Positions 1 to 64,000 of a DNA stretch of 64,000 nucleotides are shown piece after piece. Within the stretch, counting starts at the first letter, position 1. Each line of letters opens with the position of its first letter. A program made the position numbers and the translations under genes. The notes below the pieces were generated by a model. It was not told where the DNA came from and searched no databases. It was given only the letters and a program-made list of their open reading frames with translations. Source of the DNA: a virus; IMG/VR virus record IMGVR_UViG_3300005099_000100, positions 1-64,000 of that record; one strand, 5' to 3'.

Positions 1-23
1 ATAAATTTTATATTATAATAAAA

Positions 24-36
24 GTTTTCAATATAA
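24..36 (+). promoter_or_regulatory. Copy 1 of conserved GTTTTCAATATAA motif
   Basis: Exact GTTTTCAATATAA, ending on the base before the ATG of the ParB-TGT fusion gene. Three identical copies lie at 1681, 16677 and 19007, all on the plus strand before genes. The TATAA end resembles a -10 or late-promoter box. If it is one here, the transcript would start inside the ORF or be leaderless. Confidence 0.5.
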
Positions 37-1671
37 ATGAAAGGTAATATTAAAGATTTAGGAGTTATAGATATATATTTATCTGCTATTAAAAGAAATC
101 CTCATCAACCTCGTTATATATTTGATCAAAATAAATTATTAGAATTAGCTAGCAATATTAAGAATAATGGATTATTACAACCTATAGTAGTACGTAAAGT
201 AGATAATTCTTATATTATTATAGCAGGTGAAAGAAGGTATAGAGCTCATTTATTATTAAATAAGGATAAAATAAAAGCTAGAGTAATAGAGTGTGATGAT
301 CAAACCGCTTATGAACTGACCTTATTAGAAAATATTCAACGTGAGAATTTATCCCTATTAGAAGAAGCTAAAGGGTATAAGTATCTAAGAGAACGTTTCG
401 ATTATTCCCTTAAAGAACTTAGTAAGGTTACGTCCAAATCAATGTCTAATATATCTAATATTATGTCTATACTAGACGAGGATCCTAGAGTACTAAAATA
501 TATAGATAATGGTACTCTTACACTAGCAGCGTACGTGTGGATAAAGCAACTACCTAACGTGGAGGAGAAGCTCAAATTACTCGAGAAACTTGAAAAAGGT
601 ACACTACCTCGAAACAAAGTACGCGCTTACGTAGAAAAGATAAAAGAGATATACGTTATGTCGAAGCGGGTTGGGCTAAAGCCCGAAGATATTAATATAT
701 ATGAACATAAAGGAAAAGCAGGAAGATTTGACATATATAGTGAAGTATTCCCCGCTGACTTTAGTTTTTACTTTATTATAGATTTTGTAATTGATGTAAA
801 TGACCTTCCGTTTTTACCCGTTAAAAATATATTACTATCAGCATATAACTTTATGTATGATAAGAGTGTTTCTAAGAGATTATCTATGATACTACTAGAA
901 AAAAGTTACTTAAATCGTATATTTGTAGATAGTGGGGTTATGCCTGCAGCAAGACGTAAAGATTGGAACTTCTTTAGTAAGACTAAAGAACTATTTGAAT
1001 TTTATGAGTTCGTAAAGCCTTTTGCATGTGTAAGTTTAGACGTACCTATGTACCCTTTTGTATATAACACGTGGAATAAATCGAAAGAAGAATTACTAGA
1101 TATAACTATACAAAATGCAATAAAGTTTAGAGATTGGAAACCTTCGTTTAATACTATAAAGGTATTTCCTTTACAAGGTACTACAAAAGAAGAATATCTA
1201 GAGTCCTTCTATAGATTAGAAGAACTAGGGATATTTAATTTACCCAACGTAGCTATAGCATTTGGAGGGCTAGCTACTACTGGATTAACTCAGCAAAAAG
1301 AGATTGTTTCTTATGTAACTAATAATAGTAAGTTTAAGGAATACAAAAGTGAGTTCAAATTCAAATTTGTTCATGGTTTTGGTATAGGTAACCCTCAGAG
1401 AATTATAGAGTTATATAAGTTAGGTGTTAATTCTTTTGATGCATTAACAGTTTGTATCATGACTAATACTGGATGGTACTGGTTACGTGACAATTCTAAA
1501 GTAAGACACTTGATACAAGAGAGTCCTTTAACTCGTAAAGTGCGATTACATTTTAATATGTCTTCGTTTTGGGGGCAATTGGCAGAAAAATTTTCATTGC
1601 TACGGGGGATTCCACTTAAACAGGAACAAGAAAGCGTTGAAAATCTCGATAAACTCACTAATTTTAGATAG
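37..1671 (+). CDS. ParB-like domain fused to TGT/DpdA-like DNA transglycosylase domain
   Basis: The N-terminal half (about residues 10-205) is ParB/Spo0J-like: NPHQPR at 21-26, GERRYRA at 64-70, ENIQREN at 98-104, then a helix-turn-helix. GERR and ENxQR are the CTP-binding motifs of ParB CTPases. The C-terminal half (about 240-520) follows the tRNA-guanine transglycosylase barrel motif by motif: VDSG (D298), SLD (D335), LQG (Q380), GGLA (410-413), HGFGIG (446-451) and GVNSFDAL with D468 at the nucleophile position. The CxCxxC zinc site of tRNA TGTs is absent, which favours a DNA substrate as in DpdA. No ParA gene is near. A 13-base repeat touches the start codon and recurs just after the stop. 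Inferred role: ParB-guided replacement of guanine by a 7-deazaguanine in DNA. The superfamily call is firm, the substrate is not. Confidence 0.8.
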   Translation: MKGNIKDLGVIDIYLSAIKRNPHQPRYIFDQNKLLELASNIKNNGLLQPIVVRKVDNSYIIIAGERRYRAHLLLNKDKIKARVIECDDQTAYELTLLENIQRENLSLLEEAKGYKYLRERFDYSLKELSKVTSKSMSNISNIMSILDEDPRVLKYIDNGTLTLAAYVWIKQLPNVEEKLKLLEKLEKGTLPRNKVRAYVEKIKEIYVMSKRVGLKPEDINIYEHKGKAGRFDIYSEVFPADFSFYFIIDFVIDVNDLPFLPVKNILLSAYNFMYDKSVSKRLSMILLEKSYLNRIFVDSGVMPAARRKDWNFFSKTKELFEFYEFVKPFACVSLDVPMYPFVYNTWNKSKEELLDITIQNAIKFRDWKPSFNTIKVFPLQGTTKEEYLESFYRLEELGIFNLPNVAIAFGGLATTGLTQQKEIVSYVTNNSKFKEYKSEFKFKFVHGFGIGNPQRIIELYKLGVNSFDALTVCIMTNTGWYWLRDNSKVRHLIQESPLTRKVRLHFNMSSFWGQLAEKFSLLRGIPLKQEQESVENLDKLTNFR

Positions 1672-1680
1672 TTCTTTAAT

Positions 1681-1693
1681 GTTTTCAATATAA
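1681..1693 (+). promoter_or_regulatory. Copy 2 of conserved GTTTTCAATATAA motif
   Basis: Exact copy in the short gap after the ParB-TGT fusion gene, four bases before the next ATG (1698). Copies 2, 3 and 4 share a longer 16-base core, AATGTTTTCAATATAA. With copy 1 it forms direct repeats flanking the fusion gene, so a mobile-cassette border is an alternative to a promoter. Confidence 0.55.
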
Positions 1694-1697
1694 GACG

Positions 1698-1958
1698 ATG
1701 TATCTAACTCCTAAACGCATTCAACGTCAATTAGATAGAGCTGAGAAGCTCCAAAGAATATTATGGAGATTATACTCTCCATATAAAGAACATCGTAAAT
1801 TAATTGTAAAAGCATCATATAAAATTATTGAAATTGTTGAGATCTTAGAAGAACTCTATAGTTTAGTTAAAAGTGATTATAATAAGGAATTTAATAATAT
1901 AGATACTAATACAAGAATTCCACCTGGATATAAGGAGAGTTCTAATGAAGAGAAATAG
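1698..1958 (+). CDS. Small helical protein of unknown function
   Basis: 86 residues, rich in Lys, Arg and Glu in the first two thirds and predicted helical (repeated RxLxRAxKLQ-type heptads), with a polar, Pro-containing tail. No family recognised. It starts five bases after a conserved promoter-like motif and overlaps the next gene by 14 bases, so the two are probably translated together. It lies just ahead of the tail-fibre genes. Confidence 0.6.
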   Translation: MYLTPKRIQRQLDRAEKLQRILWRLYSPYKEHRKLIVKASYKIIEIVEILEELYSLVKSDYNKEFNNIDTNTRIPPGYKESSNEEK

Positions 1959-2136
1959 TAAAGATATAAGTTTATTTGATTTAGGTGAGAAAATAGGTAA
2001 ACTAACAAGTAGAATTACTAACTTAGAAACCCACTTTACGAATCATCTTCATAATCATAAGATTGATAGAATATTAAATATTTTGTATTTTGCTTTAGTA
2101 GTTATAATGTTTTGCTTTTTGAAGTGGGGAAAATAA
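1945..2136 (+). CDS. Small protein with C-terminal membrane anchor
   Basis: 63 residues. About residues 10-40 are polar and helical (LGEKIGKLTSRITNLETHF, coiled-coil-like), followed by one hydrophobic segment at about 44-60 ending in KWGK. The architecture matches the short single-anchor proteins (haemolysin XhlA-like) found near phage lysis or tail genes, but similarity is only in layout. The start follows a GGAG site and overlaps the previous gene. Confidence 0.6.
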   Translation: MKRNSKDISLFDLGEKIGKLTSRITNLETHFTNHLHNHKIDRILNILYFALVVIMFCFLKWGK

Positions 2137-2146
2137 AAGGAGCTTT

Positions 2147-2494
2147 ATGGGCGACCCACGTAATATAACAGTAAAAAGAGGAGATACTACCCCATTACCT
2201 TTAACTTTTACGGATGAAAATGGTAGTGCAGTTGATATTACAGGTTGGACTATTTATTTTACCGTTAAAGCTAAAATTGATGATGAGGATAATGATGCTA
2301 AGATTAAGAAAGACGTAACAACTCATTCTGATCCTACTAATGGAAAAACAGTAATAACTTTAAGCAGCTCCGATACTTCTATTGATCCAGGTAATTATTA
2401 TTATGACGTTCAAGTTAAAACTAACACGGGTGAAATTTATACTCCTTTAGAAGGCAATTTTATAGTGAGGCCCGATATAACTAAGAGAGTGTAA
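2147..2494 (+). CDS. BppU-like Ig-fold baseplate/tail protein
   Basis: 115 residues that look like a single beta-sandwich. RGDTTPLPLTF opens the domain, DITGWTIYFTVK follows, then a variable DDEDNDAKIKKD loop, SSSDTSIDPGNYYYDVQVKT and a closing strand near the end. This pattern is that of the N-terminal domain of BppU-type baseplate proteins and related tail accessory proteins. It precedes two fibre genes, consistent with linking fibres to the tail tip. SD: AAAAGGAGCTTT before ATG. Confidence 0.65.
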   Translation: MGDPRNITVKRGDTTPLPLTFTDENGSAVDITGWTIYFTVKAKIDDEDNDAKIKKDVTTHSDPTNGKTVITLSSSDTSIDPGNYYYDVQVKTNTGEIYTPLEGNFIVRPDITKRV

Positions 2495-2495
2495 T

Positions 2496-2723
2496 ATGGA
2501 TAATATATATGTAACATTAACACAAGCTCAACCTATTAATGTAACTATTCAAGGTATCGGCTCTTGCGGAAGTTCTACTTTAGATGGTTTAAGTGATACT
2601 AATATTAGTTCAAAACAAAATAACGATATGCTCATTTATGATGCAGCTAATCAAGTTTGGATTAATAAACAAGTTTTAAAATATGATCCTAATACAGATG
2701 AATTTGAAGTTAATCAACTTTAA
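2496..2723 (+). CDS. Small tail-associated protein
   Basis: 75 residues starting one base after the preceding stop. It contains GLSDTNISSKQNNDMLIYD followed by W-x-NK, a motif common in phage fibre and collar proteins (LSDVNI...LxYD...WxN). Probably a short fibre-attachment or spacer module; no enzymatic signature. It sits between the BppU-like gene and the large fibre gene. Confidence 0.55.
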   Translation: MDNIYVTLTQAQPINVTIQGIGSCGSSTLDGLSDTNISSKQNNDMLIYDAANQVWINKQVLKYDPNTDEFEVNQL

Positions 2724-2744
2724 AAAGAAAGGAGGTGAAATAAA

Positions 2745-4679
2745 ATGGCAGTAAAACGAGTTCCAACTACTTCGAAGGTTATATCAATGTTGAATGAGAG
2801 AGGTCTTCAAGCCCCGGTTCTTGATAAAGATCTAACTACTCCACCATCGTCACCAAGTACAGGAGATAGATATATCGTCGCATCAGGAGCTACAGGAGCT
2901 TGGTCTGGGCATGATAACGATATAGCAGAGTGGGGAGGTTCCTCATGGAGTTTTACTACACCTTCCGAAGGGTATTTAGTCTATATTAAAGATGAGAATG
3001 ATATTTACGCTTTTGATGGATCTAACTGGATTAAACCTTATGGAGAAGGTACTGGGACCGGAGACATGCTCAAATCAGTATATGATACTGACGATGATGG
3101 TATTGTCGATAAAGCTGAGAAAGTTGATAACGGAGCATCTAGCACTTTAGAGATTGTTGATGGTACTAATCCTGAGTTGAAGTTTACCGATAAAAATGGT
3201 AAATTTTTATCTATCAGAAAAGACACCGATGCAGGTGATGTTAAGAAATGGGCTATAAATCTTGAGGATTATGATAATCTTATTTTGTTTTTTGATGAAT
3301 ACGATGGTTCATTTGGTTTTGGTAATGACTTTAAGGTTGATGGTAACTTTACTACTACAGGCTCCTTGAAAATAGACGATGGTTCTGGTAATACCTTTAC
3401 AGTTAACACTAATTCTAATTATGCATCACTAGAGGCTTTTGGGCAAGGATCCTACATTAAACTTCAATCAGATGGTGACATTTCTTTAGTTAGTACTACC
3501 AACATTGATTCTCTACTTAGACCGAGCTCAGACAATAGCGTTGATCTAGGTCAAAATGATCATAGATTTAAGGATCTCTTTTTATCTGGATCGATATCTG
3601 ACGGTACTAATTCAGCAACAGTTGCTGATATTAAAGATGCGGTTGATAAAAAACACTCCCAGAATACAGATACTTACTTAGATCAAGGAGGAGCTAATCA
3701 AGTTTCAGCATCTGAATTAAGAACAGCATTAGATACGACTATTCCTAGTAAGGCTGATAAAGTTAGTGGAGCAACTACCGATAATTTAGCTTCTTTGGAT
3801 TCTAATGGAAATTTACAAGATTCAGGTATAGCGAAAGATGATGTTATTCTTAAAGATGGTAGTGTAGCATTCACTAGTCCAGTTTCAGGCGTAACACCTA
3901 CTGCTAATGCTCATTTAGCTACTAAGAGTTATGTTGATAGTGTTGCTCAAGGATTAGACTGGCAAGACTCAGTACTCGATAAAGACTTAAATACTCCACC
4001 AGCATCACCTTCTACTGGTGATAGATATATAGTAGGGTCTTCTCCAACAGGTGATTGGAGTGGTCGCACTAACGATGTTGCTGAATGGAATGGATCTTCA
4101 TGGGATTTTACAACTCCTAATGAAGGTTTTGCTTGCTGGGTTGAAGATGAGGACGCTTTATACGTGTTTAATGGAACATCATGGGTACAATTTGGATCTA
4201 CATTAGATCACGGAGCCTTACAAGGTTTATCTGATGATGACCACCCTCAATATTTAAATACAACTCGAGGCGATGCTAGATATTATACTCAAACTCAATT
4301 AGATGGTGGTCAGCTAGATAATAGGTACTACACTGAGACAGAAGTTGATAATCTCTTAAATAATAAAGCCGATAAAGTATCAGGAGCTACATCAGGTAAC
4401 TTAGCATCTTTAGATGCGAATGGAAATTTACAAGACGCGGGTATAGCATCATCTAATGTGTTTGATAAATCCGCAGATGATTTAGATGATATTAGTGACG
4501 GTTCTACTTATGGTAGAGTAAAACTATCTGAGTTAACTAGTGGGCAAGTTAACAGATTAAATGATGGTTCTAACATAGTAACTGCAGCTCAGGGTAAAAA
4601 AGCTTATGATACTAGAGCTCAGTATGACGCATCTACTGATGAAATAGTGTTTGTGGATCCAGATACTTATAGCGGATAA
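2745..4679 (+). CDS. Tail fibre protein with two DUF2793-like modules
   Basis: 644 residues. Two copies of a roughly 75-residue module occur at about 22-97 and 400-480; each has SPSTGDRYIV, a WSGxxNDIAEW or similar stretch, SSWxFTTPxEG and a final SxW. Between them are a fibre shaft segment, LDQGGANQVSASEL and ADKVSGATxxNLASLDxNGNLQDxGI, which itself recurs at about 545. HGALQGLSDDDHPQYL near 487 is a hallmark of phage fibres. Start chosen after AAAGGAGGTGAAATAAA. Likely a receptor-binding or shaft fibre. Parts of the shaft reappear in the opposite-strand fibre at 31704-33281. Confidence 0.85.
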   Translation: MAVKRVPTTSKVISMLNERGLQAPVLDKDLTTPPSSPSTGDRYIVASGATGAWSGHDNDIAEWGGSSWSFTTPSEGYLVYIKDENDIYAFDGSNWIKPYGEGTGTGDMLKSVYDTDDDGIVDKAEKVDNGASSTLEIVDGTNPELKFTDKNGKFLSIRKDTDAGDVKKWAINLEDYDNLILFFDEYDGSFGFGNDFKVDGNFTTTGSLKIDDGSGNTFTVNTNSNYASLEAFGQGSYIKLQSDGDISLVSTTNIDSLLRPSSDNSVDLGQNDHRFKDLFLSGSISDGTNSATVADIKDAVDKKHSQNTDTYLDQGGANQVSASELRTALDTTIPSKADKVSGATTDNLASLDSNGNLQDSGIAKDDVILKDGSVAFTSPVSGVTPTANAHLATKSYVDSVAQGLDWQDSVLDKDLNTPPASPSTGDRYIVGSSPTGDWSGRTNDVAEWNGSSWDFTTPNEGFACWVEDEDALYVFNGTSWVQFGSTLDHGALQGLSDDDHPQYLNTTRGDARYYTQTQLDGGQLDNRYYTETEVDNLLNNKADKVSGATSGNLASLDANGNLQDAGIASSNVFDKSADDLDDISDGSTYGRVKLSELTSGQVNRLNDGSNIVTAAQGKKAYDTRAQYDASTDEIVFVDPDTYSG

Positions 4680-4749
4680 TAGATATTACTGAATAAAAGA
4701 GTGTAGAGGGTGTATTTAAGTTTTTTTTATCTTAAAATGAATAATTGAT

Positions 4750-5940
4750 ATGTCTACAAAAAGAGTACCTATTTTAGATAAATTTGAATGGCAAAAATCC
4801 GTAAAGGATAAGGATTTATCTAGCCCACCAACTAGTCCTTCTGCAGGTGATAGATATATTGTCGCTTCAAGTGCTACTGGAGACTGGAGTGGTCATGAGA
4901 ACGATATAGCACAATGGAATAGTAATAATAATTCATGGGATTTTACTGAACCTCTAGAAGGAATGTTTGTTTTTGTTGAAGATGAAGATGAATTATATTA
5001 TTATACTACTACTTGGCAAAAGTTTTCAGGAGCAAGTAGTTCAGATGAAAAAGTAAAAGCAGACAGCGGTGACTCAACAGCAGGGTATTTAGATAGTAAG
5101 GTTGACAACGCTACAATAGAGGTTGATACAAGTAATCATCAGTTGAGGGTGAAAACAGGGGGGATTGGTTCTTCCCACCTTGCTTCTGCTTCTGTCAGCC
5201 AAGCGAAATTAAAGACATCTGTTGGTGAAGTTAGCGTCCAGAATGGACAAAGTGTATTAACTCTTCCTGGTGGGCAATATGGGTTTTACCCACAAACAGG
5301 GATAGATATAACTACCGGTGCTAATTTTGGATTTATTATGGGTTGGAACAAATATGATACTTCCAATAATTGTTGGAAGGCTTATACAGAAGGGTATAAC
5401 GACCGTCCTTATGGAACATATATTACATTATACAGTTCTCAATATTATCAATATGCTAAAGCCCAACAACGCTATATTACTTCATCGGGTAAAGACCATT
5501 GGATATTTTTATTAGTAGATAAAGAAACTAAACAAATAATAGCAAGTTATCAAGCCCCCGACCATCCCTGTTATGGACAAGGTGGAGACGAAATAGATAT
5601 ACCTCATCCGTTTGGTTCTTACGACCCCAAAAAGCACGAAATAGTTCTTGTGGATAACTCTATCCTTACTGAATTGAAACCTTTAATCAACAGAAAAAAT
5701 ACCTTGCTTACTTTAATAAACGAAAAATGTATTATAGATGATTATACAAGACCCAAGTATGAGCCGAGAGAAATTATAGAGATAGACGAGTATGGAGATT
5801 TAAAAGGCGATGTATTAGCAACAATTAGAACTCCCGATTGGGCAAAAATAAAAATAAGCAGGGATGAGATACAGTTAAAGCGAAGAATGGTAGAGGAATT
5901 GCCAGATTTTATATTGTATAAAAAGTTAAGGGTTAAATAG
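4750..5940 (+). CDS. Second tail fibre protein sharing the DUF2793-like module
   Basis: 396 residues. The N-terminal 90 residues copy the module of the preceding fibre (SPSAGDRYIV, WSGHENDIAQW, SWDFTEPLEG). The middle has Thr/Ser/Gly-rich beta sequence. The C-terminal 130 residues differ: HPFGSYDPKKHEIVLVD followed by a charged helical end, a form seen in proteins carrying a carbohydrate-binding head. No strong SD is visible before the ATG. It probably forms an alternative or tip-proximal fibre. Confidence 0.7.
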   Translation: MSTKRVPILDKFEWQKSVKDKDLSSPPTSPSAGDRYIVASSATGDWSGHENDIAQWNSNNNSWDFTEPLEGMFVFVEDEDELYYYTTTWQKFSGASSSDEKVKADSGDSTAGYLDSKVDNATIEVDTSNHQLRVKTGGIGSSHLASASVSQAKLKTSVGEVSVQNGQSVLTLPGGQYGFYPQTGIDITTGANFGFIMGWNKYDTSNNCWKAYTEGYNDRPYGTYITLYSSQYYQYAKAQQRYITSSGKDHWIFLLVDKETKQIIASYQAPDHPCYGQGGDEIDIPHPFGSYDPKKHEIVLVDNSILTELKPLINRKNTLLTLINEKCIIDDYTRPKYEPREIIEIDEYGDLKGDVLATIRTPDWAKIKISRDEIQLKRRMVEELPDFILYKKLRVK

Positions 5941-5954
5941 AACAGAGTTAAAAA

Positions 5955-6416
5955 ATGAAAAAGCTTAAACATTTAATTATAACAATTATATCTGCTATTA
6001 CAGGAGCAATAGGTGGTCAAGGTATAAAATTTTTAAGAAGATTTTTTATACCTTTAATGCTTGCTTCTTTAGCTTATTTTAAATACCAAAATTTATGGGT
6101 TTTATTAGTATTATCTTTAATAGGATGTTATAGTTTGGGGTATGGAGAAGATTCGTTTTTAAGAAAATTATTTAAAGGTAGTAACGAATTAACAAGAGGT
6201 TTTATTTCTCTATTAAAATGTTTATCGCTTTTAGTTTTAGCAATATTAAGCGGAAAATGGATAATCTATATTATAGGTAGTATTTCTATTATTTTAGTAG
6301 GAAGTTTTGTAAGTTGGAGAGGTTTAGGAACTGTTAAATTTTTTGATAAAGAGCTATTAGTTGTTGATTTAATCATTTATGGTGTTGATAGTCTAACGGG
6401 AGTATTATTACTATGA
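5955..6416 (+). CDS. Polytopic membrane protein
   Basis: 153 residues with about four to five hydrophobic segments (around 7-22, 31-45, 48-62, 85-100 and 103-118) and basic loops. It overlaps the next gene (ATGA). No family is recognised with certainty. A membrane protein between fibre genes and head genes could act in lysis (holin-like) or superinfection exclusion, but no partner endolysin is visible in the window. Confidence 0.6.
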   Translation: MKKLKHLIITIISAITGAIGGQGIKFLRRFFIPLMLASLAYFKYQNLWVLLVLSLIGCYSLGYGEDSFLRKLFKGSNELTRGFISLLKCLSLLVLAILSGKWIIYIIGSISIILVGSFVSWRGLGTVKFFDKELLVVDLIIYGVDSLTGVLLL

Positions 6417-9400
6417 TTATTAAAGTATTAGGTACAGGAGCTGAAACTACAAAACAACCTAAACCATATTTAGGAAAATATAAACCATCTTGTTTAATAA
6501 CAACAGCTAAAGGAACAATTTTGATTGATGTAGGAAAAGACATATTTGATAAATTATCTAAAGAGGAAATTCTAAATATTGATTCTGTACTGTTAACTCA
6601 CGGGCATCAGGACGCTATAGGAGGTATAGCCCTATTAAATAAATTTTTAGATGAACATGATAAGTTTGTAGAGGTATATGCTAATGATCAGACTATTTCC
6701 ATAATTAAACATAAATGGAAAAAGAACCACCTTAGTAATTATAACTTTAATGTGTTATCATCTAGAAAAAAATACAATATAAATGGAATAACAGTAAAAC
6801 CGATTAAAGTATTTCATGATAAACATTATCCTACTTTTGCTTATAACTTTGAAAATGTGTTCTTTTATTCTTCAGATATGGGACCTATTTTTGATGAATA
6901 TGAGATCAAATATATGTCAAATCAAATACTAGCAATTTTTGATGGAGCTTATTGGGATAATCAAATTGCTTTAAATAATCATATAGCAGTATTAGAATAC
7001 TTGTCTTATATTCTAAGTCTCAATAACAAGTATACCTATTTTATTGGTATGGGTAATCAATGGCCTTCTTTTGATAAAGCTAATGCTATTTTAAAGCAGA
7101 AGCTCAAAGAATATAAAGAAAAAAATCCAGAGTGTAAAGTCGTAGAATGTAGAGCTTTACGTGAAGGAGAAAAATTTAGAATTGACCTTAATAAAATTTT
7201 ACCTGTAGACGAACGTCTTATTTTAAAACCCGCGCTTACTGATATAGTAAAAAATCCAAGTATTATTCGTAATATAGATAATAAAGAGTTAGCTATGGTT
7301 CATCTAAGATGCCATCAGTTATGGGGGATTAAGAAATCCAAACTAGTATTAAAAGCTCACGTTATAATTGTAAAAGAGTTCTTTAGACGTAAGATGAATC
7401 ATCATATTGTTAACGATTTAGATAGAAAAACATATCGTATTTTAGGTAGAGAAATTAAAGCTTTTGAGATTTGGAACGAGTTAAAAGATGAAATCGTAAT
7501 TAAAAGTAATATAGTTAAATTTGTAGGATCTTCTCTAAAAGATAGTAATCCTAACGATTTAGATGTTATAGCTCCTCATGCTCTTGAAAAGATCTTACAC
7601 CAATTTATCGAAAAATACAATCCACATTTTATTGGGGATATCGTTAGTCATGGAGATGTAGTAAATGTATACGATCTTATATTAAAAAAGAAAAAGAATT
7701 TAATAATTTTAAATAGACTTCTTCCTGATTATACTAAACAATATAATTTAAGTAAAATTATTAGTAAACTTGATTTATCTCATGAGATGTATATAGTAGA
7801 ACCTGTTATTAATGGTAAAGCAGAAATAGTAGTAGATAAAGAAAGTAGGATAATATATGAGCACATAATAACTGATAATAAAGAAATCATTACCGATTTA
7901 CTAGCAATTGGAAGAGATAATTTATTTAATGAGATTTTAGCAAATCGTATTTTCTTTTTACATAAGAAGTGGCTTGATAAATCTGAGCCCAAATATCTAC
8001 CTTTACGTTGGTTTGTTAACAAGAAATCACTGTTATCATTTTTAAAGAGCTTACGACATAAGTATAGTAAAGTAATGATTCGCCCTGCCAATTCTAAGTA
8101 TTATGATGGTAAATTTGTTATAAGCTTTAAATCGTTTGTTTGTGAATGTTTAGACTGCGGTTTTATTATGGAAAGTTCAAAGCATTGTAGAGAAATTAAG
8201 TGCCCTAGATGTGGTGGAGAGATGCGAAGGGCCTCTCGTCCAGGTATAGGAAAAAGTGCTACTTTAGCTCCATTTTCTAAGTTTCCCCCACTTAAAGCTA
8301 CTGGATCCGCTTATCATGAATTAGAATATTTTAATCCTGAAGACGCTTGGAACTTTTTTGGAAAATATGAAGTATCTCAACATGGTAAAGTTAGATTTGA
8401 ATATAAAATTGATGGTTGGCGCTGTCTTCACGGCGAAGATGAAATAATCACTATTGATAAGCTTACTAAAGTTCAACATATTAAGGAAGGTGATTTAGTA
8501 CTGACAGGTGATGGAACTTACCAACCGGTTAAGAAAGTTTTATCTAGATACTTTGATAAGGACAGAGATGAAATATATGAAATTAAAGTTTTTGGAGGTA
8601 TTTCATTTAAAGTTACTCAAGATCATTTACTTCTAACTAATAGAGGATGGATAAGAGCAGATCAGCTAAAATCTAACGATTATATATTTGTACCGTACCC
8701 TAAAATAGAAGTACCTATACCAGAATTTTTGAAGGATAAAGAATTGAAATTAACCTGGAGAGATGTAGGTTATACTAAAAAAATAAAGTTGACCCCTGAG
8801 TTTTGGAGATTTGTAGGTCACTGGGTTGGAGATGGTATGGGTAACTATGTAACAGGTAACAAACATTATACACATTCAGTAGCTCTTGCAAAAGGTAATA
8901 AAGATCAAGACCTAATTCGGGAATATACACGAATTATTAAAGAAGTGATTAAAGCAAAACCTCATATTTCAAAGTGGAGCTCTATAACTAGCGTATATTG
9001 TCTCGATGAGCCTTTATTGAAGTGGTTAACTCAGCATTTTAAAACTAAATATAATAGTATACAGAAATCAAAAAGTTATTATCATAAGACTATACCTTTA
9101 TGGTTAGTTCACCTAGATAATGAAAGTTTCGAAGCTTTTTTAACTGGATATGCCGAAGCAGACGGTACAAAAAGGCAGTTACCTATATCTACTGAATCTC
9201 GAGCAATCGCTTCACGCTTGTATCAACTGCTTTTAGCGCGAAAGACACCTGCAAGTTGTAAAAAATGGAAAGTACAACGTGATGGTAAGAGATTCATATA
9301 TTATCGTATATCCCTAATAACACGTCATATTAAAAAATCAGATAAAGGAGTGTATTATCAAGTTAAATCTGTACGTAAGTTACAATATTCCGATCAATCA

Positions 9401-11296
9401 CTACATGCGCTAAAATATAAAGTGACTAAATTATATGATTTAGTATTAGATACCCCACATTCTTTTGTAGGACCCGGAGTTACCTATCATAATTGTATTT
9501 TACAGGCAAAAGAAAATAAAGACACTTTAATTTATTTTGAGGATAGTAAAACGAATAGATCCGATCATTTTAGCAGGTTAGTTTCTGAATTAAATAGTCT
9601 TCATTCGTCAGGTATTATACTCGATGGTGAGCTTATGGAAAAAGGAGAAGATGGTAAATGGAAATCACGTCACGATTTGATGAAATGGTCTCAGTCAAAA
9701 CACCCTGGATCTGATGAAAACGTTAGAGTATTCGTTTTTGATATTTTGTATTATAATGGTAAGGATTTACATAATCTTCCTTTTAGTGAGAGACGTAAGG
9801 TACTACTTGAAGTGTCTAAGAAATTTAAGAAGCATTTTATATTAGCTCCTGGATTTGATATTACTTCTAAACAACAACTTATAAGTAAGTTCAATAGCCT
9901 TAAAAATAAACCAGGCGCATATCATCTTTATGGTAAAAATGGAATAGATGGTTTGATGGGTAAATCTTATTCAGGAAACTATCCTCTTACAGGTAAAACT
10001 AATTCATGGATAAAACTTAAATATTCATATGAAGTAGATACAATTATATTAGAGAAATTTTCTGCAGGTCAAGGAGCTTATAACTATAAAGTAGGTTATA
10101 GCATTCCGCAGGATAAAGTAGACAAGTTTACTCCTGTTATAGAACTAAATGGTAAATATTATGGAGTGTTAGGAAAAACTTTTAACACGAAAATTAATGG
10201 TTCTGTAGGACAGATCCTAAACATCGCAGCTACTGAATATAAAAAGGAAGTAGTAGGCGATAAAACTAAATATACTTTGTTTCAGGCGAGAGTGATTACA
10301 CTAAAACCTGATAAAAAAGAACCAGATAGTTACTTAGTAATTGACAGAATGAGTGTTTCTAAAGCCTCGTCTTTTTATGAGTTTTTTATTATTAAGGAAA
10401 CCCCTAAGACTGGTCAGTGGACTATTGAAGAGGGCATGACCGGAAGATACGCGATACAATGTCACTCTCGAGGTATTCGTCCCGAACTAGTTGATTATCT
10501 ACAGACTACTGATCTGAAAGCTTATGGACTGAATCCTGCTTATTTTGTACCTACAGATAAAGAATTGTCTGTATTAGAAAGTATAGTTCCAGGCGATTGG
10601 AAGAGAGCTATCGCTAAAGCTGCTGCAAAAAATGAGTCAAGTAAAGAACTTACCAAACTAATTTCTACATTACTTAGAAGTGATAAGTTTAAACAACTTT
10701 CCCCTAAAATGAAAAGTGTTGTGGCAAGATTGGACCCAGTTTCAATACATCAGGATCTTAGATTAGTACCTTCAGGAAAGGATTATTTTGAAGGAGGTCA
10801 CTGGACTACTCCAGGTAACCAGTTCAAAGAGAATAAGTTACTAAAAATTGAAGATCACATTTATTTACAATTTATGTTAAAACAGCCTCATGTAGGAGAA
10901 TCTGCATCTACTAAAGAACCAGTTGTAAGAGGACCCGCAAGCTGGTTAAGTGTAGGCGCAGGAAAACCTCTTATAGTACCTCCTAATTCCATAGGAAGCA
11001 CCTCTAAAGAGTACGCATGTTTTTGGAGACATGATATAGGTTCTTGGTACGCAGGTAGACAAACTTCACCTCATGGTAAACATTTTAAGTTGTTTAAGTT
11101 TAAAGGAGGTAAACTTAACGGATGGATCATTTTTATGTGGGCTCCTGTTGGAGGTAAAAGAATATGGTTATGTTATAAGCCTAGGCATCAAGATAAGTAC
11201 GAAAGAGAACGTGAAAGAAATAAACAATTTGACACAGATGTTGAACGTCTTTACGGGGTGTTCTATAAATTTCTAATAAATAGTAATATTTATTGA
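6413..11296 (+). CDS. Giant ATP-dependent DNA ligase: MBL-fold + nucleotidyltransferase + Zn ribbon + ligase + LigD-PE-like, with intein
   Basis: 1627 residues. N-terminus: metallo-beta-lactamase fold with THGHQD (H63, H65, D67). About 290-390: a nucleotidyltransferase-like stretch with VGSS followed by NDLDVI. About 577-605: a zinc ribbon (CxCxxC ... CPRC). Then the ATP-dependent ligase with motif I KIDGWR, K665 being the expected adenylated lysine. An intein (671-1027) interrupts directly after motif I. The ligase resumes at C1028 (LDGELM, later WIKLKY). From about 1440, HQDLRL (H1446) and GKHFKLFKFKGG resemble the 3'-phosphoesterase domain of LigD. Role: sealing and end-processing of DNA breaks. 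Its place between fibre genes and the prohead protease is odd and hints at packaging-linked repair. The ligase and MBL calls are strong, the PE and NTase calls tentative. Confidence 0.8.
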   Translation: MIIKVLGTGAETTKQPKPYLGKYKPSCLITTAKGTILIDVGKDIFDKLSKEEILNIDSVLLTHGHQDAIGGIALLNKFLDEHDKFVEVYANDQTISIIKHKWKKNHLSNYNFNVLSSRKKYNINGITVKPIKVFHDKHYPTFAYNFENVFFYSSDMGPIFDEYEIKYMSNQILAIFDGAYWDNQIALNNHIAVLEYLSYILSLNNKYTYFIGMGNQWPSFDKANAILKQKLKEYKEKNPECKVVECRALREGEKFRIDLNKILPVDERLILKPALTDIVKNPSIIRNIDNKELAMVHLRCHQLWGIKKSKLVLKAHVIIVKEFFRRKMNHHIVNDLDRKTYRILGREIKAFEIWNELKDEIVIKSNIVKFVGSSLKDSNPNDLDVIAPHALEKILHQFIEKYNPHFIGDIVSHGDVVNVYDLILKKKKNLIILNRLLPDYTKQYNLSKIISKLDLSHEMYIVEPVINGKAEIVVDKESRIIYEHIITDNKEIITDLLAIGRDNLFNEILANRIFFLHKKWLDKSEPKYLPLRWFVNKKSLLSFLKSLRHKYSKVMIRPANSKYYDGKFVISFKSFVCECLDCGFIMESSKHCREIKCPRCGGEMRRASRPGIGKSATLAPFSKFPPLKATGSAYHELEYFNPEDAWNFFGKYEVSQHGKVRFEYKIDGWRCLHGEDEIITIDKLTKVQHIKEGDLVLTGDGTYQPVKKVLSRYFDKDRDEIYEIKVFGGISFKVTQDHLLLTNRGWIRADQLKSNDYIFVPYPKIEVPIPEFLKDKELKLTWRDVGYTKKIKLTPEFWRFVGHWVGDGMGNYVTGNKHYTHSVALAKGNKDQDLIREYTRIIKEVIKAKPHISKWSSITSVYCLDEPLLKWLTQHFKTKYNSIQKSKSYYHKTIPLWLVHLDNESFEAFLTGYAEADGTKRQLPISTESRAIASRLYQLLLARKTPASCKKWKVQRDGKRFIYYRISLITRHIKKSDKGVYYQVKSVRKLQYSDQSLHALKYKVTKLYDLVLDTPHSFVGPGVTYHNCILQAKENKDTLIYFEDSKTNRSDHFSRLVSELNSLHSSGIILDGELMEKGEDGKWKSRHDLMKWSQSKHPGSDENVRVFVFDILYYNGKDLHNLPFSERRKVLLEVSKKFKKHFILAPGFDITSKQQLISKFNSLKNKPGAYHLYGKNGIDGLMGKSYSGNYPLTGKTNSWIKLKYSYEVDTIILEKFSAGQGAYNYKVGYSIPQDKVDKFTPVIELNGKYYGVLGKTFNTKINGSVGQILNIAATEYKKEVVGDKTKYTLFQARVITLKPDKKEPDSYLVIDRMSVSKASSFYEFFIIKETPKTGQWTIEEGMTGRYAIQCHSRGIRPELVDYLQTTDLKAYGLNPAYFVPTDKELSVLESIVPGDWKRAIAKAAAKNESSKELTKLISTLLRSDKFKQLSPKMKSVVARLDPVSIHQDLRLVPSGKDYFEGGHWTTPGNQFKENKLLKIEDHIYLQFMLKQPHVGESASTKEPVVRGPASWLSVGAGKPLIVPPNSIGSTSKEYACFWRHDIGSWYAGRQTSPHGKHFKLFKFKGGKLNGWIIFMWAPVGGKRIWLCYKPRHQDKYERERERNKQFDTDVERLYGVFYKFLINSNIY
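8423..9493 (+). other. Intein with LAGLIDADG endonuclease inside the DNA ligase
   Basis: Residues 671-1027 of the ligase precursor (357 aa). Begins with Cys (CLHGEDEI, block A), ends with HN (VTYHN) followed by extein Cys+1. Two LAGLIDADG-type motifs are visible: FVGHWVGDG (about 800-808) and FLTGYAEADG (909-918). VTQDHLLLT is the block B region. Splicing would join KIDGWR to CILQAK, restoring the ligase active site. Confidence 0.9.
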
Positions 11297-11306
11297 CACA
11301 AATAGA

Positions 11307-11319
11307 TTTTTCAATTTAA
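11307..11319 (+). promoter_or_regulatory. Degenerate copy of the GTTTTCAATATAA motif
   Basis: TTTTTCAATTTAA differs from the conserved motif at two positions and lies in the 34-base gap before the protease gene, directly followed by its SD (AAAGGAGG). TTGACA occurs nearby at 11293-11298. Possible weak promoter for the capsid genes. Confidence 0.3.
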
Positions 11320-11330
11320 AGGAGGTTTAT

Positions 11331-12419
11331 ATGGATGATATGATTAAAACTAAAAAATCATTTCGTTTTAGTGTAGACATTGTTAAGAAAGAAGGTGATA
11401 TTGATAAGGATTTTTATGTTGAAGGATATGCCTCGACCTATGATCTTGATAGACAAGGTGAGATAATTACCCGTGAAGCATTAGAGAAGAGTGCTAAAGA
11501 GTTGGTAGAGATTAATAATACTGTATTTTACGGTCATTTATATGATTTAAATAACGCAGTGGGTAAGATAGTTGAAGCTCAGGCAGATGAAAATGGTTTA
11601 AGAGTTAAGATATTTGTGTCCTCATGGGCTAAAGAGCTGCGAGTTAAAATTAATGAAGGTATTATAAGTAAATTTTCTATTGGAGGTGCTGTTAGAAACG
11701 ATAGAAAAGTACCTAAAACTCAAGCTAAAGAAGAAGGTTTAATAAAGGATGACGTACCATTTGATTATATTACTGTGATAGATGATTTGGAATTATACGA
11801 AGTAAGTTTTGTAGGAGTTCCCGCTAACCCTAACGCCCAAGTAGTAGGAACCTTTACAAAAGCACTTCATGAGATATATAAGTCACAGGAAGGAGGTGAA
11901 TCCATGAAAGAAAAAGAGAAAGAGCTCAAAAAAGAAGAGGCTCTTGAGGAAAAGAACGAGGTTATTGAGACAAAAACTGAGGAAACCGAAGAGAAAAAAG
12001 AAGAAGTAAAAGAGGAAACTAAAGAAGAACAAACCGAAGAGAAAAAGGAAACTGAAACTTCTACAGAAGTTAGTGAAGACGAAATCAAAGATTTACTTGA
12101 GAAAGAAACTGAAGAGACTGAGGAAACTGAAGAAAAAGCTAAGAAACCTTACTATTACTACTATGGTAAGGGAATCAAAGAGATGCTTGATAAATTAGGT
12201 AAAGAAATCGCTGATATTGCTAAGGATATTAAGGAAATTAAGGAAACGCTGAAAGAAAAAGTTAAAACAGTTGAAGTAGTTGATGAGAAAAAGACTGTGA
12301 TTAAAGAAGCTAAAGAGGATAAAAAAGAAGACAAGCAACCTGAAGTTCAGCTAGACGAAGAAGAAGTTTTAGATCAGTTATTTGGAAAAGTTATTACAAA
12401 ATCTTTAAAGAGAAGTTAA
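11331..12419 (+). CDS. HK97/XkdF-type prohead protease fused to scaffold
   Basis: 362 residues. About 10-190 is the S78-like prohead protease: VEGYASTYDLDRQGE, GHLYD with a candidate catalytic His, KFSIGG with a candidate Ser, and YEVSFVGVPANPNA. About 190-362 is an extreme Glu/Lys-rich, coiled-coil region with a YYYYYG break, typical of a scaffold or delta domain removed during maturation. It directly precedes the major capsid gene. SD AAAGGAGGTTTAT before ATG. An internal start at codon 192 would yield scaffold alone. Confidence 0.85.
   Translation: MDDMIKTKKSFRFSVDIVKKEGDIDKDFYVEGYASTYDLDRQGEIITREALEKSAKELVEINNTVFYGHLYDLNNAVGKIVEAQADENGLRVKIFVSSWAKELRVKINEGIISKFSIGGAVRNDRKVPKTQAKEEGLIKDDVPFDYITVIDDLELYEVSFVGVPANPNAQVVGTFTKALHEIYKSQEGGESMKEKEKELKKEEALEEKNEVIETKTEETEEKKEEVKEETKEEQTEEKKETETSTEVSEDEIKDLLEKETEETEETEEKAKKPYYYYYGKGIKEMLDKLGKEIADIAKDIKEIKETLKEKVKTVEVVDEKKTVIKEAKEDKKEDKQPEVQLDEEEVLDQLFGKVITKSLKRS
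11904..12419 (+). CDS. Nested in-frame scaffold protein (internal start)
   Basis: Inside the protease gene an almost ideal SD, AGGAAGGAGGTGAATCC, stands directly before an in-frame ATG (codon 192). Translation from it gives 171 residues, the Glu/Lys-rich coiled-coil scaffold region only. Nested scaffold genes are known (lambda Nu3 inside C). The site lies at the domain border between protease and scaffold, as expected if it is used. No experimental support is available. Confidence 0.7.
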   Translation: MKEKEKELKKEEALEEKNEVIETKTEETEEKKEEVKEETKEEQTEEKKETETSTEVSEDEIKDLLEKETEETEETEEKAKKPYYYYYGKGIKEMLDKLGKEIADIAKDIKEIKETLKEKVKTVEVVDEKKTVIKEAKEDKKEDKQPEVQLDEEEVLDQLFGKVITKSLKRS

Positions 12420-12449
12420 TTTAAGTGATATAGAAAGGAGGTGCTACTA

Positions 12450-13421
12450 ATGGATAAGAAACTTAAGGAATTGATGGATCTGATTAAAGCCGATGATTTA
12501 GGCCAGCTTCCTGATAATACAGGAGCCAATACTTTGTTAAAGCCCGTAGCTGCTAAGGTTATTGAAGAGTTAATTGAAGCTAATGTTTTAAGGAGATTCT
12601 TTCCTCGTATTACTATTCCTAAAGAGGCCAGGAATTTAACTGTTCCCGCTATAGTATACGGGGATACTAATAATGTTAGAGTAATCGACTATGGTGAGGA
12701 TGCTACTAGTGGTAATGAAACCACTTACGCTACAAAATCCATAGTGTTGATTCCTCGTCTCTTAGTAACCTACGTAGATATAATTGAGGATGATCTTGAA
12801 ACTTCTATTCCTAACTTAGCCAGATTTATCAGAAAAGCTCTGACTACTAAGTTAGCTGAAGCAGAAGAGAAAGCGATGTTCACCGGAGTTTATAACTCTT
12901 CAAGTGGTGGATATGCTAATATTTTTAATGGGATTTATACCGTAGCTAAAGGATCTACTTGTGCTACTTCGCCTATAACATACGGAGCTTCTGATGATCT
13001 TATTGAGAAGTTAGCTGATGCTAAAAAAGCTCTTGGTGTATATGGTAGGAGTGCGCGTGATCTCGTGCTTTTCTGCTCTTACACATTTGGTAATAAACTA
13101 AGAAAGAACGAGAAGATTTATAATGTGAATTTCATGCCTGGTTCTGATGTACTTAAGACAGGGACTTTACCTCCGATATTAGGAGTTAAAGTTATTGAGA
13201 CATCTATTCTTGATGATGTTGAAAATGGTGAAGCCGCTATTCTTGTTCGTAAAGACGCATTTCTTGTTGGTGAGAGAAAAGCAGTATGGGTAAAAACTGA
13301 CGAGATAGTTGAGAAATTTACTAGTCGTATAATTATGGCTGAGCAGATAGACTTCAAACCTCAGTTGATCAATACAGCTGATAAGTTTGAAGGTATTGTG
13401 CTTATCCACAAGGCTAGCTAG
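12450..13421 (+). CDS. Major capsid protein (HK97 fold)
   Basis: 323 residues. It begins with a short helical arm, then NTLLKPVAAKVIEEL and RNLTVPAIVYGD, the E-loop region with acidic turns, and DLETSIPNLARFIRKALTTKLAEAEEKAMFTG, which is the spine helix region. KALGVYGRSARDLVLFCS and PPILGVKVIETSILDD are typical of the A/P domains of HK97-type capsid proteins. The start is the ATG at 12450 after AAGGAGGTGCTACTA; a GTG nine bases upstream lies within the SD and is unlikely. A stem-loop follows the stop. Confidence 0.85.
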   Translation: MDKKLKELMDLIKADDLGQLPDNTGANTLLKPVAAKVIEELIEANVLRRFFPRITIPKEARNLTVPAIVYGDTNNVRVIDYGEDATSGNETTYATKSIVLIPRLLVTYVDIIEDDLETSIPNLARFIRKALTTKLAEAEEKAMFTGVYNSSSGGYANIFNGIYTVAKGSTCATSPITYGASDDLIEKLADAKKALGVYGRSARDLVLFCSYTFGNKLRKNEKIYNVNFMPGSDVLKTGTLPPILGVKVIETSILDDVENGEAAILVRKDAFLVGERKAVWVKTDEIVEKFTSRIIMAEQIDFKPQLINTADKFEGIVLIHKAS

Positions 13422-13434
13422 TTTTAGAATATAT

Positions 13435-13473
13435 CCCCTGTAGGTGTATCACTACATGGTATTCCTACAGGGG
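13435..13473 (+). terminator. Perfect 10-bp stem-loop after the major capsid gene
   Basis: CCCCTGTAGG (13435-13444) pairs perfectly with CCTACAGGGG (13464-13473) across a 19-base loop. There is no U-tract after it, so it may be a partial terminator or an mRNA 3'-end stabiliser that sets high capsid expression against the downstream glycan cassette. Confidence 0.6.
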
Positions 13474-13499
13474 CTTACCTAAATAGTAGAAGGAGTGTT

Positions 13500-14831
13500 A
13501 TGGTTCTCTTAAACAATAAAAATCCTCAAGATTTACAAATCATTTATAAATCCAAAAATAAAGGAGTATATAGGGGTGAAGGCTCTGCTATTTTTGAACC
13601 CGAAGGTAACCCTTTAATATTAGGTTTTTGTTTTCATCACTATAATAAAGTTTATCCTATTAAGTTAATAAAGACCGCCATTAAAAGAAATCTAGGTATT
13701 ATCTATGTATGCGATACTTTACCTAATCATTATATAGTAGACGATCATATTGTATATGTTGTAACTGGTTTTGAGTGGTTTACTCATTTATTATTTAAAG
13801 ATATTACTCAATTTAAAGGAGTATTTCATAATGGTACTGAAGATGGTAAACGCTACGCTAATATAGTTTCTTCTAGAGGTATGTTTCGTGTACCTCTAAT
13901 ACAGTCTATTGAAGATTTAAAGCAAATTAAACCTATAGATAAAGTAGTAAATAATGCAAGGCTTACAAAAGTTTTAATTGAGACGTTTGATGGTTTAGGA
14001 GATGTATTGATGTCTCTCCCTTCTGCAAAGACTCTAGCAGAACAAGGACACGAAGTTCACTATCTAGTTCATCCTCATTTTGTACCTATCTTTAAAAATC
14101 TTGACTTTGTTAAAAAAGTATATTCTAATAAGCATATCATATCAACCTCTGAATTTGGTTATTACATATCCTTAACTCATAAACTTAGTGACTATAGAGC
14201 CCCTTTTAATCAACAACACCGTATATTTTCAACCGCTTATTTTTTTGGATTAGCTCCTAAAGATTTAGTAATAAAAAAACCTATTATAGTACTCGATCAT
14301 GATGAAATGACATGGGCAGTTAACTTTTTAAGTAAATATTCAAAGCCATTACGCCAAAATGTAGGTATTTGTTGGCAAGCAAACGGGGATCACAGGAGTT
14401 ATTTACCTACTTATACTCAAAAACTATGTACTTTACTAAGTAAGCACAAATATATTCCTTATATTATAAGTGCAAATCCACGTCAGTTTGATAATGCGGT
14501 TAATTTAGGAGGTAAACTAACTCTTAGACAAATGTTTTCGCTAGTATGGTCCTTAGATTATATTATAACTGTTGATACTGGAGTATTACATGTAGCAGGT
14601 GCTTTTGATAAACCTACAATAGCACTTATGGGTCCTATTGTAGCAGATTGGAGATGTTCTACTTATAAAAATTGTTATCCTATAGAGCCCAAAGTGTCTT
14701 GTTTTCCTTGTGCTGATAGACAATGGGTTCCTAGAGAGAAGCAAAAGTGTAGACTTATTAACTCTTATTGTTTGACTACTATAACTCCTAATAAAATAGT
14801 TAGAGTATTAAATAGAATAGCAAGAAGATGA
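13500..14831 (+). CDS. GT9-family glycosyltransferase with extra N-terminal domain
   Basis: 443 residues. From about 158 it matches the GT9 (heptosyltransferase-like) family: IETFDGLGDVLMSLPSAK, the N-terminal GDxLxxLP loop, then VGICWQA, LGGKLTLRQMFSLV, and the donor-site TVDTGVLHVAGAFDKPTIALMGP. A Cys-rich end (CFPCADRQW...C) is common in this family. The first 150 residues (KGVYRGEGSAIFEPEG, GFCFHHYN) form a separate domain I do not recognise. It lies between the capsid gene and the head-tail connectors and overlaps the next gene by 4 bases. Likely adds sugar to a virion protein or host glycan. Confidence 0.8.
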   Translation: MVLLNNKNPQDLQIIYKSKNKGVYRGEGSAIFEPEGNPLILGFCFHHYNKVYPIKLIKTAIKRNLGIIYVCDTLPNHYIVDDHIVYVVTGFEWFTHLLFKDITQFKGVFHNGTEDGKRYANIVSSRGMFRVPLIQSIEDLKQIKPIDKVVNNARLTKVLIETFDGLGDVLMSLPSAKTLAEQGHEVHYLVHPHFVPIFKNLDFVKKVYSNKHIISTSEFGYYISLTHKLSDYRAPFNQQHRIFSTAYFFGLAPKDLVIKKPIIVLDHDEMTWAVNFLSKYSKPLRQNVGICWQANGDHRSYLPTYTQKLCTLLSKHKYIPYIISANPRQFDNAVNLGGKLTLRQMFSLVWSLDYIITVDTGVLHVAGAFDKPTIALMGPIVADWRCSTYKNCYPIEPKVSCFPCADRQWVPREKQKCRLINSYCLTTITPNKIVRVLNRIARR

Positions 14832-15811
14832 AAATACATAAATATTTTTTAATAACAGATACGCACTATGAGAATCCTAATCCAGGCGATATTTTAATAG
14901 GTAAAGGAATTGAGTATCTAATAACCCAAGTAGAGAGACGTTATAATAACTTTCCTATTTTTAATTATATAAATATTTTTGGATCTGATGATGCTATTTG
15001 GGGTAGGGTATATAAGGAAGCGGACTTTATTATTGTATGCGGAACTCCTCAGTTAGGACTTGATCATATACCTCAACATTTAGGACAAACTTTTTATGAC
15101 AAATTATGGCATGCTAAACGTCTTGGAATCATAGTAGCTAATTTATGGTTAGGAATATGCATGGGTTCTCCTACTTTAAATATCCCTTCTTTTGTAGAGC
15201 GACTATATTGCTCGTCAATCACTAAATTTATCACTAAAAATTTTAAGTTATATGATTTGATTATCTCACGAGATTTATTAACCTATCGAGTTTTAAGTAG
15301 ACTAAAAATTGAAAATCATTTACTTATTGATTCAGTTTTTTATTCTCCGTATTATTACAAAATAAATAACAGTAGCGAATCTATTAATATAGTAGTACCG
15401 CGACATATTCCATCTCACAACGCTCGAATAATAGATACGTTTAAGAAGTTTGATAAATTCGTTGTACTTACTCACGACATTACCGACTTCAATGCTTATA
15501 AAGAACATTTTTCGAACATAATATGTGTAAATAATCCTAAATCTCTAGTAGAAATATATTCTAAAGCTTCCACAGTAATATCTTTAAGAGTACATGGATC
15601 AGTATTAGCTACATTTTTTGGAGCTAAAGTAGCTAATATTAGTATGGATAGTAGATCTAACATTTTATCTAGTGTAGGTATTAGATCTACTAGTATTAAC
15701 AACTTAAAGACGTTAAGTTTCAATAGAATCAATATAAAACCCTACTTGGAAAATAACTTTAATAAGTTTTTATATTTATTTTATAATAAGTGTATAAAGG
15801 CACATGAATAA
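14828..15811 (+). CDS. Polysaccharide pyruvyl transferase-like protein
   Basis: 327 residues. NPGDILIGKGIEYL near the N-terminus, FIIVCGTPQLGL, LIISRDLLTYRVL, a middle Rossmann half (VVPRHIPSHNARII) and SKASTVISLRVHGSVLATFFGAKVANI near 250-275 match the CsaB/WcaK-type polysaccharide pyruvyl transferase fold, which adds pyruvate ketals to glycans. Overlaps both neighbouring GT9 genes, so it is co-translated with them. The exact acceptor cannot be inferred. Confidence 0.7.
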   Translation: MKIHKYFLITDTHYENPNPGDILIGKGIEYLITQVERRYNNFPIFNYINIFGSDDAIWGRVYKEADFIIVCGTPQLGLDHIPQHLGQTFYDKLWHAKRLGIIVANLWLGICMGSPTLNIPSFVERLYCSSITKFITKNFKLYDLIISRDLLTYRVLSRLKIENHLLIDSVFYSPYYYKINNSSESINIVVPRHIPSHNARIIDTFKKFDKFVVLTHDITDFNAYKEHFSNIICVNNPKSLVEIYSKASTVISLRVHGSVLATFFGAKVANISMDSRSNILSSVGIRSTSINNLKTLSFNRINIKPYLENNFNKFLYLFYNKCIKAHE

Positions 15812-16700
15812 GATACTCATTGAATCTTTTGATGGTTTAGGAGACATTATTATGTCATTACCAGTTGCTAGATACTACCACAACAAAGGATATGAGGTAG
15901 ACTATATAGTAAAACGTTATATCATTCCACTTTTTGATTTTGTACCTTATGTTAAAAATGTATATTACTCTAATCATTATATAGACACTAATATTTACCA
16001 GTGTAAATTTTCTATCGGAGGTAAATTAAGTCAGTACCACCTAGAAACTTGCAGACAGCATCGTACTGATGCTTCTTTCATATTGTGTGATGTTGACCCT
16101 AAAAGTATCTCTAGCAACTTAAAAGTGCCTCTAATAGTAATACCTATTTCATATAGCCAGTGGGCTTCTCAATTTATGAAAGACAATAAGATCAATATAG
16201 TACTTAGTCTTATCTCTCAGTCCAAGTATAGAACATATTTTTACTTTAATGAGTTGATTTCTTTACTTGATACTTCTTTGTTTAATATAATATTTGTTCA
16301 CTCTAGAAGGATACCTATAAATATTAGTAATGGAATTAATCTAACCGGCAAAACTAATATTACCCAATTTATAAGTGTAGTTAGTAAAGCAGATATAGTG
16401 TTAAGTGTAGATACTAGCACATGTCAGGTAGCAGGAGCTTTAGGTGTTCCTTTACTAGCTGTATTTACTACCATTCCTCCAGAATGGAGACTTAAATATT
16501 TTACTAAAGTTAAAGTAGTAACTCCTACGATAGCCTGTTCTCCCTGCTGGGACCTAACTCGGATTAATGAACGAACCCGTCGTGAGTGTGTTGAGAGTCA
16601 AGTACCTAAATGTATTCAGGAGATACCACCCAAGTTGATACATACTGAATTACTAAATTTTATTAAGGAACTAAATGTTTTCAATATAAAAGGGCTATGA
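15804..16700 (+). CDS. GT9-family glycosyltransferase
   Basis: 298 residues. IESFDGLGDIIMSLPVARY at the N-terminus is almost the same loop as in the GT9 domain encoded at 13500-14831, and LTGKTNITQFISVVSKADIVLSVDTSTCQVAGALGVPLLAVF carries the donor-binding site. It lacks the extra N-terminal domain of the first copy. The two probably arose by duplication. A Cys-rich C-terminal stretch (CSPCWDL...CVESQVPKC) is shared. Its last codons contain the third copy of the conserved 13-base motif. Confidence 0.8.
   Translation: MNKILIESFDGLGDIIMSLPVARYYHNKGYEVDYIVKRYIIPLFDFVPYVKNVYYSNHYIDTNIYQCKFSIGGKLSQYHLETCRQHRTDASFILCDVDPKSISSNLKVPLIVIPISYSQWASQFMKDNKINIVLSLISQSKYRTYFYFNELISLLDTSLFNIIFVHSRRIPINISNGINLTGKTNITQFISVVSKADIVLSVDTSTCQVAGALGVPLLAVFTTIPPEWRLKYFTKVKVVTPTIACSPCWDLTRINERTRRECVESQVPKCIQEIPPKLIHTELLNFIKELNVFNIKGL
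16677..16689 (+). promoter_or_regulatory. Copy 3 of conserved GTTTTCAATATAA motif
   Basis: Exact copy inside the last codons of the second GT9 gene (it encodes VFNI), seven bases before the ATG at 16697. Part of the 16-base AATGTTTTCAATATAA core shared with copies 2 and 4. Confidence 0.5.
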
Positions 16701-17209
16701 TTTTACTTGTTTTTTTGAATGAACACGATAAACAGTCATATTTGTTAGGAAGAGATTTACCTTCATATTTAGTAGGTGATTATGTTAAAATATATACTAG
16801 GTACAAAGTTTCTAAGTACGAGAGATGTGATACTAAAGACACTCTTAGTAAAATTAGAGAGTATGCCCAGGTATTTGATAAAATCATTATAAGTTTTGGA
16901 TTGAGATTATTTCCTCCTTCAGCTTATAAAGAGATCATTCAAGAGTATAAAAAAACTAACGAAAATCTAGTGTTTCTTAAAAAACTTAAAGGTTCAAAAA
17001 CTTGGTCGATTGTTAATAATAAGCTAAAATTTGATAACTATAGAATTGCCGATACCGGATTATTTATTTTAAAATCCCAAGATATTTTGAACAGTAAAAC
17101 TAATAATTTTAACACCTTTTTAAAAGAGCTAACTAAGTTACAAAAGTTAACATATAAGTTTGTACCGTATTGGTTATTTACGAATAAATCTAAAAGGAGT
17201 AAAAGATGA
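16697..17209 (+). CDS. Unknown protein ending the glycan cassette
   Basis: 170 residues, alpha/beta-like: ILLVFLNEHDK strand at the start, KIIISFGLRLFP in the middle and ADTGLFILKSQDIL near 120-135, weakly reminiscent of nucleotidyltransferase or glycosyltransferase A folds. The C-terminus is strongly basic. It overlaps both neighbours by four bases. I cannot assign a function; the position suggests it belongs with the glycosyltransferases. Confidence 0.5.
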   Translation: MILLVFLNEHDKQSYLLGRDLPSYLVGDYVKIYTRYKVSKYERCDTKDTLSKIREYAQVFDKIIISFGLRLFPPSAYKEIIQEYKKTNENLVFLKKLKGSKTWSIVNNKLKFDNYRIADTGLFILKSQDILNSKTNNFNTFLKELTKLQKLTYKFVPYWLFTNKSKRSKR

Positions 17210-17787
17210 ACCTTATTACCATTTCTGATATTTATACTATTACAGGTATGGACAATGATGTTTTAGCGTCATTGATCCCTTATGCAGAGGCTCAAGCGGA
17301 AGCTATGCTAGGTTTCTTAAAAAAAGAAACTAAAACTTATGAGGATTACGTTTACGAGGATACTTATATTATTCAGCTACCTCTTAAGCCGGTTAATGAG
17401 GTGAGTTCTATAACATATCAAACCTCCGCTACAAGTGACGGACAATCTATTACTGATTTTAGAGTTGTTAAAGAAAAAGGACTTGTTATTAGTGACACTA
17501 AGATTCCCGAAGACTCAACTTTTACAGTTACATATTCGATAGGATGGGACCAGTCTGACGTTCCCAATCTTGTGAAAATGTTGTTAGTTATATTAGTAGT
17601 AGATCATTATTTTTCATTGTACCCAGATACTACTAATTCATCTCAAATTGTAATTAGTGAAAAAATAGGAGATTATGCAGTAAAGTATGCAAATTTAGAG
17701 AAAACTTCTTTTAGAACTTTTCAGGATTGGGCTAATTATTTAGGTGAACTAATACTTAATGGAAGTAATTTAGGAAATATAGCATGA
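17206..17787 (+). CDS. Head-tail connector (gp6-like adaptor)
   Basis: 193 residues. ITISDIYTITGMDNDVLASLIPYAEAQAEAML is the N-terminal helical pair typical of gp6/YqbG-type adaptors; YIIQLPLKPVNEVSSITYQ and TVTYSIGWDQSDVPNLVKMLLVILVVDHYF follow in the usual order. This protein sits under the portal ring. Its place as first gene of the connector-tail run supports the call. Confidence 0.75.
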   Translation: MNLITISDIYTITGMDNDVLASLIPYAEAQAEAMLGFLKKETKTYEDYVYEDTYIIQLPLKPVNEVSSITYQTSATSDGQSITDFRVVKEKGLVISDTKIPEDSTFTVTYSIGWDQSDVPNLVKMLLVILVVDHYFSLYPDTTNSSQIVISEKIGDYAVKYANLEKTSFRTFQDWANYLGELILNGSNLGNIA

Positions 17788-18110
17788 GTTTAACTAACTT
17801 ACTTAACAAGACTGCCGCAGTTTATAGAAAATCTACCTTATCTATAAACGAATTTGGTGAGAGACAAACTACCTTAAGTACTGTAGTCTCAAATTTAAAA
17901 GTAGCTTTACAACCTTTAAAAGAAGAACTAAGTCATTCATATGAAGGACATACTTATGTAATTCGCGACGTAGTTTATTGCTCTTATAGGGAAGATATAT
18001 TACCAGGCGATATTATAGAAATAAACAATAAAAAATATTTTATTATTAGTGTTGAAAATGATGGAGGTAGAAATCACCATCTAAGAATGTTAATAGTACA
18101 ACATGATTAA
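17784..18110 (+). CDS. Head closure / stopper protein
   Basis: 108 residues, all-beta. TAAVYRKSTLSINEFGERQTT at the start, LKVALQPL, and REDILPGDIIEINNKKYFIISVEN near the end match the small SPP1 gp16-type stopper family (phage head-tail joining protein). Position directly after the adaptor and before the gp10-like protein is the canonical order. Confidence 0.75.
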   Translation: MSLTNLLNKTAAVYRKSTLSINEFGERQTTLSTVVSNLKVALQPLKEELSHSYEGHTYVIRDVVYCSYREDILPGDIIEINNKKYFIISVENDGGRNHHLRMLIVQHD

Positions 18111-18573
18111 AATAGAACTAAACTCTAAAAAACTAGATAGATTTATACGTAAGTTTAACCGCTTGGAAACTTTACCGCGTCGACTACGGTCTGATATGTA
18201 CAGACTAGGTGAAGGGTGCTATAAGTATATAAAGAGTATTATACCCGTATCAAAATTACATAAACCTCACTTACGTAACAACTTTATTATTAAAGTATAC
18301 AGAAGCGCTCCTCTTAGTGTGACTTTAAAAATATCGCCCAAACCTGAGTTTACATATGCTATATTTTTAGCTCTAGGAGTTGATATTCCTACTAGATTTC
18401 CCCGAAGGGCTAAAGCTTTAAGATTTATTGGATATCACGACAAAAAAGTTGTATTTGCTCGTAGAGCTAAGGGTTTTACATTTAGTCATGTAAAATATGT
18501 TTCTAAAGGAGAACATTGGCTTAAAAAGAATTTTAAATCGTATATAGATACTACTTTAAGGAGATACTTATGA
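18103..18573 (+). CDS. HK97 gp10-like tail completion protein
   Basis: 156 residues, basic. The opening KLDRFIRKFNRLETLPRRLRSDM and the later SIIPVSK, HLRNNF and a C-terminal WLKKNFKSYI helix follow the gp10 family pattern (neck or tail completion). The internal FPRRAKALRFIGYHDKKVVFARRAK stretch is typical of the central beta region. It fits between stopper and tail terminator. Confidence 0.65.
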   Translation: MIKIELNSKKLDRFIRKFNRLETLPRRLRSDMYRLGEGCYKYIKSIIPVSKLHKPHLRNNFIIKVYRSAPLSVTLKISPKPEFTYAIFLALGVDIPTRFPRRAKALRFIGYHDKKVVFARRAKGFTFSHVKYVSKGEHWLKKNFKSYIDTTLRRYL

Positions 18574-18992
18574 ATATTACTAGTACTATTATTAATATTC
18601 TTAGAAATGACACTAGCATTCAATCTTTTTTAGGTGCTACAAGTAGTACTGATTGCCCAGTTTTTACTTCTTTTAATAATGATAGTTCTGTAAATAAGCA
18701 AATAAACATTACATTAGAGTACGGTGAAACCATTCCTTTTGATAGTTCTGGTAAAACTCATGACGGTACCGTACGTATATTTGTAGTAGTTAAAGATAAT
18801 GTAGATGAGCCAATAAAGACTATTAATAATATAGCTAAACGTATTTTAGAACTCATTGATATAAAAGCTCTTACTTCCCCTGAGGGTACTATTTATTGGG
18901 TACAAAAAAAAGATAGTGATTTTACTCATTATGAAGCTCTTCGTTTATATGAGTTAATGTTAACTTTTAGGTTCGTTATAACAGAAAATTAA
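18570..18992 (+). CDS. Tail terminator protein
   Basis: 140 residues, alpha/beta: an N-terminal helix (STIINILRNDTSIQSFLG), a strand VRIFVVVKDN, helix INNIAKRILELID and a final strand LYELMLTFRFVI. This is the fold order of SPP1 gp17/lambda U-type tail terminators. Last gene before the tail tube, as expected. Confidence 0.65.
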   Translation: MNITSTIINILRNDTSIQSFLGATSSTDCPVFTSFNNDSSVNKQINITLEYGETIPFDSSGKTHDGTVRIFVVVKDNVDEPIKTINNIAKRILELIDIKALTSPEGTIYWVQKKDSDFTHYEALRLYELMLTFRFVITEN

Positions 18993-19006
18993 GTGGTTAA
19001 ATAAAT

Positions 19007-19019
19007 GTTTTCAATATAA
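19007..19019 (+). promoter_or_regulatory. Copy 4 of conserved GTTTTCAATATAA motif (tail tube promoter candidate)
   Basis: Exact copy in the 69-base gap before the tail tube gene, leaving a 42-base leader with its own SD (AAGGAGGTG). This is the copy whose spacing best fits a promoter: a start about 6-8 bases downstream would give a normal leader. The tube is expected to be expressed at high level. Confidence 0.6.
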
Positions 19020-19061
19020 GGGCGTTAGAGTTAGCTTAAATATAATTAAGGAGGTGTTATA

Positions 19062-19436
19062 ATGAAGTTCTCTGTAGGGAGAATTAAACTAGGTTCCGAT
19101 ATTATTGCTAAATGTACGGGTATTACCGTGCGTTTTGATGGTAACCCTGTAGATTTATATGCTGGAGGATATAAAGATCCTCATGAAATTGAGATAGGTA
19201 ATAGAGCGACTACTATTACTGTTGAGTATGCGGAATGGTCTAATAGTATAGATCCCGATACAGTATTACCTAATACATATGTTGATGTAGAACTATTAGC
19301 ATCTGCTGCTGATTCTAACAGAGGTATTAGCGGAGTTACATTATCTAGATGTAAAGCGGTATCTTGGGAAGTTGCGTCTACTCAGGATGGTTTTGTAACT
19401 TATAGATTAGAATTAAGGAAAGCACTTAGTTCATAA
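19062..19436 (+). CDS. Tail tube protein
   Basis: 124 residues, beta-rich. It begins FSVGRIKLG and ends with RGISGVTLSRCKAVSWEV, a STQDGFVTYRLELRK strand. A tube-like monomer of this size fits a small siphophage tube. The gene has its own leader and promoter-like motif and is followed by the two chaperone genes and the tape measure, the classical order. The same fold pattern recurs in the protein at 29631-30398. Confidence 0.75.
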   Translation: MKFSVGRIKLGSDIIAKCTGITVRFDGNPVDLYAGGYKDPHEIEIGNRATTITVEYAEWSNSIDPDTVLPNTYVDVELLASAADSNRGISGVTLSRCKAVSWEVASTQDGFVTYRLELRKALSS

Positions 19437-19468
19437 TATAACTATTTAGTAGAAGGAGGTTTAAAAAC

Positions 19469-19789
19469 ATGGAAGAACGTGTAATACAGTCTGCAATACT
19501 CAAAGTTAAATTATTAAATGGGTCGTTTATATCGATAAGACCTCTCACCTTAGCTGAACGTAAGAAGTGTCTTGAAATTTTACCTCAAGCTTTTGATAGT
19601 AACCCTGATAAATTCGCTGAACAATACATTGAAGCTCAAGAGTCTATTCTACATTTTATAATTTCTAGAACTAATCCTAACTTCTCGAAAGAAGATGTTA
19701 ATAAACTGCTGGATGGTAGTCTTATCGAACAAATAGTTAAATTTGCTCTAAAAGACCCGTTTAGTGAAATTCTAGGTTTTTCTGGATAA
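19469..19789 (+). CDS. Tail assembly chaperone (G-like)
   Basis: 106 residues. SAILKVKLLNGSFISIRPLTLAERKKCLEIL at the start and a helical remainder, a pattern common to the small tail assembly chaperones (lambda G-like). SD AGAAGGAGGTTTAAAAAC before ATG. The stop overlaps the next start (TAATG). Position between tube and tape measure supports the call. Confidence 0.7.
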   Translation: MEERVIQSAILKVKLLNGSFISIRPLTLAERKKCLEILPQAFDSNPDKFAEQYIEAQESILHFIISRTNPNFSKEDVNKLLDGSLIEQIVKFALKDPFSEILGFSG

Positions 19790-20118
19790 TGAATTTAAAA
19801 GAAGTATTTAAACAATTTATAGAATCTGAAAAGAAGTTCAATTTTTTTGTTGTAGATTTACTAGCTAGTGAGTATGGATGGCCTATTGAATATATAGAGA
19901 ACCTTACTTTACCCGAAATAGCAGGGTTAATTATAGCTATCAGGGAAAGAAAAGATTTAAGGGATATGCTCGATCAAATAAATGTAGCTAAGGGTTTTAG
20001 TGGTCAAATTTCTTCTAATCTTAAACCTAAAGTAGAACAGTCTAAAGAGGATGAGCGTAAAAATTTAGAGACACTAGCGAAGATGCTTAAGTTAAAAGTA
20101 CGGAGGATAGATGGGTAG
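19789..20118 (+). CDS. Second tail assembly chaperone (T-like)
   Basis: 109 residues, helical, with ASEYGWPIEYIENLTLPEIAGLIIAIRERK, typical of the second chaperone ORF of siphophages (SPP1/SPbeta type). It is read in the -1 frame relative to the first ORF and is joined through TAATG, so coupled re-initiation is likely. I saw no canonical slippery heptamer for a frameshift fusion. Confidence 0.65.
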   Translation: MNLKEVFKQFIESEKKFNFFVVDLLASEYGWPIEYIENLTLPEIAGLIIAIRERKDLRDMLDQINVAKGFSGQISSNLKPKVEQSKEDERKNLETLAKMLKLKVRRIDG

Positions 20119-22558
20119 AGAAGAGATTCAACTAACTTTTAGTTTTGTGAGATATAGTCAAGCTAAATATAGATTAAAGCAGCTCCAGAAAATGCTTAAG
20201 ACTATGACTAAAGTATCGTTTAGACCTGTTTTAATAGGGCTTGGGTGGATTATAAATAGAACGTCTAAAATTGCAAAAACTTATAAACGATTAGGTACAA
20301 CTATGGCTAGATCTTTCAGGTCCGCAGTTTTTAGGACCATGTCTTATTCTATATTAAATTTTCTCACTATGCCTTTTAAACAAGCGACTCAGGCTATCCG
20401 AGAAAATTACCAAGTAAGCTTGATGTTAGGTAGATCTGCAGCCATATTATCTCAAGAGGGGGGTAATATGGCTAAAACTTATGACAACTTAATTAACTTA
20501 ATTACTAACACTAAAAATACAACTTATCTTCTTACAAAAGGTTTAGCGGATACTTCATTTACTTTAGCTATCGCAGGTGTTAGAGGTAAAAAATTTTCTG
20601 AGGTTTTAGGAATTATAGATAAAATGGCTGCTATTACTGGGTCTGATGCGAAAAGTATTTCACTTGATTTTATTCGACTGACTAATGCTTTTCAGATAAG
20701 TGGCGCTGAAATGAGTAAAGCTGCAGATATATTGATCAAAGGTATTTCTAACGCAGTTATAATGTTACCTGATTTATTAAACGCAGTTAAGATGTTAGGT
20801 CCTACTTGGGTTATGGCTTTTGGACCAGGTATTAAATCTTTAAAAGAATTTACAGCCGCAGTAATGGCTTTAGGTGATGTAGGTCTTCGTGGAGGTCAAG
20901 GTGCGCGATATTTAAACCGTTTTATTTTAGGATTAATAGCACCATCCCAAAAGACAGCTGCTATAATGAGAGCTATGGGTTTTAATGTTTATGAGGCTAC
21001 TGGAAATTCTAAGTCTTTTGGTAATGCCTTAGATAAAGTAGCTACTGATGTAGGAAAACTACAGCTTAAACTTGATGAACTTACTAAAAAGCAAGCTGAG
21101 TATGTAGCTATGGGTAAATCCAATGTAGCAATAAATCAAAGAATATCAGCTATACAAGATGAGATGGCTAAAAAAACCAAAGCTTTAGAAGTGTTATATA
21201 CTAGGTTTGTTCATGCTGGAGGTAAGTTAAAACCTATACATCAAATTTTAAACGACTTTGCGGATGCGTTAGCTAATAATAATGATCGGGCTTTAGAGAT
21301 GTTTCAGTTATTTAAAAGACTATTTCAATTAAGGGGTTTAAGAGCTACTGCTTTAATTAAAGACATAAGAGCATATAACGAATCTAGACGCGAAATTAAT
21401 AGATTTTCAGGTGCTTTATCCAGACTAGTTGAAAATACTAAGGAAACGTGGTCGTTTACAGTTAGAGAAGCGCAGGCGTCGTCCTCTAAACTTAAGCTTA
21501 TACTTACTGAAATGATAGGTGCTCCTATACTTAAAGCTATTAACAAGGCTATGAACGATAATGTAATTACTCCTATAGTAGAGGCATTTAAGCGTAATGA
21601 CTATTGGCAGTCTATTAGAAATATACTTAAAGATAAATTTAAAAAAGTTTTTTCTGATTTAGGTACATCTTTTAAAGATTTATTTTTACTACTGGTTGCT
21701 CCTGAACAAATGGTTAAACCTCTTAAGCGAGGCACTCAAGAATGGAAAGACGCGATTAAAATAGCTAATCTAAAAATAGTTGAAGCTTTTCGCCCTTTAT
21801 TTTCTATAATAGGAAATATATTTCGTAAAATAGGTAGATTAGCAGGCGAAGGTTTTATGGCTACATTTGAAGAGGCAATAGCAGTTACACCGTTATTGGG
21901 ACGTTTTACTGAGTTAGGTAGAAGAATAAGACACGCTATGAAAATCCACGAGTTAGTTACACGTAATATACAAGTGGCAGGTGGTATTATTGGTACTAGA
22001 TACAGAATTCCTTATAAAACCGCGCAAAAAGTAGCGTGGCAACAGATGAAGTTAGCTATCCAAGGTAAACCTACTACTTTACCTCAAGATATAGTAGATG
22101 AAATAAGAAAACTTAATGTAACTTTATCAGGTAATATAGCTTCTATGCGTAGTAATATAGCTTCTATGCGTAATATATCTATTAGAAGAGAAGACATTTC
22201 TTTACGTAGATTATATGAAACCTTATTAGCACCTATAACAACAACAAAAGTAAGAAAACCTGAGGGAGCAAGAGCTTACATTGTATTACATAATGTCAAA
22301 CCCACTGATTTTTATACTAGTACTAATATATATAAAGAACATTTTGAAGCTATAAAAAATGCAGTAAGCTCACAGGCTAATACATTACAGGAAGCTACTT
22401 TAAGTTTAAAACAACTAACTAATTATTCTAGTAAATTAGAAAGTTTAATGGAACAACTAGCTAATGCAGTTGCTAATTCTGATAAAACATCTATCAAACG
22501 TATTGAGAGAGAAATTAATCGCATTAAACAGTTACAAAGCACTAAAGGAGCGTTTTAA
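20111..22558 (+). CDS. Tail tape measure protein
   Basis: 815 residues. About 95-290 matches the TP901-type tape measure core: EGGNMAKTYDNLINLI, LTKGLADTSFTLAIAGVRGK, FIRLTNAFQISGAEMSKAADIL and LGDVGLRGGQGARYLNRFI. Flanking parts are helical and basic, with one coiled-coil stretch at about 310-365. The length predicts a fairly short tail. It overlaps the preceding chaperone by 8 bases and has SD CGGAGGATAG. A 21-base tandem duplication near its end is listed separately. Confidence 0.85.
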   Translation: MGREEIQLTFSFVRYSQAKYRLKQLQKMLKTMTKVSFRPVLIGLGWIINRTSKIAKTYKRLGTTMARSFRSAVFRTMSYSILNFLTMPFKQATQAIRENYQVSLMLGRSAAILSQEGGNMAKTYDNLINLITNTKNTTYLLTKGLADTSFTLAIAGVRGKKFSEVLGIIDKMAAITGSDAKSISLDFIRLTNAFQISGAEMSKAADILIKGISNAVIMLPDLLNAVKMLGPTWVMAFGPGIKSLKEFTAAVMALGDVGLRGGQGARYLNRFILGLIAPSQKTAAIMRAMGFNVYEATGNSKSFGNALDKVATDVGKLQLKLDELTKKQAEYVAMGKSNVAINQRISAIQDEMAKKTKALEVLYTRFVHAGGKLKPIHQILNDFADALANNNDRALEMFQLFKRLFQLRGLRATALIKDIRAYNESRREINRFSGALSRLVENTKETWSFTVREAQASSSKLKLILTEMIGAPILKAINKAMNDNVITPIVEAFKRNDYWQSIRNILKDKFKKVFSDLGTSFKDLFLLLVAPEQMVKPLKRGTQEWKDAIKIANLKIVEAFRPLFSIIGNIFRKIGRLAGEGFMATFEEAIAVTPLLGRFTELGRRIRHAMKIHELVTRNIQVAGGIIGTRYRIPYKTAQKVAWQQMKLAIQGKPTTLPQDIVDEIRKLNVTLSGNIASMRSNIASMRNISIRREDISLRRLYETLLAPITTTKVRKPEGARAYIVLHNVKPTDFYTSTNIYKEHFEAIKNAVSSQANTLQEATLSLKQLTNYSSKLESLMEQLANAVANSDKTSIKRIEREINRIKQLQSTKGAF
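22131..22172 (+). repeat. Perfect 21-bp tandem duplication in the tape measure gene
   Basis: The 21-base unit beginning GTAATATAGCTTCTATG is present twice back to back (22131-22151 and 22152-22172), coding for repeated SNIASMR-like heptads. Being a multiple of three it keeps the frame. It looks like a recent slippage event that lengthened the protein by seven residues. Confidence 0.9.
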
Positions 22559-22569
22559 GGAGGTAATTT

Positions 22570-23502
22570 ATGCCTAACCCTAACTTACAAATGTTTAGAT
22601 CGGACACATTAGTAGAAATAGGAACCGAAACAAACCCCATAGATTTTGGCTTTTGTAAAGCAGGGGAGACTACTACTCTTCCTTATGATATTTTATTATA
22701 TAATGATAAAGACGGTTCTCTTAACTCTGACTTAGCTAAAGATATTGAGATAGAGTTATTACGTTTGTTTTTAACTCAAGTAGAGACTAGTAACGGTTTG
22801 CCCTCTCAACAGTTTACTGTTAATTATCATCCTGTAGTAGAAGATGAAATATTTGAAATAGATGTTGCGGGAAAAAAGTGGAGAAAAGTTGACTCTTTTA
22901 CTGGTTTAAGTGAAGATGATGAAGTTTATACATTTGATTTTACTACCGGTTTATTAACCTTTGGTAATGGAGTAGAAGGTAAGATTCCTCCTATAGGATC
23001 TGAAATTAAAATAATTTATACCCCAGATTTAAACACTTACGGTAAACTTGTTTATGAAGAGCAATGGTTAAGTGTGAAATCTTCAGGAGTTGTATCTCAT
23101 GAGTTACATGTTACTTTAGAAGAGAGTGTAAAAGAAGATAATAATACCATTCAAGTACTAAATTATCCCCAAGTTACTGAAGTTATAGGTGTATGGGACA
23201 ACCCATCTAAAACAGGTACTAATTATTTTACAGGAGGATCATTTGATTCTAACACAGGTAGAGTATTTTTAGGTACTTCATTTTCAGGAAGTACTCCTTA
23301 TGTAGAGTATAAATATAAAATACAAGATGATAATGAAGTAGGTTTTACCTCTCTAGGTAATGGGGAAAAACACAACTTTGTAAATCCTATTCCTTCTCAG
23401 AATGCTAAAAAGTTACAACTATCAGTAACGGTCCCTTCTACCGCAAGTACTGAAGGAGGAGCTTACATAAAAGTTATTCTTAGAATTTACTATAATTTTT
23501 AG
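22570..23502 (+). CDS. Tail/baseplate structural protein
   Basis: 310 residues. Two halves: the first has FCKAGETTTLPYDILLYND, a phage tail Ig-like pattern; the centre has FDFTTGLLTFGNGVEGKIPPIGSEIKIIY, a motif found in baseplate and distal tail proteins; the end is a beta-sandwich (LQLSVTVPSTAST). A strong SD AAGGAGG overlaps the tape measure stop. It follows the tape measure directly, where distal tail proteins normally lie, but I cannot assign an exact part. Confidence 0.6.
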   Translation: MPNPNLQMFRSDTLVEIGTETNPIDFGFCKAGETTTLPYDILLYNDKDGSLNSDLAKDIEIELLRLFLTQVETSNGLPSQQFTVNYHPVVEDEIFEIDVAGKKWRKVDSFTGLSEDDEVYTFDFTTGLLTFGNGVEGKIPPIGSEIKIIYTPDLNTYGKLVYEEQWLSVKSSGVVSHELHVTLEESVKEDNNTIQVLNYPQVTEVIGVWDNPSKTGTNYFTGGSFDSNTGRVFLGTSFSGSTPYVEYKYKIQDDNEVGFTSLGNGEKHNFVNPIPSQNAKKLQLSVTVPSTASTEGGAYIKVILRIYYNF

Positions 23503-23517
23503 AAAGGAGGTGATTAA

Positions 23518-23997
23518 ATGAGTGCAACTTTTCAATGGTCTGAGAGTAACGGAGTTAGTGAAACAGTAACTGATGGTATATCTAATTTGAACTTTGGGAG
23601 TGTAGATTCTCCTAATTTAAGCCCATCGAGTTATCCGATTGTAGCAGGTCAAAATTCGTTTGAGAAATTTATCAGAGCTAAGTTTAGTGGATCTTTTACA
23701 GAAATATCTAATATGAAGTTTTGGAAATCCTCAGGGGACTATAAAACAGGTGAAGTTATTAAAGCAGCTGCTAATGTATCATATTCGACACCTACTAGTA
23801 GTACATCAATTATCGCTACGTCAGATATACCTACTTCTGAAGGTTCTGCGTTATCAATACAAGCTTCAGACGGTAATAGTAAAATCACATCTCCCGGATA
23901 TACAAAATATATATGTTTACAGTTACAAACTACAGCTAGTACTCCTGCAGGGTCGCTTAATACTAAAACATTTACGTTTCAATATGATGAGATTTAA
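23518..23997 (+). CDS. Virion structural protein (beta-rich)
   Basis: 159 residues, Ser/Thr-rich beta sequence starting FQWSESNGVSETVTDGISNLNFGS and containing FEKFIRAKFSGSFTEISNMKFW. It resembles the Ig-like half of the preceding protein (shared 'natural frame, fixed gap' pattern). SD AAAGGAGGTGATTAA. Probably a second baseplate or tail decoration protein. No family name assigned. Confidence 0.55.
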   Translation: MSATFQWSESNGVSETVTDGISNLNFGSVDSPNLSPSSYPIVAGQNSFEKFIRAKFSGSFTEISNMKFWKSSGDYKTGEVIKAAANVSYSTPTSSTSIIATSDIPTSEGSALSIQASDGNSKITSPGYTKYICLQLQTTASTPAGSLNTKTFTFQYDEI

Positions 23998-24041
23998 AGT
24001 AGAAGGAGTAGTCAATACAATGAAAAGGAGGTTCCAATACA

Positions 24042-24482
24042 ATGGATATAGAAATAAAAAGACCCAAGTTAAAACTAACGTGGCATGCTTATTTTAATGA
24101 TAATACTCATATTGATCAGTATAATGTTGTTACAAATACTGAGAATCCTTTTCAAACAGTTCTAGATAAATTTGATAAACTTGTATTATTTGAATTAACC
24201 CACCTATATAAACCTCTAACTATTAAAGTAGATGTTTTAAATGGAAACATTTTAATAAATAATTCTACTTTCATTTTAAATAAGTATCCTAAGCATAATA
24301 TTCGTCTTATATATTTCAGACGTAATAAAGTAGATATAGATGTAAAAGGTGAAGCATTTAATCATAGAGTGTTTTATTTTATAGGATATCAATATAATAC
24401 CGCTAAAGGAGAAAATAGGAAAGTTATATTAGTAGTAGATCAAGAAGGTAACATGTCAATAGGAGATGATCATGACTTTTAA
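24042..24482 (+). CDS. Unknown tail-region protein
   Basis: 146 residues, mostly beta strands alternating with charged turns. It opens with DIEIKRPKLKLTW, then VVTNTENPFQTVLDKFDKLVLFEL, a stretch seen in small tail accessory proteins. No catalytic motif. SD AAAGGAGGTTCC about eight bases before the ATG. It overlaps the start region of the next gene. Confidence 0.5.
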   Translation: MDIEIKRPKLKLTWHAYFNDNTHIDQYNVVTNTENPFQTVLDKFDKLVLFELTHLYKPLTIKVDVLNGNILINNSTFILNKYPKHNIRLIYFRRNKVDIDVKGEAFNHRVFYFIGYQYNTAKGENRKVILVVDQEGNMSIGDDHDF

Positions 24483-24666
24483 AGATTACATAAAATTTAG
24501 GTTAAGTAGTGCTAGTTTTAAAGACATGGACTCAAAAAAGGATATACTTAACGATATCTATAAAGAGTTAGAGAGTAAAGGTATGCACCATTCTGAAATT
24601 TTTACTCTTATCAATGAAGTGATTATAGAAAAACTTCTAAAATTAAAACAAGATTTATTAAAATGA
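24472..24666 (+). CDS. Small helical protein
   Basis: 64 residues, all-helical with FKDYIKFRL and two further amphipathic helices. An ATG six bases upstream is possible, but AGGAG lies at a better distance from the ATG at 24472. Unknown function; in a run of four very short genes before the tail hub. Confidence 0.5.
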   Translation: MTFKDYIKFRLSSASFKDMDSKKDILNDIYKELESKGMHHSEIFTLINEVIIEKLLKLKQDLLK

Positions 24667-24872
24667 AAGGCATATTAAAGTTTAATTTACCAGAAGAAGA
24701 GAACGAATTTAAACTAGCTTTAAGAGCTTCCGATTATTTTTCTTTGCTTTTTGGTTTAGACCAAGAGTTAAGGGGTTTTCAAAAATATGGGCATAACTTT
24801 AAAAGTATAGATGAATTAATAGACTATATAAGAAAAAGAATTTCAGAAGTAGAAATATACGATATAGAATAA
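24663..24872 (+). CDS. Small unknown protein
   Basis: 69 residues. FNLPEEENEFKLALRASDYFSLLFGLDQELRGF followed by an acidic helix resembles the small proteins found widely in phages as 'FNLPEE' ORFs. The stop overlaps the next start (TAATG). Function unknown. Confidence 0.6.
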   Translation: MKGILKFNLPEEENEFKLALRASDYFSLLFGLDQELRGFQKYGHNFKSIDELIDYIRKRISEVEIYDIE

Positions 24873-25018
24873 TGAACGATTTAGAGTTAATTAGAAAAAT
24901 CAGGAAAATATGGCGAATTAATCCTAAAACTAGGGTTAAACCTAAAAAGAGATTTTATAACCGAGCAAAGGAAAAAGAAAGTTTAAGAAAAGAGTTAAAG
25001 AGAGAGTTATATGGCTGA
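24872..25018 (+). CDS. Very small basic protein (48 aa)
   Basis: 48 residues: IRKIWRINPKTRVKPKKRF and a basic coiled end. It starts on TAATG after the previous gene and overlaps the hub gene by 8 bases. Small basic ORFs of this RINPxTRVKxxKK type are common in phages; they may be nucleic-acid-binding. Real by position, coupling and composition, function unknown. Confidence 0.6.
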   Translation: MNDLELIRKIRKIWRINPKTRVKPKKRFYNRAKEKESLRKELKRELYG

Positions 25019-28000
25019 TATTTATGTAAGTCCTACAGGAAGTGATACTACAGGTGATGGTAGTTATAACAATCCTTATCGTCATATTTATTATGCTATA
25101 GGACAAGCTTCTGACGGAGATACTGTAATAGCCAAAGCAGGGACTTATCACGAAGGTGATGGAGTAACTATAACTAATAAAAGTGTAACTCTTAAATCAG
25201 AAAGCGAAAATTTTGAAGATGTTACTATTATAGTAGATGGATACGATTCTGGTTATTATACTGCTGCTTATATAGTTTTGCAGATGACATCATCATATAC
25301 TTTTACTGTGAAAGGTATTACTTTTAAATGGGGAAGTGCAACTTATTCTAATGCTAAGATTTTTATAGCTATGGATTCTAATGCCCCTAATATTATCGCA
25401 ACTTATAGTTTTTTTGATGGATCTGGAATTCCTTCTGGAGATCATCATATAGGAATAGGAGGTCGTCGTAGTTATAATATAAAGGTTTATAAATGTAGTT
25501 TTAGACATTTTAAAAGTGATATATGGTCTGGGGGAGTAGTTGTTTGGGATAATAATAATACTGTAGATGCTAAAGATTGTATTTTTGAAGATTGTGAATA
25601 TGGTATTAAAAATTATACTGGAACTCTTACCGAAGATTATAATTGTTTTTATAATAATACTTATAATTTATATTCTGGGAGTTTAGGAACTAATGATATA
25701 GTATCCGACCCTAAATTTACTTCAAGTTCTTCTGCTCAAATACAAAATGATTCTCCCTGTAAAAACTCAGGAACTACTATCACAGGATATGTAGAAGATT
25801 ACGAAGGAGATAATCCTGATATAGGAGCATATGAAGTTCCGGGACCAACACAACAAACAATTAGCTCAGATTCAATTATTAAAGGAACTACTCAACAAAA
25901 TATAAATAGTGATAGTAAAATTATAAATAATAGAAACTCATCTACTATTCAATCAGAAGGTGTTATAAAAAGAACATCTCAACAAACTATAACTTCTGAT
26001 ACAGAAATTAGCTCCCCATTAACTCAACAACAGATTAATTCAGATACTACTATAGTAATAAGGCGTCAAGAACACATCAATTCAAATAGTTTTATAAAAT
26101 ATTTTAAAGATTTTTATGCTAGATGTAGAGTATCTCAAAGTTCTCATAAGGATTTTAATACTCAATTTAAAATTAATCAACCTACTCCAATTGATCCTAC
26201 TGGATTAAGTTGTACTGATTTACACACGGGAGAAGCTGTAGAACTTACTTGGAATGATGTAGGTAACTATGGATACAACGTATATAAAGATGTAGGAGGT
26301 TCTTGGGCAAAGCTGAATAAAACTGTTATTACAGGCACTCATTATATCGCTGGTGATTTAACTGCTAATGTTAGCTATACGTTTAAAGTAACGGGTGTTA
26401 ATGGTATAGATGAAGAGAGTAGTGGTACTACTATAAGTGGATGTACTCCTACCTTTAATTTGGAAGAACTATCTAAGGCTCCTATTTATAAAATTTATAT
26501 AGATGGAGTTGAATTACAAGATGCGATCTTAGAGAGAATCGAACTTGTTTATGGACCGTCATTTTCTACTGCAACCTTTTATTTACCTACTAGACACGAT
26601 ACTCCAGGAATACCGGATGCTAATAGACAAGAAGTTACTATTTATATAAATAATCGCTTAGTATTTACGGGTAGACTTGTTAAACGTACTGATGTTTACG
26701 ATGCAACCTCTATTAGAGTCAACTACGAAGCTTATAGTAAATTATGGGATTATACTTTATATACTGCGGGTAAAAACTTTAATGTATCTGATGGGAGACA
26801 TAATAAAAAGTCTATATCAGTTTCCTCAGTATTATCAGGTTCAGGTTGTCCTTCAGGATTACCTGGTACTTTATATGGCGAAGTAAGAGTAGCTGATATG
26901 ACTCGCTTAGAGGTTATGACTGATATGATTAGATACGCAGGTAATTATAAGATATATACCTCACCTAGTGGAATTACTAGTTATTATAAAGTAGGAAATC
27001 CCGCCACAAAACGTACTTACGAAATAGGTAAACACATTTTAGATTACGAAATGACCAAAGATATCTCAAATAAGATAACAAGCATAGTAGTTAAAACTAC
27101 TAATAGTTCCAAACGCATTAACACACGATTATATTTTATGCAGAGTAATTATCCGTTTATATATTATGATTCTAGTAGTGACAAAATGATATATAACGAT
27201 CAGATATCTAATTTACACAAAGATAAGGATGGTAATTACTATTTTCAGTTTCTTTTAGGTAAGGTCACAGATGTTAGAGTGTTTGCACTAGTTAACAAAA
27301 AACCCGAGGTACTTAAATTTTCGGATTTATCGGTAACTCCTGGGCATATTATTGATATAGATTTATCTATATCCGATGATAAACATTTAGCGACTTTTAC
27401 ACGTGTATCAGATATAATAGAGTCGCTAGCTATACGTGATGACTCAGGTAACATGACTGGTCTTAAAAGATGGCCTGATGGATCTTCTGGGTCTAAAAGG
27501 GTTGTACTCAGCTATAGAACGTTTAAACCTGCATTTAAAAGTATAGGAGCTAACGTAAGTTATGGTAGATCAAGTACTACTGTTACCATACCTAATGTAC
27601 CCGTTACTTATGTACCTTTTGTATTAAAGGCTACGACTAAGTTTATAGTATCTACAGATACTGGAGCTTCAGAACAGTTAACACCTGTGTATGTTATGTT
27701 AGATCCATGGCAATATTTGACGACTATTGCCATTGTATATACTTATGAGAGTAACAACTATATTATAGTTAGTTCCTCAGTAGGACTAAATGGAGCTCAT
27801 CGAACTATTCATGAGAATATTGATGTTTTTGAGTCAGTTAGTATACCTAGTTATATACCTTATGAGAATTATCCTAAAGAAAACTATAATGAAGTACTTA
27901 GCTATTTAAGTAATAGAGCTTCTGCGTATATCCAACATGTTAATGAGGAAGATCAAAAAGGTAGAATCTCTATTATAGGAGACGAGACCTTAGATTTAAG

Positions 28001-28277
28001 AACTCAAGTAAATGGGTTAGAAGTAGTTAGAATAACTCACGACTTTACAAATGGTTTTATTACTCACATAGATCTGACTAATGAAAAATTTTATAGAGGT
28101 GAAGTTAGTACTCCTGAGCTAAGTACTACTACTATTAAATCTAGGGTGTTTAAAGATGAGTCTTCTGTTCATGATGTTAATTTAGATGTGGATAAATTAA
28201 AAGAACTAAGTGGTTTAATAAATAAAGTTAAAAACCCTCAAAAGCTGGGAGGAGAAGGTACTGTATATACCGATTAG
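25011..28277 (+). CDS. Tail hub protein with beta-helix, repeat and FN3 domains
   Basis: 1088 residues, four parts. 1-280: right-handed beta-helix starting with YVSPTGSDTTGDGSYNNPY (DUF1565-like), a fold of glycan-binding or lyase modules. 281-365: five degenerate repeats of QQTIxSDSxI. About 394-485: fibronectin type III-like domain. About 489-1088: tail hub-like sequence (IYKIYIDGVELQDAILERIEL, IYINNRLVFTGRLV and later DITNEKFYRGE-type strands), as in gp27/XkdQ-like hubs. It would sit at the tail tip and present a carbohydrate-binding head. The hub-with-beta-helix fusion is unusual. Confidence 0.65.
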   Translation: MADIYVSPTGSDTTGDGSYNNPYRHIYYAIGQASDGDTVIAKAGTYHEGDGVTITNKSVTLKSESENFEDVTIIVDGYDSGYYTAAYIVLQMTSSYTFTVKGITFKWGSATYSNAKIFIAMDSNAPNIIATYSFFDGSGIPSGDHHIGIGGRRSYNIKVYKCSFRHFKSDIWSGGVVVWDNNNTVDAKDCIFEDCEYGIKNYTGTLTEDYNCFYNNTYNLYSGSLGTNDIVSDPKFTSSSSAQIQNDSPCKNSGTTITGYVEDYEGDNPDIGAYEVPGPTQQTISSDSIIKGTTQQNINSDSKIINNRNSSTIQSEGVIKRTSQQTITSDTEISSPLTQQQINSDTTIVIRRQEHINSNSFIKYFKDFYARCRVSQSSHKDFNTQFKINQPTPIDPTGLSCTDLHTGEAVELTWNDVGNYGYNVYKDVGGSWAKLNKTVITGTHYIAGDLTANVSYTFKVTGVNGIDEESSGTTISGCTPTFNLEELSKAPIYKIYIDGVELQDAILERIELVYGPSFSTATFYLPTRHDTPGIPDANRQEVTIYINNRLVFTGRLVKRTDVYDATSIRVNYEAYSKLWDYTLYTAGKNFNVSDGRHNKKSISVSSVLSGSGCPSGLPGTLYGEVRVADMTRLEVMTDMIRYAGNYKIYTSPSGITSYYKVGNPATKRTYEIGKHILDYEMTKDISNKITSIVVKTTNSSKRINTRLYFMQSNYPFIYYDSSSDKMIYNDQISNLHKDKDGNYYFQFLLGKVTDVRVFALVNKKPEVLKFSDLSVTPGHIIDIDLSISDDKHLATFTRVSDIIESLAIRDDSGNMTGLKRWPDGSSGSKRVVLSYRTFKPAFKSIGANVSYGRSSTTVTIPNVPVTYVPFVLKATTKFIVSTDTGASEQLTPVYVMLDPWQYLTTIAIVYTYESNNYIIVSSSVGLNGAHRTIHENIDVFESVSIPSYIPYENYPKENYNEVLSYLSNRASAYIQHVNEEDQKGRISIIGDETLDLRTQVNGLEVVRITHDFTNGFITHIDLTNEKFYRGEVSTPELSTTTIKSRVFKDESSVHDVNLDVDKLKELSGLINKVKNPQKLGGEGTVYTD

Positions 28278-28279
28278 TT

Positions 28280-29629
28280 ATGGATAAATGTCCTATATGT
28301 AAAAACTATATTACTTCTAATAGAGGAATAAGAGGATCTCAGGGAGTAGATGAAAATGGAGACCCCGTTCCTTTTTGGACTGAAGACCCTTTGTTAACTC
28401 CTTTAGGTTTAGCGGGGAATAATTATAAAGGAAGAAATCCTATACGAAGAATTCATATTATAGAACTTAGAAGATACTATAATGAAATCGAATCTCAATT
28501 AGGTCTGACTCCTACTAGCTGGGTTGAAGAACTTAGAGTAGGTACTCCTGTTAGAAAACAACATATAGTAGAGTTAAGGCAAGTAGTTGAGAGAATATTA
28601 GATAAATTAGGATTAACTATAGCTGACTATTTTAAATATGACAGATTAGGTAACGAAACAGGTTACACTCAAACGGATTGGACTGATATAGATAGAAGTG
28701 AAGGAATACCTAATATACCTAAAACTACTCCTGTCAGAGCTATGCATATTGAGGAATTAAGAAAAGGAATGTATATACTTACTTACTGGATTGAAAGTTG
28801 GAAATCTTCTCCTATACCTGATGTAAATACTCTGGTATTAGATAAAGAGGAAGATTTACACTTTTTCGTCAAAGATTATAGATGGAAATTAGATACTGTA
28901 TTTAGATACTCCGGTGATACTAGATTCATTCTTTCTAATTTACAAGGATCTTACATACAATGTACTACTTTAAACGATATACGCGCTATTCTTGAAACTA
29001 TTGGGGAAAGAAGGGATTCCCCTAGTAGACACCCGTATTTTACCGCAAGTACTCCCATAAAAAAAGACAGTCAAGTTTTATATTGCGACATTTCATTAAA
29101 AGATTTATATATTTTTGATGAGTACTTTATTAAATATGTAAATGACGGTGAAGTACCTCCTGACATTATAGATAACTTTGAGAAGAGAGCATATACGTCT
29201 GGCCCCCCTGGAGGGGGTTATATAACTTGGCCTACATATCCTGGTAACATAAACATATACGTATATTTTAAATTTCGAGGAGTATATAATTATTCGGAGA
29301 ACGCGGAGGGTACTTTTTATATATTAAAGGCTGTAGTAGATACTAATCAAGTCCTCGAAGATTTATCAGGGAAGGTACCTCATATTTATGATACTTTTTA
29401 TACAACTCCTACAACTATTTCAATAGATTTGTCTTCGTTTTTAGAGCCAACATTAGATCCTACAAGGTTTTACATAGATCATATACGTTTTGATTTTACT
29501 ACATATCATGGAGATCCTTTATTTTATATATATGTTCCAGATGGTAAAGATGCATATGTATATGGTAGAACTTATTCTAGGTGTGATATAGATAGTATTA
29601 AATTATATTATAAAAATACGGGAGGATAA
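28280..29629 (+). CDS. Tail tip protein with three HIxELR repeats
   Basis: 449 residues. CPICK at the N-terminus. Three repeats of (P)(I/V)Rxx(H)IxELR at about 53, 90 and 150 (IRRIHIIELR, VRKQHIVELR, VRAMHIEELR) separated by helical linkers. The rest is beta-rich with a YxxPDGKDAYVYG end, similar to other tip-associated proteins. HIxELR repeats occur in phage tail fibres and baseplates and may form a helical attachment platform. Starts two bases after the hub gene stop. Confidence 0.55.
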   Translation: MDKCPICKNYITSNRGIRGSQGVDENGDPVPFWTEDPLLTPLGLAGNNYKGRNPIRRIHIIELRRYYNEIESQLGLTPTSWVEELRVGTPVRKQHIVELRQVVERILDKLGLTIADYFKYDRLGNETGYTQTDWTDIDRSEGIPNIPKTTPVRAMHIEELRKGMYILTYWIESWKSSPIPDVNTLVLDKEEDLHFFVKDYRWKLDTVFRYSGDTRFILSNLQGSYIQCTTLNDIRAILETIGERRDSPSRHPYFTASTPIKKDSQVLYCDISLKDLYIFDEYFIKYVNDGEVPPDIIDNFEKRAYTSGPPGGGYITWPTYPGNINIYVYFKFRGVYNYSENAEGTFYILKAVVDTNQVLEDLSGKVPHIYDTFYTTPTTISIDLSSFLEPTLDPTRFYIDHIRFDFTTYHGDPLFYIYVPDGKDAYVYGRTYSRCDIDSIKLYYKNTGG

Positions 29630-29630
29630 T

Positions 29631-30398
29631 ATGACTTATAAATTTTCAGTAGGTAAAGTTAAATTATATCAAAACGGAATACTTAAAAAAGAAATTATTC
29701 CTTTAACTGAAATAGGTATTAGATACTCGCTTACTACTCACCAAGAGAGAGGTCCTGATGGCGAACTTATTGATGAATTTAAAGATACTGAATCTTTAGA
29801 GGTAAGTTTTGCTTACGCTACTGACGATTACGATCTTAACTTGATTAAAGGTGAAGACTATGATATTACTTTTGAACAAACAACAGAAGGTAGAGGTATA
29901 TCAGTAACTATAGCGAGTTGTAAATTAACGGGATATGAGTTAACTACTACTCAAAATAGTTTTGCTACAACAAGAGTGACCTTTTCTAAAAAAGGAGCTA
30001 TTGATTCTAGTCCTGGGGAAGAGTCTACTAAACAAAAAGTTAAGTTTGGTAGTGTTTATTTAGGAGATTCAGCTATAGTAAATACCTCTTACGATGGAAA
30101 TGTTCAAACCCTAATAATTCCTACCGCTTTAGGAGTACTTATTAGATCTACTCAAGATATGGGAGGAGGAGCATTAAAGATTACTGTTAGAGGATACGTT
30201 AAAAAAGATACTAGGTTAGAACTCGAACAGTATCTAATTAACCTCTATAGTCAGTTATCTACTGGAAAACAAGATCTTACTGTTGAATACGGTGCTTCTT
30301 CTTATACTATTCCTAATTGTTATTGGGTTAGTGGGCGTCCTGAAGGTGATAAAACTTATAGTAACTTTACTTTGGAATTTGTTAAGAGTGCGTACTAA
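29631..30398 (+). CDS. Tail tube paralogue (duplicated tube-like domains)
   Basis: 255 residues. The first half repeats the tube protein at 19062-19436: KFSVGKVKL at the start, and RGISVTIASCKLTGYELTTTQNSFATTRVTFSKKG at about 90-125 against RGISGVTLSRCKAVSWEVASTQDGFVTYRLELRKA in the tube. The second half begins KVKFGSVYLGDSAIV and looks like another tube-type domain. Probably a distal tail protein or tube-terminus adaptor that arose by duplication. Last rightward gene; its stop overlaps the stop of the convergent gene. Confidence 0.65.
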   Translation: MTYKFSVGKVKLYQNGILKKEIIPLTEIGIRYSLTTHQERGPDGELIDEFKDTESLEVSFAYATDDYDLNLIKGEDYDITFEQTTEGRGISVTIASCKLTGYELTTTQNSFATTRVTFSKKGAIDSSPGEESTKQKVKFGSVYLGDSAIVNTSYDGNVQTLIIPTALGVLIRSTQDMGGGALKITVRGYVKKDTRLELEQYLINLYSQLSTGKQDLTVEYGASSYTIPNCYWVSGRPEGDKTYSNFTLEFVKSAY

Positions 30399-30970
30399 TC
30401 TAGAGCTTCTAAAATAGGTAGGATATTTCTCTTTCCTTTTATTTTTGCAGTTTTTGAAAATTCATTAAGAAGTGTAGCTGTTACAGGTAAAGATTCAGTA
30501 AAAGACTTCAGCTTAGTTCCTAATAAGGTTTTGTTATCTTTGTAACTCCATTTATTTATACCAATAGCAAAAGTTTCTTTATTATAATTACATAATAAAG
30601 TTCCTATTAAAGACAAGTTAATTGTGACATCTTTACTTATAATACCTGTAGTATCTATTGATGACGATACATAATGTTTATTGATAGCCTTAATAGGTAT
30701 TGCTTTTACAAAATATACAGACTTATTTCCTTTAACTTTTATGTATTGCTGAGATTTCTTTAATACTTTACCTTTTACTTTAATAGTTTGAGTAAACTTA
30801 AATGATTTAGTTCCTATAACATCAATATATCTAACAAATAATCGATAACCTCCTCCAACACGGATGATTCGTTTACGAATATAATCCAGTATTCCTTTAA
30901 CCGATAAGCTTACAGCCTTTTTAATACCTAGAACACCTTTTGTAACTAATGTTAAACCTCTAATTTTCAT
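30395..30970 (-). CDS. Unknown repetitive beta protein
   Basis: 191 residues with a repeating pattern of a short basic strand ending in KG: VTKG, SVKG, KVKG (twice) and IKGK. The spacing is about 15-20 residues, like the QQTI repeats in the hub gene. No family recognised. It may form a stacked beta structure. Its stop codon overlaps that of the rightward tube paralogue gene, so there is no room for a terminator between them. Confidence 0.5.
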   Translation of the reverse strand: MKIRGLTLVTKGVLGIKKAVSLSVKGILDYIRKRIIRVGGGYRLFVRYIDVIGTKSFKFTQTIKVKGKVLKKSQQYIKVKGNKSVYFVKAIPIKAINKHYVSSSIDTTGIISKDVTINLSLIGTLLCNYNKETFAIGINKWSYKDNKTLLGTKLKSFTESLPVTATLLNEFSKTAKIKGKRNILPILEALD

Positions 30971-31452
30971 TGTTTTACAACCTTATAATCAGTTACATTA
31001 CCACTAGAATCATGTACTGCTGTTACTTTATAGGACGCGATAGGATTTTGATCATTTTCGAGATCGGAAGGATTATTATATATTTTAATAACTCCTTCAA
31101 TGAGATTTCCTTTGGAATCATATATAGGGTTCATAAGACGATAATTTTCTTGAGTTAGCCCTAAGATCCTTGTTATTTTATCATATATGTCAGTCACTAC
31201 TATTGTCTCTATTGCATTCTCAAACTTAGAAGGAGTAATATACTCTATTCTATACTGACCTGGCTCTGAAAAAGATGTAGATGCTCTGTATATATTCGAA
31301 TACTCAGTAAGTGTACCAGAGGCTACTAGTGAATTATCACTACTTTTATAAATATTATAAATAACTGTTAATCCACTTGCAAAGTTCCCTAATTTATCAG
31401 TAATATAAATTTCTAAATAATAAGGTTGATTTACTCTAACTTCAGTTTTCAT
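30967..31452 (-). CDS. Ig-like tail accessory protein
   Basis: 161 residues, all-beta. VRVNQPYYLEIYITDKLGNFASGLTVIYNIYK opens an Ig-like sandwich; a second part has ITRILGLTQENYRL followed by NPIYDSKGNLIEGVIKIY. This pair of motifs is frequent in tail accessory or fibre-attachment proteins. It overlaps its downstream neighbour by four bases. Confidence 0.6.
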   Translation of the reverse strand: MKTEVRVNQPYYLEIYITDKLGNFASGLTVIYNIYKSSDNSLVASGTLTEYSNIYRASTSFSEPGQYRIEYITPSKFENAIETIVVTDIYDKITRILGLTQENYRLMNPIYDSKGNLIEGVIKIYNNPSDLENDQNPIASYKVTAVHDSSGNVTDYKVVKQ

Positions 31453-31457
31453 ATGGA

Positions 31458-31688
31458 TTACGTTATTCTTTCTGTAGTTAGATTACCGTTGTCGTCTATT
31501 TTTAGTTTCCATTTAGATCCATTGGGGCTTTTTAAAACCAACGATTCAGAAATTCCATCAGCATCATCGTTAGAATATTGTTCTATTATAACGTGATTAC
31601 TGTTATTTACTAGATGTTCCGTAACTTCCGAAGCAGTGGTAAATATAATTCCACACGAAATACACCTAAATTTGAAACTCGCTTTCAT
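31458..31688 (-). CDS. Small zinc-finger-like protein
   Basis: 76 residues. CISCGIIFTTASEVTEHLVNNSNH fits a C2H2 zinc finger (C9, C12, H25, H32). The rest is SPNGSKWKLKIDDNGN, a strand-turn-strand motif common in fibre-associated small proteins. The combination suggests a virion accessory protein rather than a regulator. SD AATAGGAGGTAATATT before the ATG. Confidence 0.5.
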   Translation of the reverse strand: MKASFKFRCISCGIIFTTASEVTEHLVNNSNHVIIEQYSNDDADGISESLVLKSPNGSKWKLKIDDNGNLTTERIT

Positions 31689-31703
31689 TAATATTACCTC
31701 CTA

Positions 31704-33281
31704 TTATCTTAAAAATTTCATTATTACCCAACTAGTGTTAGCTACTGTATATACTGTAGGAGTACTTCCCATAACGTCGCACATTATTTCTATGTAGTCT
31801 CCCTGAGATAGTTGAATAAAGGTAGAAATACTAATAGTAGCATACGCATCTGTAGAATTCCTACTATACGCATACGCTTCAGCAGGTATAATATAAGTAG
31901 TACCGTTTTTACGAATTCTCGCACGTACATTAGCTCTACTCGAATTTTGATCCTCATATCCAATTTGCACATGTATCTCATATAATCCTGATTTATTTAC
32001 TGTTATTCTGGAGTTATTAGTTGTTGTAGAATGAGTATAAATAGAGTCTACAATATCGTTAGTATCAAAAGGAATCGCTACAGGTGTAGTAACACCTACG
32101 TCAGTACCACCAGAGGCATCATGAATCTGTAAAAGAGAGTCGTTAAATTTATTAGTAATATTATCCCAATGAACAAGCTTTTTACCATTACTCTCACCTT
32201 CAAAAAAATTATCTATTTCACTTTGGCTATATTTGTCTAAATCAGTAATATCGCTTTCTGTATGAGTATGACTAGCAGCAGCAGCTCCGACTTGATCATA
32301 TGTAACGTTATGAGGATTACTAGTATTATTACGATGTAACGTGTTAGCGGCTACGTCACTATTATTAGATACTCTAGTATCAGTATAATATAAATTAGTG
32401 CTACCTTCTGCTATGTCATCAGTACTATTAATACCTATTTGTGAAGGAGTAACATTGTGAGGGTTAGAATTGTTATTAATATGACTTTTTATATCACTTG
32501 CGGATATTTCGTTAGCTCCTCCTTGATCTAAATATTGATCAGTGTTTTGGTCATGTGATTTATCTACTGCGTCCTTAATTTCAGAAGCTGACACAGAATT
32601 ACCACTACCATCATCAACAGCTTCTGCACGATCGACTATACCATCACTATCTGTATCATATACTGATTGTAACATATCTCCACCTGCTAATGCGGTAATT
32701 TCTCCAATATTTATAATTATTTTTCCTACAGTATCAGATGTTACGCAAGTAGCAATTGCTAAGGGAATAGAAGGCTTTACATTAGTTAATTTACCAGCAT
32801 TAGTAGGACTCACAAATAATACGTCACCTGCGTTAAAACCCGAAGTATCTATTCCTTTGAAAGAACCAGAGGTAATAATGTATCCTTCTTCTCCGTCGGC
32901 TATATCATGTAATGTAATACCGTTAGCCTTACAAGTATCAATAGTATCTGCTTTTGATAGTTGAATAGTAGGAATAGAATCAGCATATCCATTTACAAAA
33001 ACTACTTTACCTTTAGTTATAGTAGATCCGGTACTATTTTTAACTCTACATAATAGCTGACGTCCTATTGTTTGATACACTGTGTTAGATATACCTAATT
33101 TTAAGCCTTTACCTTGTTGACAAAACCAAAGTTTACCTTCCTCAGGACTTTCAGTTTGCGCTAGTGGATTAAATTTTATGTAGTTGACATATATTTGTTT
33201 AAAAAATCCAGATAACCATCTTTTAAGAGATGTACCCAAACTACCCTCACTATCGTTTCTCGGTACTATATTACGAGTCAT
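31704..33281 (-). CDS. Leftward tail fibre / receptor-binding protein with C1q-like head
   Basis: 525 residues. N-terminal GQLLCRV-type domain (VKNSTGSTITKGKVVFVNGY) seen in many fibres. The middle has DTDSDGIVDRAEAVDDG, IKDAVDKSHDQNTDQYLDQGGANEISAS and SNPHNVT repeats. The C-terminal 130 residues (SGLYEIHVQIGYED, RARIRKNGT, SISTFIQLSQGDYIEI, SWVIMKFLR) look like a C1q/TNF-like trimeric head. Segments of the shaft match the rightward fibre at 2745-4679. SD AGGAGGTAGTTAGTT before ATG. Confidence 0.8.
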   Translation of the reverse strand: MTRNIVPRNDSEGSLGTSLKRWLSGFFKQIYVNYIKFNPLAQTESPEEGKLWFCQQGKGLKLGISNTVYQTIGRQLLCRVKNSTGSTITKGKVVFVNGYADSIPTIQLSKADTIDTCKANGITLHDIADGEEGYIITSGSFKGIDTSGFNAGDVLFVSPTNAGKLTNVKPSIPLAIATCVTSDTVGKIIINIGEITALAGGDMLQSVYDTDSDGIVDRAEAVDDGSGNSVSASEIKDAVDKSHDQNTDQYLDQGGANEISASDIKSHINNNSNPHNVTPSQIGINSTDDIAEGSTNLYYTDTRVSNNSDVAANTLHRNNTSNPHNVTYDQVGAAAASHTHTESDITDLDKYSQSEIDNFFEGESNGKKLVHWDNITNKFNDSLLQIHDASGGTDVGVTTPVAIPFDTNDIVDSIYTHSTTTNNSRITVNKSGLYEIHVQIGYEDQNSSRANVRARIRKNGTTYIIPAEAYAYSRNSTDAYATISISTFIQLSQGDYIEIMCDVMGSTPTVYTVANTSWVIMKFLR

Positions 33282-33296
33282 AACTAACTACCTCCT

Positions 33297-33491
33297 TTAC
33301 AATTTAGGAGTGATATTATTATCACTATCTATTTCAAATATAGGATCATACAATCCATCTTCGGTTGGCATCAAATCACCGTTTGTATCTAACTCAAATA
33401 TATTACCTCCTGCAGGTATAATGTTACCATATTCATCATATTCAAAATCACCAGCGCTAACTAGTTCGGTACTTCTTAAATTTAATCCCAT
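33297..33491 (-). CDS. Small acidic protein
   Basis: 64 residues, acidic and Gly/Asn-rich, with three YDEYGNIIPA-type units (FEYDEYGNIIP, FELDTNGDLMP, FEIDSDNNITP). Each unit is about 18 residues, so it appears to be a triple repeat of a strand-turn motif, like the short repeats seen in fibre collars. Lies between fibre and portal genes. Function unknown. Confidence 0.5.
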   Translation of the reverse strand: MGLNLRSTELVSAGDFEYDEYGNIIPAGGNIFELDTNGDLMPTEDGLYDPIFEIDSDNNITPKL

Positions 33492-33493
33492 AA

Positions 33494-33784
33494 TTATTTA
33501 TACAATTGCTCTCCTGTAATGGATATTTGAGCTTTTAAGCCTTTCTTTAAGGTTACTGAGGGAGTCCAACTTAAAATTAATTTACTTGATTCATTAGTAT
33601 CTAGTTCTTTTGGAAAGTCTATAATTTTTACTTCTTTATTATCTATATCAAATCGTAAATTTATTAGAGGAGCCTCATCATTCAACATATAAAAGGTAAA
33701 TGTTTTAGTAGTTCCTGCAGGCACTATACCTAAATCAAACTCAGTTACTTCTTGTGTTAATTTTTCGTCTTTAAAAAATTTCAT
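33494..33784 (-). CDS. Small beta-sandwich structural protein
   Basis: 96 residues with FDLGIVPAGTTKTFTFYMLNDE and KLILSWTPSVTLKKGLKAQISITGE. The pattern is that of one Ig-like domain, similar to the N-terminal half of the tail protein at 22570-23502 (AGETTTLPYDILLYND). Placed directly downstream of portal. Perhaps a decoration protein or a vertex/neck protein. Confidence 0.55.
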   Translation of the reverse strand: MKFFKDEKLTQEVTEFDLGIVPAGTTKTFTFYMLNDEAPLINLRFDIDNKEVKIIDFPKELDTNESSKLILSWTPSVTLKKGLKAQISITGEQLYK

Positions 33785-33785
33785 A

Positions 33786-35174
33786 TTATTCCTCCTGTAA
33801 TAATTTATCTAAGAGTTCTTGTTTCTTTTTATTTAATTCTAGCTGTTGTACTTTAAGAGCTTCATCCGCTGGATCTGTTATACTTTTCTTTTCAGGAGTA
33901 GATGTTACATTTATATTCAACTCTTGAGGAGAAGACTTTTCACTAGTTTTTGTATCAGTACCTTGTAATTTATTAGCTTCGGGATCTTCAAGAGGAGGTA
34001 ATCCTAAATATAAATGTCTTGCTTCATTAGGAGTGATAATTTTACCGTTAACTAATCGTACTGCTATACGAGCTCTTTCATAGTCTACTTTAGTAGCGAA
34101 ATTAGGACATGTGATTTCAACGTCGTTATATTGAAGTTTTGAGAGTATTAATATAGAGTTTAACTTTTCTATTTCATACTTTACAATACCTTCAATTAGT
34201 GCTCTAAAATCATCCTTTTGTTCCCTTGCGTTTAGTGAACCTTCGCCTTCAGATAATCCTAACTTAAAAGGAGGAATATTGAAAACATTAGCTTTTTTAG
34301 CTAACCATTTTTGAAGTTCAACGGCATCCTTGGGGGTTAAGTTAGATAAATCGATAAACTTACCATCCGAGTTAACTGCGGTTAATTTAGTTCTCGCGTT
34401 CTTTTTTACAAGTAATCCGAATCTACTTATAACGTCTTTTATTATTTTTCTTCCTACCTTAGGAAGGCATATAATACCTGTTTTAACATTATACATACCC
34501 GAAGATAAATTTTTGGAAGACTTTATATCCGTCATTAATTCAGAATAAATACTAGCTATATATGAAGACCCATACAGTCTATCACTTAAATTATCTAGTA
34601 CGAAATATATAAAAGAATCAACAGGAAAATAAACAGCTTTATCTGGGTTACTCATATCATTAGGATCTAACACCACATATGCTTTGTCATGACTTTTAAA
34701 ATTAGCTCCAGTATTATCAACATCAACATTAAGTCTGATAGCATATCCAGGAACCGTATATAAAGCGGTAGCTTCTTTTGTTTTTGTAGGTTCAATCTCA
34801 ATTCCTGCTATACCATATAAGTACAGGTCTTTTATATACTTTGACCTAACTTCATTAAAAGTTTCTACTGAATTAGCTTTAACTAATAGTTTATTAACAT
34901 AATCTACTCTACGTTTTGTTTGACTGTTATCTTTAAACTCTTTTTTCGGGACTGCTATTAAGGGGTATCTTAAAACTTCATTGACTATAATATTGATGTA
35001 TTTTTTTAATAAATTTGAATAGTCATATAATTGTTGAATTGTCTGTACACTAACTTTTTCAAATTGTGCGTCTACATAATCTTCAGAAGTAGCCACATAT
35101 TCGTTAGTTTCCCTTATCGGACTTTGTTTATTTTCTTTATCTTTAGACTTTTTAAATCTAAGAAAAAACTTCAT
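33786..35174 (-). CDS. Portal protein
   Basis: 462 residues. N-terminal wing region, KYIKDLYLYGIAGIEIEP, LNVDVDNTG, then the clip/stem region, the NVFNIPPFKLGLSEGEGSLNAREQKDDFRALIEGIVKYEIEKLN segment characteristic of HK97/SPP1-type portals (a long helix after the PPxxxG motif), and an unstructured C-terminal tail rich in Lys and Gln. It is transcribed after terminase, leftward, although capsid and protease genes are rightward. SD AGAGGAGGTTTATACT. Confidence 0.85.
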   Translation of the reverse strand: MKFFLRFKKSKDKENKQSPIRETNEYVATSEDYVDAQFEKVSVQTIQQLYDYSNLLKKYINIIVNEVLRYPLIAVPKKEFKDNSQTKRRVDYVNKLLVKANSVETFNEVRSKYIKDLYLYGIAGIEIEPTKTKEATALYTVPGYAIRLNVDVDNTGANFKSHDKAYVVLDPNDMSNPDKAVYFPVDSFIYFVLDNLSDRLYGSSYIASIYSELMTDIKSSKNLSSGMYNVKTGIICLPKVGRKIIKDVISRFGLLVKKNARTKLTAVNSDGKFIDLSNLTPKDAVELQKWLAKKANVFNIPPFKLGLSEGEGSLNAREQKDDFRALIEGIVKYEIEKLNSILILSKLQYNDVEITCPNFATKVDYERARIAVRLVNGKIITPNEARHLYLGLPPLEDPEANKLQGTDTKTSEKSSPQELNINVTSTPEKKSITDPADEALKVQQLELNKKKQELLDKLLQEE

Positions 35175-35187
35175 AGTATAAACCTCC

Positions 35188-35200
35188 TCTATTTGAAAAC
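35188..35200 (-). promoter_or_regulatory. Weak match to the GTTTTCAATATAA motif before portal
   Basis: On the minus strand the 45-base gap between terminase and portal reads GTTTTCAAATAGA, immediately before the portal SD. It keeps the GTTTTCAA core but not the TATAA end, 9 of 13 positions. It could be a related element or chance. Confidence 0.2.
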
Positions 35201-35219
35201 AGTATTCAAAATAAATAAT

Positions 35220-38081
35220 TTAGAGAAAATCATCTAATCTATCAAGTTTTTCGGTTACTTCTATATCACTAGTATCTACTACAGTAGGACCTATATCGGA
35301 CTCCTTTAGTACTGCTGAATATAGAGCACCAGCTAATGCGTCACTTACATCCTTTGAACCATATTTGAGTCCCTCTTCTTTTAATCTTTGCGTACTTTTT
35401 TGAGGATGGTCTACCTTACCATTTTCAAGCTTAAGCTCTTTAAGTTCTCGTATAAGTACTAAATAATTATATATATTAATTTTACCTTGGTATAATAGTC
35501 CTTTTAAGGTATCATATGGTTTTCTAGTTCTATCAACGGATATTAGATCACTAGTGATGCCTCTACGTTCAAGTACTTGTCTAAAGTCCAAAGATTGATA
35601 CCCGTCAAGTGAACAGGTTACTATATCGAAGCCCATATCATTAAGTCTAAATATAAATCTTCTAATATCCTCAAAGTTTATTTCCTTTTCTGAGGGTCTA
35701 ATCTGAATTGCTAAATCTACATAATATCCTATTTGAGTGGGTGTAAGTTGATAAGTATGTAATAACACTAAACCAGCACAATCTCGTTCTACTCCGTCAG
35801 ACCCAATACCTCCTTGAGATAAGTCAATGTGTATAAAATATTCAGCTCCGTCGTGACGCTCCAGTTCAAGTTCTAACTTTTTTCTAAGCTCTTCATTATG
35901 AGGAGCTTTTAAGTACTCTTGCTCTAATTTATAAGCTTCATAACTATAATTAGGTTTAAACCAGGGTTGAAACGTTAATCTTACTAATTCGTCTTCTGTA
36001 ACAAATATAGGTTTATCATAAGGTAAATCTTCCCAAATAATAGGAGATGGTCTATCGAAGTCAATACATCGGTCTAATATTAGTTCGAACTTTTTAAAAT
36101 ATCTGTTTGCGGTAGTTTTGGGGAATATACATTCGTATCGTCTCATTGCGTCCTCAGGATCTTCTTTATATAGAGGTAAATAATCTTCTTTTAACTTGTA
36201 AATCCTGTGTTTTATAAGATAAGGATGGGCTCCTTCTTTAGAACGAACTTCCCACGGTGCTTTTCTACTTCTAAATATTTGGCTCTTCATATCTTCAGGT
36301 AATTCATCTACTTCATTATAGTGAGTCATCATAAAATCATAAGGATCTCTAGGATAAGATATCATTATAATTTTATAGTGATCATGAAAACGTGAATGTG
36401 CTGTATTTTTTATATTTTTATACCTCACTTTTGCTCTATCATATCTTACTTCAGCGATTTCGTCAAAAATAACCATTAGAATATTTTTTCCCTCACCAGA
36501 ATATCTTGAAGCGTCTAAAGCGTAAGCTTCTATATAGTTAGGTAATACTACTTTTCTTGTTTGAATCCCTTTATTATCTCGTAAATCTGCACCTATCTCT
36601 TCAAAGAAGTTTCTTCCTGTTGCTGGATTTCTAACTTTTTTAAGGCATGTGGTAAATTGTTTAAAAAATACCTCCTTAGCATGCTCTTCATTTACACTCA
36701 TACATGCAATTACTATTGGAGTACTCGCGCCTATATGGAAATATTCCTGGGGGCTCTTTAGACACGATAACCAGTAACAGCAATAAACAAGTGTACGAAC
36801 TGTTGTAAAATCTTTTGAATTATGATTTAAAAAGCCATTCATTAGGTAGTTATAATATTTAGGTACTGAAAAATCATAAAAGTCCTCTTCACATAAAAGT
36901 TCTATAGATTTAATCTCTTTAAACTTAAGACTTACTTCATTTTTGGGTAATTCCTTAGATCCGTCTAATAAATCCATTAGTAAATATTTATCCACTAATA
37001 CTATATGATACCCTTTAGAACGTACCGCGTTCAATTTTATATAATCTACATCACGTACCCACCCCTTAATTTCGTAGTAAGTTTTAGTACCGTCATCATG
37101 ATAAACTATAAAATCAGGTTGGTAGTTATGTTGTTGTCCCCTATAGGTATATTTAAACCACTGAGTACATCGTTTCCATACGTACGCTTTACTATCTAAC
37201 CATGACGCAAAAGCTTTCTCAAAAGATCCCTGAATTTTAACTCTACCCGCAATTGGAGATACATAATATTCCCATTTACATCTACCACCTTTACCATGAG
37301 CATATTTTTCAGGTTGACTTAGAGCTATTTGTCTTAACTTCTCTGCAACTCTTTGTTGTAAAATTTTTCTTTCCGGGGATTTTAACCACTGTTGATATTT
37401 CGCGGATTTTTTTAAGCCTTCACTGATTGCACGAGGATTATTTTTCTTACCATATCTTCCGTTTTGGGGACCTTTACGTCCTAATAACCTACTGCGCTCT
37501 TCTTTACTTAAAGTACTTAAATAAACATTACCCGGATCTTTAAAGGCCACTAGATCTCCTACTTTTAAATGACGTAGCTCTTTCCAACCCGTAGGAGTAT
37601 AAAATTTATGTTCAAGAGTACATCTCATAACTCTATTTTTTTTGCCAGTTTTTATAATAACTTTATAGATCTTTGATTTTCCTTTGTATACTGGGATATC
37701 AGCTAACACTGTCTCAAATTTAGACTCATTAAAATTATAAGATATAACATGAAAGGGTTTTCGTAACTTAGCCCATGTTTTGATATAATGTTGTTCTTTG
37801 GTTACTGGATCTCTATACATAATATTACCGCTGACACAACCCCCCTCCCCCCAAAGTAAGAGTATTTCTTTTATGTCAGTTCTCCAATCTTGAAAGTCAG
37901 GTGTAAACACTTGGTTTATTATTCTATACTGTTCAGGAAACAAAGGTTCTTTTAACCATACTTCAAAAAATTCTTTAGGGGTTACTGGTTTGATTTTAAA
38001 TTTACTTGTTGAAGTATTAATATTATGTAGTGCACTATCTATATGTTTGTCCCATATGTTTTTAAATTGTTTAGGATCCAT
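35220..38081 (-). CDS. terL: Terminase large subunit, interrupted by an intein
   Basis: 953 residues before splicing. N-terminal: WLKEPLFPEQYRIINQVFT and LLLWGEGG, the Walker A region. The intein (82-421) splits the Walker A. After it come SKDFTTVRTLVYC, the Walker B region (LMVIFDEIAEV), and the nuclease domain with FIHIDLSQGGIGSDG, VTCSLDGYQSLDF and KYGSKDVSDALAGA near the end. ATPase that cleaves and pumps DNA into the prohead. Spliced length about 613 residues, usual for a large terminase. In mature protein the Walker A would read WGEGGSKDFTT, with Ser before the Lys. Confidence 0.85.
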   Translation of the reverse strand: MDPKQFKNIWDKHIDSALHNINTSTSKFKIKPVTPKEFFEVWLKEPLFPEQYRIINQVFTPDFQDWRTDIKEILLLWGEGGCVSGNIMYRDPVTKEQHYIKTWAKLRKPFHVISYNFNESKFETVLADIPVYKGKSKIYKVIIKTGKKNRVMRCTLEHKFYTPTGWKELRHLKVGDLVAFKDPGNVYLSTLSKEERSRLLGRKGPQNGRYGKKNNPRAISEGLKKSAKYQQWLKSPERKILQQRVAEKLRQIALSQPEKYAHGKGGRCKWEYYVSPIAGRVKIQGSFEKAFASWLDSKAYVWKRCTQWFKYTYRGQQHNYQPDFIVYHDDGTKTYYEIKGWVRDVDYIKLNAVRSKGYHIVLVDKYLLMDLLDGSKELPKNEVSLKFKEIKSIELLCEEDFYDFSVPKYYNYLMNGFLNHNSKDFTTVRTLVYCCYWLSCLKSPQEYFHIGASTPIVIACMSVNEEHAKEVFFKQFTTCLKKVRNPATGRNFFEEIGADLRDNKGIQTRKVVLPNYIEAYALDASRYSGEGKNILMVIFDEIAEVRYDRAKVRYKNIKNTAHSRFHDHYKIIMISYPRDPYDFMMTHYNEVDELPEDMKSQIFRSRKAPWEVRSKEGAHPYLIKHRIYKLKEDYLPLYKEDPEDAMRRYECIFPKTTANRYFKKFELILDRCIDFDRPSPIIWEDLPYDKPIFVTEDELVRLTFQPWFKPNYSYEAYKLEQEYLKAPHNEELRKKLELELERHDGAEYFIHIDLSQGGIGSDGVERDCAGLVLLHTYQLTPTQIGYYVDLAIQIRPSEKEINFEDIRRFIFRLNDMGFDIVTCSLDGYQSLDFRQVLERRGITSDLISVDRTRKPYDTLKGLLYQGKINIYNYLVLIRELKELKLENGKVDHPQKSTQRLKEEGLKYGSKDVSDALAGALYSAVLKESDIGPTVVDTSDIEVTEKLDRLDDFL
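36819..37838 (-). other. Intein in terminase with PD-(D/E)XK-type homing endonuclease
   Basis: Residues 82-421 (340 aa). It starts with Cys (CVSGNIMYRDP) and ends with HN before extein Ser+1. Block B reads RCTLEHKFYTPTGW. Instead of LAGLIDADG motifs it has a NUMOD3-like GPQNGRYGKKNNPRAISEGLKK stretch (204-225) and then a PD-(D/E)XK pattern: QPDFIVYHDDGTKTYYEIKG with D323, E337 and K339. It would be a rarer kind of intein endonuclease. SCAN: the sequence at its 5' junction contains two long G runs. Confidence 0.8.
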
Positions 38082-38367
38082 CTTTACCCTTTTCTAATAT
38101 ATCTAACACTTTTAGAAACACTTTATTTACTTTTGTTTTTAGTTTCTTTATAAGTTTAGGATCAAGTTTATATACATCTTCTAAAATATTAATATAAGTA
38201 GACATAACTAATATTGTATGAAGTAACGCACCTAAATCTTCGCTACCCAAAGATATAAATTTCATATTAACTAAAGCATCACCTAATAGATTGCTATATA
38301 ACCACAAATAAGTAGCTTTTACGTTGTCGTTGTTAATAGGTACTCCTTTAAGAAAATCATCATTCAT
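38071..38367 (-). CDS. Small protein between terminase subunits
   Basis: 98 residues, helical: KATYLWLYSNLLGDALVNMKFISLGSEDLGALLHTILVMSTY then a Lys-rich helix. No family recognised. It overlaps both neighbours and is co-translated with the terminase genes, so it may be a packaging accessory protein. SD AAGGAGGTTCTA. Confidence 0.55.
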   Translation of the reverse strand: MNDDFLKGVPINNDNVKATYLWLYSNLLGDALVNMKFISLGSEDLGALLHTILVMSTYINILEDVYKLDPKLIKKLKTKVNKVFLKVLDILEKGKDGS

Positions 38368-38923
38368 TAGAACCTCCTTCAGTATTAATATCTATAATAC
38401 GATTACTTAAATCTTTTAAACGAGTGAGTGCGTACTTTTGTTTATCCATAGGAACAAACTCTTTTATTACTTCTATTACCCCGTTAACTAATATACCTAT
38501 TTTATCTATGTGAATATACTGATTAATAGTTTTAGTAACGTCTATAAGTTTAAGCACCCGTGCTTCATGACTAAGCTCATCTACTATAGCTCTACATGCC
38601 ATAATCTCTTCTTTTAATTTACCTTCGTTTTTAGCGCGATCTGCAATTTCGTGGAATCTTTGTTTAATTAGTTTTAATTCATCTAAATGTTTTAGTATAT
38701 ATTCGGCTTGTTTTTCTAATATGTTAGGATTTTTTTCAACTGCTGCTAAATACCATTTACCTATTTCTTTAATATCATTTTTTATCATGGGTAGAGTAGT
38801 TTTTGGGAAACGACTAATAAATTCTTTATTATTCAAAATGTCTTGGGGTTCAAAACCTTTTAAGTATAGTTTACGTACTGCAAGACGTCTACGATAAACC
38901 AGATCTTTTCTTGTTCTTCCCAC
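38360..38923 (-). CDS. Probable terminase small subunit
   Basis: 187 residues. Basic N-terminus with a helix-turn-helix-like stretch (YRRRLAVRKLYLKGFEPQDILNNKEFIS), long central coiled helices, and a C-terminal segment. Size, basic HTH N-terminus and position just upstream of terL fit TerS, the DNA-recognition subunit. Translation begins at GTG (GTGGGAAGA) after AAGGAGGG. Confidence 0.65.
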   Translation of the reverse strand: MGRTRKDLVYRRRLAVRKLYLKGFEPQDILNNKEFISRFPKTTLPMIKNDIKEIGKWYLAAVEKNPNILEKQAEYILKHLDELKLIKQRFHEIADRAKNEGKLKEEIMACRAIVDELSHEARVLKLIDVTKTINQYIHIDKIGILVNGVIEVIKEFVPMDKQKYALTRLKDLSNRIIDINTEGGSNE

Positions 38924-39179
38924 TATACCCTCCTTCTTTAATTAGTACTCTTCTAATAAAAGATAGTCCAATCTGTAAGTGGCGTGATGCTACTTTTCTA
39001 GAAATATTAAGTTTTCTACACACGTAAGATATACTACGCTTTTCAAAAACGTATAACTCGACTACTTTTCTTGATAGCTCATTTCTTTTTTCTAAAGAAT
39101 CTAGAATTAGACAAATATCCAACGGTAGATTGTAATTTGGATTTATCATTTGATTTAGATAATAAGTATTCCCACTCAT
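38889..39179 (-). CDS. Sigma region 4-like HTH protein
   Basis: 96 residues. LDSLEKRNELSRKVVELYVFEKRSISYVCRKLNISRKVASRHLQIGLSFIRRVL has the shape of sigma-70 region 4: a first helix, then an HTH (ISYVCRKLNIS ... ASRHLQIGL). There is no region 2. The gene overlaps a region-2-like gene by about 90 bases, suggesting a sigma factor split in two. Candidate for reading phage late promoters. Confidence 0.55.
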   Translation of the reverse strand: MSGNTYYLNQMINPNYNLPLDICLILDSLEKRNELSRKVVELYVFEKRSISYVCRKLNISRKVASRHLQIGLSFIRRVLIKEGGYSGKNKKRSGLS

Positions 39180-39411
39180 TACAAATACGTTTAACTTCTT
39201 TAGCGTATTTTTTTAATAAGTACCATTTAAATCTAATAAAAAACCATCCGGGTTTGTTTTTCTTAGATTTGGGTTTTTTCTTTATAGTTTCTAGGTAGAG
39301 TACATACAGGTCTTGTTTTATATCTTCTCTTTCTAGAATCTTACTAGAGAAACTATGAGCTAAATATGATATTATTTCATGGATTTTACTAGGTATTTTT
39401 ATTTTTTTCAT
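39079..39411 (-). CDS. Sigma region 2-like protein
   Basis: 110 residues. IHEIISYLAHSFSSKILEREDIKQDLYVLYLETIKKKPKS and GWFFIRFKWYLLKKYAKEVKR follow sigma-70 region 2 (ED-x-x-QDLY, then F-x-x-x-x-KWYL). The start at 39411 (ATGAAAAAAATA) is chosen because ATAGGAGTTTC precedes it; an upstream Met would add an unlikely 41-residue hydrophobic extension. Overlaps the region 4-like gene: together they resemble a split sigma factor. Function inferred. Confidence 0.6.
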   Translation of the reverse strand: MKKIKIPSKIHEIISYLAHSFSSKILEREDIKQDLYVLYLETIKKKPKSKKNKPGWFFIRFKWYLLKKYAKEVKRICNEWEYLLSKSNDKSKLQSTVGYLSNSRFFRKKK

Positions 39412-39736
39412 TGAAACTCCTATCATCAAATGTTTTATATTTACGTTTGTTATACTCATAATGTAACAAGAAAAATATATTAGCAGCGGCGTGTGATAAA
39501 TGAGATATATTACTTTCAGGATCTTTATCTTCACCCCGCCACCATTTCCATAGGTGTCTCATACACGCAGAAAATAGTCTACTGTATGAAATACCTTTTT
39601 CCCAGTTATGAGGTTCATATTTATTGGCACCATAGGTAAATACTTTAGCTACCTCAAATAAAGCGCTAGGGGGTATTAAGGCAAACTTTTCTTTATTACT
39701 ATCAAATTTATGACCTGCTACAAATTTATCTTTCAT
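39389..39736 (-). CDS. dATP/dGTP diphosphohydrolase-like protein (DUF5664)
   Basis: 115 residues. GHKFDSNKEKFALIPPSALFEVAKVFTYGANKYEPHNWEKG, SACMRHLWKWWRGEDKDPESNISHLSHAAANIFFL is the all-helical NTP pyrophosphohydrolase-like core known in phages as a dATP/dGTP diphosphohydrolase N-terminal family. Start moved to 39736 after GGGAGGTAAAG. Beside the queuosine and nucleotide-salvage genes it may shape the purine deoxynucleotide pool. Confidence 0.75.
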   Translation of the reverse strand: MKDKFVAGHKFDSNKEKFALIPPSALFEVAKVFTYGANKYEPHNWEKGISYSRLFSACMRHLWKWWRGEDKDPESNISHLSHAAANIFFLLHYEYNKRKYKTFDDRSFNEKNKNT

Positions 39737-40091
39737 CTTTACCTCCCTTTGATATAGAAGTAGTTGCACTCGATTTTTCGGTTTCCCAAACAGTAACTGT
39801 TACATCAATTATATTTTTATTTAATCTTAATATTTTAAGAGCGAAATATCTAGACATATTCTCAGCAGACGGATATTTAAATGTTTTATTTAAATAGGAA
39901 TGATCAAATCTTCTTATCAGATCTTTTATATGCCCAAAATCTACTAACATAGTTTTGTTGTAAATACCCGCTATAGATACTTGTATAGTATAAGAGTGTC
40001 CGTGAAGATGTTTACACTTACCTTCGTGATGTGGTATAAAATGAGAAGCATGAATGATTTCTTCAAGATTTAGTTGTACTATTCTTGTCAT
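39726..40091 (-). CDS. queD: 6-carboxy-tetrahydropterin synthase QueD
   Basis: 121 residues. ASHFIPHHEGKCKHLHGHSYTI carries the catalytic Cys (C26) and the zinc histidines H17, H30 and H32 of the QueD/PTPS family; LVDFGHIKDLI, FDHSYLN (D63, H64) and SAENMSRY complete the signature, with E103 at the substrate-binding end. Converts dihydroneopterin triphosphate to CPH4, the second step toward preQ0. Overlaps the dATP/dGTP diphosphohydrolase gene by 11 bases. Confidence 0.9.
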   Translation of the reverse strand: MTRIVQLNLEEIIHASHFIPHHEGKCKHLHGHSYTIQVSIAGIYNKTMLVDFGHIKDLIRRFDHSYLNKTFKYPSAENMSRYFALKILRLNKNIIDVTVTVWETEKSSATTSISKGGKDER

Positions 40092-40299
40092 TAATTTTCC
40101 TCCTTATTTTGATTCCTAATTGTTTTAATTTATCCTTATTTTTAATTATCCAAAACGGTATTTTTAACAAAGGAGTGTTTACTATTTCTTCAAGTAGGTC
40201 TCTCAGCTCTGTTTCAGGATAGTAGTAATAATTACCCTTATTAGCATCATCGGAAAAACTACTTTGCCACGGAGAAGGTTCTGGTAGAAAGTCTATCAT
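40063..40299 (-). CDS. Small unknown protein
   Basis: 78 residues. FLPEPSPWQSSFSDDANKGNYYYYPETELRDLLEEIVNTP with a basic C-terminus. It overlaps queD by 29 bases and the downstream start of the deoxyribosyltransferase-like gene by four. No family known. Probably a small accessory protein. Confidence 0.5.
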   Translation of the reverse strand: MIDFLPEPSPWQSSFSDDANKGNYYYYPETELRDLLEEIVNTPLLKIPFWIIKNKDKLKQLGIKIRRKINDKNSTTKS

Positions 40300-40877
40300 A
40301 GTTTATATTTGTCTTTAATAAAATTTACACAATCATCTAATTTATAAAAAACTTCTCCTCTAGTTTCTAAAACCCACCATAGTAATGATGAGTTCATATC
40401 TCTTTTAGGAACATCACTTATGATGTATATAGGAATATCTAATAGGAACGCTTCAAATGCTTCGGCTGGAGTACCCCAAGTGGGTTTATTATGTTTATAA
40501 TATAAAATAATGAAGTTACTTCTAGCTACTGCTTCAAAGTCTCCCCAGACTTTTAAATCTGCTTCGGAATTACCGTCTATCATCTTACGATACTGAAACT
40601 GTTTCATTATCTCAAAACGATTACGTCCTGGTCTAACTATACCCCACCATATTTTCTTCATTTCTTCTTTAAAGTACTCCCAATGACCTCCAGATTTGAG
40701 ACCCGTAATATATTTTATCTGTTCAGGAGCGTGTCTACCCGTTTTTAGAGACTCGTAAGTCAAAGGACAATAAATTAATAGCTTAGGGTTGTGTAATTTC
40801 TCTTTTATCTCGTCTCTCCATCCTTTAGCGTTTTCCGGGTTAGTTTCTATATAACCCGCTAAATAGGTAGTTATCAT
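40296..40877 (-). CDS. Nucleoside 2-deoxyribosyltransferase-like protein
   Basis: 193 residues. TYLAGYIE at the N-terminus, GWRDEIKEKL, LIYCPLT, then AVARSNFIILYYKHNKPTWGTPAEAFEAFLLDIPIYII with the conserved Glu-containing GTxxEAxxA motif. This is the layout of the nucleoside 2-deoxyribosyltransferase family (base exchange on deoxynucleosides or cleavage of dNMP). It overlaps the DeoC gene by ATGA, so the two may act together in deoxynucleoside salvage. Confidence 0.7.
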   Translation of the reverse strand: MITTYLAGYIETNPENAKGWRDEIKEKLHNPKLLIYCPLTYESLKTGRHAPEQIKYITGLKSGGHWEYFKEEMKKIWWGIVRPGRNRFEIMKQFQYRKMIDGNSEADLKVWGDFEAVARSNFIILYYKHNKPTWGTPAEAFEAFLLDIPIYIISDVPKRDMNSSLLWWVLETRGEVFYKLDDCVNFIKDKYKL

Positions 40878-41569
40878 TTTATATCCTCCTTCGTAGACGC
40901 AAGTATATCCGAACTTGTACCTATCAAAGTAGCGCCTACTTTAATTAGTTTTTGACAATCTTGTATTGTTCTAATACCTCCACTTGCTTTGATAGACCCC
41001 TTCCAGTATTTTCTAATAATATGTACATCATTAACTAAACTATCAATTGATTTATATCGTCTGAGTCCTGTACACGTCTTAATAACATCTATTCCAACAT
41101 CTTTAGCAAGTTTACACAGTTCTTTTATTTGTGTATCCTTAGCTCTCATAAGAGGTGTTTCTATAATTAATTTTATAGTTTTAGAAATCTGCTTGTTATT
41201 TATAGAAACTATACCGGTTGATAATTTTTCTTTTACAACTTTAAGAAAGTTAGCTATAATATCTAAATAAGGAGGATAATTAAAATAGTATTCTTGTATA
41301 GGTAATACTACATCTAACTCATCATAAAAATCTTTATAATCGGTTAATATTGAAGGACTGTATTGATCAAACGGAAAACCATAAACGGTAACTACTTTTA
41401 AATCATATTTGTTCTTTGATATTAAATTTTTAGCAACACTGACATTGTTATAGGTGAGTACTACTGACCTATATTTTCTACTAGCCGCTAAATCTACAAC
41501 ATGTTTTATCTCTTTACTGGTTAGTCTCGGGTTTAAATTTGTATACTCAATACAAGACGCTATATTCAT
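40874..41569 (-). CDS. deoC: Deoxyribose-phosphate aldolase DeoC
   Basis: 231 residues from the start at 41569. ASCIEYTNLNPRLT (substrate loop), VTVYGFPF, then IDVIKTCTG with Schiff-base Lys K164 and GSIKASGGIRT with K194, both in the places known for DeoC. The start is the ATG preceded by GGGAGGTAAA; a Met four codons upstream lies inside the SD. Splits deoxyribose-5-phosphate into acetaldehyde and glyceraldehyde-3-phosphate, so it could feed nucleotide degradation. Confidence 0.9.
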   Translation of the reverse strand: MNIASCIEYTNLNPRLTSKEIKHVVDLAASRKYRSVVLTYNNVSVAKNLISKNKYDLKVVTVYGFPFDQYSPSILTDYKDFYDELDVVLPIQEYYFNYPPYLDIIANFLKVVKEKLSTGIVSINNKQISKTIKLIIETPLMRAKDTQIKELCKLAKDVGIDVIKTCTGLRRYKSIDSLVNDVHIIRKYWKGSIKASGGIRTIQDCQKLIKVGATLIGTSSDILASTKEDIK

Positions 41570-42696
41570 TTTACCTCCCATCTTAAATCAATTTTTTGAA
41601 CATTATGAATCGGTGACTTCTTAGAAACGTTAAATAAATATTGTTTAGCTTGTGAATGTTTTCTTAATTTTTCGTATGCGTATTTATCCTTGTAAATAAA
41701 GCAGCCATTTACTAATAGTGTAGTTGTCGGTGAAATGGGTAATTCATAATTACTATGAAAGTGACCTATAGTAATTACATCATAATATTCATTTTCTACT
41801 AACAGGGCCATTTCTTTAACAGCTTTTTCTATAGTATTCAAGGTAGCTCCTCTAATATAATTACCATGAGTTAATAAATACTTATGATTCCTAATCTTAT
41901 AAGTGTACATATAATCATCAGGAAGAATAACTTCAACCCGAGGGTTTTGTTCAAACCTTTCCTTTATTAGGAGTCCTAATAGGTACTCAAAATTATTAGT
42001 GCAATCTTCTACAATAATTTGAGAGCTACTTCTTCCGTGATTACCATATTCATTGATATAAACGACTCTAGGGTATATTTCTAGCAGTTTTCGTATAAAG
42101 TCACTTATATATGCAAAAGTTAACTCAATTTGTTTACCTACACCAAAAGTTATTTCAGTTTTTTGACCTTCATAAATTCTATCGTTAGTAATTAAATCTC
42201 CTAAACTAAAGATATAAAATGTCTCAATATTATAAGAGGGTTTGTATAGGTTAGCGAACCTATAGATACCTTGTAATAATGTTCGAAGTTCTTTTTCTTC
42301 AATTTCTTGATTATATGTAATCTCTCCCGTTATAGGGGCTCTATTAATCATACCAGTGTGTAAATCCGATAATAGCAATACCTGATCTTCTACTTGTTTT
42401 TCTCGTTTCCATACTGATTTTAATGTAACCTTTTTATAGATGTCATTATACTTTTCCCAAAATTGTTTAGAATATTGCAAGTATTGCTTAACTTCTTGAA
42501 CTACTTCTTTGTATGAATGTCTATTTGTTTTTGTGGCTAGTTCTCTTCTATATCCTATCTTACCTTGTAATCTTAAGTGGTGTTCCCATCTTTCAATCGT
42601 TCTTCGTGAAACTCTAAACAGAAGACTTAACTCATCAGGGGACTTACCTTCGTTATACAACCTTATAAAGGTATCTTCGTCAAAATTATATTTCAT
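41566..42696 (-). CDS. HTH-metallophosphoesterase
   Basis: 376 residues. N-terminal HTH (EDTFIRLYNEGKSPDELSLLFRVSRRTIERW). From about 100 a calcineurin-like phosphoesterase with LLLSDLHTGM, FSLGDLITND, NEYGNHGR, LLTHGNYI and ITIGHFHSN, in order. The usual role is nucleolytic or phosphatase activity; the N-terminal HTH points to a DNA-directed one. Overlaps deoC by ATGA. Precedes SbcCD. Confidence 0.8.
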   Translation of the reverse strand: MKYNFDEDTFIRLYNEGKSPDELSLLFRVSRRTIERWEHHLRLQGKIGYRRELATKTNRHSYKEVVQEVKQYLQYSKQFWEKYNDIYKKVTLKSVWKREKQVEDQVLLLSDLHTGMINRAPITGEITYNQEIEEKELRTLLQGIYRFANLYKPSYNIETFYIFSLGDLITNDRIYEGQKTEITFGVGKQIELTFAYISDFIRKLLEIYPRVVYINEYGNHGRSSSQIIVEDCTNNFEYLLGLLIKERFEQNPRVEVILPDDYMYTYKIRNHKYLLTHGNYIRGATLNTIEKAVKEMALLVENEYYDVITIGHFHSNYELPISPTTTLLVNGCFIYKDKYAYEKLRKHSQAKQYLFNVSKKSPIHNVQKIDLRWEVK

Positions 42697-42714
42697 CCCT
42701 CCCCCTTATAAATA

Positions 42715-44217
42715 TTATATACATACTACTGTACTTACGTCACTTTTTTTTGTAATGTAAATTTTGGATAAATCCTCAAATACATCGTCGTGGCTAATTA
42801 AAAATATTTGTCTAAAAGGGGACTCTCGTAACATATCTAATAGCTTATATCTATTGTTTTTGTCTAATCTATTAAAACCTTCATCTATAAATAAGAAAGT
42901 GTCTTTAAAATTTAGTGTATTAATGGCTAATTTAAAAGCGTATGCAACTAACATTCGCTCTCCTGAACTTAGAGACATATACTGAAATTCTTTGTCGTTT
43001 CTATAAAGCTTTAATATAACTTTATTAAAATTACGTGTTACAATATTACCTTGATTGATAAAAGACAAAGTACACGTTATATCTGTTAATTGAGTAAGAT
43101 ATTGATTAATTAGGGTTTCAAGGTATTGTACGTAGTAATTCATAACATATGACTCAAACTCACGCATTGTTTCTAACATCAACTTTAAATTTTCACTTTT
43201 TAAGTGAACCTGTTTTATATCTTGGGTCTGCTTTTGAGTTAACAATAGTCTATTTAATATATTGCTCGCTCTAAATAACTTATCATTTACGTTATTTATG
43301 TTATTTTGTAATGATCTAGTATAATTTTCTATGGTTTGAAGTCGTTTTTGAAACTTTTGTATAATTTGCTGGTATTTATTTATCTCTCCTTGATATTTAT
43401 TTAATATTTGTATTTTGTTATCTAAAGGTTTAGTACAAGTAGGGCAATTTTCTTTAGTAACTATCCAATTAATAAAGCGTTTGTTCTTATCTACTAAAGT
43501 ATTATATTTTGATATACAACTTGTGATCTTTAATGTTAGAGAAGTAGCTTTTTTAAGCTTATTATCCAAGAACCTAATTATATTTTGATTTTTTCTAATA
43601 TACTGTTGAACCGTATTTAAACGTTTTGTAGAAAAATAATGTGTTTTTTGATTTTTCAGCATTAGTAACAAGTTATCGTTAGTCTTGAGTTGATCTTTTA
43701 AATTTACATAGGATTTGTTAAATTTTTCATAGTTAAATAGTAATTGTAAAAGCCGCTTTATTTCTGTAGTACTTAAGCTAGTTAAATCTTCAAATCGAAT
43801 AGCATCAAATATAGAGAAGTTGATGCAAGTATCGTAATCCATTCCTAATAACTCAATAATGTAGTTCTTTTTAAGTTTAATTTTATTTAAATCTACTTCT
43901 TTACCATTAACTTTAATAGATAAAGTAGATACTCTCTTATATTTACGTATTATTTCTATTACTTTATTTTGTACCTCACAAATTAATAATACTTCACAAC
44001 TTGAAGCGCCTTTTCGTACTAACTCATTGAGGCTTACTTTCGTTTTACCAAATAAAGCAAATAAAATTGCTTCTTTAATCGCGGATTTACCTACTCCATT
44101 AGAAGTATTTCTGTCCTCATCAAAACCATAAATGTTAACTATTTTTTCTTGGGGAAAATCTATAGAAGCGCTCTCGTAGCACATAAAATTTTTTAAGGTA
44201 AGTTTTTTAAGTATCAT
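42715..44217 (-). CDS. SbcC/Rad50-like ATPase (T4 gp46-like)
   Basis: 500 residues. Walker A NGVGKS (40-45), a medium coiled coil, a zinc-hook CPTC near 255, signature SLSSGERMLVAYAF near 430 and Walker B FLFIDEGFNRLD. It is much shorter than bacterial SbcC, in the size class of phage gp46. Together with the adjacent SbcD it would form the nuclease-ATPase that processes DNA ends in recombination. Its start overlaps the sbcD stop. Confidence 0.85.
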   Translation of the reverse strand: MILKKLTLKNFMCYESASIDFPQEKIVNIYGFDEDRNTSNGVGKSAIKEAILFALFGKTKVSLNELVRKGASSCEVLLICEVQNKVIEIIRKYKRVSTLSIKVNGKEVDLNKIKLKKNYIIELLGMDYDTCINFSIFDAIRFEDLTSLSTTEIKRLLQLLFNYEKFNKSYVNLKDQLKTNDNLLLMLKNQKTHYFSTKRLNTVQQYIRKNQNIIRFLDNKLKKATSLTLKITSCISKYNTLVDKNKRFINWIVTKENCPTCTKPLDNKIQILNKYQGEINKYQQIIQKFQKRLQTIENYTRSLQNNINNVNDKLFRASNILNRLLLTQKQTQDIKQVHLKSENLKLMLETMREFESYVMNYYVQYLETLINQYLTQLTDITCTLSFINQGNIVTRNFNKVILKLYRNDKEFQYMSLSSGERMLVAYAFKLAINTLNFKDTFLFIDEGFNRLDKNNRYKLLDMLRESPFRQIFLISHDDVFEDLSKIYITKKSDVSTVVCI

Positions 44218-45128
44218 ATTTCTAATATTTTTTGTAGTTGACTTCGTATTGTTTTGTCTACTTTTTTTTCGGTACAGAATTGATTAAATAAAGTTTTAAG
44301 GTTTATTTGTTTTGTTTTGTTAATGCCTTTTACTTTTGATGGGGATGTCTTTATATCATATTTAAATTCTACAAATCTTTGCCGGTATTTGGATATTATA
44401 TCTTTAATTCCAACCAATGTATTTGCAGTATATGAATCTAGACTAAATATGACTTTAACCTTATGATTAAAATTAAGGTTTTGTAATGTAGTTTCTGCTT
44501 CTTTTGCATTTTTAAATTCATATTGACTCATAGGTATTACCTTCAAAGGTATAAACTTATAAGTTAAATCTTCAATATTAATTTTAAATACTCCTTTAGA
44601 GTTATCATTTCTCTCCCCGAAGTTTATATAGTAAGGAGAGCCTGGATGTAACACTAGAGGTTTTTCTGAGATTACTTGAGGTTTATGTATATGTCCTAAC
44701 AATAAAATATCCGCTTGAATTGACTTATAACTAAAATTACCCAAAGATACTTCATTAGGTCCTATTTTACTTTCACTAACGTTAGAATGTTTTAATACTA
44801 TTTGTTTACCTTTTACAACTATACTTAGTTCATCAGGTGAAAATATCAAGTTAGGATGTATTCGTTTTGACCATATTAGAGAATTAATCTTACCTTTATC
44901 ATGATTACCTGAGATTAAATATATAGAAGTAGTTAAGGGAATACCTTTTAGAAACTTTATAAATACATCAATCTCTTCAGCAGTTGGAGTAGAAGTATCA
45001 AATACATCACCTAAAATAAATAGTAAGGGATAAGACCGGCTGAGTACTTGAATTTGGTCTAGTATATTAGATAATTCTTTTAATCTTGAACGTGTAATAT
45101 GAAAATCTCCCGTAACTAATGCGTACAC
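44214..45128 (-). CDS. SbcD/Mre11-like nuclease (T4 gp47-like)
   Basis: 304 residues. GDFHIT, LGDVFD, GNHD, LLGHIHKPQ and HPGSPYY are the five phosphoesterase motifs of SbcD/Mre11, in order, then a partner-binding C-terminal part. Starts at GTG. The gene overlaps the 45116-45625 gene by 13 bases and sbcC by 4 bases. Confidence 0.85.
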   Translation of the reverse strand: MYALVTGDFHITRSRLKELSNILDQIQVLSRSYPLLFILGDVFDTSTPTAEEIDVFIKFLKGIPLTTSIYLISGNHDKGKINSLIWSKRIHPNLIFSPDELSIVVKGKQIVLKHSNVSESKIGPNEVSLGNFSYKSIQADILLLGHIHKPQVISEKPLVLHPGSPYYINFGERNDNSKGVFKINIEDLTYKFIPLKVIPMSQYEFKNAKEAETTLQNLNFNHKVKVIFSLDSYTANTLVGIKDIISKYRQRFVEFKYDIKTSPSKVKGINKTKQINLKTLFNQFCTEKKVDKTIRSQLQKILEI

Positions 45129-45625
45129 TTACTTCTACACCCCTTTACAGATATATATCTATTAGGTTGTAACATACACTTAATTCGCATAGGGCATCCT
45201 TCACAATAAGTTTCTGGTAATACTAGTAACGCTCTTATAGTTACTTTAATAGCTAGCACTAATTCATTTTCGATAAGTGTTATAGGTTGTGATATGAGCA
45301 AGTGAGGCTTTGTAATACTAGTAGATACAATTAGAGGAGTGGCTTGAGCTAACTCTTTTCCTAATTTATTGTATATGTGTATACCCTCAGTACTAAGCAA
45401 CGGTGTAGTACATAAAATACTAGTAGTATAAGGTATCGTAAAAGTGACATCTTTAAACGTCGCTGTGTTAGTATTTAAAATACTAGGGTTATTAACTTCC
45501 CAGGCAATTGGTTCTGAAATAGGTATTCTAACTTGATCATCTGTGACCCTTAATATTTTAATATCCTTATATTTCGATGTCAGATAATCTATCATTGCTT
45601 TTCTTATTAATACTTCGGATAACAT
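45116..45625 (-). CDS. Unknown protein with C-terminal Cys cluster
   Basis: 169 residues. Mostly beta sequence, with no known motif, ending in a Cys-rich region CEGCPMRIKC followed by GCRSKC; the spacing could bind zinc or an iron-sulfur cluster. It is between a possible resolvase and SbcD in a recombination operon, so a DNA role is plausible but not shown. Confidence 0.5.
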   Translation of the reverse strand: MLSEVLIRKAMIDYLTSKYKDIKILRVTDDQVRIPISEPIAWEVNNPSILNTNTATFKDVTFTIPYTTSILCTTPLLSTEGIHIYNKLGKELAQATPLIVSTSITKPHLLISQPITLIENELVLAIKVTIRALLVLPETYCEGCPMRIKCMLQPNRYISVKGCRSKCTH

Positions 45626-45629
45626 ATTT

Positions 45630-45920
45630 TTATCTAATTTTTATTGATACTGTTAATATATATTGAGGTAATAAAATAACTAGTCGGGGCTCTTTTTTGA
45701 CAGTATATGCCTCATCAACTAACTTTGCTATTAGTTTTGAGGTTATTCTGTAACTCGATTTGTCCGTAGTTTTAACTTCTATTAAATAGTTTTTTGACTT
45801 TTTATCTGACTTGTCAAACCACAGAGCCCCACTATTAATGGTGTCAGAGACTACTTTTTCTCCTTTTCTACCTCGCTTACGGGAAGTAGATTTTTGTAAA
45901 TATTTAGGAATCTGATTCAT
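45630..45920 (-). CDS. Holliday-junction-resolvase-like PD-(D/E)XK protein
   Basis: 96 residues. Basic start (SRKRGRKGEKV) then DTINSGALWFDKSDKKSKNYLIEVKTTDKSSYRI, with an E-x-K (IEVKTT) core preceded by Asp, as in small Hjc-like nucleases, then a helix and LVILLPQYIL strand. A plausible structure-specific nuclease in the recombination operon. Shorter than typical Hjc. The gene overlaps the small ORF upstream by 17 bases. Confidence 0.5.
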   Translation of the reverse strand: MNQIPKYLQKSTSRKRGRKGEKVVSDTINSGALWFDKSDKKSKNYLIEVKTTDKSSYRITSKLIAKLVDEAYTVKKEPRLVILLPQYILTVSIKIR

Positions 45921-46071
45921 CTGTTTTTCTTCCAGCGTCTTCTAATTCTTTTAGTTGTGATAATAATTTAATTCTTTCTTTATCGATCTGTTCAAAACGC
46001 GCTTTAAGAGCTTCCTGAGCTCTAATTAGATCAAATAATCTTGCTTTAATTTCTCTAATATCTTCATTCAT
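45904..46071 (-). CDS. Small helical protein (55 aa)
   Basis: 55 residues, one amphipathic charged helix (NEDIREIKARLFDLIRAQ) and a polar tail. An ideal SD AGGAGGTG lies before the ATG at 46071, and the gene is packed against neighbours on both sides. Likely real. Unknown function. Confidence 0.6.
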   Translation of the reverse strand: MNEDIREIKARLFDLIRAQEALKARFEQIDKERIKLLSQLKELEDAGRKTDESDS

Positions 46072-46082
46072 TATAACACCTC

Positions 46083-46271
46083 CTATTTTTTATCTTCTTT
46101 TTCTTGTTTTTTAGGATCCTCTGAAGTATTTACTCTAAGATCTGCAAGTATCTCGAGTACTAACTTTAGATTAGAGTTAATTACGTCAAGAGCTTTAATT
46201 ATATCAGTTGTAGTTGAACCTGTAGTGTCTACGCTCTTAAAGTCTTTAAATATAACCCCGCGTCTACGCAT
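46083..46271 (-). CDS. Small helical protein
   Basis: 62 residues. RRRGVIFKDF then a TTGSTTTDIIKALDVINSNLKLVLEILADLRV helix and a charged KKQEKEDKK tail. SD AAGGAGGAGGTGTAAAT is strong. Perhaps a structural adaptor; unknown. Confidence 0.55.
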   Translation of the reverse strand: MRRRGVIFKDFKSVDTTGSTTTDIIKALDVINSNLKLVLEILADLRVNTSEDPKKQEKEDKK

Positions 46272-46289
46272 ATTTACACCTCCTCCTTT

Positions 46290-46775
46290 TTAATCCCATA
46301 AATTTAAAAAATACTCTTTGAATAAATCAAAACCTTTTTCTACTTTTTCTATTTCTTTTTTAGTTAACACTTTAATTCCGTATTTTTTATAACGAGCTAC
46401 TAGCTTTTTACGTAATTTTGGAGTATACTCTTGTAGAGGTATGTATTCTACCTTGATATCTATAACTTTTCTAAATGTCTCAAAAGTATATATTATATTG
46501 TCTAGTATACTTTGCCATTTTTTCACAGGAGACTTTTGACTATCAAGAGAAGTAGGATAACTACTACCTTTTTCTTTGAGTTTTTTTATACAGGGTACTA
46601 TGATGCCACATAAATAATAAGATAAATTATACCAGTCGCCGTCTGACCACCCGCGTTTACCTCTTTGAATAAAATACCTAACTTCTTTAATAGGATAAGT
46701 TACCTTCCAAAACCAGAAATGTTTAAGACTGCTTCTAATATCTTTAAGTACCTGTTTTAAAGTTTTTCTTTTCAT
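46290..46775 (-). CDS. Conserved phage hypothetical protein
   Basis: 161 residues. VRYFIQRGKRGWSDGDWYNLSYYLCGIIVPCIKKLKE has the RGxRGWSDxDxWxLxxYL pattern common to a widespread phage protein of unknown role. It overlaps the DpdA-like gene start by four bases, placing it in the modification operon. Confidence 0.6.
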   Translation of the reverse strand: MKRKTLKQVLKDIRSSLKHFWFWKVTYPIKEVRYFIQRGKRGWSDGDWYNLSYYLCGIIVPCIKKLKEKGSSYPTSLDSQKSPVKKWQSILDNIIYTFETFRKVIDIKVEYIPLQEYTPKLRKKLVARYKKYGIKVLTKKEIEKVEKGFDLFKEYFLNLWD

Positions 46776-47593
46776 AATTTACCACTCCTTTTAATTATAT
46801 TTGCATTATGTATAGCTATCTGTAACACTTTCTTGTTAAAAGGCTCATAAAAGTTAAGAGTACCTGATTTATTTATCACACGGTCAAACAAACCGTATTT
46901 ATCTAACTTAATATTATCAAGTGCTAATACAAAAGGCGTAGAAGTGTCTACTGTTTTTATTTGTTTAAAATGTCTCATAAAAGATAATTCTTGGGTAAAG
47001 TTAAAACCCGCGCCTAATAAATGGCAATCACTAGTAAAAGTATATAACTTTAACTTTTGAAACAAATATATACGTGCAAAAGTTACATCGTCGTCTCTAT
47101 TATTCGGTGATATAATACCACAAATCTTAGCGCATGTTAGATAGGGTAATCCATATATAATGTTAAACTGATTAACCCACCTAAATTTATTGATAATAAA
47201 GGTGTTTATACAGTCTTGTAATTCTCTTACTGTTTTACCTTGTACTACAAACATAAACTTCATGTTTTTCAGTTTTTTATTATTTTTATTAGCTTTAAGT
47301 ATTTGTAAAAAATTTAGAGAGCGTCTTAATGTTGATTTTTTATCCATCCATACATCAGGTAATACTAGTACATTTACTTTAAAATCTATAGCTAACTTAA
47401 ACAAAATGTCAAAATCAATAGACTCACCTAGCTCAGCACATCCATTATCTAAAATTTTATATTTAGAAGAATATTTATAAAACTTTGCGTAATCTTTGTC
47501 TCGTTGTAACATATGTGCTAGTATAAAATGGTAATCGTTTACCTTATCAAATTTTTTCATGTATGATATAGGCACTTCAAAACTAAATAGCAT
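46772..47593 (-). CDS. dpdA: DpdA-like 7-deazaguanine DNA transglycosylase
   Basis: 273 residues, a TGT-like barrel without the TGT zinc site. Key motifs: YKILDNGCAE (D49), LVLPD (D80), FVVQGK (Q118), NIIYGLP (G148), CHLLGAG (H191-G196) and TVDTSTP (D216, nucleophile position). The order and spacing match TGT, and the absence of CxCxxC fits DpdA. It would exchange guanine for preQ0 or a derivative in DNA, protecting it from restriction. It is next to ClpP, QueC and FolE2. SD AAAGGAGTTCTC. Confidence 0.7.
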   Translation of the reverse strand: MLFSFEVPISYMKKFDKVNDYHFILAHMLQRDKDYAKFYKYSSKYKILDNGCAELGESIDFDILFKLAIDFKVNVLVLPDVWMDKKSTLRRSLNFLQILKANKNNKKLKNMKFMFVVQGKTVRELQDCINTFIINKFRWVNQFNIIYGLPYLTCAKICGIISPNNRDDDVTFARIYLFQKLKLYTFTSDCHLLGAGFNFTQELSFMRHFKQIKTVDTSTPFVLALDNIKLDKYGLFDRVINKSGTLNFYEPFNKKVLQIAIHNANIIKRSGKL

Positions 47594-47605
47594 GAGAACT
47601 CCTTT

Positions 47606-48166
47606 CTATTTAGTTAAAATATCAGTTACTACACCTTTATTAAGACACTCTACTGCATTTAACCACAACTCACCATTTTTAGCTTTTGTCATATCAGACG
47701 GAGTAAGCTTAGTTCTATTTTTGATAAATTTAAATAAACGATCTTGTTCTTGTTTAAGATAATGAGTTCTATGTAATACCTTAGTAGTATAATCTCCACT
47801 AATTCCCCCAGACATATCATGGATCATCCATACTGAGTGCCTTGTTATAACTCGTTTTTTTCCAGCTAAAGATATGAGTGCTGCCATTGAACACGCTTGA
47901 CCGCTAATAATAGTAATAACTGGTACTTTTATATTATTAATAATATCTATTATAGCAAAACCTTGTCGAACACTGCCTCCAGGAGAATTAATCCACAATA
48001 TAATAGGTTTTTTCGAAATATGATCTAGTGCAAGTAATTTTTTTATAATATTATTCGCTAAATCTGTAGTTATAACTCCAAATAAAAATATTTCTCTCTT
48101 TTGGAGAAGTATTTGATCAATATCAATTTTTAATTCTTTCTTAGTAGACTTTTTTTTCTTTTTCAT
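47606..48166 (-). CDS. clpP: ClpP-like serine protease
   Basis: 186 residues. A basic N-terminus, then REIFLFGVIT, INSPGGSVRQGFAIID, SGQACSMAALI with catalytic S93, and HSVWMIHDMSGG with H116, as in ClpP. The acidic triad residue would follow in the helical region (EQDRLFKF). No ClpX or ClpA partner is visible; phage ClpP-like enzymes may mature virion proteins or hijack host Clp ATPase. Unusual location inside the modification genes. Confidence 0.85.
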   Translation of the reverse strand: MKKKKKSTKKELKIDIDQILLQKREIFLFGVITTDLANNIIKKLLALDHISKKPIILWINSPGGSVRQGFAIIDIINNIKVPVITIISGQACSMAALISLAGKKRVITRHSVWMIHDMSGGISGDYTTKVLHRTHYLKQEQDRLFKFIKNRTKLTPSDMTKAKNGELWLNAVECLNKGVVTDILTK

Positions 48167-48834
48167 AAAATGATTCCTAAGTCTTTAGGTAATTTTTTAA
48201 TAGTTTTAGCAATTTCTAAAGATTCAAATCGTTCTATACACGTACCACATTTACCACAATGAGTTTCTCCACCTCTATAACAAGACCACGTTTCTTTATC
48301 ATAGTCAATCCCTAGTTTCGAACCAATAAACGCTATTTGACCTTTTGTAAGTCGAGTAAAGGGTGCAAATATTTTTATTTTATTGTAAGTACCTAAGATA
48401 GACGAAGTATTAAGTGAACTTATAAATTCTTCTCTACAGTCCGGATAAATAGCATGATCTCCAGCATGATTTGCAATAGCTACACAATCATACTTTAAGT
48501 TCTCAGCATATCCTATAGCAATAGATAACATTATCATATTTCGATTAGGTACTACTGTTAACTTCATTGATTTGTCTTCATAATGTCCGTTAGGAACTTC
48601 TATGTCTCCAGTTAAAGCTGAGTTAGATATTAACTCTTGAATATTTGATAAATTAATTATCTTGTGGGGTACTCCTAGTTTATTACATACTTTTTTAGCG
48701 TACTCAAGTTCTTTTTTATGACGTTGCCCGTAATTAAAACTTAAAGCTTTTACCTCTGCCTTAAGAGACTTAACTAGATAATATAGCAAAGTAGTTGAAT
48801 CCATACCTCCAGATATTATAATTATAGATTTCAT
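48163..48834 (-). CDS. queC: 7-cyano-7-deazaguanine (preQ0) synthase QueC
   Basis: 223 residues. SGGMDS (8-13) is the PP-loop; FNYGQRHKKEL, VPNRNM and HAGDHAIYPDCR follow, and the C-terminus carries the zinc site C-x7-C-x2-C-x2-C (CYRGGETHCGKCGTC). Converts CDG to preQ0 with ATP and ammonia. Full length, all motifs present. Overlaps both neighbours by 4 bases. Confidence 0.95.
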   Translation of the reverse strand: MKSIIIISGGMDSTTLLYYLVKSLKAEVKALSFNYGQRHKKELEYAKKVCNKLGVPHKIINLSNIQELISNSALTGDIEVPNGHYEDKSMKLTVVPNRNMIMLSIAIGYAENLKYDCVAIANHAGDHAIYPDCREEFISSLNTSSILGTYNKIKIFAPFTRLTKGQIAFIGSKLGIDYDKETWSCYRGGETHCGKCGTCIERFESLEIAKTIKKLPKDLGIIL

Positions 48835-49040
48835 TTACTTCTCCCTATTTTTTGATATAAAATATTAAATGACTTATCCCACATTAAATTTATACAACTT
48901 AAATGAAATTGTTCTGCCTGTACAGTATTACCTTCCTTTGTACCTACTATAGGGATGAGTACTACTTCTTCTTTTTTGTTAGTTTTACAAATCGGACATT
49001 TCCACTTATCAGACAGATTTGGTTCTTTAAAAACTCTCAT
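48831..49040 (-). CDS. Small zinc-finger protein
   Basis: 69 residues. KWKCPICKTNKK at the N-terminus and FHLSCINLMW later give a CxxC ... HxxxC arrangement, a possible zinc knuckle. Start at the ATG 49040 (TGATG overlap with the previous stop). Unknown function, in the preQ0 operon. Confidence 0.5.
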   Translation of the reverse strand: MRVFKEPNLSDKWKCPICKTNKKEEVVLIPIVGTKEGNTVQAEQFHLSCINLMWDKSFNILYQKIGRSK

Positions 49041-49381
49041 CACTTCTTCTCTCTTTCTTTAAGTAGCTCTACTAATATATGAACTGGTCCCTTTTTAGGA
49101 TACACCCAAAATTTCCACCACTTGCGTTTATATAATGGACACTCAAAATTGTAATTTAGTTTACAGCTATAATCACCTCCAAGGGTATTAAAATTAACTT
49201 TATATCTAGACACTAAGGTTTCGTGTAACACCTTATTACGACCTTTCCTAACTTTATTACCTTTATGATTTATAGTAATATTACAAAACAAAGGATTTAA
49301 AGTAGACAATCCATAACAGGCATAACCTTCACCATATACATTCCTAAACCATTCACAATTTTTACAATAAATCTTCTTCAT
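49040..49381 (-). CDS. Cys-rich small protein
   Basis: 113 residues. CKNCEWF, YACYGL, LFCNI, YSCKLNYNFEC give six or more Cys, suggesting a metal-binding fold. The remainder is basic and aromatic. Located between QueC and FolE2. It does not have the CxxxCxxC radical-SAM motif, so it is not QueE. Confidence 0.5.
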   Translation of the reverse strand: MKKIYCKNCEWFRNVYGEGYACYGLSTLNPLFCNITINHKGNKVRKGRNKVLHETLVSRYKVNFNTLGGDYSCKLNYNFECPLYKRKWWKFWVYPKKGPVHILVELLKEREKK

Positions 49382-50232
49382 TTTAACCCCCTACTTGCTT
49401 CAATCCATTTTTTACCTTTTAGTTTTCTGTAGATATAAGCTACCGCATCATGAGTATGAATACTCTCTTTATTAACCACTTTAACTTTATATCTTTTTAC
49501 TATACCACTACTTTGAAGTGTAGTAGCAATATCCCTTGCAATATCTTCTACAAATTTCGGATTCTCATAAGCCTTTTCAGTAACATATTTTTCGTCGGGT
49601 CTTTTGAGTACTGGGTATACTCTACAAGAAAAACAATCTTCAATAACGCCGACAAGATCTTCTATCCACATCGTACGTTTTCTTTTAGTTTCTACGGTTA
49701 CTGTAACTATACTACGTTGATTATGTGCACCTTTACCTATATTCTTTTTACTATCCACAAGTGACATTGATTTAGAACAGGGGCATAAGCTAGTTCCAAT
49801 AGCTGATACACGTAAATTAAAAGTATACTCATTATGTTTGTTAATATGACCTATAAAAGAGCAATCATAAGACATAACTGATTTTTCCTTAGATACCGGA
49901 GCTACTCTGTCGATAAAGTATTTAAAGTTAATTTCAGCATAAGCGTCTTCAGTATCACTTCTGTTCTTAAGGTCATATAAAAATTTCCATAAGACCCACC
50001 TACTAAAACTGGTGTAACGATACTTCATTAAAGTCCTAACAGTTCGTGACATATTAATTCCTTTAATATTATGTTTAAGTGATACGAACAGATTTACTTT
50101 AGCATAACATAATACTTTCTTCCCTTCTTTAGTTTTTATATAGATAGGAAAATCTACACCAGATACACCAACTCTACTTAAACGAATAGAAGATACTTTA
50201 GTGCGTTGTATATCAGGTAAATGATCTTCCAT
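49378..50232 (-). CDS. folE2: GTP cyclohydrolase IB FolE2
   Basis: 284 residues. KGINMSRTVRTL, AIGTSLCPCSK with C150/C152, GAHNQRS with H170, and VTEKAYENPKFVEDIARDIA are hallmarks of FolE2. Between CPCSK and GAHNQRS there are about nine extra residues (SMSLVDSKKN). It makes dihydroneopterin triphosphate from GTP, the first step to preQ0. SD GGAAAGGAGAAATA. The T-fold motifs exclude QueF. Confidence 0.9.
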   Translation of the reverse strand: MEDHLPDIQRTKVSSIRLSRVGVSGVDFPIYIKTKEGKKVLCYAKVNLFVSLKHNIKGINMSRTVRTLMKYRYTSFSRWVLWKFLYDLKNRSDTEDAYAEINFKYFIDRVAPVSKEKSVMSYDCSFIGHINKHNEYTFNLRVSAIGTSLCPCSKSMSLVDSKKNIGKGAHNQRSIVTVTVETKRKRTMWIEDLVGVIEDCFSCRVYPVLKRPDEKYVTEKAYENPKFVEDIARDIATTLQSSGIVKRYKVKVVNKESIHTHDAVAYIYRKLKGKKWIEASRGLK

Positions 50233-50447
50233 TATTTCTCCTTTCCTATAATATAATTTTTAATACCCGTGATTAATAATATTACACCCATACATGAAAG
50301 TCCTATAAGATGTTTACTGATACATACTGTTGTAAATAATATACAAGAAAAAGAGTAAAGTAGCCACGCCCTATTACATTTCACCGTTAAATTTAAGCTT
50401 ACTACTGTAAGTATTGCGGATAAAATGTCGAGGATTCTTATTATCAT
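50232..50447 (-). CDS. Small membrane protein
   Basis: 71 residues with about three hydrophobic segments (LDILSAILTVVSLNLTV, AWLLYSFSCILFTTVC, LIGLSCMGVILLITG). The layout resembles small PnuC-like phage membrane proteins. Stop/start overlap with folE2 (TAATG). Function unknown. Confidence 0.6.
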   Translation of the reverse strand: MIIRILDILSAILTVVSLNLTVKCNRAWLLYSFSCILFTTVCISKHLIGLSCMGVILLITGIKNYIIGKEK

Positions 50448-50448
50448 G

Positions 50449-50886
50449 TTACTCCCACGGAAATATTATCCATCTATCATCTTCTACTTTGTGTAAATAA
50501 AATGAAGGCTTATGTATTGATCTCTTTTTATAAAATAAAGTTAATGTGTCGAATTCAATATTATTATTTTGTAAGTAAGACGCTATAGTATCTAAAGTAG
50601 TTCCTGTATCAGCAATATCATCTACTACTAAAACAGGAGATATCATTTTTGTCAAATCTCCTACCTTAACTTTTAACTCCCCTTTTTTTGTGGAATTATA
50701 ACTACTAGCAAAAATAATACGAGTTTTAACATCATATATATTTTTTAGCTTTGTTCCTAGAGTAAGACCTCCAAAAGCTACAGGAGCTATAGTATGATAT
50801 ATATTATCTCTAAGTAAGCGAAGTATTTTCAATATATCTTCCTCAAAATCACCCCATGTGTAATAAAGATAACGTTTAGTGGGCAC
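50449..50886 (-). CDS. Xanthine-guanine phosphoribosyltransferase-like (Gpt)
   Basis: 145 residues. TWGDFEEDILKILRLL, APVAFGGLTLG, SSYNSTKKGELKV, VLVVDDIADTGTTL (PRPP loop) and DDRWIIFPWE at the C-terminus follow the E. coli Gpt pattern. It would convert guanine or xanthine to nucleotides, reusing bases released by DNA transglycosylation. Start at a GTG at 50886 after GAGGAG is preferred over one six bases upstream. Confidence 0.8.
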   Translation of the reverse strand: MPTKRYLYYTWGDFEEDILKILRLLRDNIYHTIAPVAFGGLTLGTKLKNIYDVKTRIIFASSYNSTKKGELKVKVGDLTKMISPVLVVDDIADTGTTLDTIASYLQNNNIEFDTLTLFYKKRSIHKPSFYLHKVEDDRWIIFPWE

Positions 50887-51133
50887 GAGCACTCCTCATA
50901 AATAAAGTTTTACATTTATTACAAAAACTTACTATATAAGTACGTTTGCCTAATTTAAAAAACCAGTCATAGTCTATTGTGTAGTATAAGTTATCAACAC
51001 AACGATGGCGTGGGTATTTAGAATTCTTAATTACTTTTTTTACTTTATATACATACCCTCCATATTTGACTTTCTTAAGATTTTTAGATATCTCTATGTC
51101 ATACATCATACTTCTGGTCCTTTTTATATTCAT
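50876..51133 (-). CDS. Unknown zinc-knuckle protein
   Basis: 85 residues. YVYKVKKVIKNSKYPRHRCVDN in the middle and SFCNKCKTLFMRSAR at the end. Three Cys (CxxC and one upstream) suggest metal binding. Overlaps the Gpt start and the upstream gene. Unknown function. Confidence 0.5.
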   Translation of the reverse strand: MNIKRTRSMMYDIEISKNLKKVKYGGYVYKVKKVIKNSKYPRHRCVDNLYYTIDYDWFFKLGKRTYIVSFCNKCKTLFMRSARAH

Positions 51134-51524
51134 AAATATGACTCCTGCAAGTATCTATAGTTTTAACTACAACTTCTACATATCCTTCTAAGATATCCCT
51201 TGCAGTCCTAAGGGGGGCTACATATTTACTAGCTTCTTTTTCAGCTACCGCAGACACAAACTTTTCATTATTAGCGTCTGCTTGAAGTTTAAGCAAATTA
51301 TAGTATTCTGCTTCTTTATTTTTTTTAAGAGCGCTTAGTTGTTTATATGCCACGTTAAGTGATCCATAGATGCCTGTTAATTGATCTTGATAACGATAAT
51401 ATTTATTTATATCCGTAGAGTTTGGATTATTAATAAGATCATTGCATATTGATTTAATAGTATCAAATAGTCCTGAATATTGATTTATTATTTGTTTAGA
51501 ATATTGCTCCAAATCAAAATCCAT
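51099..51524 (-). CDS. Helical coiled-coil protein
   Basis: 141 residues, all helical: DFDLEQYSKQIINQYSGLFDTIKS, a LKKNKEAEYYNLLKLQADANNEKFVSAV segment, and RDILEGYVEVV. Composition resembles single-strand or RecA-associated recombination accessory proteins in phages. Just upstream there is recA, sharing the operon. SD AAAGGAGGATAAA. Confidence 0.55.
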   Translation of the reverse strand: MDFDLEQYSKQIINQYSGLFDTIKSICNDLINNPNSTDINKYYRYQDQLTGIYGSLNVAYKQLSALKKNKEAEYYNLLKLQADANNEKFVSAVAEKEASKYVAPLRTARDILEGYVEVVVKTIDTCRSHIYEYKKDQKYDV

Positions 51525-51525
51525 T

Positions 51526-52530
51526 TTATCCTCCTTTTATTAAATTATATACTTTATCAGTAATAACATCTATCAGATTTTTCTCTTTTAATACCCCGAT
51601 AAAGGACTCCATTCCTTTTTCTTTTATATCTTCGTATTCGTACATAGGACCTGATTGCTTAATTAAACCTAACTTTTTTGCTTCAAATATTATAGTTTCT
51701 GTGTTATCTACTGATCCGTCAAAATAAAGTTTAAATGTTCCTGTTTTGTAGGGTACCCACGTTTTGTTTTTAACAGTTCGAAATATGATGTCTACTCCTA
51801 TAGGATCTTCTTTATTTTGTTTATCATATAGATAATCTTTTTTCTTAAATTCAATTCTGATTTTTGCGGTGTGTTTTATATTATGTCCCCCGGGAGTTTC
51901 GTAACCCCGCGCGTATAACTGACCCACTTTTTCTCTGACTTGATTAATTAAAATTATGATCGTGTTATTATACGACTCCTTATTTTCTAAGTTTGTAGTT
52001 TGTAACGCAGAGTTTAACTTACGACACATCTTCGAAAATAACCTAGCCTGCAATGCCATTTGTTGGTCTTCTGCAGATTTTTCTACTTCTTCTATAGGTA
52101 CCGCAGCAGCAATTGAGTCGTAAACTATTAAATCTACGTCCTTACTTCTAGTTAAAGCATCTATAACATCTATAGACTCTTCAAGTGACTCAGGTTGAGA
52201 TATTAACAGATTATCTACGTTTACTCCTAAAGTAGTAGCCCACTCGGCATTAAATGAGTGTTCCATATCAATAAAAGCGCAAGTCTTACCCAACTTCTGA
52301 AAATTAGCTATAATCTTTAATGCGGTTGAAGTTTTACCTCCTGATTCTCTTCCAAAGAATTCTAAAATAGAGCTTGTAGGCAAACCTCCTCCTAATATTA
52401 AGTCTAGCGCAACTATTCCTGTTCTTATACGTTGAGTATTAAGTAAACTTGCTACTTTTCCTAATACGATTGTACCTTCCCCGTATTTTTTGTTAATAGC
52501 CGCTATGATCTTATTTAGATTCTGTTTCAT
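51526..52530 (-). CDS. recA: RecA recombinase
   Basis: 334 residues. RIRTGIVALDLILGGGLP, Walker A GRESGGKT, FIDMEHSFNAEWA, Walker B DLIVYDSIAAAVP, LINQVREKVG and PGGHNIKHTAKIRIEF (L2/end region) are all present. Slightly shorter C-terminus than bacterial RecA. The true start is the ATG at 52530 (SD CTGGAGG just upstream); a GTG two codons further lies in the SD. Works with SbcCD and RuvC. Confidence 0.95.
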   Translation of the reverse strand: MKQNLNKIIAAINKKYGEGTIVLGKVASLLNTQRIRTGIVALDLILGGGLPTSSILEFFGRESGGKTSTALKIIANFQKLGKTCAFIDMEHSFNAEWATTLGVNVDNLLISQPESLEESIDVIDALTRSKDVDLIVYDSIAAAVPIEEVEKSAEDQQMALQARLFSKMCRKLNSALQTTNLENKESYNNTIIILINQVREKVGQLYARGYETPGGHNIKHTAKIRIEFKKKDYLYDKQNKEDPIGVDIIFRTVKNKTWVPYKTGTFKLYFDGSVDNTETIIFEAKKLGLIKQSGPMYEYEDIKEKGMESFIGVLKEKNLIDVITDKVYNLIKGG

Positions 52531-53083
52531 ATACACCTCCAGCTAATGCTAATATTATAGCGTCACATATATTATTATGAATTTGTTTAAACAAATTTTT
52601 CTTTAACAACTTAGTATTTACTATATTAACTATTTCTTTTTTAGACGCAGTCCCTTTTACTCCTACAAGTTTACGAGATTGTGAAGGGTACAAAATTATT
52701 ATTTTAGGAGAAGGATTAGTATAAGTATACTTAATCATACACATTGTATACCCTTCTAACCAAGCTAGAAACTTAAAAGTTAATGGGTTCCATTTATGTT
52801 TCCCTCTACTATACCATTTACCTAAATAACAATTTTCAATAGTAATATAAACATTAACTACTCCTTTAATATATTTAGATAATATATCCTTTAAAATATT
52901 AGTAGTATAACCCAATTTGTCAAGGGTTACCATTTTTGAAGGTAATGATATAGATCCATAATCAATCAGATCTACACTATCTCCCACACGTAATATAGCC
53001 CATCCCGTTTTACTAGCTAGATCTAAACCTATATAAGTACCAGGAAATAATTTTTTATTCAAATAAATTTTCAGAGGATTCAT
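52511..53083 (-). CDS. ruvC: RuvC-like Holliday junction resolvase
   Basis: 190 residues. GLDLASKTGWAI with D21, VYITIENCYLG with E83 and NICDAIILALAGG with D174 are the three acidic residues of the RuvC/RNase H-like fold. Overlaps recA by about 20 bases. Second candidate resolvase in the window beside the Hjc-like protein at 45630-45920. Confidence 0.85.
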   Translation of the reverse strand: MNPLKIYLNKKLFPGTYIGLDLASKTGWAILRVGDSVDLIDYGSISLPSKMVTLDKLGYTTNILKDILSKYIKGVVNVYITIENCYLGKWYSRGKHKWNPLTFKFLAWLEGYTMCMIKYTYTNPSPKIIILYPSQSRKLVGVKGTASKKEIVNIVNTKLLKKNLFKQIHNNICDAIILALAGGVYETESK

Positions 53084-53402
53084 GTGAATTACCTCCTGAG
53101 TTAGGTTCTTGTTTAGGGATAATATTCACTACTTGACCTTTACTATTTATAGTGACATAACACTCTTTGTTAATGATATTTTCAAAATTCATTGTATAAG
53201 AATAAGGTAAATAATATCCCACTAATAGAGAATACCACATATATGTTTTATTTCCGTAAAATACTTGACTAGGAGTAAATCCTACTACTTTACCTTGTTT
53301 AGACTCAAATTCCCATATAAGAAATTCGCCATTTTTACTTTGTTTCACATTTTTCAGTATAGCAGCTCTACAATATTTGTTAAACTGTATCTTTACTACC
53401 AT
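53055..53402 (-). CDS. Unknown protein
   Basis: 115 residues, beta-rich: KNVKQSKNGEFLIWEFESKQGKVVGFTPSQVFYG and a Ser/Asn-rich tail (SGGNSHESSENLF). The overall pattern, small basic beta start and acidic tail, resembles single-strand binding proteins, but motifs are insufficient. SD TAGGAGGTTATATA. Position next to ruvC, recA and polymerase. Confidence 0.5.
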   Translation of the reverse strand: MVVKIQFNKYCRAAILKNVKQSKNGEFLIWEFESKQGKVVGFTPSQVFYGNKTYMWYSLLVGYYLPYSYTMNFENIINKECYVTINSKGQVVNIIPKQEPNSGGNSHESSENLFE

Positions 53403-53688
53403 TATATAACCTCCTACGTTCTTCTTTACTGGCTAATAACAAAAACTTTAATAGTCCAATTCGTTTAAAAGATACAAAAAACCAAGTATCAAGACTGCTT
53501 ACGATCTTAGGCTTTTTACTACCTTTTGAGAATAGTACTTCATAATAAATGGGAGTCTTCCCTGGTTTATGATCAGGATGTACATGTTTTTTGATAATTT
53601 TAGCAAATTCCGGGGTATGCTTATATCTTGACTGGTAATACCACTCTACTTCCATCTCTTTATAATATGTAGGAACTGACATTGTCAT
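53380..53688 (-). CDS. Unknown small protein
   Basis: 102 residues. YKEMEVEWYYQSRYKHTPEFAKIIKKHVHPDHKPGKTPIYYEVLF then FVSFKRIGLLKFLLLASKEERR. No family recognised. Overlaps the polymerase gene by ATGA, so it belongs to the replication operon. Confidence 0.5.
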   Translation of the reverse strand: MTMSVPTYYKEMEVEWYYQSRYKHTPEFAKIIKKHVHPDHKPGKTPIYYEVLFSKGSKKPKIVSSLDTWFFVSFKRIGLLKFLLLASKEERRRLYNGSKDTV

Positions 53689-55991
53689 TTTTCAAAAGCT
53701 AGATTTTTTCCTTCTTTTATCTCCACTTCAAGTTTAACAGGAAATTTAATTACATTTTTTACTTGACTCTCCATAACGTCATGCATCAGCATTTTCATAT
53801 CTTCTTTAATATCCTCCTTACATTCTACAACTAACGCGTCATGAATGTTCATAATTATGTATGCGTCTAGGTTCTTATTTTTAATTTCTTTGTATAAAAG
53901 AGCGCCTGCAAGATTAGTTAGATCTGCTGCTAACCCTTGTATAGGATAATTAACAGCTGCGCGTGTTCCGTAGGCAGCCTCTTCTTTATTTTTAGAAAAT
54001 ATTTGAGGTATATCTATCTTACGACCTGTCAAAGTTTTGACGTATCCATATTTTTTAGCAAACTGTTGTACATCTCTAATCCATCGTGTAGCTTCTTTAA
54101 ATGTGTTAAAAAATGTGTTTCTAATATTAATGGCTTCTTCTAAAGGTATCCCTAATTGCTCAGATATTGAACGTGCTCCTCTTCCGTACATTAGTCCGAA
54201 TACTATAGTTTTAGCTACTAGTCTTTCTTCGGGGGTAATCTCACTTTCTTTCTTCATATACGCTAATGACGCTATTAGTCTATGGATATCTCTACCTTCA
54301 TTTATTAAGGATATCATTTGAGAATCTTTAGAGTAACGTGCAAGAGCTCTAAACTCAATTTGTCTAAAATCTGCTTCTAGTAATACATATCCATCAGTGG
54401 CTATAAAAGCTTTTCTGACCATAGTGGCTAATTCTCCACTTTTTGGGATGTTCTGAAGGTTCGGTTCTTGTGACGATAATCGACCGCTGGGAACTCTAGA
54501 TTGATTATATACACAATGAATTCTACCGTCTATCTCACTAAATTTCAATAAATTTTTAAGGTAAGTTCTATAACTTTTATAAACGTGTCTATACTCTACA
54601 ATGTACTGTAAAAATTTATATTTAGGATGTTTACTTAATAAATATTCAAGAGTTGATTCTGACGTGTTTTTATCTTTACTTTCTAACTTTAAATGACTGT
54701 ACAGTAAGTCATGTAATTGTTTGGGGGATTTAATATTTAGTGAATTTAGTTGGTATATACTACAAAATTGTTTTACTACAGGGTCATCTTGAATTGATTG
54801 TTCTAGTGACTTAAGTCGATATTTTAATGAATTCATATATGATTCTATATACTCTCTATCTACTCTAACACCTCGATACTCAGCTTCTGCTAACCAAATT
54901 AAAGTAGGAATCATAATTTTATAATAAACTAACGGAAATTGTTTATCTATATATCCTTTAAAGATTTCATATAGTTTATAAGTCATCCACGCGTCATTAG
55001 CGCAATATTTAGCACGATAAGAAGTATCAATATCTCCTTTTTCAAAGTCTATAGTACCCTTAGTTAGTTTTGTATGCAAATAATGCAACGATAATTCTTC
55101 GAGGCCATGAGGAGAAGTACGATCGATTAAAAAATGAGCTAACATGGTATCAAATATAATATTAAGTTCTATACCTACTTTTTTTAGGAACTTATAGTCA
55201 AACTTACCGTGATGAGTCACTACCCTTTTAGTTTTTAAAAATTCTTTCAGTATAGTAAAGTTAGGGTAACTTTCTTTACCATATACATTAATACCTATAT
55301 TAGTAATGCCATCACTAAGTCCGATTGAGATTAAGTCATCTTCGAGAAAATTTAAATCGGTTGTTTCCGTATCTAATGCTATTGGATCGCGAAGCATATT
55401 CAGGTAACTTTTAAAATGAGGAGTATCTATATCTATTACTATAGGCTCTTCTATTTCAACATTACTTTTTTTTGTATGCAATAAATTAATGGCTTGAATA
55501 AAAGAATCCTTTATTTCTTTTCTAATTTTATCATCGTTAGTATACAGTAATTTAGCAGGATGATGAGTAGATACTATATAACATTTAAGTGGATCACTAT
55601 AAAAGTAACTATTAGGTATATAACGATTACCCACAACTCGATAAGCATAAGCTCCTAAGGTAATGATTACTTTAGGTTTAACTTCCTGTATCTCTTCATA
55701 TAGATATTCATCTCTACAAATTCTTATAAGTGTTTTTGATATTGTTTTTCCAGGAGCTACAAAACACTTCACTATATTAGTGATGTATACTTTAGAACGT
55801 TCTAGTCCTACTTCTTTTAAAATATCATTTAGGATAATTCCCGCTGGACCTACAAATAATTTACCTTCTTTCATTTCACTAGGACCGGGGCACATCCCTA
55901 TTATCATAATATCCGAAGGGATAGGTCCTTCTCCGCTTAAAGAAAAATTACTATGTTGATGTAGGGCACATTTATTACATTCAAATTTCAT
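53685..55991 (-). CDS. DNA polymerase I-type with N-terminal UDG family 4 domain
   Basis: 768 residues. 1-160: uracil-DNA-glycosylase family 4-like, with GMCPGPSE (32-39), a Cys set C5, C8, C76, C92 fitting a 4Fe-4S cluster, and HHPAKLL. About 203-370: 3'-5' exonuclease with LDTET (D207, E209). About 490-768: family A polymerase with motif A EADFRQIEFR (D541), motif B KTIVFGLMYG (K594, Y602) and motif C NIHDALV (H717, D718). UDG-polymerase fusions are known from SPO1-like phages. It is the replicative polymerase, possibly able to act on uracil-containing templates. Confidence 0.95.
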   Translation of the reverse strand: MKFECNKCALHQHSNFSLSGEGPIPSDIMIIGMCPGPSEMKEGKLFVGPAGIILNDILKEVGLERSKVYITNIVKCFVAPGKTISKTLIRICRDEYLYEEIQEVKPKVIITLGAYAYRVVGNRYIPNSYFYSDPLKCYIVSTHHPAKLLYTNDDKIRKEIKDSFIQAINLLHTKKSNVEIEEPIVIDIDTPHFKSYLNMLRDPIALDTETTDLNFLEDDLISIGLSDGITNIGINVYGKESYPNFTILKEFLKTKRVVTHHGKFDYKFLKKVGIELNIIFDTMLAHFLIDRTSPHGLEELSLHYLHTKLTKGTIDFEKGDIDTSYRAKYCANDAWMTYKLYEIFKGYIDKQFPLVYYKIMIPTLIWLAEAEYRGVRVDREYIESYMNSLKYRLKSLEQSIQDDPVVKQFCSIYQLNSLNIKSPKQLHDLLYSHLKLESKDKNTSESTLEYLLSKHPKYKFLQYIVEYRHVYKSYRTYLKNLLKFSEIDGRIHCVYNQSRVPSGRLSSQEPNLQNIPKSGELATMVRKAFIATDGYVLLEADFRQIEFRALARYSKDSQMISLINEGRDIHRLIASLAYMKKESEITPEERLVAKTIVFGLMYGRGARSISEQLGIPLEEAINIRNTFFNTFKEATRWIRDVQQFAKKYGYVKTLTGRKIDIPQIFSKNKEEAAYGTRAAVNYPIQGLAADLTNLAGALLYKEIKNKNLDAYIIMNIHDALVVECKEDIKEDMKMLMHDVMESQVKNVIKFPVKLEVEIKEGKNLAFEK

Positions 55992-56365
55992 AACAAACTT
56001 TTAAGGAGGTTATTGGATACGAGCTTATCTACATTATTAAAATTATTGTACTCACTTATTATGTATATACCTTCTTTTTCTATTCGTATTTTACGTATTA
56101 TTCTGCAGTAGTTTTGTCCAATAAGTATCATCAAAGACGCATTAAAGTAATGGGGCATTTTGGGAGGTTTACGTATAGGCGAATATATTTTCTCTCCTTT
56201 TATATTAAACAACGGAAGCATAAGTTCGCGCGCTACATAATAAACATAATTATTATCTCTCATTAAAAAACATTCGTCTAACTGAGGATCGTAAAAAATA
56301 ACTAGTGGCTTATTTTCCACTGCTACCAAAGCCTTTAGATCCTCTTTGAGAACTAGGTAACTCAC
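55988..56365 (-). CDS. Unknown protein, GTG start
   Basis: 125 residues from a GTG at 56365 preceded by GGGAGGAGACAA; a Met six codons upstream has no SD and is less likely. KPLVIFYDPQLDECFLMRDNNYVYYVARELMLPL then NASLMILIGQNYCRIIRKI. Beta-rich, no family recognised. Overlaps dUTPase by 56 bases in another frame and the polymerase by 4 bases. Confidence 0.5.
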   Translation of the reverse strand: MSYLVLKEDLKALVAVENKPLVIFYDPQLDECFLMRDNNYVYYVARELMLPLFNIKGEKIYSPIRKPPKMPHYFNASLMILIGQNYCRIIRKIRIEKEGIYIISEYNNFNNVDKLVSNNLLKSLL

Positions 56366-56729
56366 TTGTCTCCTCCCATTCAAAATGTTTTACGGGTAGT
56401 ATAATTAATTGTGCTACCTTACTACCCTTTTTAATATGAACTAGTCTTTTACTTAAGTTATACATCAGTACTGTTATAGGTCCTCTATAACCCTCATCTA
56501 TAACTCCATGATGAACTTGTAATAGTTGTCTGCCATAACTACTTCTGGTCAATATTAATCCAAAGTAACCTTGGGGTATTGCAATCTTAATACCGCAATC
56601 AATTTCTACTTGGCATTCTGGGGGTAACTCTTTATCGTGAATGCTATACAAATCAAAACCGGCATCTCCTTCATACGCTTTAGTAGGTATCCTAGCATCG
56701 GGATGAGTTCTAGTAACTAATAACTTCAT
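56310..56729 (-). CDS. dut: dUTP pyrophosphatase
   Basis: 139 residues with all five trimeric dUTPase motifs: GDAGFDLYS, RSSYGRQ, GVIDEGYRGPI, GSKVAQLI and RGSKGFGSSG. Keeps uracil out of phage DNA, in line with the UDG domain of the neighbouring polymerase. Overlaps the primase-helicase gene by 4 bases. Confidence 0.95.
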   Translation of the reverse strand: MKLLVTRTHPDARIPTKAYEGDAGFDLYSIHDKELPPECQVEIDCGIKIAIPQGYFGLILTRSSYGRQLLQVHHGVIDEGYRGPITVLMYNLSKRLVHIKKGSKVAQLIILPVKHFEWEETSELPSSQRGSKGFGSSGK

Positions 56730-59700
56730 TCGAACAAATCCTGTGATTCTTTGTTTTCTGTAATTTCTTTTATTAGTGATAGAGACCTATAAAATTTCAT
56801 AGGGATTGTTCCTTTAAAACCTGAAAACTTATTTTTAGATACAATAACACTAACATCGACATCATCACGACTACCTTCCAATATGTCATCGTTCGCGTCG
56901 ATGAACATAATTAATTTTGCGTCATAAAAGAACTCGACGGTTTCTTTTAAAGCAGTACCGTCAAAATTTTTATTTTTAATAGCTTCTTTGGTACTATGAG
57001 CTGAAACTATTACTGGACATTTATATTCATTAGCCGTATCATTTAATTCATTAGATATTAAAGAATAAAGATGCTTTTCACTCACGAACTTTTCGCTTTT
57101 AATATTATGTACACTATCTATCATTATTACAAGTTGTTTACCCAGTGTAAGTGGTTTTACTGTTTTTATTTTGTCTCTAATAGCTTCAATAGTAGCTCCG
57201 TCAGAACTATCTTTAATATTTATGATAGTGGCATTATTTCTCAAAAACTCCATTGCTTTCTCTCTACGATTAATATAATCTTTTTTAATATGATCTGGTA
57301 ATTCTGCTTTAGTAATTTTAAAATTAGGATTACTTACTACATTTATTGGCAACCTTGATAGATTCGCAATAAATCGGGCTAAAGTTACGTACATCGAATC
57401 ATCTAAAGTAAAGTATAGCAAATACAAATTCTCATTACGTTGTAACATCTTTATACCCAAACTAATAGTCATAGCTGAATTATGATTTATTATATTGTTA
57501 GCTATAAAATAGTGAGTTTTAGGTACTGTGACATCATAGACTTTTACAATCTTTTTGTTACGACGTATACTTGTGATAGGAACTTCTACTAATGATATAT
57601 TCTCACAATCTGAATATGCCCTAAATACTATTCCAGACTTTCTAATCTTTGTAGGAATAGGTAAATTATACTTTTTTAATAATTTTACATACTTGTTAAA
57701 TCCTTTAAAATAAATAACTAACCTCCAAGATTTAATTCTTCTTTTTAGTTTAGTGTTAGTAGCATATACTATATGAGATCTTAGGGAACAATTTATTCCC
57801 ATATTAATAAATAAAGTTTGAAGTCTTTTACTTAAACTTTCTGATACAAAGTCAAAACTGATATATTTACATTTTTTATTTATATATCCATCAGAAGCTA
57901 TGAGACCATTGATAAATCCCAATACAATAGGCAGAGGCGCTTTTAAAATACTAAGGGGTACCGTTTTTTTGTATGCATTATTTTTATTAACTCCCAAATG
58001 TTTAAAAAATCTACGTACACTACGTCCCGCAGATACATTACCTCGTTTATAAGTACCAGTAATTCCAAATAGCTTTTTTATCAAATGCAGTATATTACTC
58101 GCATTACTTCTACATACGGTAATTACAAAATCTTTACGAGTACAACATCCATCACCTATATAAAAACCTGTTAGATAAGCTAAATCGTAAGTCCATGTAG
58201 ACGGTACTTTTTTGAGTTTATATTTACACTTATATCTAGTTTCAATTTTAGGTGAATAATTTATATGAAGTTGATTACCCCAATGATTTAAACCTAAAGT
58301 TACTAATACCTTGTCACCATTTTTTAAGTTTTTTAAAGGAGTAAATATATTTTGGTTATCTTTACGTACTACTATTTGATGTTCTGGGGTTCCAATTAGC
58401 TCCATTCCATTCTTTAGTGTGATAGTAACTGTGTCTGATTTGTCAAAATAAAGATGAGATACATTAGAATGAGTTAAAATATTATTTACATTCAAATTTT
58501 TAACGGGATGAAAACCTTTTTTCTTTATGTTAGTAAAATAATCATCTATTGGAACTATACCATCAGAGGTATAAATTAGAGTACCTCCGATAAGACACTT
58601 ACCAATATTAGGTTTGCCTCCAATCAGTATTAATCCATTTTGAATACCATCAAGGCGCTTATCTAAGATATCAAAACTTTTTAATCCTAATAGCCGACCA
58701 CGGCTCCAAGACCAGGTTTCAAACTCGTTAAGAGAAGTCAATAAAGCTTCTCTTTCTTTTAATAGTTCAGCGGCACTAACTCCAAAATCTTTTGCATAAA
58801 TATTAATTAAGTCTGTAACTGTACTCTTATTAATTTTTACCTTTTTTGATACTTCATTTATTAGTTTCTCTTTTCTGACTATATCTTTTACTGAGTTTAT
58901 ATATACCATCAAACATTTCTCAATGTATTTATCGTTTTGGTTGGAAGAGTAGTTATCTAATAAGTAATTATAAAGAGGAATACTTTTGACATTTAAGGTA
59001 CGATGTTTTATAACATAATCCCCAGGATCAAAGGAATCAGGTAATTCACCAATGGTTACTTCTAGGTCACCTCGAGATAAATGTTTTAGAGAGTTTCTAA
59101 GTCCCTCAGAACCTCCAGCATCTCCATCATATAAAAACTTAACTTTACTAACCTTTTTCCGTACAAGTAAATTGTATTGACTTTCGTAAAGTAAGTTACC
59201 AAACGTAGCAACTGCATTATTAATATTGTAAGAATTAAGAGTAATAGCCGATGACGGTCCTTCTACAATAAGTACCTCTTTAGACGGATCTATGTTATTA
59301 ACATTAAATAGTAAATATTTAATTGGTTTACTTATAAAGTGCATATATCTCGAAATACCTAAAGATTTATTTAGAGATAAAGCTCTAGTTGTTAAACCTA
59401 CAATGTTAGAATTAATATCGTAAATAGGAATAATCAAACGTCCTACTAGTATAGAAGGATCTTTAATATTAATATTAAGATACGTAAGTACATCTTTAGA
59501 GGCTCTACTAAGAAATGGCTTAGACAAAAAACCCAACTTAAATGTTTTTACGGATTGAGTCCATTGTTTAGAATCTAACAATAATCGGAGTTGTTTATTA
59601 GAAGTCATCTCCTTTAAAAGGTTAGTATGTGCTACATCAACTACCTGAGCTAGATAAGTTCTAACTTCTTTAAAGAATAAATCTTCTTGAGTACTTTCTT

Positions 59701-60016
59701 CTTGATAAGGTATGTTAAATTTCTTACAAAGATATTTAACTACCTCAAAAAAGTTATAACCTGTGATATCTTTACCTTCAAGTACATGTACTGCATCAAA
59801 TATGTCTCCTAATTTGGTTTTAAATGAACATGCGAAGCAATGCCATGATGTTTTATCTGGAAAAAAATTAGCAGAAGGTTTAGCATCATCATGTTTATGT
59901 TCCTTTTTATTAGGGCACACAAACAATCTTCTGGAGGTGTTTATTCCTTGTGATTCTAAATACTCAGGTAGTTTTTGTTTGAGTTGGTTAATTAAGGTAC
60001 CTAAATTTTTAATCAT
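56726..60016 (-). CDS. Primase-helicase (DnaG/DnaB-like) with intein
   Basis: 1096 residues before splicing. Zinc finger C34PN..H..C60xxC63, then the TOPRIM primase: VLIVEGPSS (E252) and LYDGDAGG (D297, D299). The RecA-like helicase follows: LILIGGKPNIGK is Walker A. The intein (474-846) splits it directly after Lys. The extein resumes SAMTISLGIKML, then IMIDSVHN (Walker B), VIVSAHSTKEA and SVIVSKNKFSG. Bifunctional T7 gp4-like enzyme, spliced length about 723 residues. It overlaps the sigma-like gene by 4 bases. Confidence 0.9.
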   Translation of the reverse strand: MIKNLGTLINQLKQKLPEYLESQGINTSRRLFVCPNKKEHKHDDAKPSANFFPDKTSWHCFACSFKTKLGDIFDAVHVLEGKDITGYNFFEVVKYLCKKFNIPYQEESTQEDLFFKEVRTYLAQVVDVAHTNLLKEMTSNKQLRLLLDSKQWTQSVKTFKLGFLSKPFLSRASKDVLTYLNINIKDPSILVGRLIIPIYDINSNIVGLTTRALSLNKSLGISRYMHFISKPIKYLLFNVNNIDPSKEVLIVEGPSSAITLNSYNINNAVATFGNLLYESQYNLLVRKKVSKVKFLYDGDAGGSEGLRNSLKHLSRGDLEVTIGELPDSFDPGDYVIKHRTLNVKSIPLYNYLLDNYSSNQNDKYIEKCLMVYINSVKDIVRKEKLINEVSKKVKINKSTVTDLINIYAKDFGVSAAELLKEREALLTSLNEFETWSWSRGRLLGLKSFDILDKRLDGIQNGLILIGGKPNIGKCLIGGTLIYTSDGIVPIDDYFTNIKKKGFHPVKNLNVNNILTHSNVSHLYFDKSDTVTITLKNGMELIGTPEHQIVVRKDNQNIFTPLKNLKNGDKVLVTLGLNHWGNQLHINYSPKIETRYKCKYKLKKVPSTWTYDLAYLTGFYIGDGCCTRKDFVITVCRSNASNILHLIKKLFGITGTYKRGNVSAGRSVRRFFKHLGVNKNNAYKKTVPLSILKAPLPIVLGFINGLIASDGYINKKCKYISFDFVSESLSKRLQTLFINMGINCSLRSHIVYATNTKLKRRIKSWRLVIYFKGFNKYVKLLKKYNLPIPTKIRKSGIVFRAYSDCENISLVEVPITSIRRNKKIVKVYDVTVPKTHYFIANNIINHNSAMTISLGIKMLQRNENLYLLYFTLDDSMYVTLARFIANLSRLPINVVSNPNFKITKAELPDHIKKDYINRREKAMEFLRNNATIINIKDSSDGATIEAIRDKIKTVKPLTLGKQLVIMIDSVHNIKSEKFVSEKHLYSLISNELNDTANEYKCPVIVSAHSTKEAIKNKNFDGTALKETVEFFYDAKLIMFIDANDDILEGSRDDVDVSVIVSKNKFSGFKGTIPMKFYRSLSLIKEITENKESQDLFE
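57479..58597 (-). other. Intein with LAGLIDADG endonuclease in the helicase Walker A
   Basis: Residues 474-846 (373 aa). Begins with Cys (CLIGGTLIYTSDG), ends with INHN before extein Ser+1. Block B resembles GTPEHQIVVRKD. Two LAGLIDADG-type motifs: LTGFYIGDGC and GFINGLIASDGY. VPKTHYFIANNIINHN matches the block F/G end. Splicing rebuilds GKPNIGKSAM. Confidence 0.9.
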
Positions 60017-60351
60017 GTACGCCTCTCGTCTAGGGAATATGTATTATTAATAAACAGTCTTCTTTTTAACTTACCTGCTTCGGATCTTGCGGCCGATAAA
60101 CTTTTGTAATAAAAGTAGGTACTAAACTTACTTTTAGTAACGTCAAATTTATCAATAACTTTTAAAAGGGATTTGGTATAAATATCTTGTATAGTATCGT
60201 TTAGTAGTGTTTTATTAAGAACAAGATCTTGAATTTTATACCTTCTACAAGCTTTAGTCACTAACCTTTTACATTGACGTTCAAAACGTAAATACTCTCG
60301 TAGAGGTAATTCATTATGAACTAGTCGTTCAAAACTCTCATTTAGGTTCAC
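60013..60351 (-). CDS. Sigma region 2-like protein
   Basis: 112 residues. ERQCKRLVTKACRRYKIQD, then LLNDTIQDIYTKSLLKVIDKFDVTKSKFSTYFYYKSLSAARSE follow sigma-70 region 2 (QDIY-x-x-SL..IDKFD..KSKFSTY). Starts at GTG after GGAGGTTA. No region 4 in this protein, so it could pair with the region-4-like protein at 38889. Possibly the middle or late sigma. It could also be an unrelated HTH. Confidence 0.6.
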   Translation of the reverse strand: MNLNESFERLVHNELPLREYLRFERQCKRLVTKACRRYKIQDLVLNKTLLNDTIQDIYTKSLLKVIDKFDVTKSKFSTYFYYKSLSAARSEAGKLKRRLFINNTYSLDERRT

Positions 60352-60363
60352 ACTAACCTCCTT

Positions 60364-60795
60364 TTATCTGAGTTCGTCTAAATATTTAGCTTTTAACTTA
60401 GCGTAAGTTTCGTCTAAAGCTTTTAGAGCATCGTCTATAGTAGGAAAAGTAAACTGACTAGTTTTATTGTCTGCTATTTTTAGAAGTACTTGTTTTACTA
60501 TACTTGTTGACCTATCATTAGTAGAAGTAGTAATAGCAGTAGGAGTATCGGATACCCGTGTTGTAGGTTGTTGTTTTGGCGTAGTTAAATTTTTAGGTTG
60601 ATACTTATTTTTACTTTTTGGAGTAAACACAGCTTTCTTAATATATAAAAGTCTATTATTTTCATCAGCATTAAACTCTACAGAGATATTAGTTTCTTTG
60701 GGAAGATATTGAGCTACATTATAACCATCATACCAAACCCCGTCAATTAATACATTAGTTCCGCTTACTTGTACTAAAGTGCCTACTTTACTCAT
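60364..60795 (-). CDS. OB-fold-like protein
   Basis: 143 residues. The first 55 residues, GTLVQVSGTNVLIDGVWYDG and NISVEFNADENNRLLYIKKA, look like a small OB-fold. A long low-complexity linker (Thr/Lys/Gln/Asn) and a helical C-terminal LDETYAKLKAKYLDEL follow, the layout of single-stranded DNA-binding proteins. Sits between sigma-like and flap nuclease genes. Possible SSB; not certain. Confidence 0.5.
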   Translation of the reverse strand: MSKVGTLVQVSGTNVLIDGVWYDGYNVAQYLPKETNISVEFNADENNRLLYIKKAVFTPKSKNKYQPKNLTTPKQQPTTRVSDTPTAITTSTNDRSTSIVKQVLLKIADNKTSQFTFPTIDDALKALDETYAKLKAKYLDELR

Positions 60796-61555
60796 CTTTT
60801 TCTACCTCCTCTTTAGATAAGTTTTTTATAATATCTTTATATACTTTTGCTAAAAATTTATACGGATAAACTTTCAAAAAAGTGAGATACTGTGAAGGGT
60901 CTTTACGGATTGAGTTTTCGGCGTTACTAATACACGACAAAATAGATGAAGGTAAAGACATCAAATCTACTAATATTTGGTTTCTTACAACTTCCGAGAA
61001 TGAAGTAGCCTTAGGTATATTATCACTTTTATCACCTAGTCTAATTTTTTTATTCACAATATCCTCTTCTAAAATATTATATACCTTTACTTTGCCTTTA
61101 GGCTGAGGAATATGTATTTCTACATTAGGTAAATATAATAATTGTAATAAATCTTTATCTTTTGTTACTACTATCGCTTTTTGGTTACTATCTTTTGTTG
61201 AACACAAATAACTTATAATATCATCTCCTTCTATATGTTCGATTTTAAATACTTTAAACGGGGTAAATGATTGAATATTTCTGAGTAGTTTGTCATACTC
61301 CTTAAAAATTTTATCCCAAGGTATATCTGGAAATGATTCTCTAAAAGGCTTTCTATTAGCTTTATACTCTGGATATATTGACTTTCTCCAAGAAGCACCT
61401 CCATCAGCAACTATATATACTTCTTTAGGTTGATGTTTTTTGAGATATTTAAAAAGCTGTAAACAAAAATAATAGGATATGGGTATGTTTCTATTTTTCC
61501 TCCACACAAATATGGAAGTCATTAATATAACGTTACCATCAATGATTAGTCTCAT
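60788..61555 (-). CDS. 5'-3' exonuclease / flap endonuclease
   Basis: 255 residues. LIIDGNVILMTSIF, KEVYIVADGGASWRKSIYPEYKANR, IEGDDIISYL, VVTKDKDLLQLL and RLGDKSDNIPKA match the T5/T4-type flap exonuclease with several conserved acidic residues (D-D, E-D-D, D-K-D, D-S-D-N). Removes RNA primers; complements the polymerase, which lacks a 5' nuclease. Its ATG overlaps the small membrane protein stop. Confidence 0.9.
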   Translation of the reverse strand: MRLIIDGNVILMTSIFVWRKNRNIPISYYFCLQLFKYLKKHQPKEVYIVADGGASWRKSIYPEYKANRKPFRESFPDIPWDKIFKEYDKLLRNIQSFTPFKVFKIEHIEGDDIISYLCSTKDSNQKAIVVTKDKDLLQLLYLPNVEIHIPQPKGKVKVYNILEEDIVNKKIRLGDKSDNIPKATSFSEVVRNQILVDLMSLPSSILSCISNAENSIRKDPSQYLTFLKVYPYKFLAKVYKDIIKNLSKEEVEKDE

Positions 61556-61671
61556 TTGTTTAAAAACTTGTTAATAATAAAGAGTACTATAACAAATAAT
61601 AAAAAAGATAGTACAAATCCTACCCCTATACCTAACGATATACTAAGTCCTTTTATAAAAGGTGTTAGCAT
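61552..61671 (-). CDS. Very small membrane protein (39 aa)
   Basis: 39 residues: a short polar start, then one hydrophobic segment (ISLGIGVGFVLSFLLFVIVLFII) and NKFLNK. SD AAGGAGGAGTAATT stands before the ATG at 61671, and its TGA overlaps the exonuclease ATG. Function unknown; may be a single-span inner-membrane protein. Confidence 0.65.
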   Translation of the reverse strand: MLTPFIKGLSISLGIGVGFVLSFLLFVIVLFIINKFLNK

Positions 61672-61692
61672 AATTACTCCTCCTTTTTGTCT

Positions 61693-62319
61693 TTATCTCC
61701 TACATATTTTACTAAACTCAATTTTCTTTTTAATACAAGCACTTTTAATCCACTCAACTCTATGATGTTTTGTTAAGCCGTACTTTACAGTTAAATTAAA
61801 TAATTGATTACCAAACGAGCCCTTATTATGTATTAAATTATATTCAGGATATAATTTGTGATATTCCTTACATTTAAGATTCCATATATATTTAGCTACT
61901 ATTGACGCAGCAGCTATAGACCAACATATAGTATCTCCTCCTTTAACTCCGTATTGTAAGTAGTGAAATCTATCAGGTACGCTATGGAAGTCAATAAGAA
62001 CTACTTCAGGTTTAGCTTTATTACATAATCTCTTAATTGCATTATATTCTGATTTTAGTAGAGAGTTATCACATTCACGAGGAGTAACGTAGTCTATAAA
62101 ATACTCACAAGTCTTCATTATAGTCTGGGCTATTCTACTTATAGATTCTTCACTCAATTTTTTAGAATCATTAACTTTAACAGATATAACTTTAGGTAAT
62201 ATAACTCCAGCTACTACTACTTCACCAAAATAACTACATACGTTAGTTTCGTCAATACCTATAATCCGAGAGAAACTTTTAGATAATTTTGCTTCTAATT
62301 CAGAATATCTACTTATCAT
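61693..62319 (-). CDS. rnhB: Ribonuclease HII
   Basis: 208 residues. IIGIDETNVCSYFGEVVVAGV at the N-terminus (usual GIDEAGRGxxxGPV is degenerate: AGRG replaced by TNVC), DSKKLSEE, VVLIDFHSVPDR, and KGGDTICWSIAAASIVAK with HHRVEWIKSA at the end. The essential acidic residues remain. Overlaps the upstream small gene by 11 bases. Removes RNA from DNA-RNA hybrids. Confidence 0.85.
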   Translation of the reverse strand: MISRYSELEAKLSKSFSRIIGIDETNVCSYFGEVVVAGVILPKVISVKVNDSKKLSEESISRIAQTIMKTCEYFIDYVTPRECDNSLLKSEYNAIKRLCNKAKPEVVLIDFHSVPDRFHYLQYGVKGGDTICWSIAAASIVAKYIWNLKCKEYHKLYPEYNLIHNKGSFGNQLFNLTVKYGLTKHHRVEWIKSACIKKKIEFSKICRR

Positions 62320-62497
62320 GACCGTTCTCTAAAAAATCTTCGATATCTTCTACTAGTCTTTTTAACTCAGCGTCTAATAAATTAGCTAGGTATTTTCGTT
62401 TGGAGTTATTATTTTCATCAGCTATAAGTTGTATTCCTATAGCAAGTCTTTTTATATCATGCAATAATCTTTCTTCTTCTTTTTTATTTATAGGCAT
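62309..62497 (-). CDS. Small helical protein
   Basis: 62 residues, helical: KKEEERLLHDIKRLAIGIQLIADENNN then KYLANLLDAELKRLVEDIEDFLENG. SD AAGGAGACTAT before ATG. Unknown function. Confidence 0.55.
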   Translation of the reverse strand: MPINKKEEERLLHDIKRLAIGIQLIADENNNSKRKYLANLLDAELKRLVEDIEDFLENGHDK

Positions 62498-62509
62498 ATA
62501 GTCTCCTTA

Positions 62510-62938
62510 TTAATTTAGTTTTCTTTTCTTTTTTATTTTAATTTCCCAATGCCCTAATAATAACACTAAATATGTAAATAAAGTTGATAAAACTGCGAGA
62601 TAATATTCTCCTATTCCACATAATAAACCTACCGCTACCATAACCCATAAAGTAGAGGCAGTAGTAATACCTTCTATGTCTTTTTTTCTTTTCATTATAA
62701 CACCGCCTCCTAAAAAACCTATACCGACTATAGGAGCGTATAACAATCGTAATATGTCATACCTTGGGTTATTAGTAACATTAGAAAATTGTAACCCAAT
62801 TAACGCAAATAAAGTAGCGCCTAAACATACTAGCATAACTGTACGTAAACCCGCGGGTTTATCTTGTTTTTCTCGTTCAATACCTACTAACGCGCTAAGT
62901 AACAGAGATAATATTATTTTTATAGAATTTATAATCAT
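62510..62938 (-). CDS. MgtC/SapB-family membrane protein
   Basis: 142 residues with four or five hydrophobic segments. GIEREKQDKPAGLRT, the hallmark of MgtC, then VGIGFLGGGVIMKR and GITTASTLWVMVAVGLLCGIGEYYLA. The soluble C-terminal domain of Salmonella MgtC is absent (short form). In bacteria MgtC modulates F-ATPase and survival at low Mg2+. A phage copy may protect the infected cell. Overlaps its upstream neighbour by four bases. Confidence 0.9.
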   Translation of the reverse strand: MIINSIKIILSLLLSALVGIEREKQDKPAGLRTVMLVCLGATLFALIGLQFSNVTNNPRYDILRLLYAPIVGIGFLGGGVIMKRKKDIEGITTASTLWVMVAVGLLCGIGEYYLAVLSTLFTYLVLLLGHWEIKIKKKRKLN

Positions 62939-63552
62939 ACTTCGAACGGTATAATTATATCCGCATACTTTCTTAACTGACCAACAACTCTTGCTTCTTT
63001 TTCTACTACTAACTGTCTAAATTCGTTATCAGGATTCTCTTTTTTTCGTTCTTTTCTAAATTCGTAAGTCTGTTTAGTGGTAGCTTCTAAGAACACATCT
63101 AAGTCAGTAAGATCCCATTTCTTTAGGTAACACGCATAAAGACCTTCAATAATAAGTATATCAATATAAGTACTATCTATATGATTATATTCTACAGTAG
63201 CCGCATATCTATGAATACGTTGAAATCTTAAAGGTGATTTGGTTTTGAATGATTCTACTAGATACCGTAATTGAGTCCAATTGATTTCATTTAACCCTAC
63301 AGAATCAATACCTCTTTTTTTACGTATAATATTTCTTTCTTTCCAAGAAGTCTTGTAATAATCGTCTACCGAAATTAAAAATGACGTTAACTTCTTATTT
63401 TCCAATAAGTTACATAAGTAAGTGCCTACTTCGGATTTTCCAACTCCTGAAGGTCCACTTATAGTAACTACATATCCTGGCTTGATTTTATCTATAACTT
63501 TCTTAGCTTTTAATTTATGTATTTCTTTAATAATTACAGGATCACCTATCAT
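62935..63552 (-). CDS. Uridine kinase / PRK-like P-loop kinase
   Basis: 205 residues. VTISGPSGVGKSEVGTYL (Walker A), LISVDDYYKT (the D-D-Y-Y of uridine kinases), RIHRYAATVEYN, ILIIEGLYACYL and DLDVFLEATTKQTYEFRKERK. The pattern fits the uridine kinase/PRK superfamily. SD GAGGAGGATAA. It could convert nucleosides to nucleotides in phage salvage. Confidence 0.85.
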   Translation of the reverse strand: MIGDPVIIKEIHKLKAKKVIDKIKPGYVVTISGPSGVGKSEVGTYLCNLLENKKLTSFLISVDDYYKTSWKERNIIRKKRGIDSVGLNEINWTQLRYLVESFKTKSPLRFQRIHRYAATVEYNHIDSTYIDILIIEGLYACYLKKWDLTDLDVFLEATTKQTYEFRKERKKENPDNEFRQLVVEKEARVVGQLRKYADIIIPFEV

Positions 63553-63788
63553 TTATCCTCCTCTAAGTAGATCTCGTAGCTTTTAATTTTATCGTTATAC
63601 CAACGTACCCACCTCCTTCGACACTTAGCACAGACTACGGTAACAGAGGCGGGAGATTTAACTCGAATCACATTTCCACAAAGGCAGTTTATAGTAATTT
63701 CGGGGCATGTACAATATTGTTGTCTCATATGACAATAAGGACAAAATGAGATGTTAACCCTCCAATTACTCCTTGATTTATAACCCAT
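63549..63788 (-). CDS. Small zinc-binding protein
   Basis: 79 residues. FCPYCHMRQQYCTCPE, NCLCGNVI and VCAKCRRRWVRWY, at least three Cys pairs. Zinc-ribbon-like. SD AAGGAGGTAAT. Unknown function, overlaps the kinase gene by four bases. Confidence 0.6.
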   Translation of the reverse strand: MGYKSRSNWRVNISFCPYCHMRQQYCTCPEITINCLCGNVIRVKSPASVTVVCAKCRRRWVRWYNDKIKSYEIYLEEDK

Positions 63789-63797
63789 ATTACCTCC

Positions 63798-64000
63798 TTA
63801 AACAACACTCTTTAAGTTACTGCTCAATAAAAAATGTTTTAATAATTTAATACCGTAATTAAGGTCTTTCATATGAACTACTTCTACGGAAGAATGCATA
63901 TTACGTAGTGGTATTGCTATATTTAAAATTTTAAGTCCCCCTACCATACTAGCAACTTCATCAGCATTAAATCCTATACCATTAGTCGCTTGATATTGAA
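63798..64000 (-). CDS. M42-family aminopeptidase/endoglucanase-like (3' part only, cut by window edge)
   Basis: The last 67 codons: QATNGIGFNADEVASMVGGLKILNIAIPLRNMHSSVEVVHMKDLNYGIKLL ending at a TAA at 63798. IPLRNMHSSVEVVHMKDL is the C-terminal signature of M42 glutamyl aminopeptidases and FrvX-like proteins (PxRxMHSxxEVVxxxD). The N-terminal metal ligands lie outside the window. Odd in a phage; role unknown. Confidence 0.8.
   Translation of the reverse strand, partial: QYQATNGIGFNADEVASMVGGLKILNIAIPLRNMHSSVEVVHMKDLNYGIKLLKHFLLSSNLKSVV

Follow-up and report, generated by a model that had tools for sequence, protein, structure and literature searches.

The viral DNA analysed here encodes, in a single polypeptide chain, a ParB module followed by an enzyme domain of the DpdA type. 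The window, by which we mean the whole stretch studied, covers the first 64,000 bases of a virus record that is 67,031 bases long, and the gene lies at 37-1671 on the plus strand, where an open reading frame of 544 amino acids runs from an ATG start with no internal stop. We believe, with a probability of about 0.7, that its product is a ParB-guided DNA-guanine transglycosylase that most likely inserts preQ0. Enzymes of the DpdA kind are already known, and what appears to be new is that one of them shares its polypeptide with a ParB module. An earlier note on this DNA had proposed a ParB-like N-terminal part joined to a TGT-like barrel and a role in DNA base exchange. This architecture is confirmed here by profile searches, predicted fold and family conservation, the base-exchange role is backed by the operons of two relatives, and the motifs listed in that note (NPHQPR, GERRYRA, ENIQREN, VDSG, SLD, LQG, GGLA, HGFGIG and SFDAL) are all present in the reading frame.

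The N-terminal half has the domains of a ParB/Noc protein. Residues 12-101 (70-339, plus strand) correspond to the ParB N-terminal domain, of ParB-CTPase fold (PF02195, 8.5e-26; PDB 1vz0, 6sdk and 7bnk), and residues 103-203 (343-645, plus strand) to the ParB HTH domain (PF17762, HTH_ParB, 5.2e-12). This half also matched TIGR00180 (5.7e-39) and the Noc model (1.4e-44), and the PDB structures nearest to residues 1-203 were those of Spo0J/ParB and Noc, CDP-bound ones included. Alignment to ParB structures placed the C-motif GERRYRA at residues 64-70 (226-246, plus strand) and the P-motif ENIQRE at residues 98-103 (328-345, plus strand), both canonical in the window. A C-terminal dimerisation domain, a normal feature of ParB, was not found in the fusion, where the TGT barrel takes its place.

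IMG/VR yielded six further homologues. Three of them are full-length fusions, 57%, 27% and 25% identical to the window protein; one is frameshifted, and two are cut by contig ends. A scan with a DNA pattern (HGFGxG, then an [ST]FD-type motif 14 residues on) found L008, and later scans yielded L017, L020, L026, L027 and L028; with the window these make up the seven homologues compared throughout. L007, L015 and L016 were rejected as chance matches to the pattern. L008 (548 aa) is 57% identical to the window fusion end to end (531 aa aligned), exceeds the Pfam cut-offs for ParB_N, HTH_ParB and TGT, and lies on a 63-kb phage contig syntenic with the window. The fusion is also complete in L026 (539 aa) and in L027 (530 aa), both of which exceed the cut-offs for ParB_N, HTH_ParB, DpdA (PF23859) and TGT (PF01702). 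The reading frame of L020 (481 aa), also a fusion, is broken near the C-terminus, while the contig end leaves L028 with its HTH and L017 with the TGT part only. Two clades can be distinguished, one of the window and L008 and the other of the remaining five, with about 25-27% identity between them. Since L008, L026, L027, L020 and, in part, L028 share the same architecture, the fusion is neither a chance event nor an assembly join. The position of the gene at the extreme contig end, 37 bases in, could have suggested two genes joined through assembly or a frameshift; this is refuted by the independent fusions in L008, L026, L027 and L020, which share one alignable linker.

Single-sequence scans of IMG/VR with the TGT half and with the full protein gave no matches, and two scans of genome contigs brought up a Lokiarchaeota locus of the ordinary dpd-like kind and nothing else. 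No full-length ParB-DpdA fusion was present in 72,556 plasmid records (PLSDB). The search in other phages advised in the earlier note was thus productive in IMG/VR, with its six homologues, and returned no full-length fusion from 50,697 phage records (INPHARED). All the contigs are metagenomic and linear, so that genes missing from the window or its relatives may lie off-contig.

The remainder of the chain, residues ~238-512 (748-1572, plus strand), is predicted to be a TGT/DpdA-like barrel, an assignment that by sequence profile is weak in the window protein alone and firm across the family. Taken by itself, the TGT half of the window protein gave PF01702 at 1.4e-4, under the Pfam cut-off, and matched the DpdA models NF041059 (NCBIfam, 1.3e-6) and PADLOC (1.6e-7) below their curated cut-offs, with 27.5 bits for NF041059 against the more than 200 bits of a bacterial DpdA equivalog. 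The homologues exceeded the Pfam cut-offs. When a profile from four TGT halves was run against the PDB, the first match was 7ui4 (5.2e-6), the solved structure of DpdA, a DNA preQ0 insertase or DNA-guanine transglycosylase, and the second an archaeal TGT (0.024). A first AlphaFold model, for which two sequences were used, had a low overall quality (pLDDT 60); that of the TGT half from four sequences reached pLDDT 77 and pTM 0.79 and matched TGT structures in the PDB (Foldseek, E 1e-9, TM about 0.6), which points to a TGT-type (beta/alpha) barrel. The full-length model matched CDP-bound ParB (3e-10) and 7ui4 (2e-5), so that the comparison with TGT, DpdA and ParB structures recommended earlier bore out both halves. 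A weak structural match to the TGT half was also seen in UniProt A0A6J5RUN9, annotated as ParB/Sulfiredoxin.

Five residues of catalytic type were unchanged in the seven homologues, down to 25% identity: D298 of DSG (928-930), D335 of SLD (1039-1041), Q380 of LQG (1174-1176), H446 of HGFGIG (1372-1374) and D468 of SFD (1438-1440), all on the plus strand. The catalytic aspartates and the base-binding residues are thus present in 7/7. We take D298 and D468 to be the general acid/base and nucleophile positions of TGTs, and they align with the DCG and SID, respectively, of 7ui4. Direct reading of the sequence showed no CxCxxC...H after the barrel, in agreement with the earlier remark that the tRNA-TGT zinc site is missing. 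It is very improbable that the protein is a tRNA-modifying TGT recruited by the phage, its ParB domain binding nucleic acid non-specifically. Such an enzyme would belong to the same superfamily, and the archaeal TGT did come second in the PDB profile search, but the protein has no zinc site, its profile fits DpdA better, and ParB_N and HTH are DNA-binding domains.

Strong contextual support for base exchange in DNA came from the relatives of the second clade. In L026 and L027 the genes follow each other on the same strand in the order fusion, PD-(D/E)XK nuclease, phosphoesterase, QueD, QueE, FolE2 and QueC, that is, an operon headed by the fusion and holding the complete preQ0 pathway (the last four genes); the genes of this pathway also lie beside the cut homologue L017. 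No second PF23859 DpdA was found in the L026 and L027 records, each of which gave one match. This linkage, together with the invariance of D298, D335, Q380, H446 and D468 across 25% identity, makes it improbable that we are dealing with a partition or transcription protein whose degenerate TGT domain serves for dimerisation or base reading only. The proximity of the ParB half to Spo0J/Noc and the weak TGT signal of the window sequence by itself would fit such a protein; against it, moreover, no ParA was seen in the ORFs of the window, and the fusion lacks the ParA-binding motif described in PMC12704722.

The window carries its preQ0 genes on the strand opposite to the fusion (minus): FolE2 (GTP cyclohydrolase IB) at 49378-50232 (PF02649, 6.5e-82), QueC at 48163-48834 (PF06508, 4e-65) and QueD/PTPS at 39726-40091 (PF01242, 5.8e-22). 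On the same strand, at 46772-47593, there is a second, short DpdA-like protein of phage type (273 aa, without ParB), recognised by protein matches: phrog_19058 (8e-13), a Flavobacterium phage 'DNA guanine transglycosylase' (27%, 1e-7) and Campylobacter phage CP220 gp056 (26%). The L008 phage has retained FolE2 and QueD together with a short DpdA-like ORF that is divergent; QueC was not found in it, and QueE was sought in the window and L008 phage contigs and found in neither. Because QueE is absent (and, in L008, QueC as well), both phages would need host enzymes, although both contigs may be incomplete. In the related phage (L010), the genes for FolE2 and the short DpdA have as their neighbour a second and very divergent QueD/PTPS-like ORF (HRHLFHV motif, 10528-10905).

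In the window and L008 phages the fusion heads the structural-gene strand behind a short element, GTTTTCAATATAA, which in the window directly precedes the fusion start codon (24-36, plus strand) and is conserved before the fusion gene of the relative. Further plus-strand copies lie at 1681-1693, 16677-16689 and 19007-19019, just upstream of late-strand genes, and the related genome G001 has them, exact or with 1 mismatch, at the orthologous positions 61558, 46506, 41354 and 39001 (minus strand). The element thus recurs before orthologous late genes in both phages, with up to two mismatches; a Shine-Dalgarno sequence was not visible after it in two cases. We regard it as a probable regulatory element, perhaps a late promoter of the phage.

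As to the surroundings, intein-like insertions missing from the relative are present in the window terminase (35220-38081, 953 aa versus 605 in the relative) and primase/helicase (56726-60016, 1096 versus 718 aa), and an intein seems to be present in the ORF at 6413-11296 as well. At 13500-17209 the structural gene block contains genes for glycosyltransferase family 9 and polysaccharide pyruvyl transferase and others related to them. A phage contig encodes an M42 aminopeptidase and an MFS/BT1-family transporter at 3799-6040 of L002 (~63.8-66.0 kb of the contig), and L010 has a weak alpha-amylase-like ORF (18570-19472) where the window phage carries other sequence. The contig end at 14308-14511 of L008 translates as a typical Illumina adapter artefact (MIRRPPRSTP...SSAASDVYKRQ).

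It counts against our main reading that the second DpdA-like protein of the window phage could do the bulk modification. For the window clade one may therefore consider a division of labour in which the short DpdA replaces guanine in bulk and the ParB-loaded fusion marks particular sites, for instance packaging or late genes. We regard this as rather unlikely. It agrees with the presence of both proteins in the window and of the fusion plus a divergent short DpdA-like ORF in L008, with the place of the fusion behind the late-gene element and away from the preQ0 genes in both phages, and with canonical CTP motifs in this clade only. However, no loading site was found in the window, the assignment of the short DpdA depends on 26-27% identity, and the fusion was the sole DpdA found in the operon clade.

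The CTP motifs (GERRxRA and ENxQRE) were canonical only in the window and L008 among the seven homologues compared. In the operon clade the C-motif is replaced by SGHCR or SGHRS, and E98 of the P-motif by F or Y in L020, L026, L027 and L028; in L028 only this altered P-motif is visible, and in L017 the ParB part is not. Since the motifs are altered or not visible in 5/7 homologues, it would be unsafe to extend CTP-dependent loading to every member of the family, and this also weighs against the main reading. ParB-fold proteins can bind CTP, ATP or GTP, and which of them is not predictable from sequence, according to a survey (PMC12704722). For these reasons we claim nucleotide-gated DNA loading as likely in the window clade only, where the motifs are canonical, with CTP as the hypothesised nucleotide. 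The window held no parS or Noc-type site at up to 3 mismatches, a further point against the main reading. A perfect 16-bp palindrome, TAAACCCGCGGGTTTA, centred on G+C, lies within an MgtC-like ORF at 62846-62861. It is similar to a site of ParB type, but it is a single copy, is not conserved in the relative and was kept as a lead only.

We infer the activity of the fusion, its DNA substrate, its preQ0 product and its clamp behaviour from this comparative evidence. As a ParB-guided transglycosylase, its barrel would cleave the glycosidic bond that holds guanine in DNA, with D468 as nucleophile and D298 as acid/base, and would insert a 7-deazaguanine base, most likely preQ0, which would shield the phage DNA from restriction. 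The ParB part would replace a separate targeting partner, its HTH and N-domain holding the enzyme on DNA. Because tRNA TGTs are dimers, the barrel may double as a dimerisation domain in the C-terminal position of ParB. In the window clade the protein would probably act as an NTP-gated clamp, sliding along DNA and modifying many sites. It is a somewhat doubtful proposal that such a clamp carries the attached base-exchange enzyme for processive 7-deazaguanine insertion from defined loading sites; if true, a modification enzyme would be driven by a segregation-type switch. The canonical-motif and altered-motif clades offer a ready comparison, and the fusion, as a single protein open to purification, would allow NTP binding, DNA loading and base exchange to be studied side by side.

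A ParB-DpdA fusion is absent from the literature searched, although an earlier mention elsewhere is possible. Phage DpdA inserts preQ0 into DNA, and DpdA of Enterobacteria phage 9g and DpdA2 of Vibrio phage nt-1 resemble the fusion in being TGT-fold, DNA-modifying enzymes that adjoin preQ0 genes (PMC6884629). The 9g enzyme (317 aa) was compared with the fusion by one weak profile alignment only. DpdA2 (464 aa) differs in having its TGT motifs near the N-terminus and a long C-terminal extension, and was rejected as an earlier ParB-DpdA fusion because its record gave no PF02195 match. In bacterial dpd islands, DpdA and a ParB-superfamily partner, DpdB, insert preQ0 in DNA (PMC12839542, PMC11888242), and an ATP-dependent role in the insertion has been assigned to DpdB (PMC12839542). 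The analogy with this pair drawn in the earlier note was right in kind, since a TGT and a ParB-superfamily component occur together, but in the islands they are encoded by separate genes, and DpdB resembles DndB and is not of the HTH-bearing ParB/Noc type. Bacterial DpdA, moreover, keeps a zinc-site-like CxCxxC...H (direct reading of L005 and L021) that the fusion lacks. In a dpd-like locus on a cyanobacterial plasmid (L004, 4821-5744), not far from dpdA, a pair of DEAD/DEAH helicases flanks a second TGT protein, which is short. The single-chain protein bears on how DpdA is directed to DNA and on why DpdB accompanies it in bacteria, for it ties the two activities together directly, in the Rosetta-stone sense. 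In mycobacteriophage CRB2 a ParB-like gp1 overlaps a DpdA-like gp2 by 4 bp, and QueC, QueD, QueE and FolE follow (PMC6392294); unlike the fusion, gp1 and gp2 are separate chains, no Pfam ParB model matched gp1, and no convincing alignment with the fusion was obtained for either. Spo0J/ParB and Noc share its N-domain, HTH and canonical CTP motifs and differ in ending with a dimerisation domain; neither a known parS in the window nor, in the fusion, the ParA-binding motif mentioned above was found. The ParB-fusion survey in the main text of PMC12704722 lists methyltransferases and DUFs in phages, and no TGT, queuine or DpdA. Its ParB-CTPase-DNA methyltransferase fusions likewise join a ParB fold to a DNA-modifying enzyme, but for methyl transfer and not base exchange, so that the protein described here would bring another kind of DNA chemistry into the range of ParB fusions.
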